Part shown: positions 1-35,195 of the stretch, one piece after another
How the letters are laid out: every line of letters starts with the position of its first letter
Position numbering within the stretch: the first letter of the stretch is position 1
Source: a virus
Virus record (IMG/VR): IMGVR_UViG_3300020478_000854
Coordinates: 1-35,195 of that record
Length of the DNA stretch: 35,195 bases
Reading direction: 5' to 3' (one strand)
Notes under the pieces: generated by a model
The model's input: only the letters and a program-made list of their open reading frames with translations
What the model was told of the DNA's origin: nothing
Database searches by the model: none
Translations under genes and position numbers: made by a program

Positions 1-1259
1 ATCATCTCCTCAGTAATTGTAGGAGAACAACCAACAAAGAATACCTTGTCTAATACTTGATTAGCATTTGGGTATTTGGATGCATCACCAAGGTGACGAT
101 AGCCAGGATGCTGAAGAATATTACCTGCAAAATAATTTCTTGTTTGAACTCTATTATCTTCCAGATGTTTAACTAGTGCTGTCTTTTGTTTCTTATCTCT
201 ACAAACAATAGGAACACCAAACCAACTAGTCTCTGATTCTTCTAGTTCATTAATGGTACGGAGACCATCAACTTTCTCAAAGATACCATCTAAGTTTGCT
301 TTGTTTATTCTACGCTTAGTATGGATCTCATCAAACTTCTTGAGTTGAACAGAACCAACTGCACCTTGTAGATCAAGTGGTTTTAAATTATAACCTGCAA
401 CACCAAACACATACTTATGATCTACAATACCAATCTCATCACCTAACCAATTATCAAATCGTTTACCACATACACCATTAGGAAGTTTATTCTGTGAACC
501 AACACACCAACAACCACGACCCCACCATGCAAAACTACGGGCAAGATCAACAATATCAGGAATGTTAGAAGAAACCATACCACCTTCCATAGTAGAAATG
601 TGGTGAGCAGGATAGAAAGAACAAGATGCTGCAACAGAGCATGATGTAAGGAAGTTACCTTTGTAAGTACTTCCAAGAGAATCACAATTATCAGAAATCA
701 TCTGAATATTATTTGTCTCACAGATGTCAAGTAACCATTCAAGATCATAAGAGTTACCTAAAACAGGTGAAGAAAATACTGCTCTGGTTCTTTCAGTAAT
801 TTTAGATGAGATCTGGTCTATATCCCAGTTAAGATCTTTCCAATCAATATCAACAAAGACAGGTTTTAAATTGTTTTGAATAATAGGTGCAATCGTAGTT
901 GCAAATCCACAACAACATACAATAATCTCATCACCATCTTGCCAATTATAATACTTCTTGAGTGCAGCAAGCATCACAAGATTAGCAGAACTACCAGAGT
1001 TTACCATGATGGACTTATCAAATCCAAACATCTTGGAGAACTCACGTTCAAACTTATTAACTTTCTCACCAGCAGGTAACCATTTACCTTTCAGTATTGC
1101 TTCAATAATCGTAGTTGGTTCTTCATCATTCCAATAAGGACCACTGTAGTAAACAGTATCTTTTGTAGGATCAAATGATTTCTTATTGGCAAGATATGGG
1201 AAGAGGTCTAAGTCACGTTCCTTAGCCGTAGAAATAAAATTTTTAATCAGATCTTGCAT
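1..1259 (-). CDS. RfbH/E1-type 4-keto-6-deoxyhexose 3-dehydrase, DegT family (C-terminus cut by window edge)
   Basis: Reading the minus strand from an ATG at 1259 gives 419 residues running off the window at base 1. The fold is DegT/DnrJ/EryC1/StrS (aspartate aminotransferase type). At residues 214-220 the protein reads SFYPAHH, where ordinary aminotransferases of the family carry the PLP lysine. A histidine there (H220) is the hallmark of the E1/RfbH 3-dehydrases, which use PMP and an iron-sulfur cluster to remove the C3 hydroxyl from CDP-4-keto-6-deoxyglucose. Cysteines at 192, 250, 252 and 264 reproduce the family's C-X57-C-X-C pattern; the last gap is 11 residues, where I recall 7 in the bacterial enzyme. 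The start overlaps the upstream SDR gene by 13 bases, so the two are probably co-translated. Family assignment is firm. The nucleotide carried by the substrate (CDP or other) is inferred from family only, and no E3-type reductase is visible in the window. Confidence 0.9.
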   Translation of the reverse strand, partial: MQDLIKNFISTAKERDLDLFPYLANKKSFDPTKDTVYYSGPYWNDEEPTTIIEAILKGKWLPAGEKVNKFEREFSKMFGFDKSIMVNSGSSANLVMLAALKKYYNWQDGDEIIVCCCGFATTIAPIIQNNLKPVFVDIDWKDLNWDIDQISSKITERTRAVFSSPVLGNSYDLEWLLDICETNNIQMISDNCDSLGSTYKGNFLTSCSVAASCSFYPAHHISTMEGGMVSSNIPDIVDLARSFAWWGRGCWCVGSQNKLPNGVCGKRFDNWLGDEIGIVDHKYVFGVAGYNLKPLDLQGAVGSVQLKKFDEIHTKRRINKANLDGIFEKVDGLRTINELEESETSWFGVPIVCRDKKQKTALVKHLEDNRVQTRNYFAGNILQHPGYRHLGDASKYPNANQVLDKVFFVGCSPTITEEM

Positions 1260-2098
1260 AGTTGTTTAATCAAATCATCAGTAGAAATCTGTGGTTCAAA
1301 ACCAAGAGATTTTAATTTAGTAGTATCCATCCAGAAATCTTTTGTCTGTACAATAGAATGAAACTTAGGAGATGGTACAGAAACAATTTCAGAGGAAGAA
1401 TTTAAAAGTTCTTTTGCTCTGTCAATTATATCACCAACTTTAGTAGGTTGTCCACTTCCAATGTTATAAATCTGGTTTTTCTCTCCCTTTTCAATCACCA
1501 AGTCAATTGCTCTACAAACATCTTTTACATGTAAGATATCTCTAATGTCTGTTCCTTCATTATACAGTCTAATTGGTTGACCATTTCTCATATTGTCAAT
1601 CATCTGTGTGATTGCATTTTTCTGTAGTGATGCATCAGGGTCATTATCACCTAGAACATTACATAACCTAAGGATTCTATACTTAACTCCAAAGGTTTCA
1701 CAAAAAGAAATGATTAGTTGTTCTGCTGCTCTCTTCGTAATGGAGTAGAACCCTCTTGGATCACAGAGTCCGTCTTCGGAAACTGGATTGTCATTTGCAT
1801 CACCGTATACAAACCAAGAACTAATAAAATTAAACGTAATGTCTTCATGAGTATCGAACCTACGATCTTTAACTTCTACAACTCGGTCAAGTACTTCAGT
1901 GAGAACCATAAGGTTACTCTTTACATCCAATGTAATTTCCTTGAACACATTATAGTTGTGTGTTGTACTAATAAAATATAAAATGTCTTTGTCCATTGGA
2001 GTCCTTTGCCCTCTATCAATGGCACGAGACTTTTTAGGAAACATATTACAAAATGTGCGACCAATGTATCCAGTCGCACCATACACAGATAAACTCAT
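1247..2098 (-). CDS. Short-chain NAD(P)-dependent sugar epimerase/dehydratase/reductase
   Basis: This is a 283-residue extended SDR protein. The N-terminal Rossmann motif GATGYIG is at residues 7-13 and the catalytic Y-x3-K is at Y118/K122. The C-terminus holds the substrate-binding half, with a segment reading RDILHVKDV typical of nucleotide-sugar SDRs. At 283 residues it is shorter than most 4,6-dehydratases (about 320-360), closer to 4-ketosugar reductases or CDP-abequose/paratose synthase-type enzymes. It sits between a GDP-mannose 3,5-epimerase-like gene (ATGA overlap) and an RfbH-type 3-dehydrase (13-base overlap), so reduction of a 4-keto-deoxysugar is a reasonable guess. Exact substrate and reaction cannot be read from the sequence. 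Confidence 0.85.
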   Translation of the reverse strand: MSLSVYGATGYIGRTFCNMFPKKSRAIDRGQRTPMDKDILYFISTTHNYNVFKEITLDVKSNLMVLTEVLDRVVEVKDRRFDTHEDITFNFISSWFVYGDANDNPVSEDGLCDPRGFYSITKRAAEQLIISFCETFGVKYRILRLCNVLGDNDPDASLQKNAITQMIDNMRNGQPIRLYNEGTDIRDILHVKDVCRAIDLVIEKGEKNQIYNIGSGQPTKVGDIIDRAKELLNSSSEIVSVPSPKFHSIVQTKDFWMDTTKLKSLGFEPQISTDDLIKQLCKI

Positions 2099-3246
2099 GC
2101 TAAAACTTCATCAAGAACTTCGGTTTGGAATGTACTTTCAGATTTAATTTGTTCTGAAATCCATTCGTATGTTTTACGGATACCTTCTTCAAGAGGTTGT
2201 GAATAATCCCATCCAAGTTTCTCTCTTACAAGATCATTGTTTGAGTTACGACCACGAACTCCAAGGGGTGCATCTAACTTATGTCTTCTCTGAACTGCTT
2301 TACCTGCAACTTTTGCAGTAATATTTACAAGTTCATTAATAGTAACCATTTCTTCTGAACCAATATTGACTGGTCCTAAGAAATCAGAGTTCATCAATCT
2401 CCAAGTTGCTTCAATACATTCATCAATATAAAGGAATGAACGTGTCTGTTCACCATCACCCCATACTTCAATTGGTCCTCCAACATCAGGAAGGTATGCT
2501 ACTTTTCTACAAATTGCTGCTGGTGCCTTTTCTCTTCCTCCATTCCATGTTCCTTGTGGTCCAAAGATATTATGATACCTGGCAACACGCACAGGAATAC
2601 CGTGATTACGGTTGTAAGCAAGATAGAGACGCTCCGAAAAGAGTTTTTCCCATCCGTATTCTGAGTCTGGTGCTGCGGGATATGCTGATTCTTCACGGCA
2701 ATCTGGATTATTAGGGTCAAGTTGGTTGTACTCTGGATACATGCAAGCAGAACTAGAGTAGAAGATCTTAGTTGGTTGATCCAACTTAGGACGATTACAA
2801 ACAGTATATTCTTTTACTATACCATCAAAGGTTTTATTTAATTGATGGACACCTTCAAGCACGTTTAAGTTTATAGAAGCAGAGTTATGCATGATGTCTG
2901 CATCATTCTCTCCTGTAAATATAAAACCTGCACCACCCATGTCAGCAGCAAACTGGTAGATCTCATCAAAGGGAAGGATGTGTTGATAAGGAACAGAATT
3001 ATAATAGTTCCCTTGATACCCTTTGAACTCAAGAATAGAATTTACAAATGCAGTACTGCGGAGATCACCTACAATAAATTCATTTGCTTCTGTCTTAGCA
3101 AAGTCAGGATACTTTAAATCTACACCTCTTACCCAATAACCTTCTTTACGCAGTCTCTTTACCATATGACTGCCAATAAAACCACCTGCACCTAGTACTA
3201 GGGCGGTCTTTTTGTATTCGCTGCTGTACGTTGTTACTCTCGTCAT
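2095..3246 (-). CDS. GDP-mannose 3,5-epimerase-like SDR
   Basis: This 383-residue protein has the Rossmann motif GAGGFIG at residues 19-25, a conserved MGGAGFIFTGEN segment near 103-114, SSSACMYPE at 164-172 and the catalytic Y-x3-K at Y197/K201. The MGGAGFI block, the cysteine in the SSSACMYP block (C168) and the later RYHNIFGPQGTW block are features of GDP-mannose 3,5-epimerases, which convert GDP-D-mannose to GDP-L-galactose or GDP-L-gulose. Close relatives with other substrates exist, so specificity is inferred. It is the first gene behind a terminator/promoter element at 3269-3303, and its stop overlaps the next start (ATGA), making it the head of a three-gene sugar operon. The cupin at 5921-6313, a mannose-phosphate isomerase-type domain, may belong to the same GDP-mannose chemistry. 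Confidence 0.85.
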   Translation of the reverse strand: MTRVTTYSSEYKKTALVLGAGGFIGSHMVKRLRKEGYWVRGVDLKYPDFAKTEANEFIVGDLRSTAFVNSILEFKGYQGNYYNSVPYQHILPFDEIYQFAADMGGAGFIFTGENDADIMHNSASINLNVLEGVHQLNKTFDGIVKEYTVCNRPKLDQPTKIFYSSSACMYPEYNQLDPNNPDCREESAYPAAPDSEYGWEKLFSERLYLAYNRNHGIPVRVARYHNIFGPQGTWNGGREKAPAAICRKVAYLPDVGGPIEVWGDGEQTRSFLYIDECIEATWRLMNSDFLGPVNIGSEEMVTINELVNITAKVAGKAVQRRHKLDAPLGVRGRNSNNDLVREKLGWDYSQPLEEGIRKTYEWISEQIKSESTFQTEVLDEVLA

Positions 3247-3268
3247 GCTTGAAATTACTTATGTTAAT

Positions 3269-3297
3269 AGTATACACAAAAAAAGGGGTCTTGTAAA
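3269..3297 (-). promoter_or_regulatory. Sigma-70-like promoter for the sugar operon
   Basis: On the minus strand a -35 box TTTACA (3297-3292, 5/6 to consensus) is separated by exactly 17 bases from a -10 box TATACT (3274-3269, 5/6). It lies about 20-50 bases upstream of the ATG at 3246. The -35 box falls in the loop of the terminator-like hairpin that ends the preceding gene. Confidence 0.65.
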
Positions 3298-3300
3298 CCC
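3280..3300 (-). terminator. Weak rho-independent terminator
   Basis: Just after the stop of the gene ending at 3304, the minus strand shows a short GGGT/ACCC stem (3300-3297 with 3289-3286, 7-base loop) followed by a run of seven T after the last C. The stem is only four strong pairs plus a possible wobble, so termination would be partial. Confidence 0.4.
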
Positions 3301-3303
3301 TCC

Positions 3304-3972
3304 TTATTTAGAAAGAAATTTAAGAAAGGGAAATGGACATTTGTTCGGTGTTCTCGAAAACAATTTGTTTCCTTCCTCATAATTTTTAGATTTTGGTTTA
3401 GATAAATGAAATTCTAATTTAGCTAATTCACTTCTCTCTTTTAAAATAACTCCACTATTTAAATCAGGAGACAAGAAAGTTACTCTGAATAGAGGATCAC
3501 CTTTTTTAATGATAAGTGGTTTAGTTTTATCAACTAGTCGAGTTGCCAGACTAGTATTCCTACTCCAATTAGATATGTTAAACCATCCTTCAACCACAGT
3601 AAAATTATTATTTAAAGAAGTTAATGGATGAGAACTATAATCCATCCAAACATCAGGTTCATCTGTCCAAAAAGCAAAGTTACAGATTTCTAATTGAAAG
3701 ACTAATTCCTTAGGATTCTCAGGATCTGATATATTAAACTGACCTATCAACTCAGGATGAGTTGACCACATAACACCATTATCAAATCCTAGTTTATAGT
3801 CTATAGGAGAGTATCCAACAAAGGTTCTGTTTTTTCTGTGTTTAAAAACAGGACACTTATTATACTGTTGTGTTTTATCGACACTATCATATTCCCTGAC
3901 AAGCAACTTTAGTTTGTCAGGGTTATCTGCAATACTTATATAATTGACTTTAAAACTACTCTGCTTTGACAT
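3304..3972 (-). CDS. Unrecognised phage protein, 222 residues
   Basis: I do not recognise this family with confidence. The 222-residue protein has no signal peptide or membrane segment. It is rich in aromatic residues and beta-type segments, with a run around FAFWTDEPDVWMDY and a GWFNISNWSRN stretch followed by IIKKGDPLFRVTFLSP. That last segment resembles the closing strands of a jelly-roll or cupin-like fold, as seen in some phage DUF6065-type proteins, but this is a weak impression. The ATG at 3972 lies inside the end of the small gene 3956-4195 (17-base overlap), so the two are translationally coupled. A terminator-like hairpin follows it. Its place between sugar-nucleotide genes suggests, without proving, a role in glycan or small-molecule metabolism. 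Confidence 0.8.
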   Translation of the reverse strand: MSKQSSFKVNYISIADNPDKLKLLVREYDSVDKTQQYNKCPVFKHRKNRTFVGYSPIDYKLGFDNGVMWSTHPELIGQFNISDPENPKELVFQLEICNFAFWTDEPDVWMDYSSHPLTSLNNNFTVVEGWFNISNWSRNTSLATRLVDKTKPLIIKKGDPLFRVTFLSPDLNSGVILKERSELAKLEFHLSKPKSKNYEEGNKLFSRTPNKCPFPFLKFLSK

Positions 3973-4195
3973 GATCCTTTACATAGCAAGGAACACCTGC
4001 AGGATCTAACCACTTAGTATACTCAAAGTCTTCAATCGCAGTTTTCAATTGCATGAAGTTATCACACCAGTACATGTCCTTGTATCCATTGTGGTTGTTC
4101 CACTTTTGAATACGATAGTCTGGTTGTCCATTCTCTAAGAGATCAGGCATTTTGATATACCTGTATGGATCATTCTGGCATAATACTTCAATCAT
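3956..4195 (-). CDS. Small unrecognised protein, 79 residues
   Basis: This is a 79-residue acidic protein rich in Tyr, Trp and Asp, without membrane segment or recognised motif. It contains YRYIKMPDLLENGQPDYRI and a CDNFMQLKTAIEDFEYTKW segment, predicted helix. It is the first gene behind a sigma-70-like promoter at 4218-4246, and its end overlaps the following gene by 17 bases. Reality is supported by the coupling, the promoter and the lack of any other frame in the interval. Function unknown. Confidence 0.7.
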   Translation of the reverse strand: MIEVLCQNDPYRYIKMPDLLENGQPDYRIQKWNNHNGYKDMYWCDNFMQLKTAIEDFEYTKWLDPAGVPCYVKDHVKAE

Positions 4196-4217
4196 CGGTT
4201 TGTTTGTTTCTATAATA

Positions 4218-4246
4218 ATTATAGCATTAACTTAATGATAAGACAA
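4218..4246 (-). promoter_or_regulatory. Sigma-70-like promoter
   Basis: Minus strand: TTGTCT (4246-4241, 4/6) - 17 bases - TATAAT (4223-4218, 6/6), placed 22 bases upstream of the ATG at 4195 in the 63-base gap after the RfbB gene. Confidence 0.65.
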
Positions 4247-4258
4247 TAGATCCAATCT

Positions 4259-5224
4259 TTAAAGTGGCACATTAATAGTACCGTAGTAACGAGACAGATA
4301 CCATTGTATTGTAGAGTTAATATTTTCTAACCATTTGTCACCAGGTTTCCAACCTATTGCATTAGTAAGTTTAGAATGATCCATGGCATAGCGTTTATCA
4401 TGACCAGGTCGATCATCTGTAACACCAATAAGATCATATGGTTTTTCTAAGATATCTAGTATATCTTTTACAACATCAATATTCTTCTTCTCACATGAAC
4501 CACCAATATTAAATGTATCATTCATAATACCTTGTTCATATAACATCCAGATTGCTTCACAATGGTCTTTGACATATAACCAATCTCTAATCTGATCTCC
4601 ACCACCATGCATGTAAGTTGTTCTATCATTAATAGCATTTGTGATAGTAAGAGGAATCAGTTTCTCAGGATGTTGTCTAGGTCCATAATTATTAGAACAG
4701 TTTGTTATAAGATATGGAACACCATAAGTGTTATGCCATGCTTTAACAAAATAATCTGACGCTGCTTTACTTGCAGAGTATGGATTTCTAGGGTTGTATA
4801 AAGTTTCTTCTGTGAATATATTTGGGTCATCATATTCTAGTGATCCAAATACTTCATCAGTAGAGATATGATGGAACTTGTCTACAACATCTCTACTAGC
4901 ATTCAATAAATTAATTGTACCTAAAATATTTGCCTGAATAAATGGTCGATAGTTTTTAATAGAATTATCTACATGACTTTCTGCAGCAAAATGAAAGACT
5001 ATATTAGGTTTATATGAAACAAATAATTCATCAACTGCTTGTTCATCAGCAATATCAATCTCAATAAACTTGACTCTTTTATTATCGACTAGTTTATCAA
5101 TGTATTTAATATCAGATGCATAAGTGAGATTATCTACAATAACAATCTCGTCATCAGTTTTCTTGTGAATGTAATGTAAAAAATTACTGCCTATGAAACC
5201 AGCAGCACCTGTAACTAAAATCAT
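4259..5224 (-). CDS. rfbB: dTDP-glucose 4,6-dehydratase (RfbB/RmlB family)
   Basis: The chosen start is the ATG at 5224, one base after the stop of the preceding oxygenase gene. It gives 321 residues beginning MILVTGAAGFIG. A longer reading from 5272 would add 16 residues inside the upstream gene and is not supported. The Rossmann motif is at residues 6-12. The STDEVFG block carries the catalytic Asp-Glu pair next to Thr of this dehydratase family, and Y-x3-K is in PYSASKAASDY. The NCSNNYGPRQHPEKLIP block is a signature of dTDP-D-glucose 4,6-dehydratases. The enzyme makes the 4-keto-6-deoxy sugar that a 3-dehydrase such as the one at 1-1259 could use, although the bacterial E1 enzyme works on a CDP sugar. 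No dTDP-glucose synthase is in view, so the substrate presumably comes from the host. Confidence 0.9.
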   Translation of the reverse strand: MILVTGAAGFIGSNFLHYIHKKTDDEIVIVDNLTYASDIKYIDKLVDNKRVKFIEIDIADEQAVDELFVSYKPNIVFHFAAESHVDNSIKNYRPFIQANILGTINLLNASRDVVDKFHHISTDEVFGSLEYDDPNIFTEETLYNPRNPYSASKAASDYFVKAWHNTYGVPYLITNCSNNYGPRQHPEKLIPLTITNAINDRTTYMHGGGDQIRDWLYVKDHCEAIWMLYEQGIMNDTFNIGGSCEKKNIDVVKDILDILEKPYDLIGVTDDRPGHDKRYAMDHSKLTNAIGWKPGDKWLENINSTIQWYLSRYYGTINVPL

Positions 5225-5225
5225 T

Positions 5226-5924
5226 TTAATGTTTTTGCGATTGTTTAATGTACTCTTGATAGTCAGCACCACTAGGAATGTCTGCTTTACCTTCTTTAAT
5301 TGCTTGGTGCAACCAAGTAGTGATAATATACTTATCTCCTTTTAAAGGTTTTCTTCCTTTATGTTGCCAATGATGATCTGATGGGAAAAATACAATCTTT
5401 CCTGTTTCAGGTTTTACTTTGTACCAATAGAAATCAGTTTCTCCTTCTTCAAAATCCTCATTAAGATATATTAGACAACTGAATGCTCTTTGTCTACGTT
5501 GTCTATCATCATCCAATCGATCAAAGTGCCATTCAAAAAAACCAGAATCTTTTTCATACTTTACAATAGTATATCCTTCATCTTCATATACAAAACTTGC
5601 AAGTAAGTTTTCTGGAACATCTCTTTCTTGGTTTTGTTCCCACTCATCATCAAACATTTTACCAATGTCCCAATGATATTGAGCAAAGAACTGATTAATT
5701 TTTTGTTCAATTAAACCATCAATTGATGCATCAAAAGGTACTTGTATTTGATTAGACTTTCTGGCAAGTCCATCAACTGACTCTAAATTACCATGATTTT
5801 GAGCAGTATATACCTGAGAAGCTCTAACTTGATCTAAATTGTTTTCATAAAAATCAATGATTAAGTCACATTCATCTTTTGTAAATGCAATGTACTCCTT
5901 AATATAATCACTTAGTTGGTTCAT
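5226..5924 (-). CDS. 2OG-Fe(II) oxygenase, prolyl-4-hydroxylase-like
   Basis: This 232-residue protein has a C-terminal double-stranded beta-helix oxygenase domain. The iron ligands are readable as H133-x-D135 (EWHFD) and the distal His, most likely H188 in the WQHKG segment. K198 in GDKY is placed to bind 2-oxoglutarate, as in prolyl 4-hydroxylases. The N-terminal ~100 residues look helical and unassigned. The start overlaps the cupin gene by ATGA and the stop abuts RfbB by one base. Phage members of this family are widespread in cyanophages with unknown substrates; protein prolyl or asparaginyl side chains or small molecules are possible. It is the largest of three such genes within 2.7 kb. 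Confidence 0.85.
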   Translation of the reverse strand: MNQLSDYIKEYIAFTKDECDLIIDFYENNLDQVRASQVYTAQNHGNLESVDGLARKSNQIQVPFDASIDGLIEQKINQFFAQYHWDIGKMFDDEWEQNQERDVPENLLASFVYEDEGYTIVKYEKDSGFFEWHFDRLDDDRQRRQRAFSCLIYLNEDFEEGETDFYWYKVKPETGKIVFFPSDHHWQHKGRKPLKGDKYIITTWLHQAIKEGKADIPSGADYQEYIKQSQKH

Positions 5925-6313
5925 ACTGTGATTTCTCTTTGTTCACCTAATTCTATAGGACTGATCTTTTCTATTCTACCATAATCATCTTCAAGACGCA
6001 CTATATCTTCTTCTTCACACTTTCCTATTTGCACTTCGATGAATACTAACCCATCATCTCCTGCAGTTGCCCTGTGCATATGCTTTTTTGGGATGTGGAA
6101 TCGATCACCAACAGCAGCAGGTTTTATTATTCCAACTGTCAATTGAGGAGCAGTTGCTACAGTACCTGATCCCTCAACAATAACCCAATCCTCAGAACGA
6201 TTATTATGATATTGTAATGAGAACTGTTGATTAGGATTCAAAGTAATTTTCTTTACTTTATATTCAGGTTCATCAAGTAGAACTTCGTACTTTCCCCAAG
6301 GTTTTTCCATCAT
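5921..6313 (-). CDS. Cupin, type II mannose-6-phosphate isomerase / mannose-1-P guanylyltransferase C-terminal domain
   Basis: This is a 130-residue single-domain cupin beginning with the characteristic KPWGKYEVL block. It continues through LQYHNNRSEDW (H36, E41), FHIPKKHMHRA (H80) and ends with VQIGKCEEEDIVRLEDDYGR. These are the motifs of the cupin half of bifunctional mannose-1-phosphate guanylyltransferase/phosphomannose isomerase enzymes. Here the guanylyltransferase half is absent. The family can isomerise mannose-6-phosphate and fructose-6-phosphate, but a metal-binding role without that activity is also possible. ATG codons at 6313 and 6310 are equally usable. The start overlaps the preceding 57-residue gene by about 40 bases, and the stop overlaps the oxygenase start (ATGA). 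A supply role for GDP-mannose, the substrate of the GME-like enzyme, is inferred. Confidence 0.85.
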   Translation of the reverse strand: MMEKPWGKYEVLLDEPEYKVKKITLNPNQQFSLQYHNNRSEDWVIVEGSGTVATAPQLTVGIIKPAAVGDRFHIPKKHMHRATAGDDGLVFIEVQIGKCEEEDIVRLEDDYGRIEKISPIELGEQREITV

Positions 6314-6446
6314 GTTTTTTTGAATCAGTCCAGTATTCTTTATATAGGGTTTGGTTTTTAGCTTCTATTTTCTTCTCCAATGCTTCTAATCTTTCTATTA
6401 TTTCATCGTACTTTCTATCTGTATGTGTGTGATAATCGCCCGACAT
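6273..6446 (-). CDS. Small coiled-coil protein, 57 residues
   Basis: The start at ATG 6446 is chosen because it follows a perfect AGGAGG ribosome-binding site four bases away. Upstream in-frame ATG codons up to 6551 lie inside another small gene and lack such a site. The 57-residue product has a strongly heptad-like helical middle (YDEIIERLEALEKKIEAK) and a basic tail, so a short coiled coil is likely. It overlaps the cupin gene by 41 bases. No known family; function unknown. Confidence 0.65.
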   Translation of the reverse strand: MSGDYHTHTDRKYDEIIERLEALEKKIEAKNQTLYKEYWTDSKKHDGKTLGKVRSST

Positions 6447-6453
6447 AATCCTC

Positions 6454-6630
6454 CTAGTTTTGCTTAATATCCCAATGCCATTTGATAGCCTTGATGTGGT
6501 CAAACGTATCTTCCATGTATGTCCTATCGCCAATGTCATACTTTCTTTCACATAGAAAGTTTCTCATTTGTTGTATACTATCAAACGTTCCGACGTGGTC
6601 GTAGTTTTCGTTATACAGGACGTATTGCAT
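6454..6630 (-). CDS. Small unrecognised protein, 58 residues
   Basis: An ATG at 6630 opens a 58-codon frame ending in TAG at 6454, seven bases before the strong start at 6446. The product is hydrophilic and rich in aromatic and charged residues (MQYVLYNENYDHVGTF at the start, IKAIKWHWDIKQN at the end). It fills an otherwise empty interval between two well-supported genes. No strong Shine-Dalgarno is seen. Function unknown. Confidence 0.55.
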   Translation of the reverse strand: MQYVLYNENYDHVGTFDSIQQMRNFLCERKYDIGDRTYMEDTFDHIKAIKWHWDIKQN

Positions 6631-6650
6631 TGAAAGAGGGGATGGTGTAG

Positions 6651-6658
6651 TATTTATT
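6651..6658 (-). promoter_or_regulatory. Possible late-promoter element
   Basis: Minus strand AATAAATA, one base off the T4 late box TATAAATA and fitting the NATAAATA form I recall for cyanophages. It is 20 bases upstream of the ATG at 6630 and just after the oxygenase gene. The element is short and AT-rich, so chance is a real alternative. Confidence 0.3.
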
Positions 6659-6661
6659 GTA

Positions 6662-7183
6662 TCAGGATTTCAACATATTGTCAACTACATTGTAGTTGAT
6701 CCCCAGTGATGTTCTTAATTGATCGGTCATTCTGTTTGGAGCATATCCTTGATGCTGCCATAAAGCAGGTATCAATACAGATCTGTTAGGTTTATATGTA
6801 ATGTAATGAAGTTTACCTTCATCATCTTCACATACGAACTCTCCTCCCCATTCAGCATTCCATTCAGAAGCAGTGAATAAAACCAAAGTAAAATCACCAG
6901 GATCAGTATGAAACATAGACGATTGGTTTGTTACTTGTCCGTTACAAAGTACTCTTTCAATAGTTAAATTAGATTTTACTACTCTTTGTACTTTTAACTT
7001 TAAGTAATCAGCAACTTCAATAAATTCAGGACTTGAATACCAACGTAAATTTTTAGAGAAACTTAAACAACATTCGTCATACGCTTTGTTATTTAAAATC
7101 CAACCTTCTTGCCAGTGCATGAATTCATACACTCTCCAAAACATATCTTCTGGTATAGAATCCTCAATTACATAAGGAAACAT
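6662..7183 (-). CDS. 2OG-Fe(II) oxygenase
   Basis: This 173-residue single-domain protein carries the oxygenase facial triad: H92-x-D94 (MFHTDPGDF) and distal H144 (LWQHQGY), with R157 placed to bind 2-oxoglutarate. The EWGGEFVCED strand and VLIPALWQHQG turn are typical of small phage 2OG oxygenases related to prolyl hydroxylases. It starts at ATG 7183, four bases after a 57-residue small gene, in the same operon as two other oxygenases. Overall identity to the oxygenases at 5226 and 7351 looks low, so these appear to be separate acquisitions or old duplicates. Substrate unknown. Confidence 0.85.
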   Translation of the reverse strand: MFPYVIEDSIPEDMFWRVYEFMHWQEGWILNNKAYDECCLSFSKNLRWYSSPEFIEVADYLKLKVQRVVKSNLTIERVLCNGQVTNQSSMFHTDPGDFTLVLFTASEWNAEWGGEFVCEDDEGKLHYITYKPNRSVLIPALWQHQGYAPNRMTDQLRTSLGINYNVVDNMLKS

Positions 7184-7187
7184 AAGA

Positions 7188-7361
7188 TTATTGTTGCTTG
7201 TTACACTCTAGCATATGTTCTACGGTATTGGCAACATCGTTCATTGCATGTTTTAAAACTGGGTTTTGTCCTGACTTCTGTAACATACGTTCAGAATGTT
7301 GCTCTGTTAAAGTCCATCTCCATTGACTTAGTTTCTCTGAATACCATAGGTTAATCTGCAT
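7188..7361 (-). CDS. Small unrecognised protein, 57 residues
   Basis: ATG at 7361 to TAA at 7188 encodes 57 residues beginning MQINLWYSEKLSQWRWTL and ending with a helical, His/Asn-rich stretch. It overlaps the end of the preceding oxygenase gene by 11 bases and ends four bases before the next ATG. Tight packing of this kind supports a real gene. The start resembles small cyanophage proteins often found beside oxygenase genes, but I cannot name the family. Confidence 0.6.
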   Translation of the reverse strand: MQINLWYSEKLSQWRWTLTEQHSERMLQKSGQNPVLKHAMNDVANTVEHMLECNKQQ

Positions 7362-7872
7362 AGGTTTCGTCTACTCCCCAAATTTGGATGGTGTATCTTA
7401 AATCAGTGGAATATGGTGACACTGCTGTTACCATATGTTGTTCCTTATTATCATTCACGACCATTGTATTATGCTCAGGTAATAAAGCAGTCCATTCAGG
7501 ACCTGTTTTTTCTTTATCTTTATATAGAAAAACTCCACCGTTCTCAGGTTCCCATGTATCATTTAGATATATTGTTGCACCAAATACTTTATCTTCATCA
7601 TTATGAACAGCGATACCAGAAAGTTGTTGCCAAATGTAATATTGTAATACATAATCTTTACATTTTGGTACAAGTGGTTGTATTTCTTTTACAATTCTTT
7701 CTTTCATTTCCCCACCAATATGTGTGGATAAACAATTTGAAAAGAAACCTTTTATCAATCCATTACGCCAGGCAAAACTACCTTTCCATTCTTCTTCATC
7801 ATGTTTCTCAGATACCTCTACACGAATATCTGATAGTAGGTTGTCACTAAGTACATTGCTAAAATGTTTCAT
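7351..7872 (-). CDS. 2OG-Fe(II) oxygenase
   Basis: This is a 173-residue oxygenase with H90-x-D92 (VHNDEDK), a central ATIYLNDTW strand, distal H146 (EQHMVT) and R159 in LRYTIQIW to bind the 2-oxoglutarate carboxylate. It is the same length as the enzyme at 6662-7183 but has different flanking motifs. The YLNDTWEPENGGVFLY block is close to the usual prolyl-hydroxylase-type core. The ATG at 7872 overlaps the stop of the GIY-YIG gene (ATGA), and its end overlaps the next small gene by 11 bases. Substrate unknown; protein hydroxylation is the family default. Confidence 0.85.
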   Translation of the reverse strand: MKHFSNVLSDNLLSDIRVEVSEKHDEEEWKGSFAWRNGLIKGFFSNCLSTHIGGEMKERIVKEIQPLVPKCKDYVLQYYIWQQLSGIAVHNDEDKVFGATIYLNDTWEPENGGVFLYKDKEKTGPEWTALLPEHNTMVVNDNKEQHMVTAVSPYSTDLRYTIQIWGVDETYAD

Positions 7873-8309
7873 TCAAAGTTTCCATAATCTTTTTTCATGT
7901 AACGTCCGAGGATGTTGCTATTGTAATACTTTGGTGTCCCATCGTCAAGTGATTCTGTCAGGACATCATTAAGAAACAGTTGTCTTGTCTCTTCGTAGTT
8001 TACTTTTCCAAGGGTTGTGTGGAGGGATATGATTTCTCTTCGGAAATTATCTCTACCGTATTCTTTAATGTCTTGTTTAAGTTCGTCAGAGCTTCCGTAA
8101 TACCGCTTCCAGTCAGACTCTGACGTAACACGTCGCTTGCCTCCTTTAGGTTTTCGTTTCTGTACGAAATACTTTCTTCCGATGTATTGCTTACCGTTCT
8201 TTGTATTTGTAATCCTGTAGACAAAACCGAAGAACTCGCCAATATCATCAGAAGAGAAAGGTTTACCCTCATATAACCAGGGGTTTTCGTAAACTCCTCC
8301 TTCAACCAT
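7869..8309 (-). CDS. GIY-YIG-like endonuclease domain protein
   Basis: This 146-residue protein has a segment near residues 28-45 reading GFVYRITNTKNGKQYIGRKY. It matches the GIY-YIG core (G-F-V-Y ... Q-Y-I-G) with an arginine shortly after. A basic stretch (KRKPKGGKRRV) and a second block around KRYYGSSDELKQDIKEYGRDNFRREII, seen in many phage GIY-YIG nucleases, follow. Single-domain proteins like this are often annotated in cyanophages as Seg-like homing endonucleases. No intron or split gene is seen nearby: nrdA, nrdB and the oxygenases are uninterrupted. It may therefore be a free-standing homing or repair nuclease. Start ATG 8309 is two bases before the stop region of the preceding small gene. 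Confidence 0.75.
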   Translation of the reverse strand: MVEGGVYENPWLYEGKPFSSDDIGEFFGFVYRITNTKNGKQYIGRKYFVQKRKPKGGKRRVTSESDWKRYYGSSDELKQDIKEYGRDNFRREIISLHTTLGKVNYEETRQLFLNDVLTESLDDGTPKYYNSNILGRYMKKDYGNFE

Positions 8310-8313
8310 TTAA

Positions 8314-8553
8314 TCATAAACCTTGATCTTTTTGACTCGTAAAAAATTCTTTCAGTGATGATTGGTGTTGACCTTCATTTTCTTTTGGATCAAGTTTGTC
8401 ATAACCTTTCATTTTTTTCCATTCATTATGCAATGCACCCAATAACCATGCTTGAGAAAGACTCTTAGGTCCATTCTCAAGTAATTCTAGATACCTTTTG
8501 TTATTGGTGTATCCTTTGTATTCTTCTCTCCAGTTGGAGTCATCGTATTTCAT
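8314..8553 (-). CDS. Small unrecognised protein, 79 residues
   Basis: This 79-residue hydrophilic, mostly helical protein opens with MKYDDSNWREEYKGYTNNKRYLELLENGPKSL in two parts (an acidic-aromatic start and a Lys/Leu helix) and carries a W-x-x-G-A-x-H-N-E-W segment in the middle. The start overlaps the end of nrdB by ATGA, indicating coupled translation in the ribonucleotide reductase operon. Small proteins of this look follow nrdB in other cyanophages to my recollection, but no function is known. No membrane segment or metal motif is seen. Confidence 0.7.
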   Translation of the reverse strand: MKYDDSNWREEYKGYTNNKRYLELLENGPKSLSQAWLLGALHNEWKKMKGYDKLDPKENEGQHQSSLKEFFTSQKDQGL

Positions 8554-9701
8554 AGTGAGAAACCTGAGAATGTGTCTTTTTTGACGTCTTGTTTGATACC
8601 ACCAACTAGGTAGTTCTCAACTTCAGTCTCTTGAGGAGCAACTTGTAATCCTTTTGATGAGATCCAGTGCTGTGTCCATGGTAATGGATTGTTTCTAGCA
8701 GCAATATCGTATTGTGGTTTGATACCAATTGCCTTCAGACGACGATTAGCAGTCCACTCTACATATTGACATAGTAGTTTATCGTTTAGACCGATCATAG
8801 ATCCGTCCTTGAACAGATAGTCTGCCCAACGCTTTTCTTCATTGACTGCTGCATCGAACATAGAGATTACCCATTCCTCTTCCTCCTTCGCAATTTTTGC
8901 CATCTCTGGGTCATCACCTTCTTTCCATTTGTTGAGGATGTTTTGAGTAATGACAAGATGGATATTTTCGTCTCGTGCGATGAGAGAGATAATTTTAGCG
9001 GATCCCTCCATAAGTTTGAGTTCACCAAACGCAAACGAGCAAGCAAACGATACATAGAACCTAATACCCTCCAGGATATTTACATTAGCAATTGCTCTAT
9101 ATAGTTTCCTTTTGAGTTCATATCTATCTTGTTTAAAGTGACCTGCACCTTCTTGAGCATGTCTCCATGCTGCAGAAGTTCCATACTCTTGGGCAGAATT
9201 AACAAAGTCATCATAAGAACGGGTAACACTTGCAGAACGTTCGAGTATTCTATCATCAGTTAAGATTTTGTCAAGTATATCACTAGGATTTGCATACACG
9301 TTTTTTATGATGTGGGTGTAGGATCTACTATGGATCATCTCCATGAAACCCCATACTTCCATACATGCTTCTAGTTCTGGTAAGGAACAGTATGGGATGA
9401 ATGCCATGCCAGGACCACGACCCTGTACAGAATCAAGCATGATCTGGTACTTCAGGTTAGAAGTATAGATGTGCTTTTGTTCTGGACGAAGAGTTTGATA
9501 GTCACCACGATCTTTCTGTAAGGAAACCTCTTCAGGTCTCCAGAAATAACCTAACTGTTGTGTGGTTAGTCTATCAAATACTGGATACTTATAACTGTCA
9601 TAACGTTGAATCCCCAATGGTTGTCCAAAGAACATTGGTTGTTTTTTAGTATCTACTTGTTCGGTATTAAATACCGTCATACCCTTTATCTGGGTTTCCA
9701 T
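8550..9701 (-). CDS. nrdB: Class Ia ribonucleotide reductase small (radical) subunit
   Basis: NrdB holds the di-iron tyrosyl radical that drives ribonucleotide reduction by NrdA. The EMIHSRSYTHI block carries the E-x-x-H iron ligands and the radical tyrosine in SRSY. A second ExxH is in RDENIHL. The C-terminal tail (DTFSGFSL), the part that docks on NrdA, is present. Two starts are plausible: ATG 9701, 13 bases after the nrdA stop and behind AGAGAAA, or ATG 9680 (MTVFNTEQ). A GTG reading from 9734 would overlap nrdA and add nothing recognisable. Length is about 383 residues, normal for the family. The gene is co-transcribed with primase and nrdA. Confidence 0.95.
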   Translation of the reverse strand: METQIKGMTVFNTEQVDTKKQPMFFGQPLGIQRYDSYKYPVFDRLTTQQLGYFWRPEEVSLQKDRGDYQTLRPEQKHIYTSNLKYQIMLDSVQGRGPGMAFIPYCSLPELEACMEVWGFMEMIHSRSYTHIIKNVYANPSDILDKILTDDRILERSASVTRSYDDFVNSAQEYGTSAAWRHAQEGAGHFKQDRYELKRKLYRAIANVNILEGIRFYVSFACSFAFGELKLMEGSAKIISLIARDENIHLVITQNILNKWKEGDDPEMAKIAKEEEEWVISMFDAAVNEEKRWADYLFKDGSMIGLNDKLLCQYVEWTANRRLKAIGIKPQYDIAARNNPLPWTQHWISSKGLQVAPQETEVENYLVGGIKQDVKKDTFSGFSL

Positions 9702-9714
9702 TTTCTCTGTCAAT

Positions 9715-12015
9715 TTAAACTGAACAGGATTCACACTCTCCCTCCTCTACTTGTTCTAAGTCGTTTAATAGATTATCTAATTCGGTTGTCTGTGGAACAT
9801 CAACAACCTCATCACTTTTCATATCGTGAGTATTTTGATAGTAACTGGTTTTCCAACCGTACTTGTATGTAGTTAGTAGATCATTTGCCATCACAGACAC
9901 AGGTACTTCATTACCTTCATAGTTCTCTGGATTGTAACTCCAGTTACCACTAATTGCCTGATCAAAGAATTTTTGAATCACTGAAATGACCTTGATATAT
10001 CCTTCGTTAGAAGGCATATCCCACAATAGTGTGTAGTTATTTTTCAAGTGCCCATAAGACGGAACAATCTGCTTAAGAGGTCCTTTCTTTGATTTCTTAA
10101 TGGACAAGTAATCTCTAGGTGGTTCGATTCCATTTGTTGCATTTGACACAACGGAACTGCTCTCCGATGGCATCTGTGCGGACAATGTTGAGTGCCTAAG
10201 ACCGTGGGTGGTGATAGATGCTCTAAGAGATTCCCAATCATATTTGTAGTCGGGTGCGACGAGTTCATCTACATCCTTTTTATATGTATCGATAGGAAGA
10301 ACTCCAGTAGCATACTTAGTGAATCTAAAGTATTTGCATGCACCTTTTTCCTTTGCAATCTCATTAGAAGACTTAAGCAAGTAGTATTGGAATGCTTCAG
10401 TCAGGTCATGAGTAAGAGTCAGTGCTTCTTGGGAATCATACTTAGCACCATTCTTAGCAAGGTAATGAGCGAATCCAATATAACCTATACCCAAAGAACG
10501 ACGATTTATAGTGCTGTTCTGTGCTGCGCTAATTGGATAGTCCTGATAATCAATCAACTCTTCTAGACCCCTCACAGCAAGGTCACAGAGGGACTCTAAT
10601 TCATCCAAACGATTAATCTTACCAACGTTGATAGCAGAAAGAATACAGAGGGCAATTTCACCATCTTCAGTATCAATGTGATTTAATGGTTTGGTAGGTA
10701 GTGTGATCTCTTGACACAAGTTACTCATCGTAACCTTATCTGTAAAGGAAGAGTGAGAGTTACAATGGTCAATGTTCATGATATAGATTCTACCAGTCTC
10801 TGCTCTCTCCTTAAGAAGATCTAGAATAAGTTTCTGAGCAGAAACAGTCTTCTTCTTAATTCGATCATTATTTTCATAACGAACATATACGTCATCAAAT
10901 CTAGGAGTACCAAATGCTTCATAAAGACCTGGTACATCATGAGGACTAAACAAAGTTATGTCACCATCATCAATAAATCTCTGGTAAAATAACTGACTTA
11001 ATTGAATACTGTAGTCTAACTTACGAACTCTGTTATCTTCTGTTCCTTTGTTGTTCTTAAGAACTAATATATCTTCTATTTCTTGGTGCCAGATTGGGAA
11101 GTGGACAGTTGCTGATCCACCACGGATGCCATTTTGAGTGCAACATCTGACAGTTGCTTCAAACTTTTTGAGGAACGGGACAACACCTGTGTGTTGAACT
11201 TCTCCGCCCCTGATTTTACTGTTGATACCCCTGATCTTACCTGCGTTGATACCAATACCAGCCCTTTGAGCGACATAGCGACCGATGGCCATATCAGAAC
11301 TAAAAATACTATCCAAGGTGTCGTCAACATCAACCAGAACGCAACTCGCAAATTGCCGAAGAGGAGTTCTAACACCTGCCATGACGGGCGTGGGGATGTT
11401 GATTTTGTGTTTGGAAATGGCATCGTAGTATCTTTTGATGTAATCTAATTTATTTTCCGTATAGTTTTGAAAAATAGTAATAGCAATCAACATGTACATG
11501 AACTGTGGAGTTTCATATACTGCAGTAGTGCTTCTATCCTGAACCAAATACTTATCAACTACCTGACGTAAACCAGCGTAAGTAAATAAGTTATCACGCT
11601 CATGATCGATGTAACTATCTAGTTCATCAATTTCCTCTAAACTAAAGTTTGCTAGGATTTCAGGATCATATACTCCCTTCTCTTGACAAGTAGTAATATG
11701 TTGTTGAAGATTAGGAAGTTCTTTATGACCACCATACAAACTTTTCCTCAATTGAAAGAGAAGAAGTCTTGCAGCAACATACTGATAGTTTGGATGGTCT
11801 AAATCTATTAAATCACTTGCTGAACGGATTAATATTTCTTGTATTTCTCCTGTAGTAATACCATCATAAAACTGTATACCTGATTGTATCTCTACTTGAC
11901 TTGCAGAGACACCTGCAATGCCCTCACACGCTTCTTCTACCATTACGTGCATCTTTTCTAAGTCAAGACTTTCAATGCGTCCATCACGTTTTTTAACCTT
12001 TGTTCCGTTGCTCAT
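9715..12015 (-). CDS. nrdA: Class Ia ribonucleotide reductase large subunit
   Basis: NrdA reduces ribonucleoside diphosphates to deoxyribonucleotides for phage DNA synthesis. The 766-residue protein starts with an ATP-cone (about residues 5-90). Active-site cysteines are recognisable in RQFASCVLVD and LCILSAINVG (the redox pair) and in MSNLCQEITLP (N-x-C-x-E radical site). The C-terminal CESC tail that shuttles electrons from thioredoxin or glutaredoxin is intact. Length is normal and there is no intein or intron. ATGA overlaps the primase stop, and nrdB follows after 13 bases. The GTG/ATG region at the end also encodes an out-of-frame N-terminus candidate for nrdB, which I reject. Confidence 0.97.
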   Translation of the reverse strand: MSNGTKVKKRDGRIESLDLEKMHVMVEEACEGIAGVSASQVEIQSGIQFYDGITTGEIQEILIRSASDLIDLDHPNYQYVAARLLLFQLRKSLYGGHKELPNLQQHITTCQEKGVYDPEILANFSLEEIDELDSYIDHERDNLFTYAGLRQVVDKYLVQDRSTTAVYETPQFMYMLIAITIFQNYTENKLDYIKRYYDAISKHKINIPTPVMAGVRTPLRQFASCVLVDVDDTLDSIFSSDMAIGRYVAQRAGIGINAGKIRGINSKIRGGEVQHTGVVPFLKKFEATVRCCTQNGIRGGSATVHFPIWHQEIEDILVLKNNKGTEDNRVRKLDYSIQLSQLFYQRFIDDGDITLFSPHDVPGLYEAFGTPRFDDVYVRYENNDRIKKKTVSAQKLILDLLKERAETGRIYIMNIDHCNSHSSFTDKVTMSNLCQEITLPTKPLNHIDTEDGEIALCILSAINVGKINRLDELESLCDLAVRGLEELIDYQDYPISAAQNSTINRRSLGIGYIGFAHYLAKNGAKYDSQEALTLTHDLTEAFQYYLLKSSNEIAKEKGACKYFRFTKYATGVLPIDTYKKDVDELVAPDYKYDWESLRASITTHGLRHSTLSAQMPSESSSVVSNATNGIEPPRDYLSIKKSKKGPLKQIVPSYGHLKNNYTLLWDMPSNEGYIKVISVIQKFFDQAISGNWSYNPENYEGNEVPVSVMANDLLTTYKYGWKTSYYQNTHDMKSDEVVDVPQTTELDNLLNDLEQVEEGECESCSV

Positions 12016-12989
12016 ACTTTTTTCCAGTTGTTAAATTTAATTTTTGCTTTTAATCCTGAATATGTGTTTGATTCTAACACACTCATAATATTCTGTCCAC
12101 CTAATACCATATCATTTATGTCCTTTTCATGAATATTGTTTGGCCATATTACAACTCTTTCACCTCTGTCGATAGTGGTTGATATTCTTTTAACAATTTC
12201 ATTGTTGCGCGGCTCGTTATCATAGATCCATACAGGATCATTAACACCCCACTTGCGAACATCAGCGTCTGCACCACACATAGCAATTGAATTGGATACG
12301 AACGTTGAATCAAACGGTCCTTCAGTGACGTAAACAGAGAGTTTATTGTCAATTTTGTCCAATCCATAGATCTTCGGTGCACTATCATTAATCATCACGG
12401 TAAGATATTTAGGCACAGATTTTTTTTCAATTGCTCTACCCTGAAACCCTATCAAGTTACCGTCTTGATACAATGGTATTATGATTCTCGGTTCATCCCT
12501 ACCGATAGTGTCATAGGTCTTTTTATATGAATTACAGAACTCTTTAAACTTATATGCAAAGTAAAATTTTGACGGATCTAATTTTCTTTTTTCAAGATAT
12601 TCCTTTGCAGAATCAACCTCTGAACAAAGAGGTAAATTAATTTTAGCAACTGATTTGAAAACTGGTGTCTCAAATTCAAACTTTGGATTTGGTGTATGTC
12701 TTCCCTTGCCAGTATGACCTTCTTTAAATTTTTCCATCACAAATTGCTTGTGCAATCCTAGGTCAATCGTTTTCAAGAAATTAGAAAACGACATACTAGC
12801 ACCACAATTATGGCACTTGTAATTGGCATTGTTTTTTATTGAATAAAGATATCCCCTGGCAACATTCTTCCTCTTCTGTGAGTCCCCACATATGGGACAA
12901 CGGAAGTTGTATAGGTTAGGATTCTTTTGTTTGAACTTTTGAAGTCTAGAAGATATCAAATTGACATACTTACGGTCAACTAGATCCAT
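12012..12989 (-). CDS. 61: T4 gp61-like DNA primase
   Basis: The 325-residue primase makes RNA primers for lagging-strand synthesis with helicase gp41. A zinc-binding domain is clear at the N-terminus: C31-P-I-C34 and C59-H-N-C62. The Toprim catalytic core is marked by VTEGPFDS (conserved Glu) and later WIYDNEPRN (Asp pair region). ATG 12989 is 11 bases downstream of the preceding gene's end and follows a perfect sigma-70 promoter at 13013-13041. The stop overlaps nrdA (ATGA), so primase and ribonucleotide reductase form one operon. Confidence 0.93.
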   Translation of the reverse strand: MDLVDRKYVNLISSRLQKFKQKNPNLYNFRCPICGDSQKRKNVARGYLYSIKNNANYKCHNCGASMSFSNFLKTIDLGLHKQFVMEKFKEGHTGKGRHTPNPKFEFETPVFKSVAKINLPLCSEVDSAKEYLEKRKLDPSKFYFAYKFKEFCNSYKKTYDTIGRDEPRIIIPLYQDGNLIGFQGRAIEKKSVPKYLTVMINDSAPKIYGLDKIDNKLSVYVTEGPFDSTFVSNSIAMCGADADVRKWGVNDPVWIYDNEPRNNEIVKRISTTIDRGERVVIWPNNIHEKDINDMVLGGQNIMSVLESNTYSGLKAKIKFNNWKKV

Positions 12990-12999
12990 TACAAGAATA

Positions 13000-13383
13000 T
13001 TACTGGTTCTTTATTATACCCGAATTTGTCTGCGGTGTCAACGCACCTCTTAAAGTCCTTTGTATGATTGGAGAAACCATAAAGATAATTATGGTAAGTG
13101 AACCTGCAATTGTCCACATCTTCTTCTCTATGTTACGGAGTCTATCATCTACCTTTCTTATATCTCTCTCGCATCCTTTCTTTATTGCTTCTGTTTCTCT
13201 CTTAAGATCAAGAGATAAATTATCTACCTTCTCAAACAATACTGCATCGATACGGTCTTGCTTATCTAACTTCTCATTATGCACAGCAAGAAGTTGACCC
13301 ATCTTGACAGAATTGTCCTGTAAGGATTCAACAACTTTTTCGAGTCTTTCTATTATAGCAGCATTGACACCATTACTATCCAT
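13000..13383 (-). CDS. Coiled-coil protein with C-terminal membrane anchor, 127 residues
   Basis: The 127-residue protein is helical from about residue 8 to 85 (IIERLEKVVESLQDN and later heptads, then a basic RDIRKVDDRLRNIEKK segment). A hydrophobic segment at about 89-107 (WTIAGSLTIIIFMVSPII) and a short polar tail follow. This layout is shared with small phage membrane proteins such as XhlA-like hemolysin/holin-associated proteins, but there is no decisive motif. Its 3' end contains the promoter for primase. It overlaps the preceding 50-residue gene by eight bases. Confidence 0.75.
   Translation of the reverse strand: MDSNGVNAAIIERLEKVVESLQDNSVKMGQLLAVHNEKLDKQDRIDAVLFEKVDNLSLDLKRETEAIKKGCERDIRKVDDRLRNIEKKMWTIAGSLTIIIFMVSPIIQRTLRGALTPQTNSGIIKNQ
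13013..13041 (-). promoter_or_regulatory. Perfect sigma-70 consensus promoter for primase-nrdA-nrdB
   Basis: Minus strand: TTGACA (13041-13036) - 17 bases - TATAAT (13018-13013), both boxes 6/6. It lies inside the last codons of the upstream gene, about 25 bases before the primase ATG at 12989. Confidence 0.85.
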
Positions 13384-13528
13384 ATCTCTTCATCACTTTC
13401 TTCTTCTTTTTCTTTTTATGGACGGGTGGGGAATCTGGAGGTAGACCTGCGACAGCACCAGTAGCAACACTTGTTGCTATTGCATTCTCTCTAAAATATT
13501 TTATTATTTTGTCTAGTCGTCTGTCCAT
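13376..13528 (-). CDS. Small basic protein, 50 residues
   Basis: ATG 13528 to TAG 13376 encodes 50 residues: a helical start (MDRRLDKIIKYFREN), an Ala/Thr/Val middle, a GLPPDSPPV turn and a run of lysines (KKKKKKK region) near the end. The ATG overlaps the stop of the preceding gene by one base and the end overlaps the next gene by eight. Similar short proteins with a GLPPD-x-PP motif and poly-Lys tail occur near virion genes of cyanophages to my recollection. Function unknown. Confidence 0.65.
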   Translation of the reverse strand: MDRRLDKIIKYFRENAIATSVATGAVAGLPPDSPPVHKKKKKKKVMKRYG

Positions 13529-13899
13529 CAGATCATCTGTAACTCGTTTAAACAATACTCATCTGGTGCAATATCATGAATTATAGTATGTGGATACTCA
13601 GGTACCCTCTTCAAAAAGATCAAGAAACTTGTGACACTTGGCCACAGTTCTGGCTCCAGTTTATAAAACAACAAAGGAATAGTTGCTTCATCAAATACAT
13701 TAAACAAGACAATTAAATGGTTTATGATTAAATGTGTCTTCAACACTCCCGTATTCATGTACCGTTTTAGGAGTCTTTTAACATACTTAAATTTTTTTAA
13801 GTCTTCGTCAAAATCCTCCTTCGTAACAGCCTGGGGATTGTCGTAATATTTAATGGCAAATAAAAGGTAGTTATCCTCGTTCAATTCATGAAATTTCAT
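13528..13899 (-). CDS. Conserved cyanophage-type protein, 123 residues
   Basis: This 123-residue all-helical protein opens MKFHELNEDNYLLFAIKYY and continues with hydrophobic helices (THLIINHLIVLFNVFDEAT, LLFYKLEPELWPSVTSFLIF). There is no signal peptide and the helices are too polar for a membrane protein. I recall close relatives in T4-like cyanophages without assigned role. It follows a likely structural gene after 10 bases and precedes a 50-residue basic protein. An assembly or accessory virion role is possible from position only. Confidence 0.8.
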   Translation of the reverse strand: MKFHELNEDNYLLFAIKYYDNPQAVTKEDFDEDLKKFKYVKRLLKRYMNTGVLKTHLIINHLIVLFNVFDEATIPLLFYKLEPELWPSVTSFLIFLKRVPEYPHTIIHDIAPDEYCLNELQMI

Positions 13900-13909
13900 A
13901 AATCATCTA

Positions 13910-14428
13910 TTATGCATCGCCAAAGAAGGTATCGTCAGCAGCGTCACCAGCAGAACCATATGCAGCAGATCCAGTACTAATACCAGACATTGCAACTAAA
14001 ACTTCACTCTTAACTCTTAAGTTACCATCACAGTCATTATAAGTTGTAAGTCCAACCCAACCACCATGTGCAACAGAGTATGCAGTAGTTCTAGCAACAC
14101 CAACTTCTCCTTCGTCTACACCATAGATGTCAGCTGCGCCCCAATGAGAGTCGTGAAGAGTTGACTTAGGTTTTTGTGAAATTGTATAGTTTGTAGCAGC
14201 GATTGCAACACCACTTAGATGTTGTGTACTAGCGATGGAACACGTTGTTTGATTAGTAATAGCAGAAATAACTGCTTCTCCAAAAGTGTTTCCTACACCA
14301 ATAGAAATTACATCTCCTACAGAAGCCGCACTAAATGATGTGCCAGAACCAGTGACAACCTTGGTTGCATAGTTAACGCTTACAGTACCAGGAGAGTAAA
14401 TATCGTCTGATTTTCCCCAGAGTGCCAT
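13910..14428 (-). CDS. Likely virion structural protein, 172 residues
   Basis: The 172-residue protein is poor in charge and rich in Ser, Thr, Gly, Ala and Val, with repeated short beta segments (YATKVVTGSGTSFS, ISIGVGNTFGEAVISAI, TNYTISQKPK). This composition is typical of phage structural or baseplate-decorating proteins, and the start MALWGKSDDIYSPGTVSV recalls a cyanophage protein family found among virion genes. It stands directly behind a terminator and a perfect T4-type late promoter (TATAAATA at 14463-14470), the best sign that it is expressed late with structural genes. Exact location in the particle is unknown. Confidence 0.8.
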   Translation of the reverse strand: MALWGKSDDIYSPGTVSVNYATKVVTGSGTSFSAASVGDVISIGVGNTFGEAVISAITNQTTCSIASTQHLSGVAIAATNYTISQKPKSTLHDSHWGAADIYGVDEGEVGVARTTAYSVAHGGWVGLTTYNDCDGNLRVKSEVLVAMSGISTGSAAYGSAGDAADDTFFGDA

Positions 14429-14462
14429 TGATTTACCCGATAAAATAGTTTTGTTCTAAGAT

Positions 14463-14470
14463 TATTTATA
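14463..14470 (-). promoter_or_regulatory. T4-type late promoter
   Basis: Minus strand TATAAATA, identical to the T4 late -10 box, 34 bases upstream of the ATG at 14428 and directly after the terminator's T-rich tail. No -35 box is expected for this class. Confidence 0.75.
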
Positions 14471-14481
14471 AAAACCAAAAA

Positions 14482-14506
14482 GAGACTCCCTAGCAATGGG
14501 AGTCTC
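14482..14506 (-). terminator. Rho-independent terminator
   Basis: A perfect 9-bp stem (GAGACTCCC / GGGAGTCTC) with a 7-base loop, followed on the minus strand by TTTTT-GG-TTTTT. It ends the small gene 14513-14701 and separates it from the late-promoter gene. Confidence 0.9.
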
Positions 14507-14512
14507 AATCTT

Positions 14513-14701
14513 TTACTTGTTAAGTAGTGCTTTCTCTAGTGCTTCCACTAGTTGATCATCTACTTTGTTACCTGATTTGGCAGCTGCCTTCTTAAGAAGT
14601 GCAATCACAAACTCTTTTAGTTTGTCTTCTAGATCCTCAGGGATCTTATCTACTGCCTTGTTTATTACATTGATAGCAATAGGTAGTAAAAATTTAGTCA
14701 T
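14513..14701 (-). CDS. Small helical protein, 62 residues
   Basis: The 62-residue, Leu/Ala/Lys-rich protein (PIAINVINKAVDKIPEDL, then FVIALLKKAAAKSGN) is predicted to be two amphipathic helices. It is bounded by a perfect 16-base palindrome just upstream of the ATG and a strong terminator just downstream, so it seems to be its own short transcription unit or the end of the cassette at 14.7-21.9 kb. A role as scaffold, core or membrane-interacting peptide is possible. No family recognised. Confidence 0.7.
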   Translation of the reverse strand: MTKFLLPIAINVINKAVDKIPEDLEDKLKEFVIALLKKAAAKSGNKVDDQLVEALEKALLNK

Positions 14702-14706
14702 AATAA

Positions 14707-14722
14707 TACAGTAATTACTGTA
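14707..14722. repeat. Perfect 16-base palindrome
   Basis: TACAGTAATTACTGTA reads the same on both strands and ends six bases before the ATG at 14701, in the space where a ribosome-binding site or operator would lie. It may be a protein-binding site or an RNA hairpin controlling translation. It is AT-rich, so chance cannot be excluded. Confidence 0.6.
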
Positions 14723-14739
14723 ATATATAGCCAGTTTTT

Positions 14740-14982
14740 TTACTTCTTCTTACTTACATCCATTATGGCACCTTTGCCATACTTGTCAGTAATCTTTTTC
14801 TTCACCCTATCAAATGCAGAAGGTCCTGTGTTTACCTTCTTTGTCTTCATCATTTCTTTGCTTGGAGGCATTGTAGTTGCATCCTTTTTCTTTGGATTAC
14901 TTCTCCAAGTACCTTTCTCTAAAGCACGGTCACGCATACGATCGTAACCTTCCTCATTGAATTGCTTAAAAGTTTTAGTCAT
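14740..14982 (-). CDS. Short basic protein with internal-head-protein-like N-terminus, 80 residues
   Basis: The chosen ATG at 14982 overlaps the end of the 1006-residue gene by eight bases and gives an 80-residue product starting MTKTFKQFNEEGYDR. In-frame codons further upstream lie inside that gene. The first ten residues resemble the T4 capsid-targeting sequence of internal proteins (MKTYQEFIAEA in IPI/IPIII as I recall), with aromatic and Glu-Glu positions matching. The rest is Lys-rich (KGTWRSNPKKKD, DRVKKKITDKYGKG), like a DNA-associated head protein. The head-protein reading is inference; a simple basic accessory protein is the alternative. Confidence 0.65.
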   Translation of the reverse strand: MTKTFKQFNEEGYDRMRDRALEKGTWRSNPKKKDATTMPPSKEMMKTKKVNTGPSAFDRVKKKITDKYGKGAIMDVSKKK

Positions 14983-17900
14983 TGTCTGCCCTATCATGGA
15001 AACTACCTGTTTTATCAAATAGTTTTGAGGACTGTGACTGTCTTTTATGATACGAACTCTGAGCTTTTTTCCATTGCTTGTCTGCTTCTTTCTTGTCACC
15101 TCTCTTACGGGCATCTTTCATTTTGCGTTCAGATTTCCACTGTTGACTACGATGTTTTGAAAGTGCACCAAGTGCTTTACCATATGGTGACTGTGGCCTT
15201 TTTCTTGCCTTTTTACCACCAGATGCCTTAGTGCCTTTGTTTTGTATAGTCACTTCATCAGTTTTCATTGCCTGTACGTATTTCTTGACAGGTGTACCAT
15301 CAGAAGTTTTCTTACCAGTATCCTTTACTTGTCCACCAGATCTAAAGTCTACTTTACCCCTTGTTCCTTTTTCTAGGATCTCCTTAATCATCCCTTTCAT
15401 TTTCTTTTTCTTCTTTCCATAACCTTCTTCTACTGATGAAGGTGTAGTATCTGGTTTCTTATCTTCTATTGGATGCTCAATGACTTTACCATTAGCATCT
15501 TTTTCATGATGCTCCTTTTGCATCTTTTTCTTTTGCCAAGAATCAAGTGCGTCTACTGGACGACCACCCTTTGCCATAACAGACTTCTTATGTGCTTGGA
15601 ATGCAGCAGCAGAACTTGCTTTCTTCTCACCTTCTGCTTTACTTGCAGCAGCACGTTTCGCAACATCTGCTTTTGCTTTATCTTGAATTGCTTGCAACTT
15701 AGGATTTAATGCTTCTTGAGTCATTCCTGCCTTCTTCTTCATTTTATTGGCAGCAATTTCACCTGCAGTAGCTGCTACAGTTTCACCTGCGGTTTTTGCT
15801 CCTGCTTTCAATCCTTCTACACCTGCTTTACCAACTGCTTTTGTTGCTGATCCTGCTGCTTTGGCAACTGGTTTTGCTACTTTTGCTGCACCTTTTGCTG
15901 CTACAGTTGCACCTTTTGCTGCTACTTTACCAGCACCCATTGCTACTTTACCACCAACCAATGCTGCTTTACCAAGCACTGCGGGAATAGCAGCGAGTGG
16001 TGCTACCTCATCAATCTTCTCACCTTCAGGTTCAAGTTCCATCTTGAGACCCATTGCTCTCAATTTATTTTTCTTGAGATTCACTCTAGTTGCAACTTCT
16101 CCTGATGACATGTCTGGTGTTATTTCCTTAGACATAGCACAATCTGTTTCTTTCTTCCCTTCTTTCTTCTTATCTTTAGGATTTAAGGATTTACCTTCTT
16201 TATCATAACCATAATTAGCATCTTCTGTAGCAAGAGGTTCTACATGCTCAGGATCCCAGTGATCCTTCATTGCCATCTTAGTGGCAGTAGCATACATAAC
16301 TTCTTTTGCACGAGAACCATAGCGAGACTTCATATCAGCAAAGTTCTTTTTCATTCCTTTGACGATATCTTCTTTCTTATCAACCTGAGAATCAGTCATC
16401 TTCTCTTGGAAATCTGTAAGATCAACGACATCTACATCTTCCAATTTAATAACACTTTCACCTAATTCAGGATTAACCTTTACAGTATTCTTAATACCTT
16501 TCTTAGGAGTTATCTTTGGATTGTTGCTAGTGTTACCCATAATCTCGGTAATCTCTTCACTAGGAACATCAAGATCTTCCTTCATTCTACTCTTGATCGC
16601 TGCACCAATTGCACCACGACGCTTCATCAAATACTTATCAGTCTTATCTTTCTTACCGTCATTGTTCACATCACCATCTTCTTTACCTACAGGATCTAAA
16701 CTTTTACCTGCTTTTGCTCTTGCAGTATACTGTCCCTTTCTCTTCTCTCCTTCATATGGAGTTCCGTGATCAGTTGGATTTACAGATTGGATATTTGGAT
16801 TTGCACGAAGTTCAGACTTCTTGACTGCATCTGCATATCTAACATAAGACTTACCACTCTTATCAGTAACTCTTACTTTGTCTTTACCATCTTTACGTTC
16901 TTCACTAAGACCTCTATACTCAACAAATGCATTGTGGAATGGATTATTCATATAGGTGTATTCATCCTTTAATCCTTTCTTGACACCTTCATATCCACCT
17001 TTCACTGCACCTTTTACTGCACCTACAGCACCTCTTGCTGTTGCAGATACAACTTTTTTAACACCTTTCTTAATGGCACTAACAAGACCACCCTTCTTCT
17101 TACCACCAGGTTTAGAAGAGAATTTAGTGAAACCTTTAGATTCACCACTATCACTACCAGAATCGCTAGAAGATGATGAACTACCAGTTGAACCAGAAGA
17201 TGCTGGTTTACCAGATGCACCATACTTACCTCTTTCATAACCTTTCTTGGCAGAACTCTTGACTGCACTACCTGCTCTTTGTGCAGTACCAACTGCTCTT
17301 GCACCTACACCTACAGCACCTGTTGCTGCTTTACCTACACCTTTAGCTGCTGATTTTAAACCAGACTTAATTTTTTTAGCAGCAGGACCTGCCTTCTTCA
17401 TTGCAGCTCTAACTTTTTCTACTCTCTTAGCTGCATGGTTTATAGTTCCAGAAGGTTTTGATGTTGGTGATGATGCCTTCTTTTTATCTGGTGCTTGTAC
17501 AGCAACATTAGGAAATGCTGAATGCTTTGATGGTGCTTCAGTTAATAACTCTGTGTCAAACTGTTCTAATACTGACTCAATTATAAACTCATCTTCATCA
17601 CACTCTACTAATGCTTCGGTAAAAATCTCAACTAATTCATCTTCGGTAAATTCATCTACCCAATCTTCATAAAAGAAACTGAAATCAAGTGTCTCCTTTG
17701 CTTCGCCAAACAGTTTTCCTCTTACTGCTTTCTTTTCCATGGCACTCATATTAGTGTTTGACATGTACTGAGAAAATGCTGCTGGCAATTCTATATCTTC
17801 TCTTCTTGCTCTATATCTAATGTCATAGACTGCTTGTTTTATTTTCTTTTCAGAACCGCCACCTTCATCTTTTGAAGCTGCAGCAGCAGTCGATCCAGCA

Positions 17901-17995
17901 GGTGCTGCACCTCCTTTGGCTTTACGTGGGGGTAACTCTTCTTGGAGATAGGGTCTTCTTAACTCCCCAAATGCCTCCGAAAATGGATTAGACAT
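14975..17995 (-). CDS. Very large Lys/Ala/Gly-rich protein with duplicated NPFxxAFxE motif (candidate internal head protein)
   Basis: Start ATG 17995 (MSNPFSEAFGELRRPY). A TTG reading from 18007 would overlap the previous stop. The product is 1006 residues. Regions in order: an N-terminal motif (1-20), a helical basic part (50-100), an acidic part (101-155), Ala/Lys/Gly repeats (185-260), a Ser-rich linker (262-290), more basic repeats (300-345), and a second copy of the N-terminal motif at 349-367 (NNPFHNAFVEYRGLSEER). A dockerin/EF-hand-like loop follows at 441-454 (GDVNNDGKKDKTDK), a mixed helical section spans 500-650, a long Ala/Gly/Lys repeat runs 663-750, and a strongly basic C-terminus (860-1006) closes it. 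No enzyme domain is seen. The composition suggests a DNA-condensing or scaffold/core head protein, possibly processed. GATAAATA at 18033 may be its late promoter. Confidence 0.8.
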   Translation of the reverse strand: MSNPFSEAFGELRRPYLQEELPPRKAKGGAAPAGSTAAAASKDEGGGSEKKIKQAVYDIRYRARREDIELPAAFSQYMSNTNMSAMEKKAVRGKLFGEAKETLDFSFFYEDWVDEFTEDELVEIFTEALVECDEDEFIIESVLEQFDTELLTEAPSKHSAFPNVAVQAPDKKKASSPTSKPSGTINHAAKRVEKVRAAMKKAGPAAKKIKSGLKSAAKGVGKAATGAVGVGARAVGTAQRAGSAVKSSAKKGYERGKYGASGKPASSGSTGSSSSSSDSGSDSGESKGFTKFSSKPGGKKKGGLVSAIKKGVKKVVSATARGAVGAVKGAVKGGYEGVKKGLKDEYTYMNNPFHNAFVEYRGLSEERKDGKDKVRVTDKSGKSYVRYADAVKKSELRANPNIQSVNPTDHGTPYEGEKRKGQYTARAKAGKSLDPVGKEDGDVNNDGKKDKTDKYLMKRRGAIGAAIKSRMKEDLDVPSEEITEIMGNTSNNPKITPKKGIKNTVKVNPELGESVIKLEDVDVVDLTDFQEKMTDSQVDKKEDIVKGMKKNFADMKSRYGSRAKEVMYATATKMAMKDHWDPEHVEPLATEDANYGYDKEGKSLNPKDKKKEGKKETDCAMSKEITPDMSSGEVATRVNLKKNKLRAMGLKMELEPEGEKIDEVAPLAAIPAVLGKAALVGGKVAMGAGKVAAKGATVAAKGAAKVAKPVAKAAGSATKAVGKAGVEGLKAGAKTAGETVAATAGEIAANKMKKKAGMTQEALNPKLQAIQDKAKADVAKRAAASKAEGEKKASSAAAFQAHKKSVMAKGGRPVDALDSWQKKKMQKEHHEKDANGKVIEHPIEDKKPDTTPSSVEEGYGKKKKKMKGMIKEILEKGTRGKVDFRSGGQVKDTGKKTSDGTPVKKYVQAMKTDEVTIQNKGTKASGGKKARKRPQSPYGKALGALSKHRSQQWKSERKMKDARKRGDKKEADKQWKKAQSSYHKRQSQSSKLFDKTGSFHDRADND
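15887..15925 (-). repeat. 21-base tandem repeat inside the 1006-residue gene
   Basis: An 18-base sequence (GTAGCAGCAAAAGGTGCA on the minus strand) occurs twice, 21 bases apart, at 15887-15904 and 15908-15925. It encodes two 7-residue repeats of the form KGAxxAA. Low-complexity Ala/Lys/Gly coding continues on both sides. Confidence 0.7.
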
Positions 17996-18003
17996 AGCTA
18001 AAT

Positions 18004-19158
18004 TCAATGATTACTTGATTTCTTCTTATTTTTATTTATCTTTGTAAAAGATCTTACTTTTTCAAGAGGCGTCATTCTCTGTACATATTCCCTATAGGAG
18101 TCGGTGCCAACCTCATGAACCTCGTTGATATCCTTGATCCAAGACTTGAACATCATGCCTTCTTTAGTAAGAGCAATGACATAATTTGTACCTTGACGAA
18201 TGATCCTTCCCATCAAACCATGATTTAAATTTTCAATCAAATCACCAACACCAAAGACATTTCCAGAGACAAAGTTTTCTCTTAAATTAAGGAAGTCTAA
18301 CTTAGGTGCAATCTGCCAAAGTGAATTTTCTTGGACACCCATGTTTCTACGAACTGTATTATACAATTCTTTAGTCATCTTTTTGTCTAATGGTTTGGGA
18401 ACACCAGTTGCAAAAGTATCAAAGTCACCATCGATCGCTGCCTTGCGAAGTTTCGATGCAGACATACCCTCAACACCTTCTGCATCAGGGTCTCTTTTTC
18501 CTGCAGAAATAACATTAATATTTTCAAAATTATAAAGTTGACCGTTATACTTAGTTGCCAAACTTTCAAACTCTGATCTACGATCATCACCTACAACAAT
18601 GTTTACTTCACTATGACCATCAGCGTATGCAGACTTGAGAACATCAAAGATTGTACGCATCTTTGTATCATGAACAATATTGTTTGCATGATCAGGGAAC
18701 ATTGCCTTCATGAAACCAACTTTAGTTTCAGAATCTAAAGGATTTTTCTTGGCATCTTGTGAATGAGATGGGTATACTTTATATTCACCATCTGCAGCAG
18801 TTTTCTTTATTGCACCTAACAGTGCTTCATGTCCAATAGTAGGTGGATTAAACCTACCAAACCCAACAGTTAGAGGACCTTTTGTTGGTTGATCTTCTGC
18901 AGGTTCTTCCTCTGCAGGTGCCTGTTGCTGATCATGAGGAACTTTCTGTCCAGAAACTGAATCCTTAGGACCAGTTAATTCATCTTCACCAGGACCTTTT
19001 TTCTTACCAAAAAATTTCAGAGATCCTTTTACAGTTTTTGCTACAAGTTTTCCATTGTTATCATACCAATCTCCATGACCATTCCCCTGCAACCCCAGAC
19101 GTGCTGCCTGTTGAGATGCAGTGCTTGTTGCTTCTTTAATGAAATCAACAAAATTCAT
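18004..19158 (-). CDS. NMNAT/cytidylyltransferase-fold protein with capsid-targeting-like N-terminus
   Basis: The 384-residue protein has three parts. Residues 1-20 (MNFVDFIKEATSTASQQAAR) look like the T4 capsid-targeting peptide that delivers internal proteins to the prohead. After a low-complexity linker rich in Pro/Glu/Gln comes a nucleotidyltransferase domain (95-250) with FGRFNPPTIGH (T107-x-G-H110, the HxGH-type active site), VVGDDR at 188-193 and SASKLR at 233-238 (the ISSTxxR-type motif). Relatives transfer adenylyl or cytidylyl groups (NMNAT, PPAT, glycerol-3-P cytidylyltransferase); the substrate here is unknown. The C-terminal 280-350 segment (FGVGDLIENLNHGLMGRII) looks like a small KOW/SH3-type module found in other cyanophage proteins. 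ATGA-type overlaps link it to both neighbours. Confidence 0.85.
   Translation of the reverse strand: MNFVDFIKEATSTASQQAARLGLQGNGHGDWYDNNGKLVAKTVKGSLKFFGKKKGPGEDELTGPKDSVSGQKVPHDQQQAPAEEEPAEDQPTKGPLTVGFGRFNPPTIGHEALLGAIKKTAADGEYKVYPSHSQDAKKNPLDSETKVGFMKAMFPDHANNIVHDTKMRTIFDVLKSAYADGHSEVNIVVGDDRRSEFESLATKYNGQLYNFENINVISAGKRDPDAEGVEGMSASKLRKAAIDGDFDTFATGVPKPLDKKMTKELYNTVRRNMGVQENSLWQIAPKLDFLNLRENFVSGNVFGVGDLIENLNHGLMGRIIRQGTNYVIALTKEGMMFKSWIKDINEVHEVGTDSYREYVQRMTPLEKVRSFTKINKNKKKSSNH
18033..18040 (-). promoter_or_regulatory. Possible late promoter for the 1006-residue protein
   Basis: Minus strand GATAAATA, seven of eight matching the T4 late box, 38 bases upstream of ATG 17995 and inside the end of the preceding gene. 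It fits the NATAAATA form I recall for cyanophage late promoters. Confidence 0.45.
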
Positions 19159-20333
19159 TTCTTATCCCAGTTTTTTGCTACTGTAAAATTGTTTCTACTG
19201 AACTCAAAACGATCTATAAGTTTAATGGCACGACCATTCTTGATAGCAACAAACCCCTCAGGAGTAGTTACTTTATATCCATTGTTGATACGAACAAAAG
19301 TTCCTATAGATTTTGCACGTTCAAGTCTACGAATAATAAAGTTTTTTGCTTGTGTAATGTTCATGTGAGAAGCAATTGTCATATAAATGCTTCTTTGGTT
19401 TTTCTCAATAAACCTGAGACCAAGTGTTTTGATACGTATATATTTATCCTTACCAGATTTGCTCTTCTTAGAAGAAACTTCTTTGTCTAGAACAGATGCA
19501 TAATACCTAGAGAAGTCACGAACAACAACAGATGCACTCTTTAGTGTCTTACCTTCTCTGACATATGAGTTGAAAAACTTTTTAAATATTGTTGGCATTG
19601 CATAGTCTGACTTTTGCATTGAATCTAAAAAGAGTGATGCTTGCTTTAGAGATCCACGAGAACGTGAAACTAGAGCAGCAAACTTCAACCTATCAATAGC
19701 ACTAAACCTAGAAGCACCAACAGAGTCAGTAAAATTCGCAGAGGGAACAAAGATATCCTCATGATCCTGAATATTCTTTCTGAATCCAAACTTTGCATCC
19801 ATCGAAGATAAGGAGTCACCACGATATTCCGTATGAAATACGATCCCCAATACCGCCTTGGATACCTTTTTAGCAAGGTAACTACCAAGAGGAATGGTAT
19901 AAGTGATAGTATTAGGAGTGAAACTAATAACTCGGTCTCCACCGATAGATAATAATTTTTTGTCGTTTGTAAAAAGGAGATCACCTTGGACGACCCCTTC
20001 AATACCGAGTTTAGGAAGGTGCCTAAGGCATGCTTTAAGTTTAGAAGCAAGTTGCCCAGTATAATACTTGTCAATGTCACCGTCCGAATAGCATACTTTA
20101 GCATTAGTTTTATTGAATACTGACTTGGTGCCTACAAAGAACTTATCTGTCTCAGGATCTGTTCCACAAACAATTGCAGGCGCACCATCCCACTTGGTAG
20201 TGATGTTGATTTCGTTTGGTCGTTGGTGAAGAAACTTACCAATGTCCTCTAGAAAATCAATAACATCTCTACCACCTTTAGACCCTCTGTTAAGGATCTC
20301 ATCTTCTATATGTTCTAGGTGGGTGTTTTTCAT
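19155..20333 (-). CDS. KxDG nucleotidyltransferase/ligase-like phage protein
   Basis: This is a 392-residue protein. At residues 46-50 it reads TKWDG, the K-x-D-G motif I of ATP-dependent DNA/RNA ligases and mRNA capping enzymes, with K47 as the candidate AMP-accepting lysine. Downstream, GVVQGDLLF resembles motif III (G-E/D-h), and further beta-rich segments (FVGTKSVFNK, TYTIPLGSYLAK) fit the adenylation fold. I recall this as a family of unknown function common in marine T4-like phages (DUF6267). The C-terminal half is helical and basic with no OB-fold that I can identify. A sigma-70-like promoter stands upstream, and it overlaps the nucleotidyltransferase gene by four bases. Enzymatic activity is inferred, not shown. 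Confidence 0.8.
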   Translation of the reverse strand: MKNTHLEHIEDEILNRGSKGGRDVIDFLEDIGKFLHQRPNEINITTKWDGAPAIVCGTDPETDKFFVGTKSVFNKTNAKVCYSDGDIDKYYTGQLASKLKACLRHLPKLGIEGVVQGDLLFTNDKKLLSIGGDRVISFTPNTITYTIPLGSYLAKKVSKAVLGIVFHTEYRGDSLSSMDAKFGFRKNIQDHEDIFVPSANFTDSVGASRFSAIDRLKFAALVSRSRGSLKQASLFLDSMQKSDYAMPTIFKKFFNSYVREGKTLKSASVVVRDFSRYYASVLDKEVSSKKSKSGKDKYIRIKTLGLRFIEKNQRSIYMTIASHMNITQAKNFIIRRLERAKSIGTFVRINNGYKVTTPEGFVAIKNGRAIKLIDRFEFSRNNFTVAKNWDKK

Positions 20334-20339
20334 ATCCTT

Positions 20340-20368
20340 ATTATAGCAGCATTTGATGCCATTGTACA
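20340..20368 (-). promoter_or_regulatory. Sigma-70-like promoter
   Basis: Minus strand: TGTACA (20368-20363, 4/6) - 17 bases - TATAAT (20345-20340, 6/6), six bases before the ATG at 20333 in the 64-base gap. The -10 box is very close to the ATG, so a transcript from here would be nearly leaderless, or the promoter may be fortuitous. Confidence 0.45.
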
Positions 20369-20397
20369 GGCATATGTAGACACTTTATATAGTGGCA

Positions 20398-21909
20398 CTA
20401 ATAGATCTTTCCAAAAGGACCAAAGTAATTAACTTTTGCAAATGCTTTTTTCTGTGCTAAGAAAATCATATCAGTTATAAACTCTCTTCTATCTTCATCT
20501 TTTAATTGAGAGCATTGATAAAAGAAATCTAAACCCATCAATTTACATCTAGTATTAGTTCCTCTATCTTTAGCACCACCAAAAGATTTCTTTATGTTAG
20601 CAATCACATCATTAACATCATTCATGTCAGTATCTATTTCGGATAATAAACTAATCAAAACTTTCCTAAAGTATTGCTCACCTTTGTTTTTTTTATTATC
20701 TTCAAATTCTTCTTTGTCTTTGGGATATTCACTATAATCATTTACAAAAGTTTTGTTAAAATCATCTTTGAGTATCTTAGATACTTTATCAACAGGTGCT
20801 TTACCAAGTCTAGCAGTTCCAGAACCTTTTGCAGTTGGTTCAAATTTTAAATTACTACCATCTTTAGCATCAGAACTGTTAGCCTTTATTTGGAAAACAA
20901 ATGTTTTCCCACCACCCTCAATAGTTATTTTAACATCCTGAGTAAACATATCATCACCATAAGGAATTCTAAAATTTGCTGTAAAATTTTTCATTGGAGC
21001 AGGAAAATTATAATCTTTAGTATTAGGAATAAAAAATGGACCATATACTTTATCTACATTAACTTCTTCATAATATGCTACCCTTCCAGTTTTCTTCAAA
21101 GATATTCCCATCACTCTTTTATCATGAAACATTTGTCTTAATGTACTATTAAGTTCATGTATAGTTGTGGTAGATTTTTCTAATTCTTCTTGTATTTTTG
21201 CCTGATTACCAAACACAATCCATATATCAGCAGGGTTCCAACTATCTTTTTTACCACCGAGGCCAAGTTCAGCATTGAATTTTTTTAAACATAAGTTTGT
21301 AATATATTGCATGAAACCACCGCTATGAGAAAACTTACTTGCTTTTTCTGGTGCAACTTTATCCAGTAATACTTTTTGTTGTGCAAAGTAACTTATTAAC
21401 CAACTGTCAGGAACATCACCTCTAAAAATTTTACACAAGGCATCGTGTGCTTCAGTGTCATCGACGATATCTTCCCAAGTTTTATATCTTACACTTTTGG
21501 TTACTACTCTATCAAAAATATATGCACTTCCTTTTTCTTGTTCTTCTGTACTTGCTGCAGTTTGTTGTATTTTACCACTTGATCTAAACTTTACTTTAAT
21601 TGATTCTAACTTTTTATTGAGGACTTTACCTGTTGCTAATTCATAAGTCATTGCCTTGAGGTTGCCTTTGCTCATGCTTTTCTTCCCGTTGCTCTCTCCC
21701 AAAGTCTTTACAATATGAGCAAAATTCTGTTCAGAAACTTTTATTGTCCAAGCTTTATTGCCACCTTGCCAATTTGCATCACCAATGAATCCTGCCTTTT
21801 TCATAGGAGCATTCTTAAGAATGTTCATTATAGTTTCTCTAAATTTTGGATAAGGTCTAGCTTTATTCAAAATTTTAGATCTACTTAAAGAGAAATATTC
21901 TTTTGCCAT
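20398..21909 (-). CDS. Large phage protein with PD-(D/E)xK nuclease-like signature
   Basis: The 503-residue protein has a segment DSWNPADIWIV at 222-232, followed about 40 residues later by VMGISLKKTGRV (266-277). An acidic residue in a short strand (D228) and a strand ending in a catalytic-type lysine (ISLKK, K272/K273) is the pattern of PD-(D/E)xK nucleases, though the middle acidic residue is not obvious. A second beta-rich part has FQIKANSSDAKDG and a Gly-rich GSGTARLGKAP stretch. The N-terminal 130 residues are basic. The gene opens the cassette of candidate virion proteins after a terminator (21930-21947). I recall NPADIW-containing proteins from marine phages without known function. 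Nuclease activity is an inference. Confidence 0.75.
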   Translation of the reverse strand: MAKEYFSLSRSKILNKARPYPKFRETIMNILKNAPMKKAGFIGDANWQGGNKAWTIKVSEQNFAHIVKTLGESNGKKSMSKGNLKAMTYELATGKVLNKKLESIKVKFRSSGKIQQTAASTEEQEKGSAYIFDRVVTKSVRYKTWEDIVDDTEAHDALCKIFRGDVPDSWLISYFAQQKVLLDKVAPEKASKFSHSGGFMQYITNLCLKKFNAELGLGGKKDSWNPADIWIVFGNQAKIQEELEKSTTTIHELNSTLRQMFHDKRVMGISLKKTGRVAYYEEVNVDKVYGPFFIPNTKDYNFPAPMKNFTANFRIPYGDDMFTQDVKITIEGGGKTFVFQIKANSSDAKDGSNLKFEPTAKGSGTARLGKAPVDKVSKILKDDFNKTFVNDYSEYPKDKEEFEDNKKNKGEQYFRKVLISLLSEIDTDMNDVNDVIANIKKSFGGAKDRGTNTRCKLMGLDFFYQCSQLKDEDRREFITDMIFLAQKKAFAKVNYFGPFGKIY

Positions 21910-21929
21910 TGGAATCTAATAAAATAAAA

Positions 21930-21947
21930 AAGGGGTGATTACCCCTT
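21930..21947 (-). terminator. Rho-independent terminator overlapping a stop codon
   Basis: Minus strand stem AAGGGGT/ACCCCTT (7 bp, 4-base loop) followed by TTTTTTATTTTATT. The TAA stop of the gene ending at 21939 lies in the stem and loop, so translating ribosomes will reach into the hairpin. Confidence 0.85.
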
Positions 21948-22187
21948 TAAGTGTTCTTCTAATTCTTTAATTAATTTTCTCTTGTTGTGTCGTCTATCTA
22001 ACTCTATACCTACGGTGCGTCCATAGTCTTCAAGTTCGTCTTTTGACATAGACTTAAAGTTTACAGGTGATTCTGCAATAAATTCTGCTACCTCTTCCTC
22101 TGGTCTAGGTGGTTCCTCTACCACTGGAGTTGGCATTACTTCTGTCAAAACTTGTTTGCCACCAACTAAATCTGAAAATCTGCTCAT
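21939..22187 (-). CDS. Small protein with C-terminal SAP/HeH-like helix-extended-helix, 82 residues
   Basis: The first half is Pro/Glu-rich and likely unstructured (VMPTPVVEEPPRPEEEVAE). The last 38 residues (SMSKDELEDYGRTVGIELD then RRHNKRKLIKELEEHL) have the helix-turn-helix spacing and conserved positions of SAP/HeH-type DNA-binding motifs (L-x-x-Y/Gly-x-x-x-G-I-x-L-D-x-R). A DNA-binding or Rho-N-like role is inferred. It begins 22 bases after the preceding gene and its stop codon sits in a terminator, so it closes the UvsX-gp41-MazG transcription unit. I recall similar MSRFSDLV proteins in cyanophages. Confidence 0.75.
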   Translation of the reverse strand: MSRFSDLVGGKQVLTEVMPTPVVEEPPRPEEEVAEFIAESPVNFKSMSKDELEDYGRTVGIELDRRHNKRKLIKELEEHLKG

Positions 22188-22209
22188 GATCTTTAAGTAT
22201 TCTACTCAA

Positions 22210-22416
22210 CTATTTAGCATCATCAGGTAGTGCATCTAACTTGTCTCTCATCTGTTCTATGAGATCTTGTGCATCTATTAGGTTCTCAATGTCTGCTAGG
22301 AAAGAACCTATGTGTTTTCCTACGTAAGGTTTCTCACCTCGTGCTGCAAATGCAAGAGCATCTCTTAAGTGTTCTTGTGCTGCTCTTAATGAATCTTCTA
22401 CTTGTCTAGTTAACAT
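22210..22416 (-). CDS. Small helical protein, 68 residues
   Basis: The 68-residue, all-helical, Ala/Asp-rich protein (MLTRQVEDSLRAAQEHLRD then IENLIDAQDLIEQMRDKL) is likely a small helical bundle. The ATG overlaps the stop of mazG by one base, indicating coupling. No motif or membrane segment. I recall relatives in cyanophages next to mazG, function unknown. Confidence 0.75.
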   Translation of the reverse strand: MLTRQVEDSLRAAQEHLRDALAFAARGEKPYVGKHIGSFLADIENLIDAQDLIEQMRDKLDALPDDAK

Positions 22417-22940
22417 TACAAATCTCCTTCTTTACGATTTTCAGAATGGTGTACATCAAACTCTCCACCAGGATAACGTGCTTTGAGTTTCTCTACATTC
22501 ATCTCAATGATTTCATCAATAGAAACATCAAGTGCCATACATGCCTGAGCAACATACCACATGATGTCACCTAGTTCACGTTTCAAATGAAAGAGGTTTT
22601 CTTCAGTAGGTTCTTTACCCTGAAAAACAATCTTCTTTATAATTTCAGTAAACTCACCTGACTCTGCAGATAATCCTACAGCAGCAGTAATAAATCTATT
22701 AGTATCAAAACCTTTTGACTTTAGATTTTTTAGACGATCTTGAAAATGACCATCATGTTTACTCTCGTCAGAAGTGACAGCATTAACAAACTCCAAGTAT
22801 TTCTCGGTGCTAACACCTGTTGATGGTGTATCATATATTTTTACTTCAGGTGGTTTCTCTGGACGTTTGGGTGGTGTTGGTTCAGGAATCCCAATGTTCA
22901 AGGGATCATTTCCAAGCACCTGGTTTGTGTAACTAGGCAT
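22416..22940 (-). CDS. mazG: MazG-type nucleoside triphosphate pyrophosphohydrolase
   Basis: The 174-residue protein has a Pro-rich N-terminal extension (about 1-45) and a MazG-like domain. The metal-binding residues are readable as E93/E96 (LSAESGEFTEII) and E122/D125 (RELGDIMWYVAQ), the E-x-x-E...E-x-x-D pattern of all-alpha NTP pyrophosphatases. These enzymes hydrolyse (d)NTPs to monophosphates; in cyanophages MazG has been proposed to lower host ppGpp or recycle host nucleotides. It follows gp41 by two bases, fitting nucleotide supply for replication. Confidence 0.92.
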   Translation of the reverse strand: MPSYTNQVLGNDPLNIGIPEPTPPKRPEKPPEVKIYDTPSTGVSTEKYLEFVNAVTSDESKHDGHFQDRLKNLKSKGFDTNRFITAAVGLSAESGEFTEIIKKIVFQGKEPTEENLFHLKRELGDIMWYVAQACMALDVSIDEIIEMNVEKLKARYPGGEFDVHHSENRKEGDL

Positions 22941-22942
22941 AA

Positions 22943-24313
22943 TTAAAATTTAAGGGATTGAAATTTCTTAGAGTATTTAGAATCTTCTACCTGCTCTTCT
23001 TCTCCACTGTCGATAATATCTGATTGAGCAGACTGTTCACAATCATACAACCTCATCTTTCCTCTGTCAATACCCACGATAAAACGTTTGTTGACAGTAG
23101 GATCATTGTATCTATTCTTAAGTTGCTTAACCATTATCTGTCCTAACTCCTCAAGTTCCTCAGTCGAGATAAGAGCAAACATGAGGTCAGCAGTAGCAGG
23201 CAGACCAAAGGATTCAGACGTATCAGTAAGGTCAACATCACTAGAAGCAAAACCAGAACGAGTCGTCTGAGTGGCGGAGACGATAGGTACATTAGCCTCA
23301 ACTGCAAGACCACGGAGTTCTTCAGCAATCGCTTTAATATAGGAATACGAATTGACATTACTACCTGCTCTGTAACGTGAGGATGCACATATGTTTAGAT
23401 AATCTATGAATATTATATCAGGTTTGAAAGATTTTTTCAAAGCAAGTTCATTAAGTAATGCTTTGAAGTGACCACTGTGTGCACCTGCAGTAGGATACTC
23501 TTTAATAATTAACTTACCTTGAGTTTTCTTTACAAGGTTATTTACCTTAGTATCAAAGATTTGTTTTGGTAGTTCAACAATTTCTTTAATGTTTGTGTTC
23601 AGAAGGTTTGCATCAATACGTTCAGCAATTTTCTCCTCTGCCATCTCCATTGTAACGTAAAGTACGTTGTATCCGTCAAGCAGATTGGCGCTAGCCATGT
23701 GACACATGAAAAGAGACTTACCAACACCTGTCCCAGCAAGAGCGATGTTAAGAGTCTTGTTAGGAAGACCACCTTTCGTAATCTTGTTAAAATATTCAAG
23801 ATCAAAGGGGATTTTAGTTTTCTTTTCATGATAAGAAATAAAGCGTTCTTCATAGTCTTCAATGTAATCATGACCAACATGATTATCAAAACTTACTGCA
23901 AGAGCATCGGAAAGAATTGATGGGATTGCATCACGGTTTTTATTTTTATCTTTATTATCAGCAATCATGACTGATTCCATGAGTGCGATATAGATAGCAC
24001 GATCCCTACACCACTTCTCAGTAGTTTTTTCTAACCATTCATTATTGACAGGTTCATCAGTAAAGTCATCGATAATTGTTTTAACTTCACTGAATTCATC
24101 TCCACTAAGATCATCTCTGTTATCAACTTCAATACCAAGAATCTCCTTCGTTGGCATCTTATTGTATTCAGTGATAAACTTGTGAATCTCCTGAAAGATA
24201 ATTTTTTCTGATCTTAGTTCAAAGTATTCATCCTTAATAAAAGGAAGAACCTTTCTAGAATACGACTCATTGATTAAGAAGTTTCTAAGAACAGTAAGTT
24301 CAATTTTCTCCAT
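22943..24313 (-). CDS. 41: T4 gp41-like replicative DNA helicase
   Basis: This DnaB-family hexameric helicase unwinds the fork and recruits primase gp61. Start ATG 24313 (MEKIELTVLRNF) is preferred; the longer reading from 24334 starts at TTG. The product is 456 residues, normal for gp41. The N-terminal helical domain is followed by a RecA-like core with Walker A AGTGVGKSLFM near residue 195, VLYVTMEM (the conserved acidic strand), FIDYLNICASS (Walker B) and SATQTTRSG. The acidic C-terminal tail (DSGEEEQVEDS) is present. It overlaps uvsX by 14 bases and precedes mazG by two. Confidence 0.95.
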   Translation of the reverse strand: MEKIELTVLRNFLINESYSRKVLPFIKDEYFELRSEKIIFQEIHKFITEYNKMPTKEILGIEVDNRDDLSGDEFSEVKTIIDDFTDEPVNNEWLEKTTEKWCRDRAIYIALMESVMIADNKDKNKNRDAIPSILSDALAVSFDNHVGHDYIEDYEERFISYHEKKTKIPFDLEYFNKITKGGLPNKTLNIALAGTGVGKSLFMCHMASANLLDGYNVLYVTMEMAEEKIAERIDANLLNTNIKEIVELPKQIFDTKVNNLVKKTQGKLIIKEYPTAGAHSGHFKALLNELALKKSFKPDIIFIDYLNICASSRYRAGSNVNSYSYIKAIAEELRGLAVEANVPIVSATQTTRSGFASSDVDLTDTSESFGLPATADLMFALISTEELEELGQIMVKQLKNRYNDPTVNKRFIVGIDRGKMRLYDCEQSAQSDIIDSGEEEQVEDSKYSKKFQSLKF

Positions 24314-25307
24314 AAGCAAAATGTTGTTGTGCAATAGCGTCTAACTTCTCCATTACCTCAGGAGTGAAATAAGATTCTGGATCTTTGTATATTGCTTTGG
24401 CATATACTTTCTTACCATCCATCTCATATCTACCTGCAACATTCTTCCAAAGACCACCAAGTTCTCCAAGTTCAAGGAGACCATAATAACGATCAAGTCC
24501 ACGTTGATCATAATAAAGTCGTACTGTAACATCTTGGTTCTCCTTACTTAAACGAGACTTAGCAGTCTTTGCCTTGATAAGGTTTCCAATGACTTCCGTG
24601 CCATCCTTCTCTTTCTTTTTGCTGAGATGGATGATTGTAGATGCAGCATACTTGAGTCCACTGCCTCCACCCATTTCTTTCGTAGGTACATAAGCTCCAA
24701 TAACATCGTAAGTATGATTAGTAACAATCATAGGAATTTTTGCCTGACCCAATTTAAGGGTAAGCATTCGGAATGCACCTTTGACCAATTGAGATTTGGT
24801 CATGTCTCGGACTTGTTTATCGTTGAGTGCATCGGTAATTTCTTTCTCAGTAGAAAGCATACCTAATGAGTCTAGCACAAACATACAAGGTTTGCGTTTT
24901 TCTTTATCTGTCTTCAGGTATATGTCAACAGACTTTAATGCTTTTGATCTAAACTCTTCTATTGTTACCACGTTGACAACAACGAACCTTTCGAGATCAA
25001 TTCCTCTAGACTCAAGGAGTCCCCTGTTGATAGCAGCCTCGGTGTCAAAATAAAGGCAGTAACCATCAGGGTTATTATCCAAAAAGTTTTTGACAACAGC
25101 CAACGAAAAGAAAGTCTTTCCAGTAGAGCTTTCACCAGCAATAGCGGTAATCTTGTTCCTAGATACACCGCCAAATACAGAGCCTGATACAAGGCTGTTA
25201 AAAATGTACGAACCTGTGTCAATAAATTCTTCAGTTGATTCTACCTCCGATGCAAGTTGGGTGTACTCGTCACCAATTTCTTTTACAATTTCTTTTAAAA
25301 AATCCAT
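24300..25307 (-). CDS. uvsX: T4 UvsX-like RecA recombinase
   Basis: UvsX forms filaments on single-stranded DNA and drives strand exchange for recombination-dependent replication. The start ATG 25307 (MDFLKEIVKEI) is chosen over a TTG two codons upstream. The 335-residue protein has Walker A AGESSTGKTFFS near residue 58, MFVLDSLGML (Walker B) and VTNHTYDV, followed by the Gly-rich MGGGSGLKYAAS (L2) loop. Length fits T4-like UvsX, slightly shorter than T4's own. A sigma-70-like promoter at 25327-25355 heads the uvsX-41-mazG operon. Confidence 0.95.
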   Translation of the reverse strand: MDFLKEIVKEIGDEYTQLASEVESTEEFIDTGSYIFNSLVSGSVFGGVSRNKITAIAGESSTGKTFFSLAVVKNFLDNNPDGYCLYFDTEAAINRGLLESRGIDLERFVVVNVVTIEEFRSKALKSVDIYLKTDKEKRKPCMFVLDSLGMLSTEKEITDALNDKQVRDMTKSQLVKGAFRMLTLKLGQAKIPMIVTNHTYDVIGAYVPTKEMGGGSGLKYAASTIIHLSKKKEKDGTEVIGNLIKAKTAKSRLSKENQDVTVRLYYDQRGLDRYYGLLELGELGGLWKNVAGRYEMDGKKVYAKAIYKDPESYFTPEVMEKLDAIAQQHFAYGEN

Positions 25308-25326
25308 AATCAAAGTATCTAAAAAT

Positions 25327-25355
25327 ATTATAGCACACTATCGCCATTTTGATAA
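25327..25355 (-). promoter_or_regulatory. Sigma-70-like promoter for uvsX-41
   Basis: Minus strand: TTATCA (25355-25350, 4/6) - 17 bases - TATAAT (25332-25327, 6/6), 19 bases before the uvsX ATG. The -35 half is inside the end of the preceding gene. Confidence 0.65.
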
Positions 25356-25613
25356 GGGTGCTTCTTCTTCTAACTTTTCACTTTCAATTATATCTGACTC
25401 GTCAGGATTTTGAAAGTTGTGTGTTGATTTCAATGTATGAAGATATTTCAAAACGTGTTCACGTATCTCCATCAAGTCTTCGTAACAACCTTGATTGTGA
25501 GCACAACCACGAAGGTCATGATCTGGTTTCATAACTGATTCTGTAAAGAGATCTAATGCTCTTTGATATTTTACAGTAGGTGATTCTTGACCTACAGATG
25601 CTTGATCCTTCAT
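25338..25613 (-). CDS. Small unrecognised protein, 91 residues
   Basis: This 91-residue hydrophilic protein has a helical core and two Cys and several His residues in its middle (DHDLRGCAHNQGCYEDLMEI, then REHVLKYLH). These could bind a metal, but no standard zinc-finger spacing is present. The C-terminus is acidic (DIIESEKLEEE). The start overlaps the DNA polymerase stop (ATGA), so it is made with the replication proteins. I do not recognise the family; position suggests an accessory replication or recombination role. Confidence 0.7.
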   Translation of the reverse strand: MKDQASVGQESPTVKYQRALDLFTESVMKPDHDLRGCAHNQGCYEDLMEIREHVLKYLHTLKSTHNFQNPDESDIIESEKLEEEAPLSKWR

Positions 25614-28105
25614 ACGAAAAATTGCTCCAATGTGTTTCTTCTTTCAACTTTCCATTGTATAGCATCCAGAATAATTTTCAAGGGTTCTAAAAACGACTTG
25701 TCAAACTGAGTGTCATAATCTACATATTTGTTTAAACCCAGTTCATGTGGAAAGTCTTGGATAAACGAAATAACGTTTTCCTGAATTGGGTTTGGTATCT
25801 TCAAGTAACAGAATTTAATTTTTTCACCATTGTTAATCAATGAATACTTTTGATCCAAATTATTCTTTTTTATATAGTGATTAAAGAGCAGTGACCCTCT
25901 TACATGAATTGGAGTACCTTTCACATAGATGTCGGCATCCCCTTTGAACTTATTAGGATTACTACAAGATCTTGGAAATGAAACTTCCTCTGGACTCATT
26001 GAACGAAAGTTCTTTCTAGAGTCTGCAATAAAATCAATCACTTCATCTTCAGTTCCTTCCATAACCATCTTCAAGGCATCTTTAATTAACTTCCTACATG
26101 CAGCAGGTGTTGATGACTTGACTGCTTCAATACCCATCATCTTCAGTTTTGGTTCTTCATATCTAACTCCTTCACTATCCCATACGTTTAGAATGTATCT
26201 TTTCTTTGCTGTCCAGATACCACGTTCAGCGATGTTCTCTCGCTTCATACTCATTTTCTGATCATACGCAGAAACGTAATCAGCAAGTTCCTGATAGGAT
26301 TTCTCAATGAACGGTTCCAACGTTTCTTTACAGATCTTGTCAAGTATCCCCACAACTGCTGTTTTGTTGCTAGACTCATCACCAAAAAGTTTATTAACAA
26401 GAGGTCCAAGATTAAGATAGATTGAGTCGGTGTCAGATGCGATAACATAATCTACTTCCTCCGTTTGCAAAAGTTTATTTAGGTATCGATTCATGCGTTG
26501 TTCAATCCAACGAATAGAAACCTGACCAGATAATGTGATTGCCTCAGCATTTGCTAGTTTGTAATACCTGAAGTATTGATTACCAATAGCACCATAAGCA
26601 GAGTTAAGAGAAATCTTCTTTGCCATTTGAATGTTGTTACATCTAGAGATCTCCTTTTCAAGAGCTTTAGTAGGTTTCTTCTCATACTCTTGCTTCGCTT
26701 TAAGCATTCTTTTCTTGAATATAACACGGTCACCATACATCTTCTCCATTAGTTCTGGTAAGAATCCACGTTTATCTTTACGGAACATTGCACCATTCGC
26801 ACAAATTGCATTGTCCTTATACATTTCAAAAGTTAGTTTCTCTTTGAGTAACTTATTAACTGTAATTGAAGGGTGCTTTTCTTCAAGTAAAGTTTCTGGG
26901 GAAATATTATACTGCATGATTAAATGTGGATACAGACTGTTCAAGTCAAAGGAAACAACCCAATCGTAAACACCTGGCACTGGTTCTTTCACATATGCAC
27001 CTGCATATCTTTCCATCTTATCATTTTCTTCCTTTGGAGGAATAACAATATTCTTTCGTTTCAGGTAATTGTAAATGATAGTATCCCACATCCTTACCTG
27101 ATAGAAAACATCAATATAATTTACCTTGGCATCATATGCCATAGTCAGGGCAAGTTCAATCAACTTCATCTTGTCTTCCAACTCATCAACTAGTTCTACG
27201 TCAATGATGTTGTATTCAATAAACTTCTGCCAACCTTTTGTATAGAAGTCTTTGAATGTATCAAACTCAGAGTGATCAAGTTTCTTCTTACCAAGTTCAA
27301 CTTCAGCAATATAATCTAGTCTATAAGACTCTTGTGCCTTATAAGTAAACTTCTTATAGAGATCAAGATAATCAAGACATGCTATTCCAGACACAGTATA
27401 AGAAACATGTTCTCGTCCCATAATCTTTATGATACCTTTTCTTACCATATTCCAAGGAGAAAATGTCCTCATCTCTTTTTGACCTAGGACACGATCTATA
27501 CGACCACAGATATAAGGAATATCATATAAGTTACAATTCCAACCAGTAATCACATCTGGATAGTTCTTTGTCCAGAAAGCAAGGAAGGAACGTAGAAGGT
27601 GTACTTCACTGTTGCAGTTGATATAACTAACGTTATCTTTCTTGTTTACGAATGCACCTTGACCCCATGTAACAATTTGTTTTGTTGCAGAGTTTTGAAT
27701 ACTAATTGCAAGGATCTCTTCGGCAACTGCATCTGTGGTAGGGAAACCATTTTCAGATGCTACCTCAATATCAATCGTAAATATTCTTACCTTAGATGCA
27801 TCAAATTTAATTTCTTCCTGTGGGTACTTCTCAGAAATATATTGATAGATGTACTTATCATTTCCGTATATTGATACATTTTCTACAGCACTATATTTTT
27901 CAATAAAGTTTCTACATTCCATCACACTACCAGGTTTGATGGGTGAAACTGTTTCTCCTGATAGAGTCTTGTACTTAGACTTCTTAGGAGATTTCATAAA
28001 AAGAGTCGGAGAAAACTTTTCTCTTGTCTGAAAGTAGTTACCATTATCGTAACCACGAACAAGGAAATCATCTCCGACTAGTTGGACATTTGTGTAGAAC
28101 TTCAT
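25610..28105 (-). CDS. 43: T4 gp43-like family B DNA polymerase
   Basis: The 831-residue polymerase with proofreading is shorter than T4 gp43 (898) and usual for cyanophages. Exonuclease motifs: Exo I TIDIEVA with D112/E114, Exo II GWNCNLYDIPYI, Exo III YNIIDVELV. Polymerase motifs: A SFDLNSLYPHLIMQYN, B KKISLNSAYGAIGN, C VIASDTDSIYL. The C-terminal LEQFFV is the clamp-binding peptide that docks on gp45. No intein, intron or split is present. Start and stop both form ATGA overlaps with neighbours. Confidence 0.97.
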   Translation of the reverse strand: MKFYTNVQLVGDDFLVRGYDNGNYFQTREKFSPTLFMKSPKKSKYKTLSGETVSPIKPGSVMECRNFIEKYSAVENVSIYGNDKYIYQYISEKYPQEEIKFDASKVRIFTIDIEVASENGFPTTDAVAEEILAISIQNSATKQIVTWGQGAFVNKKDNVSYINCNSEVHLLRSFLAFWTKNYPDVITGWNCNLYDIPYICGRIDRVLGQKEMRTFSPWNMVRKGIIKIMGREHVSYTVSGIACLDYLDLYKKFTYKAQESYRLDYIAEVELGKKKLDHSEFDTFKDFYTKGWQKFIEYNIIDVELVDELEDKMKLIELALTMAYDAKVNYIDVFYQVRMWDTIIYNYLKRKNIVIPPKEENDKMERYAGAYVKEPVPGVYDWVVSFDLNSLYPHLIMQYNISPETLLEEKHPSITVNKLLKEKLTFEMYKDNAICANGAMFRKDKRGFLPELMEKMYGDRVIFKKRMLKAKQEYEKKPTKALEKEISRCNNIQMAKKISLNSAYGAIGNQYFRYYKLANAEAITLSGQVSIRWIEQRMNRYLNKLLQTEEVDYVIASDTDSIYLNLGPLVNKLFGDESSNKTAVVGILDKICKETLEPFIEKSYQELADYVSAYDQKMSMKRENIAERGIWTAKKRYILNVWDSEGVRYEEPKLKMMGIEAVKSSTPAACRKLIKDALKMVMEGTEDEVIDFIADSRKNFRSMSPEEVSFPRSCSNPNKFKGDADIYVKGTPIHVRGSLLFNHYIKKNNLDQKYSLINNGEKIKFCYLKIPNPIQENVISFIQDFPHELGLNKYVDYDTQFDKSFLEPLKIILDAIQWKVERRNTLEQFFV

Positions 28106-28359
28106 TTAGTCAAGAACTTTTTGTAATCATCCAAGATAGTTTTGTGAGGATCAACTATTGTTAGGATACTATCTGATGATAGCATACTTGATGTCTGAGT
28201 GGTATATGCATGTAACCACTTCTTCAACTGGAGAGGTTCTGTGTCTAGGATCTCTACTGGATTGACTAACTTACAATCAGGTTCTCCTAGTTCTGCTGTC
28301 ACTTCTTCAATTTCAGTAATTAAAACTGAACCATTCTTTAAAAGGAGAACTTTTATCAT
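28102..28359 (-). CDS. Small beta-rich (Sm-like?) protein, 85 residues
   Basis: The 85-residue protein begins IKVLLLKNGSVLITEIEEV and continues KLVNPVEI, a helical/loop segment with a KKW, then a strand SILTIVDP and a helix ending DDYKKFL. Strand-strand-(N-P)-strand plus a closing I-x-x-hydrophobic-D/A-P strand fits a small SH3-like or Sm-like barrel. The protein encoded next to it (28356-28889) has the same order of segments, so the two look like tandem paralogs. I recall an Sm-like protein of putative cyanophage origin having been solved structurally, which supports the idea without proving it. ATGA overlaps both neighbours. Confidence 0.75.
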   Translation of the reverse strand: MIKVLLLKNGSVLITEIEEVTAELGEPDCKLVNPVEILDTEPLQLKKWLHAYTTQTSSMLSSDSILTIVDPHKTILDDYKKFLTK

Positions 28360-28889
28360 TCTGCTGCTTTATCCCCCAATTCATTCAAGATTTGTTTGAC
28401 TGATTTAGACTTCTTCTTTTTCTTGCTAGAAGGATCTTCACCACCTTCTTCATTTAGTTTTTCAAGATATGCTGCTTCCAAATCTCTGACTGGTGCATAG
28501 ACACAAATGATTTTATCTGCAGGAATAGTAAACACTGCTTCTTTAGCAAGAGGTTGCCATGGAATCAGGTTAATATCAATTTCCTGTTCATTGTCTTTTA
28601 GTTTCTTTTCTTTAAGTAGAGGGTTCTTATCTGTTAGGAATCTAGAAGGATCACCCATCATAGGGTTCTTACCATGACCACCATACAAGTCTCTTAGGTT
28701 ATCAGAGTCACCATCTTGATCTGCACCACCAGGACCAGGAGCCATACCAGGATCTTGTCCATCCATCATGATGTCTGGTCTATGTGGGTTATGAAGTCTG
28801 TATCCGATAAGTCTTTCACCTACCAAGACTTCTTCCACACCAGAAATGAGAGTTTCACCAGATATTAAGTAAACGATCGATACTGTCAT
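28356..28889 (-). CDS. Larger Sm-like paralog with acidic/Gly insert and Lys tail, 177 residues
   Basis: The 177-residue protein begins SIVYLISGETLISGVEEV, then GYRLHNPHRP. A low-complexity Gly/Pro/Asp/Met insert follows (about 40-105), then INLIPWQPLAK, FTIPADKIICVYAP, and a helix with L-x-x-x-Y-x-x-x-L. These segments align in order with the 85-residue neighbour (LNP/HNP, a Trp after the insert, I-x-x-hydrophobic-x-P strand, helix with Tyr). The C-terminus is basic (SSKKKKKSKS). It is the first gene behind a perfect sigma-70 promoter, so an early-expressed RNA-binding or replication-accessory protein is a possible reading. Function unknown. Confidence 0.75.
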   Translation of the reverse strand: MTVSIVYLISGETLISGVEEVLVGERLIGYRLHNPHRPDIMMDGQDPGMAPGPGGADQDGDSDNLRDLYGGHGKNPMMGDPSRFLTDKNPLLKEKKLKDNEQEIDINLIPWQPLAKEAVFTIPADKIICVYAPVRDLEAAYLEKLNEEGGEDPSSKKKKKSKSVKQILNELGDKAAE

Positions 28890-28911
28890 ATTTGTATAAG
28901 GTTATGTTAGC

Positions 28912-28940
28912 ATTATAAAAGGACTCTTGGTTTTTGTCAA
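28912..28940 (-). promoter_or_regulatory. Perfect sigma-70 promoter nested in a terminator
   Basis: Minus strand: TTGACA (28940-28935) - 17 bases - TATAAT (28917-28912), both 6/6. The -35 box sits across the inner stem and loop of the terminator hairpin at 28918-28949. It drives the Sm-like pair and probably gp43. Confidence 0.85.
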
Positions 28941-28949
28941 GAGTCCTTT
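28918..28949 (-). terminator. Strong hairpin terminator after hsp20
   Basis: A perfect 12-bp stem (AAAGGACTCTTG / CAAGAGTCCTTT) with an 8-base loop begins 12 bases past the hsp20 stop and is followed on the minus strand by TTATAATG. The T-tract is short (TTTT at the stem end), so termination may be incomplete. Confidence 0.75.
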
Positions 28950-28961
28950 GAGTTTTATTAT

Positions 28962-29429
28962 TTATTCGTTCAAGAGTTGAGGTTCTCCGATCGAGTACAC
29001 CTTCTTCTTATGGTGTTCGGGAATGATTCTCTTTAAACTAATCGTCAATAAACCATCCGTGAAATCTACTTTGTCAATTTTGACATCATCAGATAATGTC
29101 CATGTGCGAGTAAATGCTCGTCTTGCTAATCCACGATGTACATACTCAGAATTATCATCATCACCTTTTTTAGCTTCAACAACTAATTTATTTAATTCAG
29201 AATAAACATCAATGTCTTTTCTGTGATAACCTGCTAGTGCGATTTCAAGTTTGAAATCCGTATTTGATTCTTTAACTAGATTGTATGGGGGATAAGATGA
29301 CCTTTCACTTGTATGTTGTGCAGCAAGTCTTTGCACCCACTCATCCATACCAATAGTAGTTTTTTCTACATCATTTAGAAATTGTACAATGTCATTTACA
29401 CCATACTTCCTCATGCTAGTCGTCCACAT
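28962..29429 (-). CDS. Hsp20 / alpha-crystallin small heat shock protein
   Basis: The 155-residue small chaperone belongs to the alpha-crystallin family, which holds unfolding proteins. The core runs from SNTDFKLEIALAGYHRKDI to a closing GLLTISLKRIIPEHHKK, with the family's A-x-x-x-(n)-G-x-L strand as DGLLTISL. The start is decided by a near-perfect Shine-Dalgarno AAGGAGGT six bases before ATG 29429; the in-frame ATG five codons in lacks one. Hsp20 is a common gene of T4-like cyanophages beside gp43. It is framed by a promoter-like -10 and terminator upstream and a strong hairpin downstream, so it is probably monocistronic and highly translated. Confidence 0.93.
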   Translation of the reverse strand: MWTTSMRKYGVNDIVQFLNDVEKTTIGMDEWVQRLAAQHTSERSSYPPYNLVKESNTDFKLEIALAGYHRKDIDVYSELNKLVVEAKKGDDDNSEYVHRGLARRAFTRTWTLSDDVKIDKVDFTDGLLTISLKRIIPEHHKKKVYSIGEPQLLNE

Positions 29430-29486
29430 AATTGACCTCCTTAAGCGTCTGTTTTTTTAATAAGGACCCATTAGGCATCCTCAATT

Positions 29487-29492
29487 ATTATA
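29487..29492 (-). promoter_or_regulatory. Possible -10 box for hsp20
   Basis: Minus strand TATAAT (29492-29487), 57 bases before the hsp20 ATG. No acceptable -35 box at 16-18 bases (TCCTTT). It may be a middle or extended-type promoter. Confidence 0.35.
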
Positions 29493-29503
29493 TAGGTTAA
29501 GAC

Positions 29504-29534
29504 ACAAAAAAAGGAAGGTGTAAAAACCTCCCTT
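29504..29534 (-). terminator. Rho-independent terminator after regA
   Basis: Minus strand stem AAGGGAGGT/ACCTTCCTT (9 pairs with one G-U), 6-base loop, then a run of seven T. It starts 10 bases past the regA stop and closes the gp45-gp44-gp62-regA gene group. Confidence 0.88.
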
Positions 29535-29544
29535 TTCATTACGG

Positions 29545-29979
29545 TTATTCGCTTTCGGCAGCAGTTTTCTTACGACCAATATTATATTTGGACTCTAGTG
29601 TCCACTCTCCCTTCTCTTTAAATGCCAGTACTTTAATTTGATTTAGTGGTGCAATATCTCCAACTTCACTCTCCGATACAATTGTAATTAATCCCCAGTC
29701 AGATAGCAGTTGTGCTATACGATTACGTCTTTGAACGTCATTAATAGTAAGATTTGCATGCTTCCCATCAAGGGCAAAAAGCTCTTTAAAATGGACAATA
29801 TAGTAACGACCCTGTTTGTGTAGAATGTGACAGGATTGATATAACTTTTTTTCTTTACGAGATGCAACACCGATACGAGTAAGAGTTTCTCTGACTTTTA
29901 GGAAATCATCTGGTTCGTTGAGGGAGACCTCAACCATATTATTTTGCGACCAAGATACTTGGGGTTCAGATACCGTCAT
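29545..29979 (-). CDS. regA: RegA translational repressor
   Basis: RegA binds ribosome-binding regions of early phage mRNAs and shuts off their translation. After an N-terminal extension of 14 residues the protein follows T4 RegA closely: MVEVSLNEPDDFLKVRETL, then LYQSCHILHKQGRYYIVHF and LLSDWGLITIV. Start ATG 29979 is chosen because it forms ATGA with the gp62 stop and has GGAGG six to seven bases upstream; an internal ATG at residue 15 matches the T4 start. Total 144 residues. Order gp44-(small)-dam-gp62-regA matches T4 apart from the inserted methylase. Terminated at 29504-29534. Confidence 0.93.
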   Translation of the reverse strand: MTVSEPQVSWSQNNMVEVSLNEPDDFLKVRETLTRIGVASRKEKKLYQSCHILHKQGRYYIVHFKELFALDGKHANLTINDVQRRNRIAQLLSDWGLITIVSESEVGDIAPLNQIKVLAFKEKGEWTLESKYNIGRKKTAAESE

Positions 29980-30344
29980 TTAGTTCCTCCAATGTCAAGC
30001 TTTGACTTAATGTAGTTGAGTTCACTTTCTGATAATAAACGCAATGCTTGTTTAGCCTTTTCATTACTATATCCATAATATTGTTTGACGGAATCAATGT
30101 CTTCGATCTTTTCTTTTTTGATCCAAGGAGAAAATCTTTTCCGTTTCCTGAGACTATTTAGATAAAAATAATATTGCATATCTTTGTCAAGATGTGAATA
30201 CATATTCATCTCATTAGCAAACATTATGCAGTCCATATGTCCTGATAAACAACGGTTAATAATGTAAGGAGGATATGATTTGATGTCTTCGGAAAGATCA
30301 TCTTTATTATAGTTGATCGAGTTTAACCAATCTTTAAGTTCCAT
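29976..30344 (-). CDS. 62: Clamp-loader small subunit gp62
   Basis: The gp44/gp62 complex loads the gp45 clamp onto DNA. ATG 30344 (MELKDWLNSINYNKDDL) is chosen, giving 122 residues and an 11-base overlap with the dam gene; the longer reading to 30383 lies inside dam. Blocks YPPYIINRCLSGHMDCIMF and MQYYFYLNSLRKRKRFSPW are characteristic of gp62 in T4-like phages. Normally gp62 directly follows gp44. Here a small membrane protein and a Dam methylase are inserted between them. Confidence 0.9.
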   Translation of the reverse strand: MELKDWLNSINYNKDDLSEDIKSYPPYIINRCLSGHMDCIMFANEMNMYSHLDKDMQYYFYLNSLRKRKRFSPWIKKEKIEDIDSVKQYYGYSNEKAKQALRLLSESELNYIKSKLDIGGTK

Positions 30345-31161
30345 AATTTGAAAGCACCAGTTCTTTTCTTTCCTGTTGATCATTCATGTATGTTCCTACA
30401 GATCTCATGGTGTAGGTGTGGTCGAATTGTCCTGCTTCCCACCCTTTGAATCTTTCACAGACCAGTTGAGACGAATTATAAGATACGAGTTGAGGACTGA
30501 TAAAGCGGTCACAATCACTAGCAAAGACATCGTGATCAAATCCTTTGTGCATGTTTCCACGTTTACCATATAGGTTGGATCTAATGTCGTAGGGCGGATC
30601 GAGATAGATAAAGGTTTGTTTGTCGTCACAGAGGAGTTGTTCATAACTAAGGTTTGTAATTTTCCAATTGGTGATTAATCCTGAATATTCTGGCAAGAAA
30701 TTGATTCCTCGCATTGAGAAGTTGGAATCACTTGCTTGTGGAGAGAAGGACGAACTCTCAGTGAGACCAGAGAAACTACACTTATTAATAATATAAAAAG
30801 CAACTGCTCTGTCCTTATCTTTTTGGGTTTCGTCTGTAACTATTTCTTTTGCATCTAGAAATAATCCCTTGGCAGAACCCTGATCAGGAAATCTAGATTT
30901 TAATTGTTGTAATTGATCGTGCAAATAATCACCATTGTCTCTCAACTCAACCCAGAAATTGTACAATGGTTCATATAAATCATTGACCCAAATATCAATG
31001 TCAGGATATTGTTTAGTGATAGCAATAGCAACAGAACCTCCACCAAGGAAAGGTTCTCTGTACTCTTTAATATTACTCATGTCTGGGAAATATTTGAAGA
31101 GTTTAGGAACTGCCCTTGACTTACCACCAGGATATCGAAGAGGAGTCTTCAAATATTTCAT
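30334..31161 (-). CDS. dam: Dam-type DNA adenine-N6 methyltransferase
   Basis: The 275-residue methyltransferase (alpha class, D12 family) shows an N-terminal LRYPGGKSRAVPKL block, the SAM-binding FLGGGS at about 38-43 and the catalytic DPPY in TFIYLDPPYDIRSN. FSGLTESSSFSPQ is a typical central block. Dam enzymes methylate adenine in GATC or related sites. In phages they can protect DNA from restriction or regulate replication and packaging. The target cannot be read from the sequence. It overlaps gp62 by 11 bases and the preceding small gene by ATGA, so it is made with the clamp loader. Confidence 0.93.
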   Translation of the reverse strand: MKYLKTPLRYPGGKSRAVPKLFKYFPDMSNIKEYREPFLGGGSVAIAITKQYPDIDIWVNDLYEPLYNFWVELRDNGDYLHDQLQQLKSRFPDQGSAKGLFLDAKEIVTDETQKDKDRAVAFYIINKCSFSGLTESSSFSPQASDSNFSMRGINFLPEYSGLITNWKITNLSYEQLLCDDKQTFIYLDPPYDIRSNLYGKRGNMHKGFDHDVFASDCDRFISPQLVSYNSSQLVCERFKGWEAGQFDHTYTMRSVGTYMNDQQERKELVLSNYGT

Positions 31162-31400
31162 TTGATGATTGGCATTTGATATAAGGGTTTTTCTGCTGGC
31201 GCAGTTCTTGGTCTATTGATGTAAGTTTTGACAAGAATGTCAAGAGAGTTGGACATTTTACGATATCCAGATCCAACATACATCTGACCTGCAAATACAG
31301 ATACAGTTGCTGCACCCCAGAACAAGTAATAGAATCTGGACTTCATTTGTGCTCTGATCTTTTCACGTTTTCTTATAAATTTGTTTGGGCTTTTAGTCAT
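31158..31400 (-). CDS. Small membrane protein, 80 residues
   Basis: The 80-residue protein has a strongly basic N-terminus (about residues 3-21) followed by a hydrophobic helix (YYLFWGAATVSVFAGQMYVG, about 24-43) and a polar C-terminal part, so a single-pass inner membrane protein with the N-terminus inside is expected. The ATG overlaps the gp44 stop and its own stop overlaps dam, an unusual place between replication genes. I recall similar small proteins in cyanophage clamp-loader regions. Function unknown. Confidence 0.75.
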   Translation of the reverse strand: MTKSPNKFIRKREKIRAQMKSRFYYLFWGAATVSVFAGQMYVGSGYRKMSNSLDILVKTYINRPRTAPAEKPLYQMPIIK

Positions 31401-32338
31401 TTGAATTCACACTCCACCATAATTTCAGTTAAACAAGCGAGAAGGTTAATCTCTTGGTCGGCAACAAATGCTGCCTGATATTGGTACTTTGCAATAATTA
31501 AAATTGCTGCTGCCATTGCAGGACCTTCCATATGATCTGAAAGGGCATCATAGACACCTCTAAGAAGAGATGCCATATCATTGTCCAGATTAGCAACTAC
31601 CCATTTACGAACCTCCTGAAAATTTTTATCTTTGAGGAAACCCATAAGATCAGAGGTATTGGCATCTGACATATCAACAAGAATGCCAGAGTCAATCTTT
31701 CCACTAGCAGAGTATCGCTGACACTCATTTAAAATACGTCGCCAGTCAGGAAAGTGTTTCTGGATAATTTCAATCAGGACTTTATCATCTGCCTCAACTT
31801 GTTCTTTCTGTAGGATAGTTTTAAGACGTCCATAGAAACTTGCAGCAAGTTGACTCTTCATCTTACCTTTAATGTTGAACTCTACAACTGCACATCTGGA
31901 GTGGAGAGGTTCAATGATTTTATTTCTATAGTTACAGGTAAAAATGAATCGGCAGTTATTATAAAATGCTTCGATGTTAGCACGTAAGAGAAGTTGTACA
32001 TCATTCCCTGTGTTATCTGCTTCATCAATAATGATGACTTTATGTTTTGCAGACGAAGAAAGTGATACGGTTGCTGCAAAGTTCTTTGCTTGGTTCCGTA
32101 CCGTATCTAGAAATCTTCCCTCATCAGATCCATTGATAACATAGTAATCTGCTCCAAGTTCTTCACATAGTGCTTTGGCAACTGTAGTTTTACCTACACC
32201 AGGAGGACCTGATAGTAAGAGGTTAGGAACCTCACCTTTCTCAAGAAACTCTTTAAAGGTAGTCTTAATAGAAGTGGGTAAAATACAATCATCAATAGTT
32301 TTAGGTCGGTACTTTTCGACCCAAAGAAAATCAGACAT
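31397..32338 (-). CDS. 44: Clamp-loader ATPase gp44
   Basis: The 313-residue AAA+ ATPase forms the motor of the clamp loader. It starts SDFLWVEKYRPKTIDDCIL, the family N-terminal signature. Walker A is SGPPGVGKTT at 43-52, Walker B VIIIDEADN, sensor 1 FIFTCNYRN and the arginine finger SRC motif HSRCAVVEF. Length matches T4 gp44 (319). The gene follows gp45 after 15 bases and overlaps a small membrane protein at its end. Confidence 0.95.
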   Translation of the reverse strand: MSDFLWVEKYRPKTIDDCILPTSIKTTFKEFLEKGEVPNLLLSGPPGVGKTTVAKALCEELGADYYVINGSDEGRFLDTVRNQAKNFAATVSLSSSAKHKVIIIDEADNTGNDVQLLLRANIEAFYNNCRFIFTCNYRNKIIEPLHSRCAVVEFNIKGKMKSQLAASFYGRLKTILQKEQVEADDKVLIEIIQKHFPDWRRILNECQRYSASGKIDSGILVDMSDANTSDLMGFLKDKNFQEVRKWVVANLDNDMASLLRGVYDALSDHMEGPAMAAAILIIAKYQYQAAFVADQEINLLACLTEIMVECEFK

Positions 32339-32353
32339 AACAAAATAATAGAT

Positions 32354-33022
32354 TTAGTCGTTGTAGACTGAATCTGGTTCAAGGGCAATAAAATAATTAA
32401 GGTTTAGTTTTGTGTTACTAAAACTAGCAAGTTGTTTCTTAGAGACAACAACATCATAAGATTCTGGAATAATCTTAATATTTTCTCTTTTAAAATTGAA
32501 TATGAATTCTTTATCTGTTCTTCCTACTTCAATTGAATAGTCATTAGAAGTTTGATTATTCTTATCACGAGCAACAAGTTTGATAGAATCACGATCGCCA
32601 ATAGCAGACAAATCTGGAAGACCAAGAACATCAGCAGCACGAGTCAATTGACGTAGTTGTTCTTGTTCTATTTGAAAACAAACATCTCTACTAGGTAACT
32701 CAATTGTTTTCTCTGGAAGTGAAGGAACTAAGGTATGATCACAGAACCAATACTTGAACTTACTACGTTCACGTTTGATAACAACATAGTGTTCATTAGT
32801 AAAATCAAGCAAAGGACCATCCATCAGATCAATGGTATTGAGGAACTGCGGTAAATCATAAATTGCAAAGTCCCTTGGCATGTCTTCATCAATAGTTGCT
32901 TCCGCAAGAATATTCTTCATGGGAGACATAGTTTTGAGTGAAGTACCTTCCTTAACTAGAATAGAACCATTGATAGAAGAAAAGTTCTTGAGGATGGAAG
33001 ATGTTTTTTCAGATAGTTTCAT
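32354..33022 (-). CDS. 45: Sliding clamp gp45
   Basis: This is the processivity clamp that holds gp43 on DNA and, in T4, activates late transcription with gp33 and gp55. ATG 33022 (MKLSEKTSSILKNFSSING) is chosen because it matches the T4 gp45 N-terminus; the longer reading adds eight residues with no parallel. The 222-residue length is normal. Blocks AIYDLPQFLNTIDLMD and SYDVVVSKKQLASFSN, typical of the phage clamp, are present, and the protein lacks Walker or enzymatic motifs. Confidence 0.93.
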   Translation of the reverse strand: MKLSEKTSSILKNFSSINGSILVKEGTSLKTMSPMKNILAEATIDEDMPRDFAIYDLPQFLNTIDLMDGPLLDFTNEHYVVIKRERSKFKYWFCDHTLVPSLPEKTIELPSRDVCFQIEQEQLRQLTRAADVLGLPDLSAIGDRDSIKLVARDKNNQTSNDYSIEVGRTDKEFIFNFKRENIKIIPESYDVVVSKKQLASFSNTKLNLNYFIALEPDSVYND

Positions 33023-33042
33023 AGTAAATTGTTTTCTCAATT

Positions 33043-35141
<2,099 letters not shown>

Positions 35142-35164
35142 GATGTAGTTAATTGATTTATATT

Positions 35165-35170
35165 ATTATA
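35165..35170 (-). promoter_or_regulatory. Possible promoter -10 box
   Basis: Minus strand TATAAT, 24 bases before the CobS-like ATG, in an AT-rich tract. A CTGACA lies upstream but only 13 bases from this box (18 bases from an overlapping TAATAT), so boxes are uncertain. The remaining bases to the window end hold no gene. Confidence 0.35.
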
Positions 35171-35195
35171 ATAATCGATTTTATGTCAGTTTTCA

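Follow-up and report, generated by a model that had tools for sequence, protein, structure and literature searches.

We found that 38 bases between two genes of a T4-like phage carry both a strong hairpin and a perfect sigma-70-type promoter, and this is probably a superposed terminator-promoter element. The element lies at positions 28912-28949 of the window, by which we mean the whole analyzed stretch of DNA (35,195 bp; virus record IMGVR_UViG_3300020478_000854, positions 1-35,195). Since the layout is kept in relatives where the letters of the hairpin are altered on both sides, we conclude from the sequence comparisons that this control element of marine, cyanophage-related T4-like phages is real, under selection, and economical of space. 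Gene matches in the window point to the T4-like cyanophages (gp43, UvsX, a DnaB-like helicase, primase, RegA, a clamp loader, and a CobS-like protein). The element occupies the gap of ~70 bp between hsp20 and phrog_431, the latter heading the gp43-uvsX-gp41 replication genes (Table 1). Elsewhere in the window, three phrog_540 nucleotide-sugar epimerase-family genes lie close together within 1247-5272 (minus strand), and after this cluster come cytidyltransferase-like genes and others without known function (14975-20333). An Rfam search of the window returned no RNA family match, and a tRNA search of the window returned no tRNA.

Hairpin and promoter in the same bases

Read along the minus strand from 28949 to 28912, the element is AAAGGACTCTTG-ACAAAAAC-CAAGAGTCCTTT-TATAAT. 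A preliminary description of this DNA had placed TTGACA across the inner stem and loop, with TATAAT directly after a perfect 12-bp stem, and this proved exact. A consensus scan for sigma-70-type promoters (hexamers 16-18 bp apart) gave a 12/12 match with a 17-bp spacer, and the perfect 12-bp hairpin (28949-28918) had a predicted energy of -17.5 kcal/mol (z -7.5), with none of 200 shuffles equally stable. Dinucleotide shuffles of the whole window gave an expectation of 0.05 for 12/12 promoters, of which the window holds two, and likewise of 0.05 for perfect 12-bp stems, of which it holds one. With the putative start placed by sigma-70 geometry, the predicted 5' leader is ~16 nt long. The other perfect promoter in the window (TTGACA-17-TATAAT at 13041-13013, minus strand) comes without a hairpin and is located in the end of the preceding ORF, directly upstream of the primase gene. 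Read on the plus strand (28918-28949), the hairpin has GAGTTTTATT and a weak TTGTCA/TATTAT pair behind it and could therefore act on antisense transcripts as well. A T4-type late promoter was considered for the hsp20-phrog_431 site and rejected, as its box TATAAATA is absent there and has its sole window copy at 14463-14470.

Table 1. Features of the hsp20-phrog_431 element, the second site, and the neighboring genes (window coordinates).
Feature	Position	Strand	Basis or remark
Hairpin 5' arm AAAGGACTCTTG	28938..28949	minus	fold; covaries in relatives
Hairpin loop ACAAAAAC	28930..28937	minus	fold
Hairpin 3' arm CAAGAGTCCTTT	28918..28929	minus	entirely inside promoter spacer; fold; covaries in relatives
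-35 box TTGACA	28935..28940	minus	three bases in 5' arm, three in loop; fixed in 13 relatives (part of the search pattern)
-10 box TATAAT	28912..28917	minus	immediately 3' of 3' arm, at U-tract position; invariant in 13 relatives
Predicted transcription start	28905	minus	~7 nt past -10 box; placed by sigma-70 geometry
Second-module hairpin GGGTTT-ACA-AGACCC	3286..3300	minus	
Second-module T7 tract	3278..3284	minus	
Second-module -35-like TTTACA	3292..3297	minus	in stem and loop; conserved in L461-L470
Second-module -10-like TATACT	3269..3274	minus	TATAAT in L464, L468, L469
hsp20, small heat-shock protein, 155 aa	28962..29429	minus	upstream gene; ORF, translation, and annotated cyanophage Hsp20 homologues
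phrog_431 protein, 177 aa	28356..28889	minus	first gene downstream of promoter
phrog_483 protein, 85 aa	28102..28359	minus	second gene
gp43 DNA polymerase (phrog_262)	25610..28105	minus	third gene
UvsX-like recombinase	24300..25313	minus	
DnaB-like (gp41-type) replicative helicase	22943..24334	minus	

A similar layout had been reported at 3269-3300, with TTTACA and TATACT separated by 17 bases. It is present as described and conserved in relatives, but it is weaker than the hsp20 element: the promoter matches TTGACA/TATAAT at 10 of 12 positions (spacer 17), and the local fold of the hairpin amounts to -7.9 kcal/mol, with no stability excess over shuffles when longer flanks were included. In relatives the stem is one base pair longer and the T-run one base shorter, while the spacer is still 17. 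This second site belongs to the same design as the hsp20-phrog_431 element. The regA/hsp20 gap (29508-29537, minus strand) holds a canonical terminator-like hairpin whose loop contains TTTACA and whose tail is T7; it is kept in L006, L008, L013, and L014, with TATATAAT further downstream; no -10 box was found at 17 bp from this TTTACA.

Conservation and recurrence of the layout

A nucleotide search of the junction against phage records gave matches only in the hsp20 coding sequence because the hairpin arms differ, and relatives were therefore sought by protein similarity and by a core pattern. In 14 close contigs the element was essentially unaltered. S-T4, which has the same gene order, reads GACCCCGCTTG-ACAACGAC-CAAGCGGGGTC-T-TATAAT, and a further distant contig, again with the same gene order, reads GAGGGGTTCTTG-ACAAAGAC-CAAGAACCCCTC-TATAAT. 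The pattern scan of viral contigs used the core CTTGACAANNACCAAG alone and gave 13 distinct matches that adjoin hsp20, all 13 of which have TATAAT at a spacer of 17 together with paired arms. Both features are also present in one further match, L299, in which no hsp20 was detected. The remaining ~95 matches, many of them evidently coding or unrelated, almost all lack these features.

In the alignment of the 13 junctions, 98.1% of the cells were paired (75.4% in shuffles), 38 cells were altered on both sides (12.3 in shuffles), and such double changes affected 8 of the 12 base pairs; as the sequences within this set and those below are related, the counts do not represent independent events. 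The covariation score was 0.676 against a shuffled mean of 0.216, with none of 500 shuffles scoring as high and slid controls at or below 0.27. TTGACAA was part of the search pattern and is thus fixed by construction among the 13; TATAAT, the 17-bp spacer, and the eight outer pairs lay outside the pattern. TATAAT and its 17-bp spacing are nevertheless invariant in all 13 junctions, and their arms contain five sense-strand wobble pairs and no A-C mismatches. Covarying arms, fixed boxes, and a fixed 17-bp spacing argue strongly, on comparative grounds, that pairing and promoter alike are under selection.

When junctions were fetched by hsp20 or gp43 similarity and not by motif, every one of the 26 distinct hsp20-phrog_431 gaps (21 scored by script and 5 judged directly from the junction sequences) carried a superposed hairpin-promoter. 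Among the 28 gaps where no phrog_431 was detected behind hsp20, only 4 did. The element accompanies the gp43 transcription unit. The hsp20-phrog_431 gaps contain three architectures in all. A bulge architecture is frequent in cyanophage-like contigs (for example GAGGGGC-AACTGG-CAAAAT-CCAGTT-GAC-GCCCCTC-TTTTTT-CTTGA-TATAAT) and has the -35 box on the 3' side of the hairpin, where TT closes the inner stem and GAC bulges out as three unpaired bases; the 17-bp spacer is made up of the outer 3' arm together with the T-run, and TATAAT comes after it. Among 99 distinct elements of this kind the outer arms vary, and outer-arm pairing reached 624/693 (shuffle mean 554, maximum 569), without asymmetry between wobble pairs and A-C mismatches. 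In the third form, the hairpin is short and GC-rich, its loop consists of TTGAC alone, and a T-run is present (GGGGATC-TTGAC-GATCCCC-TTTTTT).

Several other features were observed in the sequences that follow hsp20. Just past the stop codon of hsp20, ahead of the hairpin, S-T4 (L216), L197, and most bulge-type junctions have a conserved motif, AATATCGTCGSCGC, which is absent from the window's own group. In contigs with a different gene after hsp20 (L034, L037, L080, L084, and others), the gap often contains a near-palindrome TGTATCA...TGATACA followed by TATAAT, which is possibly an operator or another regulatory design. L015 has a terminator, GGGGAGTTAACTCCCC-ATTTTTTTATAAATA, after hsp20, whose T-run is fused with a late promoter box of the T4 type, TATAAATA; this is a terminator/late-promoter analogue of the module.

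Recurrence beyond this junction was measured by binning -10 boxes according to their distance from the stem end of T-tailed hairpins, with promoters matching at no less than 10 of 12 positions and TTTACA also accepted as -35. In S-T4 (150 kb), 7 cases fell in the 0-19 bin where 0.44 were expected (P 4e-7). Other cyanophage-like contigs, with the hsp20-phrog_431 junction removed, had 13 cases in this bin against a mean of 2.6 in the other bins (P 3e-6; the raw count was 14, one of which is the window element on its other strand). In both S-T4 and the cyanophage-like contigs, the excess was confined to the 0-19 bin. P-SSM2 provided one perfect superposed case, and no superposition was found in the 150 kb of Syn9 or the 50 kb of S-PM2 that were searched. 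In the RB49 and T4 stretches, the excess lay at 20-79 nt, i.e. hairpin then promoter, with 16 -10 boxes in that range and 3 at 0-19 nt; the cyanophage set, with 9 superposed cases versus 2, differs from this distribution (Fisher P about 0.001). L171 (81,270 bp) and L182 (68,562 bp), contigs for which the phage collection gave no nucleotide match, contain 24 and 28 perfect TTGACA-16/18-TATAAT promoters, respectively. Most of these share a strand and fall within about 15-20 kb; several have a hairpin superposed in like manner (e.g. AAAAAGGGGTTG-ACAA-CAACCCCTTTTT).

The initial suggestion of a deliberate compact module is well supported by the covariation with invariant boxes, the syntenic conservation, and the above-chance recurrence.

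The hairpin as a possible terminator, and competing readings

The hairpin had also been described as ending hsp20. It is strong and does stand at the end of hsp20, but termination by it as a canonical intrinsic terminator appears doubtful, the -10 box having replaced the U-tract. On the hsp20 strand, TATAATGC comes after the hairpin in place of a T-run, and there is almost no U-tract because TATAAT occupies its position; a U-rich tail (TTTTATAAT) is obtained only when the tail is taken to include the A-U end of the stem. In a consensus scan no minus-strand terminator was called for the window hairpin, the only call being on the opposite strand. An approximate terminator score was below 0 for the window copy (tail TTTTATAAT), and was negative or none for the tails of the window-type architecture in general (TTTTATAAT, TTATAAT, CTATAAT).

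The displaced U-tract, the scores, and the scan all speak for a reading in which the promoter is combined with an mRNA 3'-end hairpin. In this architecture, the hairpin would not bring transcription to an end; after processing it would protect the hsp20 mRNA at its 3' end or define that end, or else it would be only a pause site, with most polymerases reading through. We consider this rather unlikely, as hairpins at the homologous junctions of related phages have T5-T7 tails, one bulge-type example from a homologous junction (L055) has a canonical terminator score, and the second window site has a T7 tract. We thus infer termination at the window copy, which is without a canonical U-tract, from its position and from the homologous junctions with canonical T-runs. 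A more radical proposal for the window's architecture is that the -10 hexamer itself supplies the tail of the terminator. If polymerase came to a halt 7-9 nt beyond the hairpin, TATAAT would lie within the melted bubble; sigma could then recapture the halted polymerase in place and turn the terminating complex directly into an initiating one, coupling termination and reinitiation at one site. We regard this as improbable.

Composite promoter-terminator motifs are already known in T4-like phages as PeSLs (promoter-early stem-loops; Arbiol et al. 2010 and Comeau et al. 2014, as quoted in PMC4503421), and what differs here is the superposition and the lack of homology among copies. Like PeSLs, the present element belongs to T4-like phages and packs a stem-loop and a sigma-70-like promoter into a single short intergenic stretch. 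A typical PeSL would have a stem-loop that is an effective terminator and many copies per genome in hyperplastic regions, the copies having sequence in common and acting as recombination points. Compared with this description, the window element has a predicted strong sigma-70-like promoter (12/12, spacer 17, -10 invariant in relatives) and a strong hairpin without a U-tract, with canonical tails at homologous junctions; its layout is found at 7 places in 150 kb of S-T4 and at none in 150 kb of Syn9. Unlike in the RB49 and T4 sequence on which we assessed the PeSL geometry, and where the promoter mostly comes after the hairpin, the signals are superposed. The element furthermore stands at a core replication junction, and its copies are without mutual homology (at most 9 bp in common within S-T4; no second copy in the window).

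A strict PeSL reading would make the element a mobile cassette with homologous recombination and module shuffling as its main role, and the regulatory layout as secondary. The parts are of the same kind in phages of the same type, and PeSLs have been reported as shuffling mediators (in the work quoted in PMC4503421). Nonetheless, this reading is very unlikely: S-T4 copies with no more than 9 consecutive bases in common would be poor substrates for homologous exchange, the window element adjoins conserved replication genes and matches at most 11 bases elsewhere in the window, and the arms differ among phages at the same site.

The inverted repeat could instead control the promoter as a protein-binding operator, or as a DNA cruciform that covers the -35 box, with no RNA hairpin involved. 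Indeed, the repeat overlaps the -35 box and the spacer, a region that is the usual location of operators. The arm sequence varies freely while pairing is kept, however, which a sequence-specific protein would not allow, and five wobble pairs against no A-C mismatches lean to RNA, even though the bulge architecture is without such asymmetry. We attach very little credence to this reading. Mere coincidence in short AT-rich intergenic gaps, where T-runs behind hairpins resemble -10 boxes, was rejected as next to impossible in view of the shuffle expectations, the double changes, the excess in the 0-19 bin only, and the 17-bp spacing that stays constant through changes in stem and T-run length in the comparative data.

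Proposed mechanism and significance

For the superposed terminator-promoter element we propose the following mechanism. A transcript running through hsp20 would form the strong hairpin, and RNA polymerase would be released, or at least stalled, on reaching the -10 box. The same bases, as duplex DNA, would serve as a strong sigma-70-type promoter for the host RNA polymerase and start the phrog_431-phrog_483-gp43-uvsX-gp41 replication block. Within a single intergenic gap, the element would thereby split the regA-hsp20 unit from the gp43 unit, and the polymerase genes would be given an early or middle start of their own. We infer three things from sequence: the promoter fires, it relies on host sigma, and the hairpin terminates or pauses transcription in vivo. 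In a T4-like cyanophage, g43 is reportedly expressed together with early/middle genes (PMC5082946), which fits this model, without being a test of it.

Proximity of terminators and promoters is common in bacteria, and recycling and reinitiation by RNA polymerase after termination has been shown in vitro for E. coli polymerase with a separate terminator and promoter (PMC6978380, PMC11347151). As in those systems, a putative terminator stands beside a promoter, so that a released polymerase could restart nearby; there the two signals are separate, whereas here they are superposed. Polymerase recycling is therefore a plausible reason for bringing a terminator and a promoter so close together, and a terminating polymerase may restart nearby. 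An intergenic motif of the haloarchaeal virus HGTV-1, consisting of a TATA-like box and an inverted repeat, was likened to PeSLs by its authors (PMC3950731). It is likewise a repeated intergenic promoter-like box joined to an inverted repeat, but HGTV-1 is, unlike the window phage, an archaeal virus with an archaeal-type box.

Altogether, selection can keep an RNA hairpin and a duplex promoter, two signals that are read in different modes, within one and the same set of bases. It does so through no fewer than three architectures at a single gene junction, one of which keeps the GAC of the -35 box as a hairpin bulge. These junctions offer a ready comparative set for studying terminator-promoter interference or cooperation, as well as in-place restart of terminated polymerase, and, for a large group of marine phages, they specify where transcription of the replication genes is predicted to start.
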